Below, in pieces: positions 1 through 64,000 of a stretch of DNA of 64,000 nt. The notes beneath the pieces were generated by a model. That model had not been told where the DNA came from, made no database searches, and saw only the letters and a list, made by a program, of their open reading frames with translations. Source of the stretch: Anas platyrhynchos. Taxonomy: Eukaryota > Chordata > Aves > Anseriformes > Anatidae. Each line of letters starts with the position of its first letter. Positions within the stretch are counted from its first letter, which is position 1. Made by a program: the position numbers and the translations under genes. The DNA is taken from assembly GCF_047663525.1 (NCBI RefSeq), contig NC_092587.1, positions 146,498,001 through 146,562,000 of the forward strand, read 5' to 3'.

Positions 1-2272
1 TTTTTCCATGTGCGAGAAATGCCAATTGGGAAGTAAACATAATTGCACTTTGCTTTTCTTTGGCTCTTTAATTATTAGTAATACACAGTATTTTCATGAC
101 ATTTTCATTTTTAGAGCACTGCAGAATTGTGGCCATATGTTCTGTGCTAGTTTACACCTATGCCAACTTCACTGCAAGGTTGCTAAAATGACTTATGGGA
201 GTAAATCAGTTCCATATTTCACCTGACGTCATTGATCGGTTCCAGAAGCTTTTGAGTATAAGGTATCCCAACCTCCCTTCACACCCAGGGAAAGTAACTC
301 AACTCAGAGGGAAAAGTTGGGTCCATTGGGACACAAAATTTTGGGTCCAAAAATTGAGTGGAAGAAGGAAGGGAGGGGGGGGATTAAGAAGCAAAATGCT
401 TGAGGAAAAAGTTACACTCCATTAGGAGATAATTTTTCATAGACAGCAAATTACGTGGATCCTTTTAATATTTTTTTAAGCAAACATCTTTTTCTGCACT
501 TCTGCAAGTGAAAGGAAGATGCAGAAATTGCTATGCGTGTTGATATTTAAATTAAATCCCTAATTTAAGCAGAAGTTCTGGTTGGAACTCATTCCAAATT
601 TAATATGATATAATCTAATTGACTTCAAACACCTGCTTGTGTCAAAGCTGGTCTGTTTAAAGAGTAAAAATAACAAAAAGTAAAAAACACTTCTAGCACA
701 TACTGGAGATGTTAATGGAAGATATTATTATTGGAGCGAGCCCGTTCCTATTTAATTCCAATAAAGATGCTTGTAATTCTGTAAAGCTCAGAGGAGATTA
801 CTATAAAATAACATAGCAAGATTGCTATTCTTAAATCAGAAAAAGGAGAAAGGAGAAAATTAATTTAATGTAGACAGATGAAACTGAATGGAAGAAATAA
901 TTGAAATTAAAAGGTGAAACAAAAGAGGTTTAGTCCAAAAGTGAAGAGAGAGGATACACAGCGTAAAATGAAAGCTTCACTGTAAAATACATGCATGGAA
1001 AGTAAGAATGGAAATGGGTAAAAGAAAAATAACTAGGAATATCCACAATGGATGAAAGACACCATTGAATATAGAAAAGGATTTCCATTCTCTGTGTCAA
1101 GCTGGGACCTGATTTCATAGCATGTTAACAGTCAGCTGATCAGAAGTATTTTCTCTGCTCTTAAGAATACTGTTAACAGTTAAAAGCATATCTAAGCAAA
1201 TGCGTACAAACATTAAAAGCATATGCTAAAATTACTCACTGAGGAAGGATGTCCTTGATTTCAAATTCTGAGGTTTTTTATTAGGGTTATGCATTAGCTA
1301 ACTCTTAGACAAGCAGAAAATGGATAGTAACAAAAGGAAAAAAAAAAAAAACTGCACAAATGAAGAAATCAAAAAGAACACTTGTTGGCTGTGTTCTTCA
1401 GAGCTGGTAAGAACAAAATCCATCAGTTTCAGCAAGCTTTAGGTCAAAGTCTGTGTTTGGATGGATATGGCGTGCAATTTCACAATGTACTTATATTCAT
1501 TCTAAGTACATTTTGTGATCATGAAAGATTTGTAATAAACCTTTCTTGTCACAAGAACCGTGACAACTTGAAACTCAAGGTCTATTTAAACTGGAAAAAA
1601 AGTTAGGCAGTCCAGGGAATGGAAGTGAATTTGTTCTCCAGGTAAAACACTTATCTCACTGCCTCCACTCTTAAAATTGCCAATATAAAGGGTGAAAAAA
1701 AACACTACTGGGGAGCTAGCACTACTGAGGGCATGTGGTAGAAGGTTTAAAACAGAAGGAAGTAGTTGTTTTTTCTCAGTGCATAATTACATTGCAGAAC
1801 TGCTTGCCTTGTGGAAGCCAAAGGTTTAAAAAAGGTTAGACAAAGTAAGTAATGGAAATCAGAAAGTCCCCAAACCCCTGATTCTCAGACATACCAGGCA
1901 AGAGAATCTGTACACACATTATATTTTCACACACATTCGAACTTGAATCATCCTCACCTCTGGGAAAGGAACAGTTTTATGAAGCAGCCCCTAAACCTCT
2001 GCAGTTATATATAAACACAACCTGAAGTTTGGGTCAGCTTGTCTTAAAGCATCAACCTAAAATCTGGCATGTCAGGAGGTGGAAATGAGCACTGATTGGC
2101 CCCTTCTGTGGGACACTGAGATTTAGTGGTGTGGTCAGGGTAGGAGGTGACTGTAGAAGGGAGCTACAGGGGGCTCCTGGATTCTGAACTAGCTAATCTC
2201 TAGTACAAACTAGAGCCACTTGATTGCTACCAACTGTCCAAAGCTTTATTTTCTGAGTTTTTGAATAGCAAT

Positions 2273-2310
2273 CTGATAACTGAGAAGCTATCTTACTTCT
2301 CAGTTATCAG
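2273..2310 (+). repeat. Perfect 15-bp inverted repeat with 8-base loop
   Basis: CTGATAACTGAGAAG, then an 8-base spacer, then its exact reverse complement CTTCTCAGTTATCAG. It would form a stable hairpin as RNA or cruciform DNA. No gene is attached to it. Confidence 0.85.
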
Positions 2311-2577
2311 CTGGAAGGGTCATAAAACTTATGATTACTTGATCCAGCTAGGTGAAAGCAAAGAATAAATTAAGCAGTATAGATTTATGAAAGTAGAATA
2401 ATATGCAGCAGAATTAAGCAAAGAATTGTAGAGATAATATTTAAGAATCATAGAATTGAACAGGTCCTGCAAAAACTTGCATGAGGGTAGATGTTTGCCC
2501 ACTTTCTCTGGGGGAGATAGGTAAAGAAGCAATACCTCCAAGTCTTTCAGCAGGAGGGCCAACAACTGAATCAGTGG

Positions 2578-2604
2578 AGTATCATTCCAGTTTGGAATGA
2601 TACT
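2578..2604 (+). repeat. Perfect 12-bp inverted repeat with 3-base loop
   Basis: AGTATCATTCCA, loop GTT, then TGGAATGATACT. It lies about 270 bases after the hairpin at 2273. No associated gene is visible. Confidence 0.85.
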
Positions 2605-3124
2605 TAAACTCTTCTAAATCTCCTTTAAAACTAGAAATGAAATAATAATAATAATAACAAAATAAACAGTAGAGATCAATGCTAGAATGTCAAAGAGTGA
2701 ACTAATGCTCTTGGTCTTTTATATCCTAAACTGTGTGATAGCAGTAGTAACTTATTGTTCTGGTCTTTGTAGCTTCCTCCCATCTGGTCTTCTATTTCTG
2801 AGAGATTTTTCTGTTCAGCTCTTTTATTAGGTCTCCCTGGCAAGGCAGGTGGCTGCTTGCGCCCCACTTGTTTCACGCTGGAAATAAAATCAAATCACAA
2901 GAGGCTACAGAAATAAGTGGCTCACATTTTCACTCTGCTAAAATAAACATTAACTCTGAGCCTTCAGATGTTTTCAGGCGTTCTGACCCAGAATTCATCT
3001 GGCACTTGAAATAAACTATTAACTATTAACCAGTAGATGGAAGCTGGTATGGTCACAGTCTGAGATCAGCTATTGCCTTGGAGCAAAATGACTTGTGACC
3101 TTGACAAACTAAGTTTCTGATAGC

Positions 3125-3126
<2 letters not shown>

Positions 3127-3161
<35 letters not shown>
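3127..3161 (+). repeat. (AT)17 microsatellite
   Basis: A pure AT dinucleotide tract of about 35 bases in intergenic DNA. Confidence 0.95.
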
Positions 3162-3162
<1 letters not shown>

Positions 3163-4930
3163 CATATATAAAATACCCTCTTCATTATCCATAGACTGTT
3201 TGTGCATGTTAACTGCATTAATATAATATAGTCACAAATGTAGTGGTAGAAGTAACAGTTCAACAGTGTGTACTGAGGGAGTAACAGTCTAGCCTTCAGT
3301 TTTGATAATGTCTATACAAATTAACAGAACAGCTTTCTAGCCTTCCTCACAATGGAAACTGTCCCACAAAGGGTCCTGTACCATAGGTACCAGCATGAAC
3401 CAGGCTGCTTAAATTTTTGAATGTTTTTGAATGACTTTAATAAGATTGGCTATATGAGGTTATCAAAAATACAGGATAAGTCAGGGGCCAAGCCAGGCGA
3501 ATATAGTAGGGGTTTTATTAATTTCTGTTGTGCATTTTTTCCTTTGAGAGTGTGTGTTTCACTTCTGAACTCCCAGATGTTTTTGTTTAAAATGCACAGC
3601 AAGATATTAATTTGGAATGAGATAAAAATTTGCACATGATACTGTAGTTTCAGGGTTGAATGTTCCAGGTCATTTCCTTGACACCTTTTCCAGTAAGTGA
3701 GAAGAAGGAAAAAATGCTTTCCATGTGACCCAAATTATGTCAGAGAGAGGAAAGCTGAGTCAATATATCTTTACCCCTTACTACTTCTAGCAGAAGTCTG
3801 TGGGTGGCAATTATGATAGTGTGAACTACTTGGAGCTGCAGTCGTGAATTTGGCTGCAATGTAGGCATACCCATAGAGGCGTTTCTATTTTGGCTAAGAA
3901 AGTGAGGATTTCAATGTGTTGCATCAACTTCCTCCCTCTGACTAAGAACATTTTTTTATCCGAAGCTGAAAGCATGAGCTCTCCACTCACACATGCCACC
4001 CCCGGTAGATGGCTTACAATTCATACACAGGGTTTTGTCCAAAGTCATGGGAGTCCGGTGACCGTGGCCCTTACATCCTTGGTGGTGATGTGAAATGCTC
4101 TTTCTGCACTTCTGAGGGATTTGTAGTGGCTGCCCTTTGTGCTAATTTGCAACATGAATTGGTGCATAGTCCCACACATGGGGGACTTTACATGGGGGTT
4201 TTGTGAATTTGTCTTGTCCTGTCCTGAAACACAAACTGGTCCAAGCACAGGTGGACATTGAGGATATGGCTGCGTTATGGGGCATGGGAGCATCTCGCTA
4301 TTGCTGAATTTGGATGCTTAAGATTTCTTGTCCTGATTTCAAGCTTGAAACACCATACATGCCCTTTTTCTGTCCTTTTTCCCATGTATAAGAAAACTTG
4401 ATGTTCAGACAGGAGGACCACAAAGCAAAGGTTTTCCACAGCAAACCTGGACAGGTGCCTTTATCTGGACAAGTAGGGAAATCAAGACTGCAGGTGACAC
4501 CATGGAGTACAGAAACACCAGCAGTACTGGCACAGCCTACGCTGGGGGAATTACTTCTGAAACAAGCTCCTACAAAGAAAAAAAAGTGATTACCACTTCT
4601 CTTAGACATCATTTTTCAAAAATCACCTCTGTCAAACATGTAGTATTTGTTATCTGCTTTACATGTGTATCTGTGTTACAAAATAGGATAAAACATGTTG
4701 CATGAATACTTGGGGCACGTGTGGTCACAGAGAAGTTTAAACGATGATTTCTGGAGGTGACTACTGCTGGCCATGAGGGCACCTGGGCAGTTGGTGCCAG
4801 GGGAAGCAGCATAAGGACGCGTTGTAATAAAAACCGAAGCCCTGGGTCCCTGCCCTCCGGGGTTGGGATTTCTCTTTGGGGCTTTCCGCAGGAGCAGGAG
4901 CGGGGCTGGGCTGCTGTTCCAGCCCAGGCA

Positions 4931-4944
4931 CCGCGAGGTGGCAG
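4931..4944 (+). promoter_or_regulatory. Exact CTCF core motif
   Basis: CCGCGAGGTGGCAG is an exact match to the CTCF core consensus CCGCGNGGNGGCAG. It sits in a locally GC-rich, CpG-containing patch (about 4780-5130) within AT-rich intergenic DNA, which makes chance less likely. It is a candidate insulator or loop anchor upstream of NAXD. Confidence 0.6.
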
Positions 4945-5280
4945 CAGGCATTCTCCTATGGGCTCCTGCGCTCCTGCCAAGGCAGTGCTCAGGCTTTTTT
5001 CGTTCCTTATCGGTAATTCTTAATTAATAATCGAGGGCTTGCTCCTCCGGCAGCGTCCCGCGGGGGTCGCAGCGCGGGATGCTCTGTCTGATGCTCCAGG
5101 GCTCTGCTCTGCTGGACCCTTCCTTCTTTCCAGCCTTGGTTTTATTAATATGAGTGCAGGTTTCCTGACTTCAGAGCAGATGTACCAGCGGAATCGAGAC
5201 AAGTTCCCCTTGAGCCTGGAGCAAATTAGACAGGTCAAAGGGCTGAGTGTGAGTGAATGCAGAGGAGACGGTCCATAGGT

Positions 5281-8200
5281 GTGTTCACTGGACATCTATC
5301 TGCTCAGCAGCACGATTCATGTGTGTTTTTGCTGGGGTCACCTGGAACAAGTGTTTTATTTATTGCTCACTCATTTGAGTGTGCCAATAAACTGCCTTCA
5401 GAATCCCAATGGTTCTCGGTGGTACCATGGGGGACAGCCAAGCTGCCCACACTTTTCTGATGCTCTTTTTGTAGACTCACTTGTAAGCATGACACCAAAT
5501 ATAAATGGCTTTGGGGAAATTCGTGGTGCACCTGTGACCTTGTGCAGGGCCCTCGCAATAAGCCCGTTTGTCTCACTTTGATGGAATCCAGCCTGGAGGC
5601 TGAAGGGCTTTCCACCACTCCTGCAAGCCCGTGTGCTTGGAGTGCTGAGCTAACAGGAAAGCGAGTGAGGAGAAGTGGGACAGACCCACTGCTGGATGCA
5701 AACCTACAGAGTCAGATCTGACCTCCGAAAAGCCCATGACTGCTAGCTAGCCATTCAGTTAAGGGAAAAGCATGTGCCATGACCCAAGACGAGAGGTGGC
5801 CAGCCCCACAGGCACAGGGCTCGAAGCTTGGGAAGCCCCCTGGCTCCACGGACCCAGGAGACTGGCTGCCTCTAAGTATTGGGTACTTTTAACCCCCCTC
5901 GCCCAACCCAATGACAGCATCATGGAGCTGCAGGAACACCATGGCAAGTAGGGACCAGTTTTTATCCTATTTGGGTACAGCTCTGCTACCACCACTCTGA
6001 ATATGAATGACCCCATCCATGAATTAAAGAGAAAGCTTATCACAACAAGGAATACGTAGTGAAGATTTATGATTGAGATTGCTCAGGTTGTCCACCCTCT
6101 GTAAAAGCTCTGCTGATAAGATCTTTGAGGGTACTGTGGTGGAGATGGAGAGCTTTTTCCCCTGGATAGTCACAGCGGGAGCCCACAGACCATTTGTATT
6201 GCTGTCACACTGTGCTGACATGCTCTGGATATTGCTGCTCTTGTTCCCTGTCACAGGCCAGAGTCAACCACTGTAATAATCACGAATGGCCATGAACTTA
6301 GGAAGGAAAAGGTTTAGGGGCCACTGCCAAATTGGGAAACAAAGGAGGGCGTAGGGTTTTTTAGACCATAGATAAAAAGGTCATTTGATTCATTATTTCC
6401 CAGAATAGCCTGGTACCATTAATCAGAAAAGTACCATTAAGGCAGCAATAGGAATAACCAGCCCAGTGGAAATGACTTCTCATGGCCTCTGAACTGGAAG
6501 AAGCTCTGTTCAGCTAATGCCAAAGGATCAGTCCCAGACCCCACCACCAGCAGCTCAGGTGTGTGCACAAGCATCCAGAGGCAGCCACCACAGGCTCGTG
6601 GTTGTCATGACAGCACGAGGACTGTTGGTTTTTGGGATTTGGGGACCATCTTGAGACCCCTCTTCACACCCCTTCTAAATGGATGCTACACTGAAGAGAG
6701 CCGAGTGCAAGATCCCTTGGGTTTCATGCAGGATGCCAACAGCCACCTCTGTGCTTATGGCACTGCAATGAGAGGATTTCCATCCTTCAATCTTTTTTTG
6801 CCTTGCTTTTACAGCAAGTTCTCTGTTACGGAGTACTCTTCCCGGGGATACTTTACATAAAAAAGCAATAGAAATGTCATTGCACTCAGAAAATGTTCGC
6901 GTGTGCAGTCAGACGCTGTTAAGATCACACTCACTTTTCTGGGAAACTTGTTTGCTATTTGTTTCTGACAAGCATAGAGACTGACAGCATCCCTTAAAGA
7001 TGCAAAAACGAATAATTTCCTTTAAAGCACACACTGTTCCTCACTTCTGGCACTGTTTGTGGCTTTGGGAAGAGGAACTCTGCCCTATTCCCCTGCATTG
7101 TTACCCTATGCAGCCTGTGGGAATGGGCAGGCATCCTGAAATAGGCTGCTGGGACCAAAAGGCATCATGAGCTCCCAGATACTCTGCCAGCAATCAGTGT
7201 TTTTTATTCACCTCTACATCCCCCATTCCCAAATTGTGATTTATATTCATGCACGCTATCAGTGCATATGGAGTAACAAAATGCCCATACTTTTTGTTTC
7301 CTCACCTACCTAGGAAATTACCTTCTGACTGGATCAAGTACTCTGACAGCATGAAAAAAATACTGCCATCTGCATGTTAAGTAAGCATATAAACAATTCT
7401 GAGTTAGCCATGGTTGAAATATCCTTGTGTCTTAACCCAAACCAGAATGCGTAACTTGCATGGCAAAAGTCAAAATAAAGAAAGAGCAATTGGAAGCAAA
7501 AATAAGCTCCAGATCTCCTTTGACGCAAACTGTGGTGCTGAGAGTTTTAGGTGTTTTTTTCCCCCCCATCTTTAATTAAGTTTAATGGTCATGTGTGGTT
7601 TCTCAAACGTATTTTAATGGTGTATGTTACTCTGGCTGAGTAAAAACTTCTCCACAGCTGCTCCAGGGCTCTGCCAGCTCTGGGCATGGGAGCAGCACTT
7701 GCAAAGTGAGCATTACTCTGTTATCTGCGGTTAGTTTGAAATGCTTTTCCCAGCAGTGAGGCATCTTCTTTTTGATTTATCAGTGACACTGCATGTAAAG
7801 GGGTTATTAAAAAGAAGAGCCACTTTTACTTCTGCTGCGTTAAAGTGCAGGACAGGAAAAATCATTGCTTTCCAAACAATCTTAAGACATTAAAGGAAAT
7901 AACTGAAAATGTTAGAGAAAGGAGATTCTTAATCAGATACTTTGCTTTACTTGAGGTTTGGATGTAGCCGGAAGTGTAGTGGATTTAACTGAACACAGGC
8001 TCAAGACTGCTTTGTAATAGTAATACCGTGCGCTCTTATAAGACATTAGAAATAAAGAAATAAAGTGACTAGAAGAAAAGTTGACTTTCAACCAGATGGA
8101 GTCTGACACCATTTTCAGTACTGTAAATGCTTATACAACCTGAATAATTTTGATGCAGCAACTACAGAAATTCTGAAAGTTAAGTAACTTTTATGTGGGG

Positions 8201-8444
8201 CGTTTTGAAGCCAGTAGAGTTACATCTATATGACAATCAAAACATCTCTGAAGTCTGGATGAAATTAAATTTTCCATGAGCTTTTGGGAAATTACAAAAC
8301 AAGATTTGTTTTTTCCATAATGACATGGGATAATTGAACTTTTTAAGCCTGGAGCCAGGGTATGTCTTTTAGCAGTGGTGTATATAGCACAATAATATTC
8401 CATTGGTTTGTATTCTGACAATCAACTGCACATACTCCAATTGC
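5281..8444. other. Intergenic, no gene recognised
   Basis: Composition is mixed and reading frames are below about 100 codons with no recognisable domain. I looked for RAB20 exons on the - strand, since RAB20 flanks NAXD in mammals, and saw none here or elsewhere up to 25.8 kb. Confidence 0.65.
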
Positions 8445-8560
8445 AATAAATAAAATAAAATAAAATAAAAAAAAATAAAAAAAAATAAAATAAAATAAAA
8501 TAAAAAAAAAATAAAATAAAATAAAATAAAATAAAATAAAATAAAATAAAATAAAATAAA
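8445..8560 (+). repeat. (AAAAT)n microsatellite
   Basis: About 115 bases of AAAAT pentamers with a few A-rich interruptions abut the CR1 fragment that starts at 8561. Open frames on the opposite strand here (Phe/Tyr/Ile/Leu-rich) are an artefact of the repeat. Confidence 0.95.
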
Positions 8561-9030
8561 TCACAGAATCACAAAATGGTTTGGGTTGGAAGGTACCTTA
8601 AAGATCACCTATATCCAAGCCCCTGCCATGGGCAGGGACACCTCCCACCAGCCCAGGTTGCCCAAAGCCCCATCCAGCCTGGCCTTGGACACCTCTAGAG
8701 TTGGGGCATCCACAGCTTCTCTGAGAAACCTGTGCCAGTGCCTCACCACCCTCACAGTAAAGAATTTCCTCCTAAAATCTAATCTAAACCTAGCTTCTTT
8801 CAGTTTAAAACCATTTCCCCTTGTGCTATCACTACAATCCCTCACCAAGAGTCCCTCCCCAGCTTTTCTGTAGCCCCCTTTAGGTACTGGAAGGCAGCTG
8901 TAAGGCCTCCCTGGATCCTTCTCTTCTCCAGGCTGAACAACCCCAACTCCCTCAGCCTGTCTTCATGGGAGAGGGTGCTTCAGCCCCTGATCATGCTTGT
9001 GGCCCTCCTCTGCACTCATTCTAATATATC
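8561..9030 (-). mobile_element. CR1 LINE fragment, 3' end, antisense
   Basis: The block starts with TCACAGAATCACAAAATGGTT and runs through the GCCCAGGTTGCCCAAAG, CCTGTGCCAGTGCCTCACC, CCTTGTGCTATCAC and CTCAGCCTGTCTTCATGGGAG-like steps of the avian/sauropsid CR1 3' end. The element therefore lies on the - strand. It is 5'-truncated, with no intact reverse transcriptase. Confidence 0.93.
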
Positions 9031-12000
9031 AATAGCAAGTTCAGGATAAACAAAAAATAATAAATAATTCAGGATAACTGTTTTTACTCGGATACCTAAA
9101 ATTAGATCATCAGATTTGTAGGGCTAATGAGACAGACTCTATTAAAAACATGATCCATCAGGCCAAATTTATAGCTGTCAAGTCAGTATTCTGTAAGAGA
9201 CTCTGGATGATTATTTCTAGTTATTTCTAGTTTTGTAGTTTTGGTCTTCTTGATCACTAGACTAATAGAAATTCATATGTTCATTGAAGAATAAAAGTGA
9301 TGAGCTTCAAAATTGTTTTCTTTGAAAACTGTAGAGCAAAGATACAGGGGGAAGGAAAAAAAAAAGGCAAAAAATAAAAATAAAAATAAAAGCTCTGTGT
9401 ATTTCTCTAATAAGGGAATTCTGATCCAGAATAGATAATCTCTTTTTACATAATCATGAGTGGGGCTGTAACAGAAAAAAATGACCCCAATGTAAACCAT
9501 GTACATTAATCAAAGTGTGTGCAACCTGAGCTGCTAAAGGAGTAGCAGAGAGCTGCAGCAGGCAAAACGTGTTGTAATTCAGACTGATCAAAAGAAACTG
9601 TTGTATGTCTGCTCAGCCAAATCATACATGTCACTTTCCGAAGGCAAAATGAAGTAATGATATTGTAACTAACATATTTAATTTGTTTTTCATTTATCTT
9701 ATACTTGTCCGTCTTCCAAACAGCTTGTTAAATCTCCCAGAGCTACATATATAACAAATTTTTGATAGCTGAAGTTACAGATTCACTTATGCATCTGAGT
9801 GGGGTGGGTTCCAGAACATCTCTATTAATTTTAGCAGGAACAGTTCCCTGCAGTATTTTTTTTTTGCTCTGCTGAACACTCCTAATTTTGATTCATTCAG
9901 CTGGCATTTTGAGCTGAAGGCAAAAAAAAAAAAAATAAGAAAGGGTTATTGCAAAGTCTTCATTAACTCATTGGGAATATGCCTGCCTGATCAAAACCTT
10001 AGGATTGGCTTTCTTCTTTGTTATTCATATTCCTTCACCATTTCATCTCTCAGTTCATGTCTCCAATAAGGAGAATAATACAGCCCTGATCTTCAAAACT
10101 TTGTTCCACAGTCTCTAGTGAAATTTGCTGAAACACACGAACTCATGATTTGCTGAAACAAACAAATGATGATTATATTCCTTAAATTTTACTTGCAGTT
10201 TGTTTCCAAGTTTTGAAGAATGGAAATGTGTAAAAAGAATGGATAAGATAAAGACCCTGTCTTTAACGGGATTGAAGCGAGGCTGAGAGTGTGTCAAACC
10301 AAGTTAGACCAACTGCTCTCATCTTTGTGAGCAATGTAGTAGTTCTAGCACAAGTTAGCCCACACCGAGACCTTCTCCACTCGATTCCAGTAGCCAGTTT
10401 GGAGGAGAGGTGAGTGAAACTGCTTCTGCATGGTGTGGGAAGATTACTGGTGATAGACTCTCTCCCACCTCTTTGTGGTTTCACAAGGTGGAGAAGGCAA
10501 CAATGAGCACCCTCAGGCTGTGTCCACATTACAGGAATCGTTCCCCGTTACACTGACCCCTCCAAACACATAATACTGGATATACTGGATTGTCTGTGTT
10601 TGGTCATGCTTCTCCACCAAACCGTTTTAGGCATGTGTTCTGGAAAACCCGAAGCATTTATTCCGTAGTCCCTCAGCTTTCCAAGGAATGAAGAACAGAT
10701 TTTTTTCCTGGCTCACTTAATTGCATCCGGACACTTCCTAGAAAGTGTAAAAAGAAGCTTCTGTGTCCCCAGCCAACCTCACAGGACCACCTGGCCAGTG
10801 CAACTGTTCAGTGAATAAGATCCCCTGTGCAGTTCTGCTGAGCTTCTGTTACCACCAGCCCATTAAAAAAAAAAAAAAAAAAGGCAGATGATGAACCTAT
10901 GCAAAAGTCCAGAGAAAGTTTTAAAGCTGGAATAAGATTTTTACCATGACTTTGTGTTACCTTAAGGGTTATTTTCTTTTTCCTCTGTGGCAGTATTGCA
11001 CTATGGTGTGTTTTACTTGCTGGGGTTGCACATTAGGGGTTACATTTTGTATGCCATTGGCCAAATGTTCAAGCCAGCATACCCATGATGGCATGCTCAT
11101 AGCCTTTTTTCAGGCTCTTATATGTCAAGAGGTATAAAGCTTGAGCAACTGCGACCAGCTGCACTCCCATCCTACTCCATGGACACCAAAAAATGCAGAA
11201 CCTGCAACTTAGCAAATGGATGTATTCCAGGGATTTGAATGAAGAAACTGGATCCTCCTTCACTCTAAGAGACACTTGAACAGCACAACACTGTCAGAAG
11301 ATTTTGCAGCATAGCTTGGTAAAGTGAAATCTGAGAAAAATAGTTGCTAATCTCCAACCTGAAATAATGTTTCAGAACTATAACATTTTGCTAATTAAAT
11401 ATACACGTTTTTTTAAGGTACTTGGCTAGTTCTTTTTAAATCTGTTGGATGACAGTACACTTGAAACTTTTCCAGGTACTGTTCACTGGAACAATTCAGA
11501 TTTAAACTCATTCCAGACTGATACTATTATCCCTTGCTTCCTTTCTCCTGCAGGTTTTGATTAATGACAGAACTGTTCCTCCCATCCCGTGGTTTTCAAG
11601 TTTCCTTTACAGCCTGTTGTGTGAAAGTTCAGCCAGTAAATTATTTGCGTGGTTTTCTTCATCCCTTATTTTATTCATTTATTACCAAAAGAAAAGACAC
11701 AAAATTAGTCAGAACTCATCCTCATGAAAGATGTCCATTTGCCCTCAAATCATAACCATCTAAAGAGTTCATCATTCTCAATATTTGCTAATAATTATTC
11801 TCAGTAATAAGAATAGGTTGGCTGGTATTTCTCTGGAAATTCTTTAGAGCAAATGAAGTGTTAGTATTTCTGTTCAGGATAATGCAAAAAAATAAAATAT
11901 CTATAACTTAACTGGTATTTCTAGGGCTAGAGTTAGGCAGGGCTAGAGTTTCATCTCAGCATGGCCTATGTGAGATGATCACTTGTGGGTATTTTATAAC

Positions 12001-13470
12001 AAGTCAGTTGTTACCACTCCTTGATGAAAGCCATCCAGTCCTGATGGTTACTGCAAATGTCTATCCCAAGTCCTTCTGACACTTACTTGTATGCCTTCGG
12101 AATCATATTCTACTTCTGTTGCCTGTAAAGAGGTATGTCCAGTACAGCAAACATTAAATTATTGCCACCAACCTTTGAGAGCAAAAGTCTGAGCTAGTAC
12201 CCTACTGTGCTAGTTCTCTTTAAACATAATGGAAGGAAACAGAGGACTTTTCTCTCAATTGCCTAACTTTTCACAGGTCTTCATTCCTTCATTTTAGGAT
12301 TACACCTATCACCTTTGATGGTACGTTTGCTTGGTCATTGATTATAAAAGGAGCCTACAATGAAAATCTGAGGTTAAAAACTTTACTTTTTGACACCTAA
12401 ATTAAAGCGAATGAGTTCTCTTCTTACCTTTAACCATAAGAAATGTACCTCACAAGAGGTCTGGGACATGTACACAAGAAAAGACACTTGATGTAAGTTC
12501 AAGTCTGATTGTGTCTACTATCAAAAATGTAGATTGGTGTGTCCATATTTCCTCACAAGGCATCTGTGGAGAAGGGACTTGGTAAGGACACTACAGTCAA
12601 CAAAAAAATGTCCTGTCCATCCAAACCCCTGCAGAGAAATAACAGCATAATCAAGCACATACTTGAAGTGAAGTGTTTCGGTTCAGACTTTATTGTAGCT
12701 AAAATGTGGATGAATTGGGTTTGCCAACGTGACCTATCGGCTAGAGTAGCCCAGACAGAAGAAGAAATTCTGTTCTCCTCGGCATAGAGAAGGAGCAGAC
12801 AGCTGCTGAATGGTTGTAGTCTAAATCACCATGGCTATTTGGTCCAGTGCAGGTGAGTCAGAGACCTAAAATGCCAACACTTCATGGCACTGTTCATGAA
12901 CTTTGCTTGGAAAGAGCTTAGGCAATGATCCAAAGAATATAGTTCAACAAGGGGTCAAAATGCAAAGCCTCAACAAAGAAGAACAAAAATCTCTCTTGTA
13001 CAGATCTTTGAAACCCTAAATAACAGTTTTCCTTTTTCCTTAAAAAGCATCAAATCTTCTTACATCTTGACAAAGTTGCAAAAGGCATTGCTTCTTCAGC
13101 AATACTACCTACAGGTTTGGACCAAGACCAAAGCTCTTTCTGTGCTGAACACTTGATAGTACTCGGTACTTATTCCAGCAAGCTCACCTCACCCACACTC
13201 CAGGGAGCTAACTTCAGTCCAGAACATGCACAGATACATTCATGAAGTATTCATAGCCATAGCTATTAAGCATAACTGAGAGATCCAAGTGATGTGACAC
13301 AAAACACTGTTGCAAGAATTCTGGGTAAGAACACGCTGTTGAACATGTATATATGCAGTTGCCTAGGAGGACAACTTTGGGTCTACAAATTCTTAACCTT
13401 GAATTTTGAGCATATCAACACCTTCCCACCCACTCTGGAAATTTATTTGCATGCTTGAAGTTAGACAGCT
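9031..13470. other. Intergenic, no gene recognised
   Basis: This AT-rich stretch holds small A-rich repeats (about 9357-9390 and A18 at 10865-10882). Nothing in it supports a coding exon or RNA gene. Confidence 0.65.
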
Positions 13471-13685
13471 CATAAAATCACAAAGTATCCCAGATTGGAA
13501 GGGACCCACAAAGACCATCAAGTCGAACTCCTGGCTCCACACAGGACCAAAAAAAATCAAGCCCTATGTCTAAGAGTGCTGTCCAAATGCTCCTTGAACT
13601 CCAGTGGGCTCGGTGCCATGACCACTGCCTTGGGGACCCTGTCCCAGTGCCTGACCACCCTCTTAGTAAATGCATATGCCCATGT
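13471..13685 (-). mobile_element. CR1 LINE fragment, 3' end, antisense (older subfamily)
   Basis: It starts ATAAAATCACAAAGTATCCC, followed by GGAAGGGACCCACAAAG-ACCATCAAGTCGAACTCCTGG and CTGTCCCAGTGCCTGACCACC, the reverse complement of a CR1 tail. It is more diverged in type than the 8.56-kb copy. The 5' boundary near 13,685 is approximate. Confidence 0.88.
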
Positions 13686-16600
13686 AGGTTCTGTCATGGT
13701 AAAGTGACTGAGATGGAATGGAAATAAGCAATGAAATACATCCCCGCTTGCTTTTGTGTTGATGGTAAATAGAGTTCCCATCTCCCCGTTTCTCCCTTTC
13801 ATGTAAAGGATGATTTTAGCAAACTGCATGAGCACATTCACACCAACACAGAATGACATGCATGTACTGTGTGTTGGAAAGAAAGCATTTCACAGAATTA
13901 GAAAGCCACCATCTGTACATTTGCATTTTCAGTACTTGCAGACTGTCTTATGGCTTTCTGCTTAAAGCCTCCAGCAAGACAGGTACCATTCTGAATGCTG
14001 GTTACAGCCCTGGAAAGGTTTCTCCTAGCTGGATGCTCACTTAACTACAATCACAGACCCAGATGCTCTTTAAATTTCTTTACAGTGAGTGTTTTCCAGT
14101 GCTGCTGTTTTAACTCAACTGTCTGTCACACTTACTAGTCACAGGCTTTATCTGTTTCCTCTCAGAGACCTCATAGTTCAGCTGCCATGGAACCAGAGAC
14201 TCCTCACCCCTACAGAGATTCTTCAGCTGGCCCTTGCCCACAGATCCAAGCTTGTGAAAATTTGGGTGTTTTATTTTCTCACTTCTGCCACCTGTGAGAC
14301 AAAGAGACACACAGGCTTTGCAGGCACTCCAAAAATCATTTCTTTTTGTTTTAACTGAAGAAATATTTGAAGAACCATGTAAAAGCTAAACACCAAGAGC
14401 TGTTCTTCAATCGTTATTTTCAGATGATGTGGCACAGATTCAAGAATGGATAAAGAAAGGATGAGGAGAAGCCCTCCCATGAATAAAGACACAAAATCAG
14501 TTCATAAACACAAAAACTGGACCATTTTCAAAAAAGTCAGGTGCACAGTAAGTGGAAGCTGTTCCGAGTCTCTCGCTTATACAGCAGCCAGCAGATGTTG
14601 TACATCCATGTCTGAGCAACCAGCTGTCTTCTCATCAGTAATAAGTGTTCAGCTGACATTAAAGGGACAGACAGCATTAAAACTGAGAGCTCAGAAACCT
14701 GAGCAGCTTTTCTGAAGTTCACCGTGCCTGTAAATTATTGCACACACTGCTATTTTCCTGGAAAAAAAAAAATAAATAAATATTGGTGAACATTTTAAAA
14801 ATGAGAAGAATTGTGAGAAGACCAGACACAGACCCATGAACAACTCAGTAGAGACATATAAGTATTCTCAAGAAATAAATGGGGAAAACACATATGAAAA
14901 CAACATCAGAACATTTTAAGAGGTTATTATAAGATACAGGAACTAGACAGAAGTGGCTGCCAAAGGCCTTTGAACACAATCCTATTACCTTCTTCCCCCT
15001 CTTGGATTTTCTGATCTGCTTTGTAAAATAGTTGCAGATTTGCATACCATGTCTGACAGCTCAAAAAATACAACCACCTTTACATAACAAACATAAGAAG
15101 AGGGTATTTGGTAGGATATGTCATAGATTAAGTTTTTGGTATAATTTGTCATAGATTAAAGAGCATCTGGATCCAGATACACACTCTTTCTATACCCTGA
15201 TCATATACTAGGGGGAAGGCCAGGTGGTTGTGCTCTTTTTCCTCCCCAGAGTCTCTTTTCTATCCAAGGAAAATCTAGATACATGAGAATTGAGGGGGCA
15301 ATGATGTAGGTCAACAGATCCCTCAATGTGCACAATCAGTGTCTAGCAACCCAGGATATACCTTGGAGTACACATGACCCACCATTTTGATATCAAGGTC
15401 AAGAAAAATTGAAGTCTTATCTTAAAGGACTTACAATCTGATCTTAGAAAATGTAAATGCCTATCTATTTTCAAGGGATGAAGTGAACCACTCTCTGGAT
15501 TCAGTCATTCAGAGCTGAATGAGTAGATTGACTTTTAGATGAATATCTTTTAAATTACAAGAGTTAGCTGAAAGGAATTTCACTGTAAGTGATGTTTGTT
15601 TCAAAACTTACTTTATTCTATATTGGGGAGAGGGAGAATTTTGCAGTTGGAAAATGGTATCTCCAAAAATGATCCAACTGTTTCCAGTATTTCCTTTAGC
15701 AGAAAGATTCCAACCCTCAGGTTTTATTCTATTACAAAACAGGAAAAGTTCCAAGCTTGCAGAAATACCAAGAGCTCAGCAACTCCACTTCTAACCTGTG
15801 CTAAGGATAACAGAAATGATTCTCAGATGAGCAGACAAAAGTTATTGAGAAAGGCTGAGGTGAAGTGAGCAGCTTCAAAGGCAGATACCTTCCAGGGATA
15901 AAGGGCTATAGTGCAAGAGGTGCTGAGTTTCCTTCACTCTTCTGTCCTGATAGCAAAAATATAGCAACTATACTGATGACCTTGGTCATTAGGTGTACTT
16001 AAGGAAAATAATATATAGACAATTACTTTTCAGTGCAGTTTCCAAAATATTTACCTAACTTTACTTGCAAGACCTTTGTCACATTTACCTTATCCCACAC
16101 TCCTCAAAATCACCTGTGCGGTCCCAGAGATAATCAGTGCACAAGCTAGAGAGCCAGAAATTTAGAGGCTTCCTCTCTTTCTTCCCCCAGTCTGCATCTT
16201 AGAGACTTGCTGAGCTAAAGGTTGCATCCTTACAACTTCTGTCCATCATTAGTTTCTTGTTTCCTCTCCATCAGCTTATATTTGAACCCCAATTTATTCT
16301 TTGCTCTTTTCTCTCATGAAATATATCCTTGTCTTCATTTTCAAGGACCTTCCTACCATGCTTGGTACTTCCTCCTATTCAGCCATCACATATGGGAGAA
16401 GAGTGCCATAAACATGTATACAGTGAACACACCTTGCTTTTCAAAGCTTTCAAGCAAAGATCTTAAAACAATTCTGCTACAGGTATGTTGTAAGTATTGT
16501 CACCCCCGTGCTGACCCATAAGGAATTATTGAGTCTCTGCATCTTCCTGTCTGCTTGTTGCCTGGTATACTTGGATTGAACATTTTTCTGGGATCCTGTC

Positions 16601-19600
16601 CTTTTTACACAGTTCTTAATACAACAGGGTCTTGATCAGTAAGTAGGGCTTCTAGCACACCAGTAATTACAGATAAGAATTCTGACCAAAAAATAAAATA
16701 AAAATAAATAAAAATAAAATCCAAAACCAAAAGCAGCAAGTTTTACTGTTTTTCTGGTATTGCAGTATCTGTCTTTAACAAGCTTTTTGCTCGAGTGAGC
16801 AGATAGGAAGGCTCACTTCCTCTCAACATTAGGCAAAAATTACCTGCAAGATTTAAGTGTAGTTTAGACAGAAGGAACTCAAAATGAAGTTCAACCTGGA
16901 GGTGATGCCCAAGTTATAAATCTGATCAACAGGCAGAAGAATTGCACTGTCAATAATGATTACAAAGGGCACAGGAGAAAGGAAATCTTTTGTTGAGTGA
17001 ACAGCAGAGCACGGTGATATATGTGGGTTACAGGAGAGGAATCACTTCTCTTTCAGTAGTTCTTGGTTAAAAGAGAGAGCAAAGGAAGGAGAAGATTCAT
17101 AGCACTGCCACTTCCTGGGCTGCTCAAAGTTTGCATTAACAGCGGGCTGTCTGTATGTGTCCAGGCCCAGAAAATTCATCTCCGGGGGGGGACTTGATGA
17201 CAACTAATTGAACAGCGTGCTGCTGCGTGTTGAAGGTGATCCTGCAGTCCCTAAAATCCAGAACCGACAGCTACTGCTTTTGTGGAGAAAAGCTTCTGTG
17301 GCACGCTGCCAAAGGACAACGAGAGTCTTTCAGAAGCAGATTTTTGCCCAGAGCAGATGGAAGTAACAGCCTTTAGTTGCAAACAGAAGCCTAACAACAG
17401 CAAGGAAGGACATGACTGTGTAGAAACAGTGGCACAGACAAAGCTGATAATGTTTTTAAAGCCAATGCGCAGCAGGAACACCTTGGGAAGGGAATGGGCA
17501 ATGACCAGCGGGGGACCAAAAGCTTCTTCATGAAGTGCAAGTCAGTTGTCTGTGTGTATATCCTCTTCTGCATGAACATACAGTATTTCCAGAAATGCTC
17601 TGTACTCCTCTTCTGCTGTGAAAATCCATTAGTAGTTAAATTCTTGTACTCCTTGTGCAATATATCACAGAGATTTGTAATCTGTTAGCAAAGGCAGCAA
17701 ATGAATAGATAAGAATAAGCTGTGATAATGTCACTGTAGGTTTCTTTGGGCTGTTCGTTTGTTTGTTTGTTTGATTGAATGATTGTTTTTTACCTTTTAG
17801 GCTGAGCAGAGAGTAAGATAAAAGAGAAATACATGAGACTGCCCTTTCTCTTGTAAGAAGAGTGAGCTTATACATGTTAGTGCTGGAACTATGAAATTTG
17901 TTTCTACTCTCCCCTACCATATGTACTCCATACCTATATGGTGCCAGGGTTGTGTGCCACATCTTTTCAGTTAATATTGTTTACTGCAGATTAAAGTGGC
18001 TGCATATCTGGACACCCTTATCAAACAGCCCTGACTCCTACAGCTCCAGCCCAGAGCCACATCAGTCAGCCTGGCTGAGAGACTCTGAACAGAAGAAGCC
18101 CTTGAGCTTTCCAGGGGCAGCTGATGCCATGTTTACCCCTTCCTGTGTTTGCCATGTAAACCAAGCAAATAAACGAGCAGCTTTTGGGACATGCCCTTTT
18201 GGGACATTCAAGGAGGCCTGCGCTGAAGGATGCATTACACTCAGCTGTCCCAACCATCTGGCGTGCTCCTGTGTGGGCAAAAGGGTACATAATTTCCCCT
18301 TGCCAACACAGTTACCAGAGGGCTGCATGTGGCTCCTCTGGCTTCAGGGAGCCCAGAATATCCTCAGGTACCCTAGGTATCTGGGTAAGTGCCAAATAGA
18401 CTTGACAAAGTTTAAGAAGTACCGTAGCAGCAGCAGGAGCGGATCTTTGACTGACTGGCCTGGAAGATGTCTAATTTAGGATGAGCTCAGTAGCTCTCCA
18501 GGCCCCAATAACTCTAAGGACTTGATCTCCATTCCTTGAAATGGAAGTTTAGGTATGTGGCTCACAGGCAGTTACCTACATTTAATAGCTAAATTTAGAG
18601 GTCTACAATCTGGAGCTGAATTACACTCCATATTTCCCGTCACAGCTCATGACCTGGCAAAAATACTCAGCCAGAAGCATCTTCTGAAACTATTTGACCT
18701 CCTTTATTTCCACTTTTTCCGCAACTCTGAAGCAGTCCTCACACACCTCCACAATTAGGTCATCCTTGTCACTTTGACCTCCAATTCTGAGTCTTTTTAC
18801 TCACACTGAATAGGCTAAGAGGCTTTGTAACAGACTTTGGAAGCCCAGGAAAAAAAAAAGTCTGTATCTCCAGACTGTGCACACATGAGATGTTCATAGG
18901 CTAATGCATCAATAGGCATCCTTTGTATCTTTGAGATCACAGAATCACTGGAGAGTAGTTAACATTATTCTTATGGTGGGTAAAAGAGCCTGAGAGGCCT
19001 TCTGCCCTCAAGAAAATTACTGGTGAGTTCTGGCTCAACAGGACAGAAACCAGGAAGGGAGAAGGGCACAGAAACAGGGTACCTCTGAAGAGGGTTAGAG
19101 GAAGCACATGCAGAAAGCATGCACTCGGCAGAAGAACTAATAACCTCAAGCATCTGTTAAACCTGATAAACAGTATTTTTTCTCCCATCAAATATTTACC
19201 AGAATGATAATACTCTTCAGTGGTTTTTATCTGGAAATAACGTGATGCTTCTGAAAGGTGACTGTGTCACTTGTGTCATCACGATGAATTGCAACGGGTC
19301 AGCAGCTTTAATTAGCACAGGAATGGGAGGAAAGACCTGAGGTCTCAAACTTGACCCACAGGTATCAGGAGTGGAGTTAGGCCCAAACCGATGGCTCTCC
19401 TTTTTTCCTCAGTGAATTTGATAAAGCTGCTTCTGAACCTGATAACCACCGGGTGGATTAAGACTCTGTGTGCACAGCTGCAAATGAAAGGCATCAGATT
19501 TTATCTCAAAAGAATAGCATTCAGTTTGCTGATTTTCCTAACTGCAAACTCCCATCTGCTGTGAAGCATTACAAAAGACCTCTCACAGGAAACAAACAAA

Positions 19601-22600
19601 CAAACAAAAAGCAAAACACAAGAGTGATTAATTTTTCTTTCCAGTGCTTTCCCTCCCCACTCCATAATTTCTTTGTAGAGACAGTTCTGAATGCCTGAGC
19701 AGAACGGGCAGCCTGTTAAAGTCCTTTTTAGGTTGTTGCAACCTTATAAAATCAGGCTGTTTCAGTTGCCAGAATAGATGCAGGACCAGTTACCAGAGGC
19801 TGCCGGGAGGTGACTTTTTGTCTGTGCAAGGGGAATCTTTCTGCTTCTTCTGACAGATGAACTGATAAGTGGCTGGATGGGGAATGCGAGCAGCAACGGT
19901 GGAAGGCATAAGCTTGCCATACCAATATATCTCAGAGACCAGATGGAATTTTTACTGAGAAAAATGTGTTTTTTATTGCTCCCTGGGAGTGGATCAAATA
20001 AGTTCAGCAATAATCTGCTTTCCGTATAATGGGAGGAAGCCTTCATGGCCACTTGGAAAGCAGTGCCTTAAAAGACTTTTTTTACAGCAGGTAACTCACC
20101 ATCTGACAACTGGGACGAAGGCAGCTTGCAGACTATTTCTTTGGCCCTCTTCTGTGGCCTGCAGAAATGGCCCACCTGTGGCACATGCAGTGTATTGTAT
20201 GAAAATGCACATCAGTCCTGTGAAAGTGTGTGAGCCTTGGCGCCCAGCCGCAGCGCCCGCTGCGCTGCAAGGTGTTCCCTCACATTCAGTGTAGTGCTGG
20301 GATCCACTTTCCAAAGGATATATAAATAAATAAATATATATATATATATATATCCAAAAGAAGTACAAATGCAGAGCAGGGAACAAACTGTGCACTGCAG
20401 TGAGGCAGCAATACTCAGCAGAAAAGAAGGAGGGTGGGGATGCAAAAGGTAGGGGCTCTAGACAGAGGAAGTGGGATGTGTAATTAAAGAAGGGAGAAGG
20501 TAAAAGGTCTTGGGGGCCTTATTTGCAGAGTGGAGGGAATTAAAAAGGGCTTTTAGCCCTCTTCCTTTTTAAGGAGGAGAGAGTGGGTTTGAAGAGATGT
20601 ATTAAGTATGATAGGAGTTCACCTGACATTGCAGACAAGATGATAAATGATGGTATTGGCAATTATTTGAGCTCTGCATCCCTAGCTGAGATCTAGCTTC
20701 AGCATCCCAAGACATTCTGACCATTACCACCTGTTTTTTGCTGCGTGCACCCCATGTTTTCCTGCCATCAGGGTCCTGCCTGGGTGGATTTTGGTTAAGT
20801 GTGGGCTGTTTATGCTGTACTCCTTGCAGCTGGAGCCATTTCTTCCATGGGGAGTGTCTGAACAGAAGGTCAAAGTGGACAGCCTCAGTGTGTGGCAGGA
20901 GAAGCTGGAGCCAGCTGGCAGTATGGCCATTGAGGGAAAGGGCTGAGTGGGCAGGCACAGGGGGAGAGGAAAGGCTCTGGAGCTGGGCAACACCGTTGGG
21001 TGGCCTCAGGCAGCAAGTGTGGGCATGCAGAGACCTCTCTCCTTTACTTACTGAGAGCAAAAATAAAATTAATAATCTTATTTCAACCTGTGATCAAGGC
21101 CAATTTTGGTGGAAAGCATTGGAATACAGTGGGAAAGCACAATGCAGGGAGGGTAGTTGGTAAGGAGTGATGACCCTGGAATGGGGCAGGGGCTTTGTGA
21201 GCTGCCTGATCGCTTCTAATGTGAACCCAGAGGCAGCAGCAGCAGCTCACGGGCTGAGCAGCTACCCACCTCCCTTCCTCTCCAGCCATACATCAGCTTT
21301 CTGGACACCTGACGTTTGTCAGCCCTAGTTCTGGGGAACCATCTTTCAACACTCTCCTTCCCACATTTACACGCAAAATTCCTGCCCCCCCTGGTCTTTG
21401 CTGCGCCCTCATTAACTACTCTTTGTGCAAATGTACTAGCAGAAGAGCACTGTTCACTGACACAGTACACTTTCCTAGGAAAGGCGTTAATGATAGTGAA
21501 GGGCAGAAAATGGAAATGTGTTTTTGCAAAGTTGATTTTACTTCACAGGAAGGGATGTGCTTCTCCATGGAAAACCATCAGCCAAATGAAGTAATTTAAA
21601 ATTTCCATGGGTTAATTGGGGCTCATCTGTCAGAAACAGGCACTGTTTTAATTATCATGATAGATCTAAAGTAATAAAATTCCCCTCCTATCCCAACTTC
21701 CTAATACAGCTATGGTTATATTTGTATGAAAGTGCTTTATGCTGGGATAGTTATTCCCATATAGCAAGGAAAATCATCGCTCTGATATGTTGTCTTTATA
21801 GCCACAGTTACATGCACCCTACAACTTTCGCCCTATTTTGGCTTTTATTTTTAAATGACCTTCCCTTCCCCCAGTAGGATTAATTATACCAATAAAACTC
21901 ATAGAGCTGGCCTCAGCATTGAGAAAATGATTTTTTGCTAGCCATGCATTTATACAGCTGTGGCAACTAGAGAGTGAAATAATACACATCCATATATGCT
22001 AGGATGCTGTAATCAAATTCAGGTACACGTGTTAAATTATAATACTTGTATACTGAAGAGAAGACTTACTGAGGACTGGAGTATATTTTTCATGTATGAG
22101 ATCTCAGGAATATGTAACCTGAAGAGCTCTTATAGGGAGAAAAGAGAACTGCAGCTTTTCCCTTTGAGCAACAAGATTATGCGGAGCTCTAGAAGCAGCT
22201 GGAGGCAAAGACATCAGCCATGGCATGCAGCAATCTGAGATTGACAACAAATGCAAGGTTTAGGGCATTATGCGGAAAGCTACTACAAAGTCTCCAGAAA
22301 CACCTGGGGACACCACTAAATTTGATATACTGGATGTGTGAGATGACTAGCAATATATTACAGGGAAAAAAAATGGAAAGCGAGGTACGTGAAAGAGGAA
22401 CCTTTCAGTGTTCAAATCCCTTTGTGGATATAGCTTGTAGTCTTCTTCTAGCAGTTATGTTCACTCTGTGTTTCCCGCGCTGAAGTGAAATGTGTCAGTT
22501 AAAGTAAAACCAATTTATACTTTACAAATCTGTCCATCATTTTGAGAATCTGTGTCTCTCTTAAAGGCGCAGAAAACTGTGTTTTGTGCAAGGGGTTTAC

Positions 22601-22650
22601 TTTCATGTATGTACAATATTGAAGCTAAGCTATCAGGCTCAGTCTGAAGA
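13686..22650. other. Intergenic, no firm gene; one 193-codon frame at 17898-18479
   Basis: The + strand frame at 17898-18479 is long for this base composition, but its translation shows no domain, signal or family I recognise. Two overlapping - strand frames share the region, as expected if the stretch merely lacks stops. A short (AT)n tract lies at 20334-20353 and an AAAAT-like patch at 16685-16720. No other support for a gene. Confidence 0.55.
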
Positions 22651-22864
22651 AGAGATGTTAGGAGGAAATTCTTCACTCAGAGGGTGGTGAGGCACTGGCA
22701 CAGGTTGCCCAAAGAAGCTGTGGATGCCCCATCCTTGGAGGTGTTGTTCAAAAGCAGGTTGGACAGACAAGGCCCTGAGCAATCTGATCTTAGTGGGAGG
22801 TGTCCTGGCCCATGGCAGGGGGGTTGGAACTGGGTGAGTTTTAAGGTCTCTTCCAACCCAAACC
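22651..22864 (+). mobile_element. CR1 LINE 3' end, sense half of a head-to-tail-inverted composite
   Basis: It contains TTCTTCACTCAGAGGGTGGT, GCACAGGTTGCCCAAAGAAG, a GGAGGTGTTCAA-like step, CATGGCAGGGGGGTTGGAAC and TTCCAACCCAAACC, the CR1 3' end in sense. It stops short of the terminal ATTCTATG tail and is directly joined to an antisense CR1 segment. Confidence 0.92.
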
Positions 22865-23290
22865 TACCCTCTTTTACTTTAAAACCATTCCCCCTTGTCC
22901 TATTGCTGCACTCCCTGAAAAAGAGTCCCTTCCCAGCTTTCCTGTAGTCCCCTTTAGGAACTGGAAGACCACTGTAAAGTCTTCCCGGAGCCTTCTCTTC
23001 TCCAGACTGAACAACCCCAACTCCTTCAGCCTATCTTCATAGGAGAGGTGCTCCAGGCCCTGATCATCTTCATGGCTCTCCTCTGGACTTGTTCTTACAC
23101 TCCTGCGCTCTCCCTGTGCTGGGGGCCCCAGAGCTGAATGCAGGCGCCCAGGTGGGGTCTCACAAAAGAAAGGCAGGGGGGGGAGAATCACCTTCCTCAA
23201 CCTGCTTGCTGGTCATGCTGCTTTTGATGCAGCCCAGATACAGTTGGCTTTCAGGGCTGCAGGTGCACATTGACAGCTCCTGCTGAGTCA
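22860..23290 (-). mobile_element. CR1 LINE internal segment, antisense half of the composite
   Basis: From CCTACCCTCTTTTACTTTAA onward it matches the reverse complement of the CR1 region that normally lies just upstream of the adjacent sense half. Landmarks are CCCCTTGTCCTATTGCTGC, CTTCTCTTCTCCAGACTGAA, CCCAGGTGGGGTCTCAC and GATGCAGCCCAGATACAG. It carries no 3' end of its own. The right boundary is approximate. Confidence 0.9.
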
Positions 23291-25869
23291 GTTAACTGAT
23301 CATAACACCTGCAGAATTGGCCCCTTATTTCTTTATCGTAACACCTACAGCACTGCTGCCTTCTCTATTACTACTGTCAATTCCAACCCCTAATTTAACA
23401 AGGTAAACATTCAGATGAAATAAAGACTTTTGACTTTTTCACCTTTTTCATGATGAAAAATGCTTTCACATTCCCATTCCAACAAAAAAAAAAATATCTT
23501 AGGTCATATTTTATGGGCAGCTCCAAGCTACTTACTACTTCTGAATTCTTCCATTCCCTCACTCCACACAATTAAACCTTCTGTTGCAATTATTAACATG
23601 GATATGCTTTTCTGACCTAAAGCGGTGATTGCAATACAGGTTGACATTTATTTGAATGGAGAATGCAATCAAAGGATGTTGCAAGCTCTGCTGTTGCCAC
23701 CTGCTGTCCACGTTCACCTTGGATTGGCTTGGGTAGGCAGGATCACAGGATCCAAGTGAATGGCGAGGACTGAGTGGGCACAAAGTGACCTGAAAAAGAA
23801 AGCAGTTGTGAATGGAGATTCAGCAGGAGCCTGCAGATGAGAACAATGGTCCAGAGTGATCGCTATCTGGGGGTCTCTACATCTAGCTTACCGCCCATAT
23901 TTCACCCCATCTCTGTATATACATTCTGTTCCCAGCAACCAACTGCTTTCAGCAACCACGGCCACCTACTACTAAGTAACACTTCCAATTGCTTGTCTGC
24001 TTTGGCAGGAGTAGGAAATTCTCAGGTAGGCCAATGATGTCCAGCTTTTCTTTGCAGTAATAATTTGCACTAATGAGAAAGCTATGTTGCGGTGACAGTG
24101 CAGCTACAAAAGGGATAAAATGCTGGAAATGAAAGCTGACATCAAGAGCTAGGGGCCAGCAACAGAGAAACCAGCAATGAAGCAAGAAGGATTTTAGTCC
24201 AAAGTATGAAAGGGAAGTTTGCACAGTCATTCCCTTCCTTCATGTGAGAGATGAACAAGCAGACAAATGGACAGACCTGTCAGAAAATGGAACTCAGTAA
24301 AAAAAAGCACAGTATTTACCCAAAGAAATCAGTGCCTTTTGCAGTTGCATTTTCTCTCTGTTGGGCATGTGAACTCTCACCTCATCTACCTTTTATCTTC
24401 TGTAGTTCTATAAATGGCTCTTTTTTCCTGCCTCATCCCCCAGTTAAGTAACAGTCCTGATGCTAGGCTCAGAGATGGCACTAGTAGTTGTGGATTCACA
24501 CTGTACAATGTATGGAAATAGCAGCCAGTACAATACCAAAATAATGTAACTAGAGTTAGATGCAGAGTAATAGAGTGTTTGAAGAGTGGCAATGTGTTTT
24601 GCTCAACGGTTTTACACTCGTGTTTGCTAACATACAGTTAAGTATGGTGAGGCTGGATTAATTGATGTTAAGGGTTGTGTATAACAGCCTGAACAAGTTC
24701 GGCATACAGGAAGCACATAGTACAACATTTAGGTTTTCTTTTCCACTTTGAGAATTGGGTCCCAGAAACATCACTGATTCCAAAAAAAACTAGTGAGGGT
24801 TCTACAACATCAGAACTTACTCTGCTACAAAGGAAACCAGAGAAGCCAGTGAAGAACAACATTACAATTCTATCTTTCTCCTTTTCTCTTTTTTTTTTTT
24901 TTGGGCACAAAACATGTTTTTAGTGGAGCTAGAAATACTTGATGGGATCAAAAAAGACATCTGCATTGTTCGTTTCCCCCTCTTTCCCAGACATTAAATC
25001 AGTCCTGGTGTTACAGGAAATCTACTTTGTCTTCATCCTTCCAGTGGGAATCAAAATGTGTGTAAGAAATGTGGTGTTCAACAGTCTGGTAATTCTTTTG
25101 GGGGCTAGAATTCATGTGAAAGCTAAACGTGATCTGCCATTGAACCTACCTTTTAGGTCGTGGCACAGTCAAATAACCAAAGGATAAAAAGCATTACTTG
25201 TGCTGACTGAATACAAGGCAAGTTTCACTGGCCTGGTATTAGTTTTAAAATCATATCAGATACCAGGACCTATAGAAGAATAACTTTTCAGCAAACAAAT
25301 TAAAACTTGACAGTGCACTTGTCAGGCATCCAAGTTTCTGCTTCGGTACCTGTGTTACTGTCCAATCTGGATTATTAAAAGCCCAGCTCGTCTGTCTTGC
25401 AATTTGCAGGCAGCATGGCTTTTTAAAATGATGCCTCCAAAGCTGAAGGGCACAAATCATTTGTTTGGGTTTGGTCCAGGCAAATATAGCAGATTGTTTG
25501 TCCACATCCTGTGTGTAAAGAAAAAAATATGTAAAAGACAATGTTGTCTGTCTTCATCCTAGCAAAATATTGATCGAGACGTTGACATCTTACTTCTAAT
25601 TAGGCCAGAAGCTCTTCTGAGCTAACAACAGTCTTGCTGGGAATACCCAGAAGTGTAGGGCAGGAATTAGGACTATTTTGAGCTTTAAGGTTTCAGGTAT
25701 CTTGTGCCTAAAAATTTCGTTTTTTCTTGTATTTTGATGTATTGCGCTGACTATGTAGGTGCTGTAGGACCAGAGATGAACACTAGTGGGTATTTCCACC
25801 GGCTTGGGCGCGTTTTAAAGAAAATCTTACAAGAACACTGCTCTAAGATGACGTGTCTGGGATATAGAT
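23291..25869. other. Intergenic, upstream flank of the CpG island
   Basis: Apart from the weak CTCF-like motif near 23.7 kb I recognise nothing. No divergent gene start is evident on the - strand next to the island, although such islands often give rise to antisense RNA. Confidence 0.6.
23694..23710 (-). promoter_or_regulatory. Possible CTCF motif, reverse orientation
   Basis: The - strand reads TGGACAGCAGGTGGCAA, about 12 of 17 matches to the CTCF consensus TGGCCACCAGGGGGCGC. It faces the site at 4931. It is clearly weaker than that site. Confidence 0.25.
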
Positions 25870-26116
25870 AGCAACTCCGCCGCGTATCACGCTCCCAAAT
25901 CGGAGGTTTCCCCGGAAAGCCGGGGGAGATGAGGGTGGCGAGGAGCTTCCCCAGGCTGGCGGCGATGAATAAAAACGGTAATTCCGCTGCGTTTTTCACC
26001 GCTGAGGAGACAACCCCGGGCAGCGCCCCGGCCGCCCGCCCTGAGGCAGCCGCCTGCCAGCGGGCCGCGGGCGGCCATTACCGGCGCGGCCACCGCCTCA
26101 GCGCGGCCCCGCGCCG

Positions 26117-26123
26117 CCATTGG
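26117..26123 (-). promoter_or_regulatory. Inverted CCAAT box (NF-Y type)
   Basis: GCCATTGGCTG reads as CAGCCAATGGC on the - strand, a canonical NF-Y site. It lies about 155 bases before the NAXD leader ATG and overlaps a YY1-like GCCGCCAT. The motif is seen; binding is inferred. Confidence 0.5.
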
Positions 26124-26129
26124 CTGCCG

Positions 26130-26143
26130 CCGGCGGGGGGCAG
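26130..26143 (+). promoter_or_regulatory. CTCF-like motif in the NAXD promoter
   Basis: CCGGCGGGGGGCAG matches 12 of 14 positions of the vertebrate CTCF core CCGCGNGGNGGCAG, and the mismatches are tolerated ones. In such GC-rich sequence a chance match is fairly likely. Confidence 0.35.
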
Positions 26144-26262
26144 GATGGCCGCGGGGCGCCGCGGGGAGGCGCGGAGCGGAGCCGGGCAGGGGCGGCCGCG
26201 GAGCCCGGCCCTGCCCTGCCCTGCCCGCTGCGGCTCGGCCCCGGCCCCGGCGCGGCGCGGAG

Positions 26263-26270
26263 GCGGAAGC
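26263..26270 (+). promoter_or_regulatory. ETS/GABP-like site just upstream of the NAXD ATG
   Basis: GCGGAAGC holds the ETS core GGAA, 8 bases before the ATG at 26278. ETS/GABP (NRF-2) sites close to the start are common in genes for mitochondrial proteins. This is a single short motif, so the support is modest. Confidence 0.4.
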
Positions 26271-26277
26271 CGAGCCC

Positions 26278-26353
26278 ATGAGTTGGGTGCGCCGCCTGCC
26301 TGCGCGCTCGGCGGTGGGTGGCGGTGGTGGTGGCGGCCCCGCGCTGCGGCGAG
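26278..26353 (+). CDS. NAXD: NAXD candidate first coding exon (mitochondrial-type leader)
   Basis: The ATG at 26278 opens 25 codons plus one base, ending at a strong donor (GAG then GTAAGC at 26354). The peptide begins [13 protein letters not shown], continues with a run of seven glycines and ends PALRR. It is arginine-rich with no acidic residues, as expected of a mitochondrial presequence. The exon ends in phase 1, and the next NAXD exon (32479) starts with two bases, so the junction reads ...LRR-V-IERTF. Mammalian NAXD has the same design: a short, poorly conserved leader exon followed by a VL(E/K)RAFSL-like junction. The exon lies in the CpG island with an ETS-like site 8 bases before the ATG. 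I chose it by phase, position and composition, since leader sequences do not align. Confidence 0.72.
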
Positions 26354-29300
26354 GTAAGCGGGGAGCCCCCGGGGGGGGGCGCGGGGCTGCGGTGTCCCCG
26401 CAGCGGGTCGGAGCAGGAGGGCACCTGCTGGGATGGGATGGGGGGGGTAAAATGGGGGTGTGCGTGTGCCCGCGGGCAGCCCGGTGTGCAAGGTGTGCGA
26501 GGGGATGGCGTGTGCAAGGGTGGCCGTGCCCGTGCGGGCAGCCGCGCTCCGCTGCGGAGGGAGGGGGAGGAACGGGGGGAGGAGGAGGAGGAGGAAGGAG
26601 GAGGAGGAGGAGGAGGAGGAGGAGGGAGGCGCTGCCATGAGCCGGGCCTCCGAGTGCGGGCAGCGCCGCCGTCCTGCTGCTACTGCTGCTGCTGCTGCTG
26701 CTCCCGGAGGAGCCCGGGGCGGGGGAGCGGCGGCGCTGGGCTGAGCGGGGCGGCGGCGGAGCCTCCTTTCCTTTCTTCCCTCGTTGTTCTCGGCGGAGGG
26801 CGAGCGAGCGGCGGGGGAAGGGGGTTTTTATTTTATTTTTTTATTTTTGTACCCCCCCCCCCCCCATTATCCCACCCCCCTGGAACCCTCCCTGTTTGCA
26901 GGTGACCGCGGCGGCGGCGCCGGGAAAAGTTTGGCGTGCGGGCGGCGGCCCGGGCTGGGATGCGGGTCCCGGGGCTCGGCTCCCCGCCGCTTGCCGGGCC
27001 GGGGCTGGTGCAGGCGCCCCCTGGGCGAGCGGCGAGCGGGCGCTGAGCCCCCTCCCTCCTCCTCCTCCTCCTCCCCTCCGTCCCTCCCTCTCCCTGCCTT
27101 CCTCTCCCCGGCGCGCGGCCATTGCGGTGACCCCGGCCGGCCGAGGATGATCACCAACACGCGGGGCTTCCTCTGGTCGGACCTGGAGACGCGGGCGCTG
27201 CTGGAGATCTGGGGGGAGGCAGACGTGCAGTCGGCGCTGGACGGCAACTTTCGCAACAGCCATGTGTACCGGGACGTGGCGTGCCGCCTGGCCGAGCTGG
27301 GCTTCGAGCGCACCCCGGAGCAGTGCCGCATCCGCATCAAGGGCCTCAAGAGGCAGTACTACCAGGCCCGGGACGGGCTGAAGAAGAACGGGCACGCCCG
27401 CAAGATCTGCAAGTACTACGACGAGATGGACCGCATCCTCAGCTGCAGGGGGGGCCCCGACGGAGCCCCCGAGCCCCCCGCCGCCCCGCTGCCCGACGGC
27501 CCCCAGCCCCTGGGTCCCCTCGGCGGGCCGCCCACGCCGGGCACCCCGCACAACAGCCGCGAGGTCGACACGGAGCTGGACGAGGACGGCGAGCTGGAGT
27601 CCCCCCGCGACAACTTCACCGAGGACTCCGGCGAGTGCTCGTCCTACGCCGACCACCCCATCAAGGTGGAGTGTCCCCCCTTCGCCATCCCGGTGCCGCC
27701 GGGCGACGGTGAGTAGCGGGCGGCCTCCCCTCCGGCCGCTTCTGCCTCGCTCCCAAACCTGCCACCTCCTCCAGGCCTCCCAAGGGTGGTGCCCGGGAGG
27801 GGAGCAGGTGGGAGACGCCGCTGGGATGGAGGCCCCGAGGAGAGGAGGTTTGGCTGGGGTTGAGCAGGGGGAAGCCGACTGGCAGCGGAGGTGAGGCGAG
27901 GCGTCAGGGAGCGCCTCTCGCCGGAGGATTTTCCCCTTCCCTTCGGCTGACGTGCGGTCCCGCTAAGCGGCATTACGATGATGATGAAGATAATGCCCGG
28001 AAAAATCTGCTTATTGTGGCAGAAACGGGCCAGAGAGCTAGGGGTAGCTTTTACGTAATTAACGGCTTGGGTTGTTTCGGAAAGCCTGCCTCCAAGTTCA
28101 GCAGGGTGCTGGCAGACAGGAGAAGTCTTCAGATAAAGCCTGCCCCTTCCTCTCTCCTTCTTTCCCCCCGGCTCTGTGTGTGTGTTGTGGAGGTGGGGGG
28201 GCAGCGTTATTTGTTTGTTTTGAAGCTAGATTAGAGCCGTGTTTTTAATACAAACGTGAACCTGTCCTCAGCAGTTGACATCACTGAGGAATCAGCCAAT
28301 TGGTTGACGTTTAACCAACCTTCTTTTTACACATAAACCCCATCAAAGGGTTGTTTACACTAATGTCCTTTTGAAATGCAAATCCAGAATGCCAACAGAC
28401 TGAAACTCAATTTAGATTAATGTAATTACCTGCAATGCACAAATGAGCCTCTACTGTTTAATAGCCTTCACTTAAACCTTTTTACGAGATCAAAAAGACT
28501 CCCATTGTTGAAGTTTAGTACTACAACAATTAAAAGATGTCTGCGTGATTTTTGTGCTACCTTTGCGACTTTGTAGAAGCTTGAGGTTTTTTGCTTTGGT
28601 ACTCTGAAATACAAATATCTGAAATAATTACAGTTCTCACTGGGGAAGAATAACAACTTAGTGACACGTTAGGTCCACATCTCGCAGGGAGGTTTTTTTA
28701 GCGCTTTCTTCTTAGTCCTCCAGAAAAATAATTCTTTCTCCTCTTGTTTTAGGCTTTAAAGAAATAAGTGCTCCTACTGTTACTCCACCTCTCAATCAGC
28801 CCAAAAGATCAAAAAAACGCCATGCAAATTTAACGTTGGATAAAATGATGGAAAAATTTCTGCAACAGAGCGTGGATACAGAAGAGAAATTTTACAGATA
28901 TGAAGAGCAGAGGCTCAAAATTGAGGACAAGCGTCGTGAAGCTGAGCATGCTCGAGAGCTCCAGATGTTACAGATGTTGGGACAGATGTTGGCAGGAATT
29001 TCTTCTACGGTATCACAAAGGTCACAATCTATACCAGCGAGTCCACCTCAGAGGGCAAACCATCGCTCATATGGGGATAACTTTAATTATAATGCTGTGA
29101 CAGCAGCACTTTCTCCACCGATAGGTACTTCCTTCTATAGCATAAATAAAAGCTGTGTTTTTTAAAAGGTTCAATGTGAAAGCCCTGTTAGTAAGCAGCT
29201 TTTCAAAATAAAAGGTAGTTGGAATTATTGAATACCGTGGTGAAGGTGTCTGTCTGATGTAAAGCGAAATTGTCACTTGCACCATTGTACTGATTATATA

Positions 29301-32300
29301 ACATAGATGCGTTAGTTATAACAAACTCTAATGAGTGAAGTAACACTTCTAAAACCCTGTAAACATCGGGGAGTTCTTTCCACGTTCACGTGTCTGTAAA
29401 ACAAAGTCAGGAGAAGTTTTATACATGAAAGACAAGTAGTATGTTTGTTGAAGACTATGTGGAAACATTAGGTACGTTGTAGCAGAAATTCTGCTGCTAT
29501 TGAAATTAGCAGGCCTAACTCAGTGTGTGAAGTTAAGGATATGCATATGCTTTTCCAGGGTTGGGAAGAGACTTGAATTTTGCTTACGCTCAAGTAAGCC
29601 AAATGTTAAAGTCCAGCTTTAAAATAAATTTCTTTAAATATGTATTCTGAATCCTATCTTTTAATTAAACACCATATTACTGTAGTAGGCACAGTACAAG
29701 ATGGAAATACTGGCATGTATTTTTATTCTATACCAGTTCATCTATAAACTCTTTGGGGGCCTGAATTTATTTTAGAGAAGGCAAAGCAAGAACTCTAGAC
29801 TTGGTGTTTATGCAAAGACCTTTTCTTCTGTAAATTATGTGTGGGCCAGAAGCTGATAATCAGATATTAGCATTCATTAACAGACTTCTGAGCTCTGTGG
29901 TTCTGTGTCACTTATCTTTATCATAGTCTCTTTGTATGTGGAGGTAGACTTCATGGGCAGGAGGAAAACGGGTATTCTGGCAGTGCTGAAACCAGAGTCA
30001 GCTTGGGACTCAGTGGTTGTAGCCTGCTGTCTTGGAACAAGTCTTGTTCTGTTTTAATTCTGAAGTTCACACTGCTGGAAAGAGAAATTGTGGTTTGAAA
30101 AGAAAAAAAACCAACACCCAAATCCACAGTGTAGAATAATAATCCTGCACATCAGAACATAAAGGGCATGCTCTGATTCTTGAGAGGACCTTGAAACCTT
30201 TTCAGTTGTATATTAAATATTCTGGCATTTCCCTGTGAAATTGATCAGGAACTGTGTGTTCAGGCCTGTACAGGTTTAGGCTATGTGACTCAGTTGTGTT
30301 TCTTCTTGATCGGCTAGTTGATCAGTAGCAATACACTACGTCAAAAGACTTATTGATAAATTACAGCGTGTTTATGGATTTTGTGTTTCAAACACTGCTT
30401 TTACTTTTAAAGGAAAGGAAACCTAAAGTGCTTTAGAAAATCTCCAAGGAAGTCATTTGAGGTGTTCAGCTGGGGTGATGGTACCTACAAGGCTTTACCA
30501 TTGCTTCTAAAATGCTTTTTTCTTGCCAAAAGTTGAAGGAGTTTTATCATTTGTATGGGATCAAACCTGCAGTCTAGTTTCTCCTGCTGGATTTCACCAT
30601 ACAAGTTGTACAGCTGTAATACACTGTGCAAAAATGCTTTGTGTATATTTAACCGTAGTAATGAGGAACTCAGGTTCCTAACCTTTCAAATGGTGAAGGT
30701 GAAAGAAAGTGTTTGTAATGTGAAAAATCACGCTTCAGGCAGCACATCTTTGAAGGAGTTAGGATTGCAGTTGTTGATAGCTAAATATGCCTTAGTGTTT
30801 ATGTAGGTAAGTGGGGCTCCACAACGAATGTCTTTCAGCATGATTTCCTTTTCTTTTTGTTTATTACATAATCACTTTATATTTACAAACGAACAAAAAT
30901 CAGCAGCAAAGGAACAGAGGAGTTTCTCAAGTCCTCCTAAGGTGTACGATATGTATGTTTAATGTGAAGTTGAAAACCAGTTAATGTACGAGGTGTGATT
31001 TAAAGAAATTAATCTGCCCTATTTCCAGAGGAGATGAGTGTTTTATTTTACTAGGGGTTGCTGCAATGCTACATTGGCCGTAATCCAACACGTGGATATA
31101 TATGTGTATATATATATAAATATTTTTACCTCAGTGGAAGCAGAATGCCTGTATTATAGGAGGATTTTAGAAGCAAAAGATCAGCAAGGAGTATTTATTA
31201 TTATTGAATACTAAAGCATTTTATTGCTGATGATTAGGTTTAGGTTTAGATTTTGTGAAGGATGGAGAAAAAGATGCTTTCTGCTGATAGCGTGCAGAGA
31301 GAGTTTTCTTGCTTATTACTTTTTTTTTCATTATTACGTCCAAATTTTCTGGCACATCTTTTTCTCTTCTTTCGCCTCCAGTTTTTGGGGTTGAGGGGTG
31401 GGATTACTAAATTTTGTACAAGTGGAAATCAGGACTATTGTGGGAGCTATTTTTTATGTAATTTTCTATAAATACGCAGCAGTTCCTTGAAATATTTTTG
31501 GAGATCTGTAAAAAAAAAAAAAAAAAAAAAAAAGAGGATAAAGTAAAGAAGTAAAATATAATGTTTAAATAAACCACTCTTCTCAACAAACTTGTACAGT
31601 AAATGAGTTTTGTTGAAATACAAGAGTTTATTCTTTATTTACTGCAATTTATAGTTAAACCGTCATTGATGTAAGTACTGGTCTTCTGTTTTGTCCCATG
31701 ATAGGTAAACGTTAATTTGCTTTAGTTGTAATTGCTGATACACTTTTTTCTGCTAAATTTTCATAGTCTTTTGAAACAGTAATTTGAGCATACAGCGTTT
31801 GGAGGGTATAGCTGTTTTAATACATAGTGTCAAATGTAACCTTGCATCAGAGATCAGTAGTTGCGTTACAGCTCAAACTTGTTTGTGTTATTTTTGTAAT
31901 GCTTGCTGCATCTAGTGCAATGGATTATAGTTTTGCAGAAAGACTTTGCATTATGCTTCGTAGCCACCTGCCAAAATGAGAGCAGTGAGTTAGGCCCCGA
32001 TTCTGCTGAGGTGTGGAAGTCTTTAAGGGGAAGTGAAAATAAGGTAGGGTATAAATATAAAATGTGGTTTGAGCTGTTCTGTGCTTGCTCCGTGTCTGGA
32101 TGTGCTTAGTCCTTACTGAGTGTACCTATTTCAGTTGAGCTTAATTATGGAAGTGATTTCAGATTGACGATAGTTCTGAGTTGCAAAATGTACATGTAAC
32201 TATTCTGGGCTGTTGTTTCTCTCTGTACTCGAGCTCTAAGCTAGGACTGTGTGAGCAGTGAGAATGTTCGCCGCCTCAGACGCTAAATTCATTTTAAAAA

Positions 32301-33807
32301 TGATCACCTTCCCTATTTACTTGGTGTTTTAAAGGCTTTGAGGTGCTAATGCTTTTGGTTTTTACAAGTACGTCCATTTGTATATCTTCAAGTGACTTTA
32401 TTGGTGTTTGAGTACTTGAATGCTCATGTTAGTTTAAAAAAGAACATGTTTTACAGTAAGACTTTCTTTCTTTTTCAGTTATAGAAAGAACTTTTTCACT
32501 GCACCGAACACACACTCTGAAGGATATGGAGAATATTTTTCAGCTGGTGCGCAACGTTATCCCTCCTCTAACAGGGAAAAGGCATAAAGGTCAAGATGGA
32601 CGGATAGGCATTGTTGGAGGATGTCAAGAGTAAGTTAAACAGAAATCTGAGCGTTGTCTTCGAGAGGTTGTGGATATCACTGCTGCTTCTGGAAGCCATT
32701 CAAGCTCACCTTAGGAGAGTTTTCTAGAGGGCTTTACTAATCCATCATTGTGACCGTGCATGCTTATGAAAGAGCACGTAGCCCTAAGGTTGTGATGCAA
32801 AACTTTGGCAGTGAATGTGGTTGAAACTTGTGTTGAAACTTGAGTGCAGTTGGTGTCTGTGTCTACCCTCTCAGTCTTTTTTGACTACCCTAACAGTCTT
32901 TACTTTCAGTATTAATGTTTTTTCCCATTGCATGATGAGGTTGTAGAAGTAAATAGACTAAGACAGTGGCACAGCTGATCTTTGTTGTATTTTGGTATCT
33001 TGGGAACTGGATCTCTTAAATGAGGAATAGAATGTTGTGTCACTGTGAGCTTTTTATTTTGATCAACTGTGGTGTTTACTAGATTCTATCAATACCCTGA
33101 TTTATGATGTTTTGGAATGATAGAAATAGAATGTTTCAAAAAAAAAAAAATACAATGTATACCAGTTAAATGTTGTACTGACCAAGAAATAAAACCTCTG
33201 TTCAGTTTCTTGGTCACTTTCAATAATCTGCACAATACTTTGCACAAACCACTATACCTTCCTGTTTTCCATTTTCCCCTTTTGAAATAGAGGTGGCATC
33301 TTCTGTAAAAGAGATCTGCCATTAATAAACATTCTATAAAGAGCAAAAATGTGCTGTGTTATAGCTAGGTTGATTAGCCAGGAGTTAGTTTTCCTGTTGG
33401 TCTACTGGACTTAGGTTCTTTTCTCTTGGCAGAAGCAGACACCTCTGGAGGATGATTCTGCCCATATCCCTCTTTTCAGTCTTCATAAAGAGAATTCAGG
33501 ACAACTGTAGTCCCAGTTTAGGTACTTCAGTTCAGCATCTAAAACCAGATGGGATTGATCTAGGTCAAGGATCCCAGACTTGGCTCGCAAACAGTTCTCA
33601 ACTATTGTTTTGTTTGTCTGTCTCCAAACTTTTAAGATGATTGTCTGAGAGGAGTTTGCTTTTTTATGGCATAATCTTTATAAATATTTCTGTGGAAAGA
33701 TCAGGTGTCCAAGGTGAAATCCTGGCTACTTTCAAATCAAAGCAAGGTTTGAGATTGGCTTCAGTATAGCAGGATTTTGTCTGTCTTTGACAGCAAACAA
33801 AAGAGAA

Positions 33808-33844
<37 letters not shown>

Positions 33845-35853
33845 GCCCTTGAATTTGAGATTTCATTATGGCAAAGTGATTTCCAGATTATCTAACCTCA
33901 TGAATGTGCTTCCTAACCTAAATTGTATTTCATTCTAGATACACGGGAGCACCATATTTTGCTGCAATTACAGCTCTCAAAGCGGTACGTGTTCTACACC
34001 AATCCAAAGTGAACTTTTCATCAGTTATGTTGGCTTAGTGCCATTTTTAAAAAGCATTTGCTCTGTGATGTACTTGAAATTGGAGTTCTAAAAGGTCTTC
34101 TGTTTAACAAAGAAAATTCTTAGTTCTGGATTTGTAGAAATATTTTGTAAGTGTGTGTCACTTGCTGTTTCTTGCAAGTATTTCCTCTGTATAAGGTAAA
34201 GTTAGAGCTAAGTCAAAAAAAAATGAAGATTTTAGGGGAGAACTGTTTTATCAGAGGCTCAGATAGCAAATCTGAAAAGTTGCTGAAATAGTTTATCAAA
34301 TATCTAAATATCTTTAGATTAGTGTTTAAAGTTACATTTTCAGTGTGGCAGTCAGAATTCTTCAGAATTTCTTTCCATACTTGCTAAGTGTGTTGAATGA
34401 AGTAACTTTCTTTCAAAACTTAGAGCTTTAGGCTAATAAAATTATTGGGTGCTGTAAGTCTGACCATAGTTGGTTAAATTTAATGTATTTTTTTAGTAGT
34501 ACATTTTATTTACATTATAAGCTCTAGCAGAAGTATTTCCCAATGTTTTTTCTTCCTAGAAGTGATTTTAGGGACATATTAACTGGCTAAAAATATATTT
34601 ACAGTACACTACCGAAATACATTTGTGATTATACAAATATAAACAAATCATGCGTACATAATGTATATCTACTTTTCACATACACGTATTCTATTTGTGT
34701 ACCAGCACTTTCAGTACTTCCTTTTCGTCGCATATGTTTATTCCTTCTGAAGGCATGTTTCGATCTTTTCTTCCCTCTTTCCCCCCAAAAGATGCAGTCC
34801 CTCAAGGATTTAAAAAAATCCTAAAACTGAAATGTTATCATTTAATAATCTTATTATAAAATGCTAAAGCACTCAGCTTTCTGTTCACTAAGTGCAAATA
34901 CAGTAGTACACCAGGAGGTCCTCAGCTGAAGTTGCGTGGCCGCAGATCATTACATCTGCATAGGAGGAACCATAGGATCAAATTTAAGAATTGCATAGAA
35001 ACCTGAAATATTAAACGTGTAGAAGTAAAGCAGAGGAGACACTTCCTTAACCTTGTGAAATTGCAGCGTGGAAGACAAATAGCAGACAAGGCTTTCTGGT
35101 CACTGCTTACATAATTTTTAAGTGTACTTCGGATTTTTTGAGTTCATGGTGGAAGCTTGAGGCTAAACTTCTCAGCTTTATTTAACTGAAGGGAAGCTGT
35201 TGAAACTGTGCCAGCCTTTATCTGCTGTGGATTTGGCCTGTTGAGTAAAAATGGTAGGACTGGAATAGTACTTGTAGATTGTTACAGCTATATTTTGCAA
35301 GTATATTACAGTATTACTTTTCCTCTCTAGTGCAGCTTATCTCTTATTCAATTATGTTCTCCTGCCTTTTTTTCCTATTGTACATGTGCTGTTTTAGTCT
35401 TTGCTAATCTGAAATGAGAAACGATGCTCAAGTGAGTAAAAGTTCAAGATCTGTGGTTTTGGCCATCCTTTTGTTGAGAAACAGAAAAAAAAAAAAAAAA
35501 CAAAAAAAACAAAAAAAAACATTTTGGAAGGTAGATGCAAAAAAATGGTATAAATTTTCTCCAAAACATTGCATGGTATGATAAGCCAAAATAGAAAAAA
35601 TACAAAAAGTTTGCTTCAACCACCAAGAAGTAGGAATTTGATAGTAGGTGAACTGTTTACTGAGTGAGCTTTGGAATGACTAAGTTGTTATTAAGTACAG
35701 AATTGATGATTCTATTTGTGTTTTTTTTCTTTTTTAGGGCGCAGATTTATCCCACGTGTTTTGTACCAAAGATGCAGCAACAGTAATCAAATCATATAGT
35801 CCAGAGCTGATTGTTCATCCTGTCCTGTAAGTGACTTACCTTTTTTTTAATGA

Positions 35854-35891
<38 letters not shown>

Positions 35892-38800
35892 TAATGAACA
35901 AGCCTAGATTACTAGTTTGAACATTTCAGTCTGACAGTTGATTAGTTTATGTCATTTCTTTTTCTTAGTTACAGTATGAGTGAGACGGAGAGTACAAAAA
36001 AACCCCTGTTTTTGTCCTTTCATTAAAAACAAATAGATATTTGTTGCAGAACAATCAGTTGAATCAGTTGTGAAGTTTTTCATTACTATCAGAGTACTAT
36101 CAGTACTATAAAGTAGTATCCGATGTTGCTTTCCACTACTTGCTGACATGTGTTTTGTGATTGTAATGCATTTAAATGTGAGCAGTAGCAAAATCCAGAG
36201 CTAAGATACACTACAAGTCAGCATTTTAGAATCTGCATTTGAAAGACAAATAGAGCATGTTCTCCTGCTTCTTCTGTCCAAAAAATATTTAACAGTAGTG
36301 TATATTTTCTCTCACTATTTTGTCTATAGTCTTTTGCTTGACGTTACTGGGCAAGAGGGGCAGTTGTTTTCATGTTTCTTCGTAAGCAACTTGCATTAGA
36401 TACACAGCTACTGCTGGGAATAAATGGATGTTCTTACCTAAAATAAAAGGTTTATTAATGCAAAGATGACAGGTTTGATAAGCGGCTGTCCTAATCGGGA
36501 AAATCAGTGTGCACTTCCCTGAATTCGTATTCTGAAATGTGCTACCAGTTGGTAAATTTTAACATGCTAGATTGTTTCAATGAGGTGTTGCAATGGTATA
36601 CAGTGAACACTGTAAATGAGATTTAGGATGTGTGCCTTACCTTTATGGCCCTGAGCTTAGCTTGTGTGTGTTAAAGTCCATTGGTGTACATAGCAAAGCT
36701 AGAAAAAACATATTTAAAACCATATTTGCCAGATATTTCTGTCAGGAAAGGTTTATGACAGTAGCAATATTTTGGTGTGTGAGAAGTAGAATATCTCCGT
36801 TATGGGGGACACCTACAGTTGGAAGCTGTAGCAGTGAAAGAAGTATATTACAGTCTAAAGGTGGCTTTCTTTCCTGTCTGTAGAACAAGGTGCTTAGAAA
36901 GAGGTCAGTCAAACAGATGCCAAGGGTTGATTTTTATTTTTATTAGAAAACCTTTGACTTTGTGGATTTTGCAAGGGGCAGATAGCAGGGTAAGGTTTTT
37001 ACAAGTCCAGCTGCTTTAGCCTCTAAAATCCAAAAGGCAGATCTTGAGTTGATGTTTTGTCTGATACTGTATCATAACAAATGGGATGGAAAATCTTAAT
37101 GGCAGTATTAGCTTGTAACTTGGGCTGTCTTGGTGAGTGCCACTTGGGATACAGCGTACAGTTGCCTTCTATGGGAATGGTTGACCTTGCCTCGCAAGAA
37201 GCATTTTTAGTTTGAGCTATCTGTGGTAAGGGAAAAGTCTTACAGGAAAAACAGAAGCAGCATAATCAAAAATGGAAGTGACTGTGTAAACAGTAGCATT
37301 TCTGCTTGTCGGGACCAAACTGTGCCTGCTAAATATGTGGGTTTTTATATGCAGATTCTCAATCAGTGTCTTCTGTGCAATTCAGATCTCAATGAAAACC
37401 CTTATTCTTCTGTTTGCAAAAAGAACTTTTGAGTTTAAACTTAAGCTCTTCTATAAATTCCTGTACAAAGTGTGATGAATCTAAAAATTTTCATAGCCAT
37501 ATAGCATTAAGTCTGAAAATCAATGATAATGTCTAACACTTTTGTTATAACTGATTAATTTCACCCAGACAGCTGGCTAATTGCATGAATCAGTGGTTCT
37601 GTAAATATTGCTTATATGACATTCAAAATGAAAAAATGTGAATACCAGAATGTTCAAATTTTGTCAGTTAAATTTCTGTTATTTTTATCTCTTCTGTTTC
37701 ATCTGAAGAAAGGAGAAAATAGCCTTTTTTAGCTAGAAAGGAAAGAATCCTGACTGACTGTCTTGGGCCCGTATTTAATTCAAATTTACACAAGCCGCCT
37801 ATTTTTCTGGTGAAATCCTTTTGTCTTCCGTGTCACATTTCTCGTATGATCTTTTATAAGTTGAAGAGGAGTTGGAGTTGTGTCCGCATGGCTGGCTGCT
37901 CCTGATTCAGAGCCTGATCTCTTACACAGCCTTTGTACTTTCTCCCGGGCCACGCTTCATGCATGGGAGAAACTCCGGGTAAAAACCTCCCAGCTACGTC
38001 ATTGTTGTCTTTTGTGTCCCTCCCTAAAACTTTGCTTTGTGATAATTTTTCCGTGACCCTTCAGAGTAACAAGGTAGCTGTTGTAGCACTCTCTTATTAT
38101 GCTAATCATAATTATGGCCCTGTGGACTTCTCAATTCGCTGTTTGAGCAACTTGGCGCCTTGCCAGGGTTCAACTGCCATTTTGTACAGCCAGGAGTCTG
38201 ACATTTTATCATCTCCTCGGTGACTTGGCTGCTGCTACCTCTCGGGGGTATCTGCCTTCGCCTCAGGGGGGATCACCCTAAGGAGAGAACACCTCTGAAC
38301 GCAGGGGCTCCTTCGAGCTGCAGTGGCTGGTGTGTGACAACATGACTAGCAGAGGCGTGTGAGAGCTACAAGTTGTGCGGTTGTGTTTCAGGTCCTTGGC
38401 ATACGTCTGTCACTTCAAGGATATGAAGAATGTTTTGTGAGGAGGACTGAGTAGGATTGCAGAAGGGTTATGAAAACGGGCATCCGACATTGCAGTGTTA
38501 CCAGGGCAATTCTGTGTGGCTGCAGCCCCAGATCATTCTGAGATTCATTTGTAGTGTAACGTCCCATGCTAGGAACACCCATAATGCAAGTTTCTGTGTG
38601 ATTTTTATCTCGTGACTTCATTCTCTGAAGGTAAGAGAGCCAGAACTGCATGTTGCAGCCTGGGATCTGGGAAGAGGAAGCTTTAACACCTGGCTCTGTG
38701 TCCTCACTGCCTGAGCTGAAAAATTATAGCTGTATTTCGTGGGACAATGAGTTGTCAATATTATCAATAGCAGCTTTTCCTTCTTAGTCAGGGGTTCTCT

Positions 38801-41800
38801 CAAAGGCATTGTTGTTCCTTCAGCAATGACGGTATTAATAAAAGCATTAATTAAAAATTAACCAGCTAGCCCGTTCAGTAAGTCTGCTGACTGACTTTTT
38901 GCTTTCCAGTGGAGAACTGAAAAGTACGTATTCAGAAGTCAGGGTCTTTCGAATAGTGGAGTATACTAAGGCTTGGTCATGGCTGCCTTGCTCCTGCCAC
39001 CACCACCTGTGTTTTGTGCTACGTTTCTCCATTTTCTCTGTTAGCATGCTCCTACCATAACTTCTACACAAATACAGACAAGATAAAACTTACTGAAATG
39101 CAAAAGCCAAGGTTTTTTGGCAGTCATTTTCTGTGTGGATCTTTGCTGCAGATATGTACAGACTTTAATGCGTTAATTCTTGGAACTTTCTAGAAGACAG
39201 TTTTCAGGAGTGTGTTTATATTGCCTTTGTTAATTCCTTGGCTTGGGTCAGGTTGAGTAGCCTGCTTGGATACGTGTCTTGGGTTAGCTTATACTGTCTT
39301 GATAGGTCAGTGATCACAGAGTTAAATGAGCTATACGAACTGAGCTGGCTTTTTTTAAAAGGAGGTATGAGTAAATCTGTGCTGCTAGTTCACCTCTTAC
39401 GAGGACTTTTTTTGTAATCTTACAGAGTTTTTCCTTCACAGGCCTGGAAAGAACAAGATACCTCTGAGTAACCCACTTCTAACCTTCTTGTCAAATTTAT
39501 TTGTGAAGTCAATAGCTGTATATTCCTTGTTCCACAGAGTTTTATCAGAGAAGTTGTCTGAGGTGTCAGGTCATAAATTTCATGTGGTCCAGAAGAACTC
39601 ATGCAGTTTTTCCGTTCTCAAAAAAAAAAAAAAAACTTCCTTAAACAAAATACAGATTTAGGACTAATACCTTTCTTCCAGCTGGTCATAGCTATGGGTC
39701 TATATGGACTGGGAAAGATTGACAGAATTACTGAAAGTCTTACAGTTAATTACGGAGTTCAACTCTTGCTTTGGATTTTGAAAAAGATTTTTTTTTTCTC
39801 ACTTTGAAATAAAAATGATTGAGGATAAAACTCATGAGGCCAGTTACCATTAACGAAGAAGCTTAGCTTAGGCCGTGGTTGCTGGGGTGTATTTACTTGT
39901 TTTTACCTGATGTTGTCCATGATCTGATAATTGGAAAAAAACATGAAAGCTAATCATGGATAGTGAGCTCCTTATAGACTGAGTTTACTCAAAAAAGCTG
40001 CTGTTTCTTTGCTTTATGCTGCCAAGTGAATAAAAGAAAGGAGATGTGTTCGCCTCATGCTATAGCCCCTCTCCTCCCTGTTGTTGGCAGAGCTCCTTAT
40101 CCCAGATGAAAACTTACAGATGTTTTATCACCTCAAAATGGAAGATGTAGTAAAACATTTTTGACTTCACTGTGGGGGGTCGCTCTGCTGTTGCTGTATC
40201 TTGATATGTCAGAAAAAGAAATATACATGTGTAGGTGCATTGTATTCAGGTTAGGTCCTGGTCAAATTCATCCTTCTTGCTAATTCTTCCTACTTGCTAT
40301 GCTGCTATGATTTGACACTGGGGTTTGATTTCTTTGTTACGTAATTTTTCTTGAGTTTGAGTGAAGAAAGGCATGATGGTGTTTGCTTTTCTGTATTATT
40401 TGAAGCTGTTAGGATCTCATTCTTTTTTCCAGCTGACAATCACCAAAACATGTTTGGGCTGAGACTTGTTCTGTCTTTTCAGGTGTAGAGAGCTGACTTG
40501 AAGTACTCAAGCCTTCCAGGTACAGATTCAACTATCTGTACCTTAAGAGCAAAATGTAAACTGGAGAGTGATACCAATGTAATATAAACTTGTCACTTTG
40601 TTTATCAGCCAACATAGTAAAAGTAACATGCGTTAGTTTTTCTAGGGACATCTTAATTCTGCTTCCTTGAGAGGAAAGTTACATTGTCATCCCAGCTTCA
40701 TTCTGACACTTAAAATCACAGGTTTGGGTTGATTGCAGTCTGTTTGGAAGGATTTTTGACAGATTCTACTTACCAAGTCAGTTATAGGGAGTATTAATAG
40801 GGCAGGACTGCTTCCATTAACTCTGAAATATGAAAACAGCTGAGTCAAGACATTTGGTTATCATGATACTTTTGGGGTGGATCGCTGCAACGCACGTTGG
40901 TGATGTGATGTAATGTTACATTGGTAATATGATTGAGATCGAAACGTACTAGAACTGCTTTGAAGGTTTGGATATATCTAAATGAAGGCCGTGAAATAAT
41001 TGTGTTGGTACTTGTGGTGTCTTTACGAGGCTGGATGAGGTTGCCCTTGAGTGCTGTCGTCATGTCTGTGTGAGAAATCTCAGAAAATAGATTGAAGCGA
41101 TAGCTGCTTCTCCTTTGGGGCTCTTTCTCACAGGATATGAGGCCCTGCTCTGCGTAAGAGAGGCGACCCCATTTGTGTAATGTATTTAGGTTTGTTATTA
41201 ATGAAGCTGTGGTTGGCTCTGATGCCTGTAGTGTGTTGACAATGTACCTGCCCAGTGCCTGGTGAGACAGATATTGTGCCTGAAATGAGGGTCTTTGGTG
41301 TCTGTGTAGCAGCTGTGGAATATGTTTGGGGTTTTGTCATCATTATTACAATGTGAAAGGTATGCTAGGGTAACCAAGGCATTTTTTCCAAATACATACC
41401 TTGATAGGTAATCCACACTCACACTCTCTTGAAGGTGGAATACAGCAAGTGAAGACTGTGGTGTCTGCATATAAAGGGCAGTCTCTGGCCGTGAACCTGG
41501 AATACCACTGCTTCTCCTGGCTGCTGGCTTGCTGTTAATATTTGAATGAAGCCTATCACATATGCTTGCTTATTCAGTAGCAGAAAAGGAATAATTGGTT
41601 TTAATATTATTCAATCCCTCCCTCATTAGGGCCTTTGCTTTTCGTTTTTTGTCACTTTCCTCCCTGTCACTTTGTTTTAGGCGTTTTAATCTTAATTCTC
41701 TAAATACATCTTTTTGGTCTGTAATTGCATCCAACCAACTTTACACCACTCTCATCACTGAGATTGACTCTGCCTGGCGGAGGTGCTTGGATCCCATGAG

Positions 41801-44800
41801 TTGATTGTGGGATCAATGAGGTTTCCTAGAACAAGCTGTTATTTCCAGTTCTGTTCAAGGGGCTGAGAGATGCCACGTGAAAAGTTTGGGCTTCTGGAAG
41901 CTTGGAGTTAATTTACAGGAACAGTGATTTAAACATGGAGAAATACAGCTACTCTGGGAATATATGATTATTTTAATTTTATGCTCATTTTTTGCACTGT
42001 TTGGTTTTGCTTGTAATTCCTTCGACCTAACCTTTGGAGAATAATCTCTCTCCCTATCTTATTTGCCCATTTTCCAATAATGACTTCACCCGAGGTTTAC
42101 CACAATAGTTAATAATTAGCTTTCTGAGATAACCACCTAAATTCTAGAGCTACACATTATGTCCCGTCTTTTGCTCTTTTGATGTACTCTATAATATGAC
42201 AGGATCTAAATGTCAGCAGGTCTAGCATTTGATTCACGTTAATATAATTACCTGCAGTGCTTGGACAAACAAAACCAAAACTCTTTCATCCTCAGATCAG
42301 AGACTTTTTCTCATCTTTGAAGATAAGACTCCAGGTTGGCTTTTGAAACTGCCCACTTAAAATGTCTTTGTCTGCATTTACATAACAGACTTTTGCAACG
42401 ATACATTTTAATGCATTTGGAGTTGGGCTCAATCATTCCCAGTGCGCACTGATAATAAGCAGAATTTAAAAAAATACCTTCTCCTGTGAGGAGCCGTGTG
42501 GTTGATCGGGTGACAGCAGTCGTGTCCCTTGACCTTCTCTAGCAGGAGGTCCCACTGGTTGGCATTTTACCAAGCCCAAACCGAAGATTACTCGGATTAC
42601 CTAGGTGGTTCCACCTGCCTAAAACAAATGTGAAAAGCTGCTGTCTTGCTTCCTCCTGTACGTGCTGTCGTTTGTGGTTATCTACTATTTCCGTAGCTCC
42701 CAGTTATACCCATGCTGACTTTGCTTCAGTTTCTTGTTTCCGTGTAGAATTTGACAAGGCTGCAGCTTTTCATCGTTGTTCCTTTTCCCTCTTCTAGAAA
42801 GCAATGACAGTAACTGTCATTCACGGGGAAAGCTGCTGTGTTTAGACCTTTCTGTGATAATTTAAAGCTATTGCCTTGACAGCTTTTGATCACTGGGTGA
42901 AAGCCACCCTTTGAATAAGATACAGCATACAGCAAAATTCTTTTTGTTTTGGGGGGCAGGAGAGGGGAATTATGTTTCAGGCCCTAGCTGTCAAGTGTTC
43001 TCCAACTCTGGACAGTGACCAGCTCGAGTAGACTTTCAAGCAGATGGCGACTATCAAATATCTGTTACAAACTGCTCTGGAAGATGTTTAGAAACTGTGG
43101 GTGATCTTAGGGCAATAGTCACCATCTATTTTCAGGCTCTTTGTTTTTTTTGGAAAGGTTATTACAGCAAACTTTCACCAAGATAAAGATCTACAGAACT
43201 GTCTCATCATTTTTTTTTACTGTGTGATAGTGAAATACAGAAGAGTCCTGAAGAGCAAAAAGCTTAAAGTTTTTATTTTCCTTATTACCAGTTCAAAACC
43301 AAAAGATATAAAAGGCTGTGAGGCTGTGCATTTAGATAAGAGGCAACAATGAGACTTGGCAGTACTGAATCTAGCAATTACTGTCATAAGCACTGTAACG
43401 AAACCGGTGCTGTTCTTGTACGTAAAAACAATTTGAGTGGAAAGCCAAGAGGATGTTTTTTTCAGCATGTGCTGATTTTAGTTTGGTAGAAGTTATCTAA
43501 AGTTACCAGTAATTCACAAAAATTGTCCTCACCATTTCAGAGACTAGGTGGTGTTTAAATTTGAAGGGAAGCTATTATCTCTTTAGGACTTTCCATGAAA
43601 GTTACATTCTGAAGGCAGAAAAAAGAGCAAAAAGATAAACACACAAGATTCTGAACACCATGCCTTGGTCCTGTCTCCGGAGGGGGTTCAAGGAAGGCAA
43701 GTGATAAAGCTGTTGTGTCTCCCTTCCCAAGAGACTGCAGTCCTCTCCTCATGAACTGAGCAAGGCTTTGTCTCCTCAGCCTCTCACTAACAGCCAAGGG
43801 AAGATTGATCAGAGAAACACATATGGGATCCCTTTTTCACAGTGTGCCCCACTGTGAGACTGTAGGATTGCTTATTTATTTACCTCTGCTTCAACTAATG
43901 GACAATGTGTAAAGTTGATTGTTTGACAGGAGGCTATCTTTCTGATGCTTGACACTAGCTTTAGACTCTTCCTTGCCTACTGGCCTTCACAGGAATTAGA
44001 TGGCTTATGCAAGCTTCTTCTGTTTGCCTGAAAAACAATAATTCTGTTGTCTTGCAGATGTTATTTTTGTGTTTATGCTGCAGTAAGTAGTCCTTTTCTG
44101 TACGCAGTCAGAGCTTTATCAGTTGTTCTCCAGACAAGCTAAGACTTTGCAAAGCCTTTGGGTTTTGGAAGGGTTTTGGTTAGTTGCTTGCTTGAACAAC
44201 AGTGAGCTGTCATAATCTAGATTTCCTGCGAAATGGTATCTGACAACATTTCACATAATAGTGGTTAGCTGGAAATTAGGTAGCTCTTTAAAGATCTGTT
44301 CATTGCCTGCAAATCTGCAACTGTGATCTGTCACCAGAATGTTTTATTGCATGCATCTGCACAATGGTATTGTAGTTCTCTATCCATGTTTACTAGTGTT
44401 ACGGCTTCAATTCAGCTTCCTAAATTATTCCCATTGTGTTAGATTATTTTGGGAAATAAAAGACAAGAGAAAATTGGGAAATAAACATGACAGGAGTCAA
44501 TGGGCACAAACTGAAGCCCAAGAGGTTCCATCAAGACACCAGGCAGCACCTCTGTGCTGTGTGAGTAACAGAGCCCTGGCTCAGGCTGCCCAGGGAGGCT
44601 ATAGGGTCTCCTCCTTGGAGGCCTTCAAAAGCCTTCTAGAGATGGTACTGGGTTCCTTTTGCTTGAGCAGAGGTTGAACCAGATATCCTCCACAGGTCCC
44701 ATCCAACCTTGGCTAGTCTGTAGTTCTGTAAAAACACTAACTTTTGGTTAATCAGAGTCTTGATCAGGGAAGATAACAGCTTTTTCTCTCACTCTTTTCA

Positions 44801-47800
44801 GAAGTTCAGATGCTGTTGTCTTGGGGCCTCCCAATAGATCTTCTGACTTACTTTTATATTAGTATTAGCTCTGTTCCTCAGAGTAGGAGTACTGCATTTA
44901 TGATTCTTATTCTGGAAAAAATCCATGATTCTTTATCTTATGGCTCTGTACCCCTGAAGACAATAATGATTCTTGTTTACTCGATCCCTCTCTATCTAAG
45001 CCTGAAGATTACATCTCTTTTGATCAGGGGGACATCATCTTCATACCTCATACCTTTATAGATACTTTAAAAAATGGTGCTAATCTAAGTTGTATGTGCA
45101 TGTCTTTGGCCGTGGAGGTGATAATTAAATGGAGTGGTTTGAAATCAGGTTAGGAATCAGACAGAGCAATTGGCATGAAGGAACAAAGGAAGTAACAGTT
45201 ATTTTTGTGAGTACAGCACCCAGCAAACAGCTGAGGATATGATTTGTGTTTTGTGCTGGTACTTCTGAAATATTCTGTGTTTGTTTTTTAATCCCCAGAG
45301 AAACAAGAATACATGTTGGCTTTGTCTGCAGTAGTAAACTAAACAGAGCCAAGGCATATTTATTCCCAGTTACCTGAGCATTATTATCCATACTGCCAAA
45401 TGATCCTGGGCAAGGTTTTGGCCCACACCATGTAGCTTTTCCTAAGTGACTTCTCCCACTGCTGAGGAATTACTACAGTTCAGGGGCTGTGCCTGGTAGG
45501 CAGCTTGGTTGTTAACGCTGCTCTGAGGCCTTACAGTGGGCTCCTTCCAGGGGCTGGTTGACTTCTGCATCAGAAAACCAATCTGGGGATGTTTAAATAT
45601 TGTGTGTAGGCTGTAGCTGTGTTAAGAGCTGAAAGTTTCTCTATGCTACATCCTGTGGTCAGGAAAGTTGGAGATGATACCCATTTATCATCTTCTTGAA
45701 GAAAGTTACACGGTGGTCATTCTTACTCTGTCAGCTTTAAAATATTACTGCTTTGATGTCTGTGTGTGGGACTAAGCCATAACCTGATGTGATAAGCCCT
45801 TCCACTTCCAGACAAGCAGAGCCAGGAGAGTTTATAAGGTGTCCTTAGGTGCGTAATTGCAGCTGTTGTGAGCATCCGGTACCTTGAAGTGAGGGTGGTG
45901 TGGTGCTACGAGGAGGCAGTATTCGTTCTGCTTCCTTTTATAAAGAATAAAATTCCATCAGATATTTTTTCAGCATGTTTTTAATAGCTGATTTTGCAGT
46001 GTAATAGTCATTATCACCATTCTGAATCTCTTGGCCCTTCATGTGCCTTGGGTTGCTTCTCGATGCGGAATTGCGAAGGAGTTATGTGAAACGTAATGTT
46101 TGTAAAATGCTTTGAAGATGAAAAGCTCTACAGTAGGTTTTTATTATTACCAGGGGCAAAGTGAGCAGGAGTGGCTTCGTGTTGGACTGCTCATTTCCCG
46201 AGAGATGGCTTTGTTTTGAAGAGCGTACATTATCAGTTGGGTTGGAGACCAAATTATCTTATTTGAAGTCTGAATATAAATAAAGTAGTAAACTTTCTAC
46301 CTTGAGATTATTTGCATGAGAAAGTTTATTATTTGCGGAGGAAGTTTTGGTACAATCCTCGCTCTATTTAAAGTAACGTTTATTCTGTGTACTCGTCTTC
46401 CGCTATCCAAAGCTGGTTTGAATCCAGCCCTTTCAAACATCCTCATCAGGGAAGCAGGGCTTTGCTGTAGATCAGCTCTCCACGTCTTAAAGCTAAAACC
46501 AGTTTCTATGTTACATGTTAATATGTAAATAAAAGTGTGGCGGTTTGTGCAGCGGCCCTTGGTGGTGGCGAGGCCTTTGGGCCGCGGCCAGGCGCGAGCA
46601 GGCCGCCTCGCCTGCCGCAGCTGCACGAGCTGCTGGCTCCTGCCTGGCACTTGCAGAAATCGCTGTGGAATTTGCTGATTCTGCCAGAGCCGGGCTAAAC
46701 ACTTGTTCCCGAGTGGTGTGTCCCAGCGGTACAGCTGTCGGTTATGAAAAACATGCAGGGGCTTTTGTCCGCAGTCATAGAGCTCTGTCGAAGTATCGCA
46801 AGCTGAAAATATCCTGAGGAGTGCTGTCGTGTAGCAGCACCTCCTGGCTTAGCCTGCAGGGAGCTTTTGCCCCCCGTGTTTGGGTGAAAATGTTCATCTG
46901 TTATCAGCCACTTGTGCCGGAGGTGGAGAGGGAGGCTAAACTTCCCCTCCGTATTGACAGTGAGGATTTACTTGGCGTTGTCCAGCTGTGCTTTCAAAAT
47001 GTTCTGACCTATTTACACAACAAAACCAATCAAAACAACATAAACGGTTCTGGTGAGCTGCTGGATGCTGGATTGCAGCGGTAGCATTTGGCAGTGGGTA
47101 TTCTTGTCATTTTCCCAACGCAGGCAAAACCTAAACACTACAGAGATCTTACACGCTACGACCCCATGATACCCGTGGTGAACGGCTTGCTGCTTCTCTT
47201 GCCTTTTGGGAAAAGGGGACAGTTTGGCTGCAGTTCAGTTGGAACAAATGCTGGTGAAACAACAGACAATAAAAGCACACAAGTAAATTTATCATTTTGC
47301 CATATAGAATAATAAGTAATTGCGTAATTCCCAGCAAGCTGCAGTATACACCTATGAGATGGTGGATCTCTCTCCCAGGTGTAATCTCTACAGGGAAACA
47401 TTAAATAGGGAACTGTGACAGACTGTAATAACTGTTGGTTCCCCGCCCTTTTCTTCTAATGTTTTTTTCTTTTAATATTTTGTAATAGCTTTGGGGGATA
47501 CTTGTAATTATTTCCTCGTTTTTATGTGGTATCCCGTAAGGAATGAATTGAGAGAAATGTTTCATTTTAGCTATTTGGACAACCACGCCACATTTCCTGG
47601 GCTACAAATGTTTGGTAATTTGAAGGATAAAATTGCCTGACACTCAGGATATGAGAGAGCTCTTCATGTCTTGCACCTGGAACTCAGATTTTGAGAATAC
47701 TAAAATGAAGCCTTTTTGAACATGCCTTTTTTTTTTTCCCCCCTAATTTTGTTTAGTGATAGCCCGAATGCTGTCTATGAGGTGGAGAAGTGGTTGCCAC

Positions 47801-50800
47801 GACTGCACTCAGTTGTCATAGGACCTGGCTTAGGTAGAGATGAAGTTCTACTTGAGAACGCAAAGGTAATATGTTTCCTGCTATTTTATTCTATGTCTTC
47901 ACGTTGAATTTTATTAACCAATTCCATATCTATGTGATCACACTGATGTTTCTGGTTAACAACTAACAGATTAAGTACAATTGTTGCAATATATTTCCAT
48001 GATTGAAAGGGGGCTCTGTGATAAGAATGAACTACAGAAAGTATTTTACTTTTTTTAAGAAGACTTTATATTTGTTTTTTATGAGTGGTTAGTATTTATT
48101 GTAACAGCTATAATTTAAAGGGAAGAGTTTAATTGGATATTGTTGACAGAAAATTGCAGCTGTTAATTATGGTCTTCATTATTAAAATTAAGAGCGATGC
48201 TTTATGTTCAGGCACCCACATAGTTGTTTTGATTTGCTTCTGCTTTGATTGTGAAAGTTGCTCATTAAGAAATAGATGTTGGCACCTCTGAAGGGCTCTG
48301 TGTTTTCTTAGGTGCCGAGCACCTGTACTGTAAGAACCTAAATATGAATTTCAGTTTCTAATTTTAGGAGCTGTGTTTGACAGCTTGTGAAAGGAGAGGG
48401 ACCAAAGAACAGAGACTGTGTCCCCTTGCAATGAGAAATAATAGTCTTAATTATAAAATGTTGCAGATTTCTACTCTGGATAAAGAAGTAATCCTATTTT
48501 CTGTCAAGTCTTAGTGGAAAGCTGAAAACAGGAGCTTAGATAGCTCTGTGCTCTAACTAACAGGCACTTACACAGTCTTCCAGATGATGTCTTGTATTAC
48601 TACCGATAGATCTCTGCACGTTCAGAGTACATATTTCACTTTGCACAAAATTAGAGTGACACTAATGTAAGAAAGAATTCTGAGGACTGTTACTGAATTA
48701 ATCAATGGTACTAACAAGTGCAATTAATAGAAATTACAGAAATGTTAACAGTTGCACAGTGAAATTACAAGTGAGGAGGCAAGAGACTGGAGACCACATG
48801 ACATCCAAGACATTCAGAATACTTTGAGGTTGATAAGGGCATTTTTGCTAGGCTTTTGTTAGAGAAAGTTGCTGTTGTAGTTCTTCACTCCTTTAATTCT
48901 CCTTCTGCTTTCAAAAAGTGTTTGTTTTATGATGTAGAGATGCAAAACTAAAAAAAAAACACCAAAAACACATGGCTTTGGAGACTGGCAATAAAGAAAA
49001 TTATTATAGCTGATGAAGAAATAAAATTTGATGATGAATGTAAACTTTCAGCGAAGGCGGTTTTTGAAAACTTTCCTTAGAATTCTTTTTGCAGAAAAAA
49101 AAAGATTTGAGTAACGATTTTTCCTTCTCGTTCTATTTTTACTTTTTTTTTTCCCCTAGAGGAAATTAACTTTAAACAAAAGAAAATAAGGCTTTGTTTA
49201 GAATATCTACAAGATCTAACATAAGCTTCTTCAGTCCGTCTGGGCTTTCTAAGTATCTGTCATGTACTTACCTGTAAGATAGTATGTGGAAGATTCCTTT
49301 ATTTTTTTCTTCATTGCTAAAAATAATTTTTGCTTTCTTGGTGAATTACAATCATACTTTTACTTCAGCCTGGGTGTCCTGCGTGAGCTTTCATGAAGTT
49401 AAAGAAACAAACCCAGTCAGTGAAGACAAGCTGTTTGGGAGCTCTCCCATACTAGGGCCATGTTTATGCGAGCTGTAGATCTGACCTTGTTAATTTCGAG
49501 CCACGTTAAAGCTCAAGTTCTTTGTCTTCGCTATAATTATTTAAGTGTTCATTAGTTATTCAGTTGTGTTGTGTGTGTGTGTGTGTTGTGTTTTTTTTTT
49601 TAATCCAACAACCATAATCTTCTAAATTCTTCGTTCAACCAAAAGCTTTAAGAAGTGCATGTAATTGGGAAAAGTGAACTCTGGTTACCTGCTTGAGGAG
49701 AGCTGGTGTTTCTCTGTGCTGAAGAAAGTCTGAGCCTCCCTCTTGCTTCGACAGTGAATTTTAAGCTTTGTATCACTCTTCACCTTCCAAAAAACAAGCA
49801 AGTGATGATAGCATTGCTATTTTAAACTTTTCTAAGAGGCTGACTGGGTATATAATTTTCTCTCTTCTCTTTAAGCTAACCTCAGCATGCTGTCATTTGA
49901 ACACAGGGCTGAGATGTAGATTAATGTCTGCTTTTGTTTCAGGGTTTTGTATCAGAGCGGCGGTGACAACGGGAGGAAGCTTCTCCTCTTCCTCATTCTG
50001 CCCCATTTAGGTGACGAGGCCTAGCCGTCTGTCACCTCTCTGACGCTGTTCTTGTTTGGGTCTTGTCCGAACTGTGCCAGCACATTGCCAGCAAATGTGC
50101 TTGTCCAAACAGTCAGGTGTTCGGGCTGCTTTTCTCCTCTGAGCATTGAGAACCCAAGGCACTAAGGCAGCAACCTGCAGTTCCTGGTATATGGCCAGAG
50201 TGATAGATCGTGGAATAGCCCTAGTACTTGCTGACCAGGTGGTGCATCTTCTCACTCAGGACCATTTGTTCTCTGTGTCCTTATGGTATCATCTGCCTCC
50301 TTCGTGCTTGATGTGCATGCATTGTGGCCTTTCAGGGCTTTCCAACAGTCTGATGGAAAAGAAGCGCTTTGTGATTGGTTTCCTCCTACTTCTTGAGTGG
50401 AGTGGTGCTCTGAATATGTCCTTGTAGGCTTCCTGTGATTGTCTGCTTTTGGCTGTAATTCCATCTGCAAGTCTTGTTGCAAGAAGCTACTCAACAAGTT
50501 TTATTCCCCCTCACATACTGTTCCTCAGTTGCCTGGATGAGGTCTGTTGCTCTGTCAGAGCTCCCTTGTTACAGGTTTGCAGGACCAGGAGCTGCAGGTT
50601 CAAAAAAATTTACCAAAGAAAGCTTCTGTTGGGTCCTTTTTTGTTTGGATCCCATGCAGGTGTGGCAGCTCTAGACTTGGCATGATTAGACCTTCCAACT
50701 CTGGAGCGAAGAAGCATTCCAGGCTATTCTCCAGAAAGAGAAAGCCACAGCCAGCTTCCTTGTAGGCAATACCAGGCCATCTGTTTTTCATTGTCTGTGA

Positions 50801-53800
50801 TTGATCCTGGCTAGCAGTGACACTACCACTGCTTCTTTGTGTTCACCTCAGCTGGTGTGCAAGCTGCTGGTGGTTTAGACCCTGAGACAGTTCAGCTGTC
50901 TTGTGCAAACAAGGCCAAGGTTGCTGGGATTGACCTCTGTCAGTACTTAGAGGCAGCATATTTCCAAAGCTACTGTCTACTCGCCTTTTTATTTCACACA
51001 GAAGAGGTGTTGTGCCCATTTTATATGTCCCCACTGCAGAGCACTTCCTTCAGCCATTCAGGGATGATGATTGCACTTCTGGTCTTGGTCTGATCTGATT
51101 TTCTTGTAGCCTGAGTTCGGAACCAGGGGAATTCTCTCCTGTACCACCAACCAAGTTCCTGTCCTGCAGGATGATGAGTGCAGTTTCTTAGAAGAATTTG
51201 GAAAGGAGTACTGTATTCCTTGCAGAGCCTTTTGGGAGGGTAGATGATACTCCCTAATGCTTCAGGCTGTTCCTGTATTCTGCCTGCTGCCTGGCAATCA
51301 GGAAGTTATGGGCTTAGCTGTTCCTGTATCGGTTTCCAGCCTCTTGTCGTCTCCTTTCCCCTTCTCCTCCTGGCATGAATGTGATACTCCTGTCAAATTT
51401 TCTGGTTCTGAGTTTGGTGAATCTCCATGGGGTACATTACTGGCCCTGTGGTCAGATGGACCAGTACAGAATTGGAATTGTTGCGTAATGGTTAATATTG
51501 GAAGCAGGCAGAGAAAAGCATTCAGCCTTGTGAAGAGCCTTATCCTTAATCGAAGCATGACTTTGACGTTGAAATCATCTTTTGCTGTCACTGGGTTCAT
51601 TGCCTCTCCCCCTGAACTGGTAGCAGTGACTCCTGCATTTGCCCACTCCGGTCTTTTTTTGTGTTTTGTCTTGCAGCAGCAAAGGTAGATGGCTGCTTTC
51701 AGCAGAGCGTGCTTGCTTTCCTCCTGCAGGAGAGGTAATGATTAATAGCAAGATCAACTGGGTTCTCAAAGCACATGCTTGTTCCTCTTACTCAATTCTC
51801 AATCTTTGTTTTAGCTCCAAGAAAATGTTCTGGATACCAGCCTGGGTTCTTCTTTTGACTGAGGCCCTGCCTAGCTCCCATTTCTGCCCATTGCTGTTGG
51901 TAGATAATACTGCTGTTCCAGAGAGTCCATTTTAGATGGATTCTCACCTCAAATGAGGTATCAGCCTTTGTGCCTTTGTTTTTTGTTGGTTTGGATTAAT
52001 TTTCCCCTCTTCGGGCCTTCATGTCTTCAGGATTTACTCAACACTTCACAGCCTTAATAAATGGTAAGAAAGGGACCAGGTGCTTCAGTATGCTCTACCT
52101 GCACTGGTTTTTACAAGCTGAAAAGGACTGCAGAGTATGGAGCCACTTCTTGTCGTCAGAGCAGTCTGTTAAGGTAAATCTGCCTCCACGGGCTTTGAGA
52201 AGCGCTCTCCTCTTGCTATCTGAGCAGATACCTAAACGCACTGGGTTCTGCTTGTATTTATTAAAAGGCATCTGAGAAGCACCCCAGGCTAACGCTGTGG
52301 CTGTTAGATCAGCATTGTCTGCGATGCCTACCGCTGTGTGTGAGTGTGAGCAGCAGGATGCGTTCCTCTCTGGGAACACCGCTCGTGTGGACTCAAATTA
52401 GCAGAAAAATTATTTACTTAGTTTTTTACTTATTTACTTAGTTTTTTGCTACGTGTAACATGAGCATGTGCTTCCCACCCTGTTTATGTCATCTGCAAAA
52501 TCCTCTGGAGATTCCTGCGGTGGGGATTCAGCAGTTCGTAGGGAACATGAGTAGCGCCGAGGATGTGCAGCTTTCTGTCGTCTGCCCTCAGCTAGGAGGA
52601 GGTGAGGTGGATGGAGTCTTATGCCTGTGGTACTGCTGAGACAAAAACCAGAGGGCATGTATGTGCATCCACTGTGAAAATACATCTGTAAATCGTTTTC
52701 TCAGCCCCCACACAGCCCCTAAGATGGATGCATATACTGCAGGTAGTACCCAGTGAGAAAATACTCTCTAACTAGCCAGGAGTCATTGCTTTCAGACAGC
52801 CTGATGAGAGTCAGAATCCATGGAGATCTTCACCTAAGGTGAGGCAGCTCCTGGGGTCTGACGCAGTTGTTTTTGGTGCAGATCAAGCTTGGGAACACCA
52901 GCTCTAAGCAGAAAAACGCTGTTGGTTACGCTACAAATTACAACTGCTTATGCTCAGAACTATTAGTATTCTGTGGCTTCCTCACAAATGTCTTGATTAG
53001 AAGAACAGTGTTTGAAAATATGCTAACGGGACCTTAAATACAGGTTTATGCAGCTTGCAAGCAGAATTTATTTTCTAATATATGTAATGGGTCTTGATGA
53101 AAGTCATTCACAGTGAAGTGGGATGTTTATTTGCCTTCTGTGTGCAGGCTTATATTGTTGTTTAACTTGATTTTGATTCTTAAAAGCATTTGTAAGCAAA
53201 ATGCTGGCACTGAATACCTTTTCAACTTTCTGAGCGGTGTTCAGCTAAGAAGGCTAAAAAGAAATTGGCAGTGATAAATTCTGCAGTTTAACTTAAGTTT
53301 ATTTGTTTCTTTTTAAGACAAAACGCCAACAGCTCACCATGAATATCCCAAGCCAAATTTAACATTAACATAACCAACCATAAATTGGAAACCGTAAAGA
53401 GTTTGCTGTGGGAGTGTGAATGTTCAGTGGATGAAACAGCATGTGGAAACAGTGCATTCATTTATTCTGATTTACAATTCTCACTTTGGATTGGAGTAAG
53501 CAGGATTATCGCTTAAACTGGGTTTGGATGGGTTTAGGGGTGGGAATACATAAATACAGCTTCCCAAGTGGTATCTAGTTGTGCATGAATTCGTAAAGGA
53601 TAACTAAAAAGGAGCGCTCTGTCTTTGCGTAACTGGGATAGCACTTCAGAGGCTTTTGCTTTGTTTTCTTGTGTTTCTTCTTGTGTTCAGACGTGATGTT
53701 CAATTATGTCACTTCTTTTAAAATTTAACATATGATTGAGGCAGACATTAAGCTGCAGTTTTCTTCCAAGTCAGCAACTGATCTGCTTTGAATTCAAACA

Positions 53801-56800
53801 GAGAATCCAGAAGTGGATCACTCTTACCTTTTTTTTTTTTTTATGTGGAACAGAACCATTTTGATTAACCAACATCTTACAGCATTTTCAGCTTTGTTAG
53901 TTGCAACAACAGCTTTTAACATTTCCCGAGGTACTGGGGTACTCTACAGAGTTGGTTTCACCGTTGATTTCACCGGCTTAAAAGAAATACTTCCCTGCGC
54001 ACCTCAAAATTGATTTTGGAAAAGGGGGCCTAGCCATATGATAGTACAGGTAAAAGGCAAAAGACACAGCTAAATTGAATTTAGCTTAAATGATGAGATA
54101 AAGATGCTATTTGTGTTGATGAAGGGATATTTGTCTCTGCTAAATGAGTCATTCAGGTGGTCTGAGTTGTGGTTAGTAGTTAATCGTTTTGTATGTGAGG
54201 TTTGAGAGCTTGGAATGATTAATGAGCCAGTGATAGTTACACATACGGAAACCTATTAAGTAAAACTGAAGCAATTAAGCTAACTAAAGATAATTTATAT
54301 AGATCTTGGCTACAAAGTAAGATTCTGATTGATGCTGAATTTTGAAAGGAGGAGCAATTCCTGTTTAACTTTGTGGGTGACACAAAGGTAACAAAGGCAA
54401 AAGCAAGACCATTCAAAGTTACTGAAAAGGTGTCTCCAGTGCAAAGAGCCTCAAGCAGAGAAACTCCAGTTTTAACAATTTTCAAAACCTTCTGTATCAA
54501 ATCTACTCTATTTAGGGAAGCTTCTTTCCCTGCCTCCCCCCCAGCAACCGTGGCTGTAGCCGGGAGCACAGCTTGGACCTGGAATCGGTGCCTACCCCTA
54601 GCTGTGCAAGATTACACGCTTGTGCTTGCCAAGCCCACTTTGCAAGCCTCTCTGCCACAGAGCTGCATCCTGACCTCTGTGCAGCCGAGGCCATGCTACC
54701 TCTGCATTATGCCAGGTTTGAAGCCAGGAACACAGAAATGTTTCCTCGGGTTTTTCGTGCCTCTCTGTAGGAGTTGGTGTGCAGTGTGCTGGGGCGGGAC
54801 TTGTTTTTAACTCCCGGGCACCTTGGTGAGAGGTGGGGGCTGCGGAAACATTTCCAGCTGCAGTATTTAGAGGGAAATTTCTGCCTATTTCTTCCTTTGT
54901 ACCTCTTTCTCCTGGAAGAAACTATGGATTTAGGCTTGGTGGATGAGAGTTGGGTCCATGTGGAAAACACAAGCAAACAGAGAAGGCACTTCAGCAGCAC
55001 CTTCCGACCCTTGGAAGACGGTAGCAACTTTCAGTAGTGTTTTATATGTAAAGGGGGCTGCTATGCCTTTTTGATCATTTGTGGTTGTACAATACATACC
55101 CAGGGCAAGATTATGCCCTTTTGCATGTCCCTGCCACTCCAGAAGCTAGGAGTTGTTGCTGCCTCAAGTCCGACTGCTCCAGCTTAGTCAGACAGCCCGG
55201 TGTCAGGTCAGCAGCACGTACTGCTGGACTGCAGAACCAGTCACCTCAGTGTAACCAGTATTTCAGAAGTGGTATTTGAGCTTTTAGGGAATGGGCCTGC
55301 CATCTCTTAGAAATCTGGTTATTGACAAGTTGTGGGCCTGCAAGCTGTTGCTTAAAGGACCTCACCTGCTCAACAGCCCTCCTAATGCATTTTGTTTTGG
55401 TGAGCTGAGAGCAAGACTGTGCTGCTTACTGAAGTGTTTGGATGTCGTTGTGGTCAGTGCTATCCAGCATGCTGAGGCTTGAGCTGCTTTTTGAACGCGT
55501 GGGTAAGGAATTTTGCCAAGAGTGAGCTAAGATGTGACTCTTTAGCAGGGACCTAGGAAACGCAGTGTTCATTGCTGGTGTCGGTAAAGGAAGCCTTGCC
55601 CACAATCTCTCTCCTGTGCAAGGTAGAAAGATGGCTGTGATGTATCCTTAGCGAAAATTAATTACCGCTGTGGGACAGCTGTTGAGTCATATGTTGCTCT
55701 TGTGGTTTGCTGCTTATTTCATTAAAATTCAATCTTCTGTTAAAACCATTGGCTCCAATTTCCTGATTCTTCCCTTTGCAGATACCGAATGCCAAGGTTA
55801 TTGTGTGGCTAAACCAGTTCATCAGGAAAGCCACAAGTTGCGATATGGCTAATAATACATCCAAAATCATTGCAGGCATTCTGCTGCCAATCCATGTCTA
55901 ATTAAAAAGGCTGAAAAACATATTTATGTCAGGTGTAGGCAAAACAATGCATAATTGTCTTCTCCGAGGAGCCGTGGAGGGCCAGGTTGTATACTGCTGA
56001 ACGCAGGCAGAGTAAACAGGATATGTATGTTGCTGCTGGTTTGGGGGCTTGCAGGGAGGTGTCCAAACTGCAGAGTTCTGCAGGAGGTTGTGGAGGCTCA
56101 CTTGGACTGTGCTGCCTGCTGTCTGTTCCACGTGCAGCAGGACTTGAGCCTTGTGTTCTGTGACTTCCTTGGCTGATGTTTTTTTTATTGTACCCGGGAG
56201 CTCCAGAGCAATTTATTCCCCCCCCAAAAAATGTTCCCTCCACTCTCCTCTTAAGTTCGTGTTTCTTCAGGAAATAATAGTAACTAATAATCCATAATAA
56301 TAAAAAATCCATAATAATAAAAGTAGTAAAACACTGAATTTTTTTGCCCTTACTCTGCAAATTTTCGTGATCGCAGTAGAGAGTTACCTTTACAGACAGA
56401 GCAGTGACTCCTACTATGGCACAACTTCTTTCTCAGTCCTTACTGCGTTTGCATCCAAGTCCCAGATGCCCAGTCACAGAACGAAGATTTCTCAGGGAAC
56501 TACATATTTCAGCAGTGCAGTGGGAGTAGATTCAGGTAAAAAAAAAAAAAAAAAAAAAAAAGCTGAACCACTGCTGTTGCAGAATAATAGCTTCTGTGTA
56601 AGGAAGTGTAGTCCACTGGAACATCTTGGAGCTCGAATCTCCGAAATCTTAATGCTCAAAATGCCATTTGAGGGGAAGGGGCAATGTCTTGGTTTTGTCC
56701 TTGATACCTGTACGCGGTGCTGTTTACTTATGTGACTGGCGTTTGGAAACCTGCCTTAACTTGATACCAGGTGCATTCTTAGTAACATTTCTTAGTAGTT

Positions 56801-59800
56801 TTAATTAGCAATGTTCTCTTCCATATCCTTCTGCATATAAGTAATTGTTACACAGGATAAAAGTGAACAGATGGCTCCTGCTCATACAAAGAGTCCCATT
56901 AGAAACCATTAAATAGATTTTGGTGTGAAAGTAGCTAGTCTGAGCTGTATTAATTATACAATTAGCAGAGAAGATTTTTCTGTATGCCACAAGTATTAAC
57001 ACAGGAAAGTCCGTGCCAGATATGAAGAGACAGATTTGGCTGAAAATTCATTGTGCTTCCATAAATAAAATAGAAGAGGATGTAGCCATTATTGCTCTGT
57101 ACCCCTCTTACTCAAATAATTACTGTATGCAGTATTTGCAGTAATAGAGTGTTTAAAAGCGGGGTTTGTCTCACCTAATTCTTGATGTCTAGAAACAGAG
57201 CAGTAAGTTTTCTCTCCTCTCTGCGATAACTGAGGAGGGACAGGTACGTCTGCTGGTGATGCATCCCACCCTAAATGCAGTGCCTAAGCCAATGGCATTC
57301 GTATGGTGAGACTTTTCACCCCTAAATGGCAGGAGGTGAGTCCTGTCCCCAGTCAATATGAAGCAGAGGTTCCCCAGTGATTGTGGTGCCCTTCAAAAGG
57401 TGGTTGTCTTATGGGGGCTTTCTCATCTCTGTTTTTATGGTTACCACGTTACTCCCTCTCTCCCTAAGGCTTTGTCTCTGAGGTTCCTTGTCTGTCTCCA
57501 AGCAGCTTCTGTCTGGGTTTAAGGAACAGGAGGAAAGGAGAACAATTACTTTCGGATTTGTGTTTTTGGAATAAAAAATGAGCTTTCTAAACAAGGCAAA
57601 GGACTTTGTATCCCCTGATTATTTGGAGAGAAAGAAAAAGCAAAGATCGCTTCAGTAAGTTAGATTAGAAATTGATACCTCAGAGACTCGGTACACAACA
57701 AAAGTTGCTTGGCCAGTAGATTTTACTTAACAAGATGAAATTTTTCTTCAGAGTAGAGGTCAGATGTCTCTCACAGACCGTGGAGGGCATGTTAGAGAAG
57801 TGAGAGCACAAAACATCATTAGGAAGAAATGCCTTATTTCTCCAGAAGGTACCAGTGACCTCACCTTCCAGAAGCTATTTACTTGTACATATACTTCTGT
57901 GCTTTGTGGCTTCCATTTTTTTTTTTTTTTTTTTTTAATCATGCATACAATCTTCAGGTAGAGAGTGGATCTTCAGAAGTCATTGATTTAGCCTATTGTT
58001 AGATATGTAGAGAAATTGCAACCACTAGGCAAAATGACAATTGTGAGAAAACATGAAAAGGGGCCAGACGATAACAGCAGCAGCCAAACCTTAATTGTTT
58101 CAGAAACAGAAAACATTTGGCCAAATTAATTCACTGGATTGATCATAATGAAGTTAGGAGAATCGTTTGGATGGGTATTGACTTCTGAGATCTGTGTCTT
58201 GCATCAGGCTTCATTAGGGGAAATCTTTTTTGGTTTTAAAGAACCCAACTGTCGTGGAAGATTGGCGTACTGAAACCGACACAGTGGAATAAACTGAGGA
58301 TTCGTATTAATTGGAAATGGGACAGCAATCATTTAAGTGTACTGAAAGGGTTTGGGGAAGCTGCCAATGAGCAAAAATATTCCGTCTAATTAAAACTGGT
58401 TATAAAATAAGGTTGCAGTGAATGGCATTTGTGTCGCCAAAAATTCTGGGGGCTGATCTGGAAGCTTTCTTACAGAGTGTCTTGCTAACCTCTGGGGTTC
58501 GGTGCAGTGTGATATCTAATCAGAAGAGCCTAGGACAGTTCAAAAGTAATTGGGCTTCTGGATGTATAACATTCATTTATGCAGGAAAAAAAACAGGGTG
58601 CCATATCCACAGCCTTATTTTATATAACCAAATGAGTCAAATTAAGTGTAATTGTTAATGAACACAGTAGGGGCAAAGCGGTACAGGTTCTGTGAAGTAA
58701 AACTGAGCTGTGCACATCTGTGCTGATTAATATTAAAGAATAAAGAAATGACTCCATCTCATAAATTTCTTAGAATCTTTGAAAGGAAGGCTGCCTAGTT
58801 TTCAATATGCCACAACTAATTCTTAGGTATGTTCTAAGATTTCCTCCTTGCACAGCTGTTAAATATGCTTATTTGTAAATTTGAATAATTTAGTAGTAGT
58901 TTGATAGTATGAGTCGTGTAAAACTTGCTATTGCTTCAAAATTCTTTAAGTAGCTGAATATAAATGAAGACTTGTGGTGATCCCCTGGAGACCCAAGAAG
59001 GATGGACACCTGGTGGGCTGTGAAACATTGCCGAAGCTGAGACCTGTGCACGTGTGTGCATGTAATGGAAAGGATTATATTCTGTAGTGGCTTCCAGTTT
59101 AGCTGCAGCTGTGTTTTGAGAGATGTCCTCAGGCTTGTTGCGGTGGGTAGTGTTTCACTCTCACACTTAGGACATGAAAGCAAACAAAAGTAATGTTGGG
59201 TTAAAGCCTGCTGCTAGATTCTGGTCATCCATTTAAAAACAGAAGGTAAACGTTTCTACTGAAACTGAAGAGAAAAAAACAGTCAGGTAGGAGTGAGGAT
59301 ATGTAGATTCCATCATTAATAATGTACAGGAAGCAACATGGGCTGTGTTTTTGACCACAATACAAGAACAAAGGTACATTCAATACCTGGGAAGTTAATT
59401 AAATGCTTCTTCCTTCTTCCTTACCTAATTTCTTGATAACCCGTGGAGCTTGGTGCCATATGATAGCTGATCTGAAAAGCCTAATAATGTACAAAAACTG
59501 TCAGACTTCTGGATGGATACCACTCTCTGTTATCTTATACAAGGAAGAGATAAACTCTCCCGCTTTAACAACAGAAGTTGGTAATGACCACCATTCAAAA
59601 AAGCTCGATTATCACTCATTGCTCATTAAAAATCTTGAGTGTCAGTTGTTGCCACTGCTCTGTTAGGAGAGAAAACAAGGGCAAGCAGTCTGCTGGTACA
59701 TATTGCTTGCTGAAAAACAGTTTTGCAAACAGTCTTTTCTCTTGACCTTTTCTGTTTTGTTTTGAAGGCATAAGACCTCTGGGGTCATGAGTGGAATGAC

Positions 59801-61060
59801 ATGTATGATGTACTGCTTGTCTCGGGGTGTTTGTTGTATGTGAACTTGAGTACTGCAACGAGGGCATCATCAGAAAGACAGCTAAGATTAGTACTAGAGT
59901 TATGGGTAGAATTTTATCATGACACTACTTATTTGGATTATTATTTTTTGTAATTTGGAAAGATATGTTTGCTATGTACGACTCCAGTTAGCATATAGCC
60001 TTCTAGATCAGGGAGAGTGAGTTGGATTGTTTTTTGTTTGTTTGTTTGCATGTCAACACCAGGGTGTCAGTTGTAGAAACCCTGTTGTCACTGCTTCAGA
60101 CTGGGAGAGAGCAAAGCAGCTGTAAAATTACTAGTTGATATGAAAATGTCTTCTCTAACTTTGATGACCATAACTGAATATTTTATTTCACTCTGAAAAA
60201 GCAACTTATATGACCAGATTTATTGTACAGCACCTACCTTCTAGACAGGAAGAAAATGCAGAATTTATTTTGGATGTTACAAGCTTTAAATTAGCAAGCT
60301 TCTTAAAGTTATCTCCATTTTTTCTTGCAGGGTATTATAGAAAAATCGAAACTCAAAGGAATTCCTATCATTATTGATGCTGTAAGTATATTTTTGATTC
60401 ATTCAGTGGCTTGACATTTAAGAATCTATTCAGAAAGTGTACTTCTTACTGTTTTTTGCAGGATGGACTGTGGCTTATTTCCCAGCAGCCTTCTATTATT
60501 CAAGGCTACCAGCGAGCTATTCTTACTCCAAACTATATGGAGTTTAGTAGACTGTATGAAGCTATGGTGAGTTATTTTCCTTTTTTCAATTAAAGTATGT
60601 GCAAGTTTAGTCTTGTAGTCTTTATATAAATGAACACATTATTACTGGACTAAACATTATGTGCTGTTCCTCGTATGCAAGATGAGCATTGTCTGGGTTT
60701 TTATTCCAGGGGATAATTGCCACGACAATGAATATTCTTAAACAGAACTCTTTTTTTTTTTTACAGAAGAAAAATACCTTTTTAAGGTATTTTTGGCACT
60801 GCAATGGGTATAGAATAAAAATACCTGGGAAGGCTGATGGTGATGCTTTTTCTTTTCCCTACACACGCTGAAGTGACGTGTTAGAATATTTTGTTCTAGT
60901 AATAAAATACGTACTGTGTATGGAATTCTTGTGTTGTAGCTTAGAGACCCCGTAGACAGTAGTGATCATCATGGATGTGTATTAAGACTCAGCCAAGCCA
61001 TGGGGAATTTGACAGTTGTTCAAAAGGGAGAACGAGATCTTATTTCAGATGGAGATAAAG
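26278..61060 (+). CDS. NAXD: NAXD, ATP-dependent (S)-NAD(P)H-hydrate dehydratase (multi-exon, 3' end beyond window)
   Basis: This is the metabolite-repair enzyme that uses ATP to dehydrate the damaged, hydrated cofactors (S)-NADHX and (S)-NADPHX back to NADH and NADPH, working with the epimerase NAXE. The family has a ribokinase-like fold. Joining eight exons (76, 151, 46, 89, 109, 51, 105 and 121 nt) gives an uninterrupted frame of 249 codons plus one base. The translation closely follows vertebrate [18 protein letters not shown] start of the fold, [57 protein letters not shown] and [10 protein letters not shown]. All exon borders are GT-AG and phase-consistent. The exons carrying the GGQGD ATP-site motif and the C-terminus are not present by 64,000, so roughly 90-100 residues are missing. 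Introns are long (6.1, 1.3, 1.8, 11.9, 12.5, 0.08 and 0.37 kb). The identification is very secure; the choice of first exon is less so. Confidence 0.96.
26430..26458 (+). other. G-quadruplex-forming sequence
   Basis: Four or more G-runs (GGG-AT-GGG-AT-G8-TAAAAT-G5) lie on the sense strand about 77 bases after the leader-exon donor. They fit the G3+ N1-7 rule and could form in DNA or in the first-intron RNA. Confidence 0.55.
26571..26628 (+). repeat. (GGA)n purine tract
   Basis: This is a G/A-only, GGA-rich tract of about 55 bases in the CpG island, between the leader exon and the SANT exon. Such tracts can form G4 or triplex structures and are splicing-enhancer-like as RNA. A short (CTG)n run (about 26680-26701) follows. 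Confidence 0.8.
26852..26865 (+). repeat. C14 homopolymer
   Basis: A run of 14 C lies in the pyrimidine tract ahead of the potential acceptor at 26901. The length is prone to sequencing error and polymorphism. Confidence 0.85.
26901..26902 (+). other. Potential splice acceptor for a 5'-extended SANT exon
   Basis: A long T-rich then C-rich tract (26825-26896, including a C14 run) ends TTTGCAG at 26901. An exon starting at 26902 would be in phase 1 and keep the SANT frame open, so the leader exon (donor 26353) could join it with no frameshift. The intervening 548-nt intron would be G-rich. The site is seen in the sequence; its use is inference. Confidence 0.4.
27147..27708 (+). CDS. SANT-protein exon 1 (DNA-binding domain)
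   Basis: The ATG at 27147 is followed by 187 codons plus one base, ending at the strong donor GACG then GTGAGT at 27709. It carries the whole SANT-like domain and the acidic/Pro-rich linker, which ends [11 protein letters not shown]. The frame is open further upstream through 26784, but that part is low-complexity and GC-rich, so I start at the ATG that directly precedes the domain. If the acceptor at 26901 is used, the coding exon would instead run 26902-27708 (807 nt, divisible by three). Confidence 0.82.
27147..29165 (+). CDS. Myb/SANT-like DNA-binding domain protein nested in NAXD intron 1
   Basis: Two exons (27147-27708 and 28753-29124) encode a 311-residue frame that then either reads on to a TAA at 29163-29165 (324 residues) or splices in frame into NAXD. 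Residues about 7-100 form a trihelix-type Myb/SANT-like domain (W10 and W22; third-helix pattern [16 protein letters not shown]), resembling the domain found in ZSCAN20/ZSCAN29 and MSANTD proteins. Residues about 105-187 are rich in Pro, Gly, Asp and Glu. PKRSKKRH at 204-211 looks like a nuclear localisation signal. Residues about 216-268 (charged, then [10 protein letters not shown]) look like a coiled coil, followed by a Ser/Pro tail. The likely role is a DNA-binding nuclear factor; targets are unknown. The ATG has A at -3. I cannot name the gene. Confidence 0.8.
28753..29124 (+). CDS. SANT-protein exon 2 (nuclear-signal cluster and coiled coil)
   Basis: The acceptor is TTGTTTTAG at 28752. 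The first two bases complete a Gly codon with exon 1, then comes [13 protein letters not shown], a basic cluster, a long charged helix and a Ser/Pro-rich tail ending ALSPPI. The donor is ATAG then GTACTT at 29125, weak because +5 is T rather than G. The exon is 372 nt (124 x 3), phase 1 on both sides. Its last base joins to NAXD exon 32479 to restore V-IERTF, so a fusion keeps frame. Without splicing, the frame runs 13 more codons to a stop at 29163. Confidence 0.82.
29145..29212 (+). terminator. Candidate poly(A) signals for a standalone SANT transcript
   Basis: AATAAA occurs at 29145-29150, inside the read-through tail, and again at 29207-29212, about 42 bases after the stop at 29163-29165. 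A GT-rich stretch (about 29239-29260) follows the second. The second is well placed to end an mRNA that ignores the weak donor at 29125. AATAAA is common in AT-rich introns, so this is only suggestive. Confidence 0.4.
31510..31533 (+). repeat. NAXD: A24 homopolymer in NAXD intron 1
   Basis: Twenty-four consecutive A about 950 bases before the core exon at 32479. No gene body precedes it that would make it a retrocopy tail. Confidence 0.92.
32479..32629 (+). CDS. NAXD: NAXD exon (start of catalytic core)
   Basis: The acceptor is a pyrimidine tract ending TTTTTCAG at 32478; the donor is GTAAGT at 32630. Translation from the split first codon gives [20 protein letters not shown], then [10 protein letters not shown], then [15 protein letters not shown], which is the conserved entry to the NAXD ribokinase-like fold with its first glycine turn. 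The exon starts in phase 1 and ends in phase 2. This is the exon to which either the leader exon at 26278 or the SANT exon at 28753 can be joined in frame. Confidence 0.95.
33811..33839 (+). repeat. NAXD: T29 homopolymer near the NAXD 46-nt exon
   Basis: Twenty-nine consecutive T, ending 99 bases before the exon that begins at 33939. It is separate from the exon's own weak pyrimidine tract (CATTCTAG). Confidence 0.95.
33939..33984 (+). CDS. NAXD: NAXD small exon (46 nt)
   Basis: The acceptor is TTCTAG at 33938 and the donor GTACGT at 33985. The exon completes the split Glu codon and encodes [15 protein letters not shown], a nearly invariant NAXD segment that packs next to the substrate site. 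It starts in phase 2 and ends in phase 0. At 46 nt it is unusually short, and a T29 homopolymer ends 99 bases upstream of it. Confidence 0.93.
35738..35826 (+). CDS. NAXD: NAXD exon
   Basis: The acceptor is a T-rich tract ending TTTTTAG at 35737; the donor is GTAAGT at 35827. It encodes [20 protein letters not shown] then [10 protein letters not shown], matching mammalian NAXD closely. It starts in phase 0 and ends in phase 2. A (TA)n microsatellite begins about 30 bases into the following intron. Confidence 0.95.
35856..35884 (+). repeat. NAXD: (AT)n microsatellite beside a NAXD donor
   Basis: About 29 bases of AT repeat start 30 bases after the donor at 35827, following a T8 run. Confidence 0.92.
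44490..44733 (+). mobile_element. NAXD: CR1 LINE fragment, 3' end, sense, in a NAXD intron
   Basis: GAGTCAATGGGCACAAACTG, AGAGCCCTGGCTCAGGCTGC, CCCAGGGAGGCTATAG, CTCCTTGGAGGCCTTCAAAA and GGTTGAACCAGATATCCTCC then CAGGTCCCATCCAACCTT follow a CR1 3' end in sense. The copy is diverged, with a decayed terminal repeat. Confidence 0.88.
46535..46720 (+). other. Isolated GC/CpG-rich patch in a NAXD intron
   Basis: About 190 bases with many CpGs (GGGCCGCGGCCAGGCGCGAG, GCCGCCTCGCCTGCCGCAG) interrupt AT-rich intron. Frames are open on both strands, as expected for GC-rich DNA, with no recognised protein. It could be an enhancer, an unannotated first exon or an old GC-rich repeat. Confidence 0.5.
47757..47865 (+). 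CDS. NAXD: NAXD exon with GPGLGR motif
   Basis: The acceptor is GTTTAG at 47756 behind a T/C-rich tract; the donor is GTAATA at 47866. It encodes [20 protein letters not shown], then [16 protein letters not shown]. The GPGLGR turn is a hallmark of the YjeF C-terminal/NAXD dehydratase family. It starts in phase 2 and ends in phase 0, and is preceded by an 11.9-kb intron. Confidence 0.95.
49960..52390 (-). other. ORF-dense, moderately GC-rich block of unknown origin in a NAXD intron
   Basis: About 2.4 kb differs from the AT-rich intron around it. It has higher GC and a chain of overlapping 60-140-codon frames on both strands. Read on the - strand it looks like a coding-type sequence broken by stops and frameshifts, for example frames at 51600-51298, 51769-51575, 50497-50252 and 50255-50007. 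It fits a decayed retroelement or processed pseudogene. I recognise no domain, and no terminal repeats or target duplication are clear. Confidence 0.35.
52402..52448 (+). repeat. Short tandem duplication (about 21 bases, two copies)
   Basis: TTATTTACTTAGTTTTTTAC is followed at once by TTATTTACTTAGTTTTTTGC. It lies at the right edge of the ORF-dense block. Confidence 0.8.
56538..56561 (+). repeat. NAXD: A24 homopolymer in a NAXD intron
   Basis: Twenty-four consecutive A. The lysine run in the overlapping frame is an artefact of this tract. A T20 tract at about 57,917-57,936 is similar. Confidence 0.9.
60331..60381 (+). CDS. NAXD: NAXD small exon (51 nt)
   Basis: The acceptor is CTTGCAG at 60330 and the donor GTAAGT at 60382. 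It has exactly 17 codons, [17 protein letters not shown], which form the strand leading into the conserved DADGL motif. Phase is 0 on both sides, so skipping it would keep the frame but delete the start of that motif. Confidence 0.94.
60462..60566 (+). CDS. NAXD: NAXD exon completing DADGL and carrying LTPN
   Basis: The acceptor is TTTTTTGCAG at 60461 and the donor GTGAGT at 60567. Its 35 codons begin [16 protein letters not shown], which completes IDADGL with the previous exon. They continue into [17 protein letters not shown], the family's LTPxxxEF segment. Phase is 0 on both sides. The intron before it is only 80 nt. Confidence 0.95.
60940..61060 (+). CDS. NAXD: NAXD exon, last one visible in the window
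   Basis: The acceptor is GTTGTAG at 60939 and the donor GTAAGT at 61061. It encodes [20 protein letters not shown], then [20 protein letters not shown]. The VVQKGERD segment corresponds to the VVQ(Q/K)GERDI stretch of vertebrate NAXD just before the nucleotide-binding GGQGD exon. It ends in phase 1. No following NAXD exon is recognisable between 61,061 and 64,000. Confidence 0.95.
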
Positions 61061-63649
61061 GTAAGTGAAACCTTTTGCTTTTAGCAATGTGATTTTTTTG
61101 TTTGCTTTCAGACATAGTCCAGTGGTTGGATTGTATAGTAACTGGTTGACTGTTCCCCTGATGATCGAAGGGGAGGGAAGGCTGTCTAAAAACCATAAAA
61201 TATCAACCTTTCGATGCTTTATGTAAGTTGATATTTTAAAAGAGTGCAACTTACTTGCTGAAAAAGTTAATGATTTTATTTCTCATTTAAATGACTGTAA
61301 TAATGTTTTACACTAAACACATACTGAGAATCTCACTTTTTATAAGCTGTTTAAAAATCCTTAGCTGAGCTGGTCTAAGTGCAGATGTCACTGCTAAACT
61401 AATGAAGAATAATAGTGGTGTTTCACCATATATTGGCAAGTCTGAAAAATGAAGATTTCTTGAGATTCATGGAGTGCTTATTGTCCACCGTGGGGTTGTA
61501 GATTAGTGTGTGTGTATATATGACTCATATGTTAGCCCTGACAATATTTTTTTTAATTTAGCTCTAGATTGCCATTACAACTTTTTAAAACAGTCACTTA
61601 CTAATATGGTTAAAGTATACTTAATTAAATTTGCTGCCTATCTGATGCTAAGATCGTTTGCTGTGATAAGTATGAAATTAATTCATGAGTGCCTTCATCC
61701 CATTTTGACTACATGACATTACTTCACGTACATAACAAGCAGCAGCTCTGCCCCTAATTACTTGAAATGCTAATCTCTGATGAATGTTTATGCGTTTTCA
61801 GAATCTTTTTGTATTTGCAGTCAATTTTTCATTACTTGGAGCCATGGGAGTCTTTTATAAGAGAAAAAAATGCATGTAACATGACAGTTGGTTTGAGCAG
61901 AGCCACTTCCAGGTACCACTCCATTAGTACAGACACTGTAGCAGACTGTGAAGCACGCTGGGACTGGAAATGATGTAGTTATGCCTATGTGATGAAGGGC
62001 TTCGATAGGTCATGCAGTTCCCAAGTAGCTCTGCATAAAGTCTGCTGTCGTGTGTGCACCAATGGCAGGCTTGGTTTGTAACCTTGGACATCAGTCCGTG
62101 CTGAAGGGAGAATGAACTCTGCCAGAGGAGAAAATATCCTAGCTCCAGTTTACGTCAGCTAGAGAGCTTTAGAGCACTGTGGCATCTCTTCTTGCTGTGT
62201 TTTTGTGTCAACCGGGTTATTTTTATGCAGGTTTGTTGCTTTTGTAATGAATGTCAGGAAAATTGGTGACACCTTAGACCGAGCACATTTCCTAGTATCT
62301 CTCTGTTCTTTGGAGTTGCTATTCTTGAGATAAGTGTACCCCCACTGCTCGCAGGAGAAAGGCGACAGTATCCATTGTCTCTTGTCACGCAGGATTCAAA
62401 AAGGGGAAGCATCTGAAAGTCTTTGCAATTCCAATTTTGAACGGTCAGGCATGGCACAAATTTGGTGTATGCTTGGTGTGCTTTGGGGGCTTTTCATTGT
62501 TCCCCCTTCCCTCCTCCTCTTTGTCTTGTGTACTGATTTTTTTTCTCTCTTAGTTAAGTGGCTTTTTATTTGAAATAAAAAACAATTTTGTGGCTTTATA
62601 GCAATTGTTTGATATAGCTATAGGCTGTTTTTGTGTTCTTACACTGGCTCTGTGATTGATGCTTTCTCTCTCCTGGATTACAGACATTACAGGTAGTATT
62701 ACTGAGCACTAAGAAAGCAGTTGTCAGGTTTAATGCATGTTACAGTGTCGACTACAAACACTGTTTTTAGCGTTTGTGTTGCTTGTAAGAAAGTTCCTGA
62801 GAATTCTGCAGAAATTAAAGACGTCAGCTTCCTTTTAAGAAGAATATTCTTTGGGTCTGGGAGTTACTGTTGGTCAATTTTTGAAAGGTTCGAATGAAAA
62901 ATAACATGGAGAAAGGAGATCCTACTGTCTGCTCTGGGCTACAACGCAGAACATGTTGTCGTGCCACTGACCTTGAATTCTCTACCAGATTTTCCGCTCT
63001 TAACTTCTGCTTTTTCATCTGTCTGTTCTTTTGATCTGATGTCATTTTTTTTCAGCTGAGACAACACACATGATGATTCCAGTGTGAGGGAAATCCAGAT
63101 CTTTGGATCAGGCCAATATCCTCTGAGCACAATGAAATATTATGAAAAGATCTATGTACTCCTCTTGCCTTTTATTTTTCATATCGTCACCTATCTATCG
63201 TGCTGAAGCCTTACCTATTTTCAGGCATTTTGTGTTTGAGCTCATGTGCTTAGCACGCTGATACTCCAGTTTCCAGATGTCACTTCTAAACTGTCTCCTT
63301 CGGGCGTATAATGCATGCATACTTCCTGAAAAATGAAGTCTGAATGCTCTCCAGAAAAAGCAAAACTTGCAAACCCAGCTATGTATCTTTGGTGTGCAGT
63401 GCTTGGCTGTTGTGGAAAGAAAACTTTCTGAGGATGCAGGGTTTGCAGCACGGAAAACCGTGTCTTGGTGAATACTTCTTGGCTTCGAGTGATTGTAGTG
63501 GCTATTGCCATAATACTTTTGTACATGTGTCTGTAGGAAATTGAGTGAGTAGAAGGTTTACTTCTGTTAGTTTAAGACCAGAAAGGTTATCAAGTGATTT
63601 GACAGTGGGCTGGAAGTAAAGGTGTTGGTGAAGGATTACTGTTAGCAAA

Positions 63650-63731
63650 CAACTCTTTGGACTTGATGGACTTTTGGACTTGATGATCCTTAAGGGTCCC
63701 TTCCAACTCAGGATATTCTATGATTCTATGA
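63650..63731 (+). mobile_element. Short CR1 LINE 3' terminus, sense
   Basis: GGACTTGATGATCCTTAAGG, GTCCCTTCCAACTCAGG and the ATTCTATGATTCTATG tail are the classic CR1 terminus. A local duplication (GGACTTGATGGACTTTTGGA) precedes it. It lies in the NAXD intron after exon 61060. Confidence 0.9.
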
Positions 63732-63880
63732 ACTCTAATCTGAGCAAACCGGCACAATAAACTCTGCCTGGAAGCTGAGGTATCAACAATTCAGATGACA
63801 AGTAAGGCATATTTTATTAAGAGTCAAAGAAATTAGCCTTAGAATAGCATAACTAGAACCTTGATAAATTCCCAAACTTT

Positions 63881-63906
63881 AAAAAAAAAAAAAAAAAAAA
63901 AAAAAA
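63881..63906 (+). repeat. A26 homopolymer near the window end
   Basis: Twenty-six consecutive A in the intron after the last visible NAXD exon. Confidence 0.92.
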
Positions 63907-64000
63907 GGACACTTCTGAGATTGTTTTTTACAGATCACATTTTTTACAGGCTACATCCAAGTGGTTCTTTGTGGCCCTAAAATCAGAACCGAATCACATA

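Follow-up and report, generated by a model that had tools for sequence, protein, structure and literature searches.

A SANT exon in the duck NAXD locus, a probable alternative 5′ module of a NAD(P)H-hydrate dehydratase gene

Between the leader exon and the first core exon of NAXD, the locus described here holds two exons, A and B, that encode a Myb/SANT-like domain and a probable coiled coil. Are they a gene of their own that sits in an NAXD intron, or do they belong to NAXD? The window is the whole stretch of 64,000 nucleotides from Anas platyrhynchos that was analyzed; its features are collected in Table 1. A preliminary description had reported an in-frame SANT-NAXD fusion, and this observation is correct. 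The SANT exons end in phase 1 at 27708 and 29124, the core exon at 32479 is entered in phase 1, and 29124 joins 32479 without a frameshift. Exons A and B joined to the core exons up to 61060 encode 535 residues inside the window without a stop.

Table 1. Features of the NAXD locus within the window.
Feature	Position	Strand	Description
CpG island	25750-28000	.	common to NAXD exon 1 and SANT exon A; CpG observed/expected 0.67-1.02, GC 0.52-0.86
NAXD exon 1 (E1, leader)	26278-26353	+	76 nt, ends in phase 1, donor gtaagc; E1 plus exon 2 reads through; leader start as in swan P0113
Optional 5′ extension of exon A	26902-27146	+	in frame with the SANT ORF; AG acceptor usable from NAXD exon 1
SANT exon A	27147-27708	+	ATG 27147, 562 nt, phase 1, donor gtgagt; Myb/SANT-like (trihelix) domain (Pfam residues 10-97), then acidic/proline linker and psi-K-x-E (IKVE)
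Exon B	28753-29124	+	acceptor tgttttag, 372 nt, cassette with phase 1 at both ends, donor gtactt weak; KRSKKRH basic cluster, then a long helix that is probably a coiled coil (judged by eye from the sequence)
Exon B read-through tail	29125-29165	+	stop 29163-29165; 324-residue SANT-only product; tail as in the P0001 contig
Two AATAAA hexamers	29145 and 29207 (29145-29212)	+	candidate poly(A) signals of the SANT-only form; scan of 29100-29400
NAXD core exon 2	32479-32629	+	acceptor tttttcag; phase-1 entry possible from E1, A or B
NAXD exon 3	33939-33984	+	tblastn and joined translation
NAXD exon 4	35738-35826	+	tblastn and joined translation
NAXD exon 5	47757-47865	+	tblastn and joined translation
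NAXD exon 6	60331-60381	+	tblastn and joined translation
NAXD exon 7	60462-60566	+	tblastn and joined translation
NAXD exon 8	60940-61060	+	tblastn and joined translation; last NAXD exon found in the window

Exons 2-8 were aligned to NAXD by tblastn with a human NAXD query. No match past exon 8 occurs within the 64,000 nucleotides, and the remaining NAXD exons presumably lie past 64000. Ten other open reading frames of the window, scanned with Pfam for neighboring genes, gave no significant match (best E 0.31). Since E1, A, and B all end in phase 1, the combinations E1-core, E1-B-core, A-core, and A-B-core are each in frame. Splicing E1 to 26902 yields a stop-free translation within the window (MSWVRR...ALRR-GDRGGG...), and the Cygnus model P0113 is arranged alike. 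The CpG island was measured in 250-base bins (25750-27999), the flanking bins giving a CpG observed/expected of 0.46. Because this island is common to A and E1, and because the AG acceptor before 26902 lets E1 join A, we read the SANT exon as a likely second 5′ module of NAXD, used as an alternative and accompanied by a coiled-coil cassette of phase 1-1. The earlier wording, "nested in NAXD intron 1," needs qualification, since the SANT unit does not look like a simply separate gene.

The Myb/SANT-like domain, which had been recognized by inspection, is borne out by the Pfam family PF13837 (Myb_DNA-bind_4), which matches the window protein with 77.2 bits against a gathering cut-off of 27 (E = 1.3e-21). 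The closest solved sequence is the GT-1 DNA-binding domain (E = 4.3e-6). In alignment A1, the putative recognition helix has five basic residues without variation, R61, R63, K65, K68, and R69; the basic stretch R61-R69 is herein presumed to belong to the DNA-contacting third helix. The motif of this helix recurs in 124 of the 125 proteins with A-B-core order. The basic cluster of exon B is kept in 118/125 of them and psi-K-x-E, a SUMO-type motif late in exon A, in 121/125, both counted against consensus patterns (monopartite for the cluster) and without a shuffled control, and such motifs alone prove neither import nor modification. These features bear on a reading in which the N-terminal modules just replace the targeting leader, so that a non-mitochondrial NAXD results and the SANT domain is a structural cap without DNA binding. 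A zebrafish study predicts no targeting peptide in the two long isoforms (PMC12861718), as this reading would have it; with the basic residues of the helix invariant and both motifs this widely kept, it is quite improbable.

The enzyme core matches the solved NAXD structure 6efw (9.2e-67). DADGLW and GGQGD, which we take to be functional core motifs of NAXD, are each present in 118 of the 125 A-B-core proteins, although intact motifs cannot prove a catalytic fusion, the core exons being common to the ordinary isoforms. Within the window, DADGLW is readable and the exon of GGQGD was not found.

The order SANT, coiled coil, NAXD occurs in 125 of 222 proteins, a share that is no frequency among NAXD proteins generally because the set was retrieved by SANT-containing queries. 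The other architectures are A-core (12), B-core (28), A-B (13), A only (40), and B only (4). Among the matches listed, carriers of A-B-core are birds, reptiles, amphibians, the coelacanth, ray-finned fishes, and some mammals. The search of bird and reptile proteins proposed earlier finds many NAXD isoforms annotated with an N-terminal SANT domain, including those of goose (P0112) and swan (P0113), which show A-B-core order and 99% identity over residues 1-312. Bird fusion entries are, by name, mostly automatic gene models, and such models favor in-frame joins. For alignment, 63 of the 125 A-B-core proteins were selected among entries whose listing already showed both domains; all 63 match PF13837 (at E 0.001) and PF01256. 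A chance match of splice phases is ruled out as an explanation, since the A-B-core order recurs across bony vertebrates.

Compared with the window protein, SANT residues 7-97 are 92% identical in the coelacanth, 91% in Xenopus, and 87% in Polypterus; for core residues 362-535, the values are 87%, 76%, and 83%. By these identities, conservation of the SANT domain is roughly on a par with that of the enzyme core. This would also suit a DNA-binding fusion that uses its NAXD domain only for oligomerization or ligand sensing, in the manner of GLYR1, with turnover being unimportant; the coiled coil and the enzyme core together could yield high-order multimers. The core motifs, intact in 118/125, speak against such a protein, yet they are uninformative here for the reason given above, namely that catalytic isoforms use the same core exons. 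We consider this reading rather unlikely.

No boreoeutherian fusion was seen among the named representatives (all 111 rows; best 120 of 277; best 120 of 255, a list for which scoring was confined to the 8000 candidates with the most words in common), and unnamed 'lgn' rows and members inside clusters are unassignable to taxa. The fusion may be dispensable in Boreoeutheria. P0083, P0086, and P0096-P0100, considered for a shark origin, are SANT proteins without a NAXD domain (best 120 of 277 and best 120 of 255).

Transcripts show that both forms exist as RNA. Seven of 48 'lgn' (assembled-read) clusters, with 77 member sequences, encode A-B-core; six of the seven begin at the SANT methionine region, and all seven end with KLFE[ST]. 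Their longest contigs measure 2.3-3.5 kb and represent spliced RNA, because the fusion exons span more than 33 kb in the window. These contigs come from non-avian species; among the retrieved sequences, the junction of B with the core is absent from avian contigs. P0001 (16 members), the only avian spliced contig among those retrieved, contains the A-B junction, reads through the exon B donor into the tail GTSFYGINKS, and lacks the enzyme. Seven more 'lgn' A-B clusters read through this donor, and a ninth, P0057, breaks off earlier. The SANT-only product is also made as RNA. As a real product, the proposed fusion is supported by its frame, its conservation, and its splicing in non-avian contigs; the single avian spliced contig, being without enzyme, counts against it.

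The exon B donor scores 3.6 and is the weakest of ten in the window, the others reaching 5.9-12.5 (scored with consensus donor frequencies). In other species, donor phases were read from amino acids rather than DNA, in a set of rows of which many belong to fishes related to one another. After exon A, the read-through residue is E or K in 22 of the 25 informative among 40 A-only rows, which fits a phase-1 GTRAG donor. Of the 17 rows with A-B or B only, 14 are informative for exon B, and all 14 have G as the junction residue, followed by T, S, L, or I and never by E or K; judged from these residues, the exon B donor looks weak in those 14 rows, too. The cypriniform G-L rows may instead stem from a longer exon B. 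The read-through tails vary by lineage (GTSFYGINKS, GSALLSLAPG, GLRRTVAIHY, GISFGVM, GIRHPC). A conserved SANT-only C terminus, considered because of bird GTSF and neoteleost GISF, was dropped, as GLLM and GLRR, the tails of further fishes, do not agree with it, nor does the frog-like GIRHPC.

These data also bear on a reading of SANT as an independent transcription-factor gene ending near 29.2 kb, in which the fusion RNAs would come from leaky splicing by read-through and the fused protein models from joins made in annotation. The eight read-through contigs, the two AATAAA hexamers, and the low score of the exon B donor are in line with such a gene, as are the stand-alone proteins of ray and shark (P0086 and P0083), which consist of SANT and coiled coil. 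An independent gene should, however, keep a C terminus of its own and no conserved splice out of exon B. The opposite is found: the phase-1-compatible junction residue is kept in all 14 informative rows, and the tails are not. The seven fusion clusters, with 77 members in all, argue against it as well, and leader-B-core and A-core models link the exons to NAXD splicing. The simple nested gene is hence disfavored, and we hold it to be improbable.

With a probability of about 0.72, we propose that NAXD comprises two 5′ modules and a cassette and that its A-B-core form is likely a nuclear, oligomeric, DNA-binding NAD(P)H-hydrate dehydratase. In bony vertebrates, module 1 would be the short leader exon E1 and module 2 the SANT/trihelix exon A inside the CpG island of E1; exon B, with its basic cluster and probable coiled coil, would lie between the 5′ modules and the common enzyme core. 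A-B-core would then be a SANT-domain NAD(P)H-hydrate dehydratase, most likely a nuclear, oligomeric, and sequence-specific DNA-binding protein that carries the repair enzyme as its C-terminal domain. It may place the handling of S-NAD(P)HX and ATP at particular loci or sense them there. The weak exon B donor would cause part of the transcripts to end as the SANT-only protein. We infer all of nuclear entry, DNA binding, oligomerization, sensing, cofactor repair at chromatin, and a regulatory role of the exon B donor. A wider reading is offered only tentatively: SANT-NAXD could date from the bony-vertebrate ancestor, either as an enzyme that repairs NAD(P)H while bound to DNA or as a transcription regulator that senses NAD(P)HX/ATP, with a conserved weak donor toggling between SANT-only and SANT-enzyme forms and with loss toward humans and mice; the severe fish naxd phenotype might then partly reflect the loss of a transcription regulator and not just that of repair.

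NAXD deficiency causes PEBEL2, a severe childhood disease. According to a zebrafish paper from 2026, the deficiency had no earlier in vivo study; naxd-/- and naxe-/- fish differ greatly in severity, which is termed "unexpected" (PMC12861718). The exon 5 mutation used there falls in sequence described as containing S-NADHX-binding residues (PMC12861718), so every naxd isoform would be affected, including the SANT fusion, provided that isoforms 1 and 2 of the zebrafish are what they seem to be. The named representatives given above include no fusion from the human lineage, so studies of human NAXD would not have come across SANT-NAXD, and naxd phenotypes seen in fish, frogs, and birds may not translate directly to the human disease. 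If true, the proposal provides a vertebrate example of a DNA-binding protein that incorporates a cofactor-repair enzyme.

The preliminary description knew of no such fusion. SANT-NAXD is already annotated in sequence databases, in many bird, reptile, amphibian, and fish isoforms, and no paper describing it was found among the literature matches listed, judged by titles and the starts of abstracts in a collection mostly outside subscription journals. The zebrafish study mentions long N-terminal extensions of NAXD, unexplained, and a short isoform, X7, that was expressed, assayed, and active (PMC12861718). Human NAXD has cytosolic, mitochondrial, and ER isoforms, and the compartment is set by alternative 5′ ends (PMC12861718, PMC11715087). 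The fusion has the same gene and catalytic core as these enzymes (PF01256; 6efw match), to which the long isoforms add the Myb/SANT domain, the basic cluster, and the probable coiled coil; in the consulted passages on human NAXD, no such isoform is named. In its domain, it resembles GT-1-type trihelix (PF13837) proteins, with SANT followed by a basic cluster and a long helix as in the stand-alone P0086. Vertebrate PF13837 proteins of the MSANTD/ZSCAN29 type stand alone or carry zinc fingers, whereas SANT-NAXD has a metabolic enzyme at its C terminus. "Trigger enzymes" that bind DNA are known with NadR, BirA, and PutA of bacteria, NadR being concerned with NAD, and with the BZR1-BAM β-amylase factors of plants. 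They likewise combine a DNA-binding domain and a metabolic enzyme in one chain, and by analogy a coupling of metabolite and transcription is possible in the fusion. However, the architectures are not homologous, and SANT-NAXD is produced when the transcript of an enzyme gene that is ordinary in other respects is spliced alternatively. GLYR1/NPAC has an enzyme domain that lacks activity and comes from a family other than that of NAXD. By analogy, both proteins would place a chromatin-binding module on an oligomerizing domain derived from an NAD(P) enzyme, but in SANT-NAXD the core motifs of the enzyme are intact.

The window, with a GC content of 41.5%, contains the 5′ part of a bird NAXD gene. 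A tblastn search with a human NAXD query located the exons, and splice sites served to refine their edges; by this search, no NAXD exon was detected beyond 61060 within the 64-kb window. E1 is the short leader exon, and the enzyme core starts with exon 2. E1, exon A, and exon B all end in phase 1, in which exon B also begins. Because these phases agree, the reading frame stays open through each of the combinations E1-core, E1-B-core, A-core, and A-B-core. The in-frame splice from 29124 to 32479 proposed in the preliminary description proved exact, yielding 535 residues with no stop. Three minus-strand ORFs contain phrases such as VVRHWHR and LEVSKARLDGAL, which resemble the end part of CR1 retroelements in birds; a Pfam scan of ten window ORFs gave no significant match (best E 0.31).

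Features of the window (positions in nucleotides)
Feature	Position	Strand	Content or basis
ORF	8609-8962	-	CR1-like phrases
ORF	13557-13889	-	CR1-like phrases
ORF	22677-23030	-	CR1-like phrases
NAXD E1	26278-26353		tblastn + splice sites
Exon A	27147-27708		Myb/SANT domain; between E1 and exon 2
Exon B	28753-29124		basic cluster + long helix; between E1 and exon 2
NAXD exon 2	32479-32629		tblastn + splice sites
NAXD exon 3	33939-33984		tblastn + splice sites
NAXD exon 4	35738-35826		tblastn + splice sites
NAXD exon 5	47757-47865		tblastn + splice sites
NAXD exon 6	60331-60381		tblastn + splice sites
NAXD exon 7	60462-60566		tblastn + splice sites
NAXD exon 8	60940-61060		tblastn + splice sites

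Three protein searches with SANT-containing queries, which were not designed to fetch the ordinary short form E1-core, gave 222 distinct proteins among the matches listed (all 111 rows; best 120 of 277; best 120 of 255). Classed by BLAST against the window modules, these listed matches comprise 125 A-B-core (the SANT-NAXD fusion), 40 A alone, 28 B-core, 13 A-B, 12 A-core, and 4 B alone. Proteins with SANT before NAXD, which the preliminary description had suggested seeking in birds and reptiles, are present in birds, turtles, alligator, lizards, and snakes; goose and swan entries match the window protein encoded by the SANT exons at 99% identity. A-B-core entries also come from amphibians (frogs, caecilian, newt) and fishes (coelacanth, bichir, sturgeon, gar, bowfin, teleosts). 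No boreoeutherian mammal occurs among the named matches (all 111 rows; best 120 of 277; best 120 of 255), yet opossum, armadillo, sloth, elephant shrew, and golden mole carry the fusion among the matches listed, a pattern that suggests its loss on the branch leading to human and mouse. Each of the three uncommon arrangements that the phases allow is observed: A-B-core, A-core (P0010 of monitor lizard, P0031 of Xenopus, P0046 of armadillo), and leader-B-core (P0036 of turtle, P0074 of tamandua). PF13837 and PF01256 are both matched by 63/63 proteins of an alignment drawn from the 125, chosen from rows already showing both domains.

The SANT domain (residues 7-97) shares 92% identity with coelacanth, 91% with Xenopus, 87% with bichir, and 69-77% with three tabulated teleost entries, and the core (362-535) 87, 76, 83, and 75-78%, respectively; the linker is weakly conserved (coelacanth 29, Xenopus 37, bichir 19%). 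The nearest solved sequence to the SANT domain is the GT-1 DNA-binding domain; for the core, the solved NAXD 6efw is matched at 9.2e-67. Among the 125 A-B-core proteins, a putative recognition-helix motif occurs in 124 and each of two NAXD core motifs in 118; as raw counts without shuffled control, 121 carry psi-K-x-E close to the exon A end and 118 the basic cluster at the exon B start. Since the core exons are shared, activity of the fusion enzyme does not follow from core conservation alone.

Because many fusion entries look, by their names, like automatic gene models, 48 "lgn" rows, taken as raw-read assemblies, were classed: A 27, A-B 9, A-B-core 7, B 4, and B-core 1. The seven A-B-core rows (P0069, P0154, P0159, P0161, P0193, P0200, P0203) hold 1+12+13+2+12+30+7 = 77 sequences; their longest contigs measure ~2.3-3.5 kb, and the proteins end in KLFE[ST]. 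The corresponding exons occupy >33 kb in the window, and the contigs therefore represent spliced RNA. Their sequences resemble those of amphibians and fishes rather than birds. The sole avian spliced contig among the matches listed, P0001 (16 members), contains the A-B junction and then reads through the exon B donor with the tail GTSFYGINKS. It counts for the existence of SANT-only RNA and against a dominant fusion in its bird samples. Eight of the nine A-B rows read through this donor; P0057 stops early.

Scored with consensus frequencies, the exon B donor is the lowest of ten in the window (3.6 vs 5.9-12.5), and AATAAA hexamers lie 21 and 83 bases 3′ of the exon. The read-through ORF (29125-29165) overlaps the hexamer at 29145, which is possibly conserved because P0001 has the residues INKS encoded there. 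Outside the window, donor phase was derived from read-through amino acids, not DNA. A GTRAG donor in phase 1 gives E or K, and this follows exon A in 22 of 25 informative rows (40 A-only rows in total; M in two, R in one). Of the 17 A-B or B-only rows, 14 are informative after exon B; all 14 show junction G followed by T, S, L, or I, and by E or K in 0/14. Most rows are assembled contigs, three are annotated models (P0042, P0009, P0020), and many come from related fishes. A phase-1, consensus-weak donor hence seems to be kept in bird, frog, and teleosts, although a longer exon B may account for the G-L rows of cypriniforms. Exon B is ~10 codons longer in the cyprinid models P0187 and P0188 (PAGPGLLMEEGD../FIERS vs PAGP/VIERS in loach P0199), which would fit a second donor farther downstream. 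Splicing at the exon B donor could decide between a SANT-only form and a SANT-enzyme form, its weakness offering a putative step of regulation.

The SANT unit had been described as nested in NAXD intron 1. Its location between E1 and exon 2 stands, but simple nesting is disfavoured, as E1 and exon A share one CpG island and the swan model P0113 splices the leader to a longer exon A. An AG acceptor precedes 26902 and the frame is open, so that such a join is possible in the window. There, 26278-26353 + 26902-27708 reads in frame as leader, ~80 low-complexity residues, and SANT, as in P0113. The goose model P0112 has a different, shorter junction, possibly a model error since the window contains no matching AG acceptor. 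A more fitting description of the SANT exon is that of an alternative 5′ module belonging to NAXD. Related SANT proteins without NAXD domain (P0083, P0086, P0096-P0100; mostly sharks and rays) are annotated in part as MSANTD2; P0083 and P0086 are stand-alone SANT plus coiled coil. This group is a possible source or cousin of exons A and B.

The sequence observation of the preliminary description holds, and its interpretation is supported in part; a putative nuclear, DNA-bound role of SANT-NAXD is plausible. As far as the searches reach, SANT-NAXD is a conserved isoform class of NAXD, visible in databases and undescribed in the literature searched, with no published description among the open-access matches listed. 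A zebrafish paper (2026) notes long N-terminal extensions, left unexplained, in two isoforms, and its main text contains neither "SANT" nor "Myb" (PMC12861718). These extensions probably correspond to exons A and/or B. In the paper, naxd-/- is lethal and naxe-/- viable, a difference called unexpected and given biochemical reasons, e.g., higher S-NADHX (PMC12861718). Loss of a DNA-binding isoform would be a further, testable reason for this gap.
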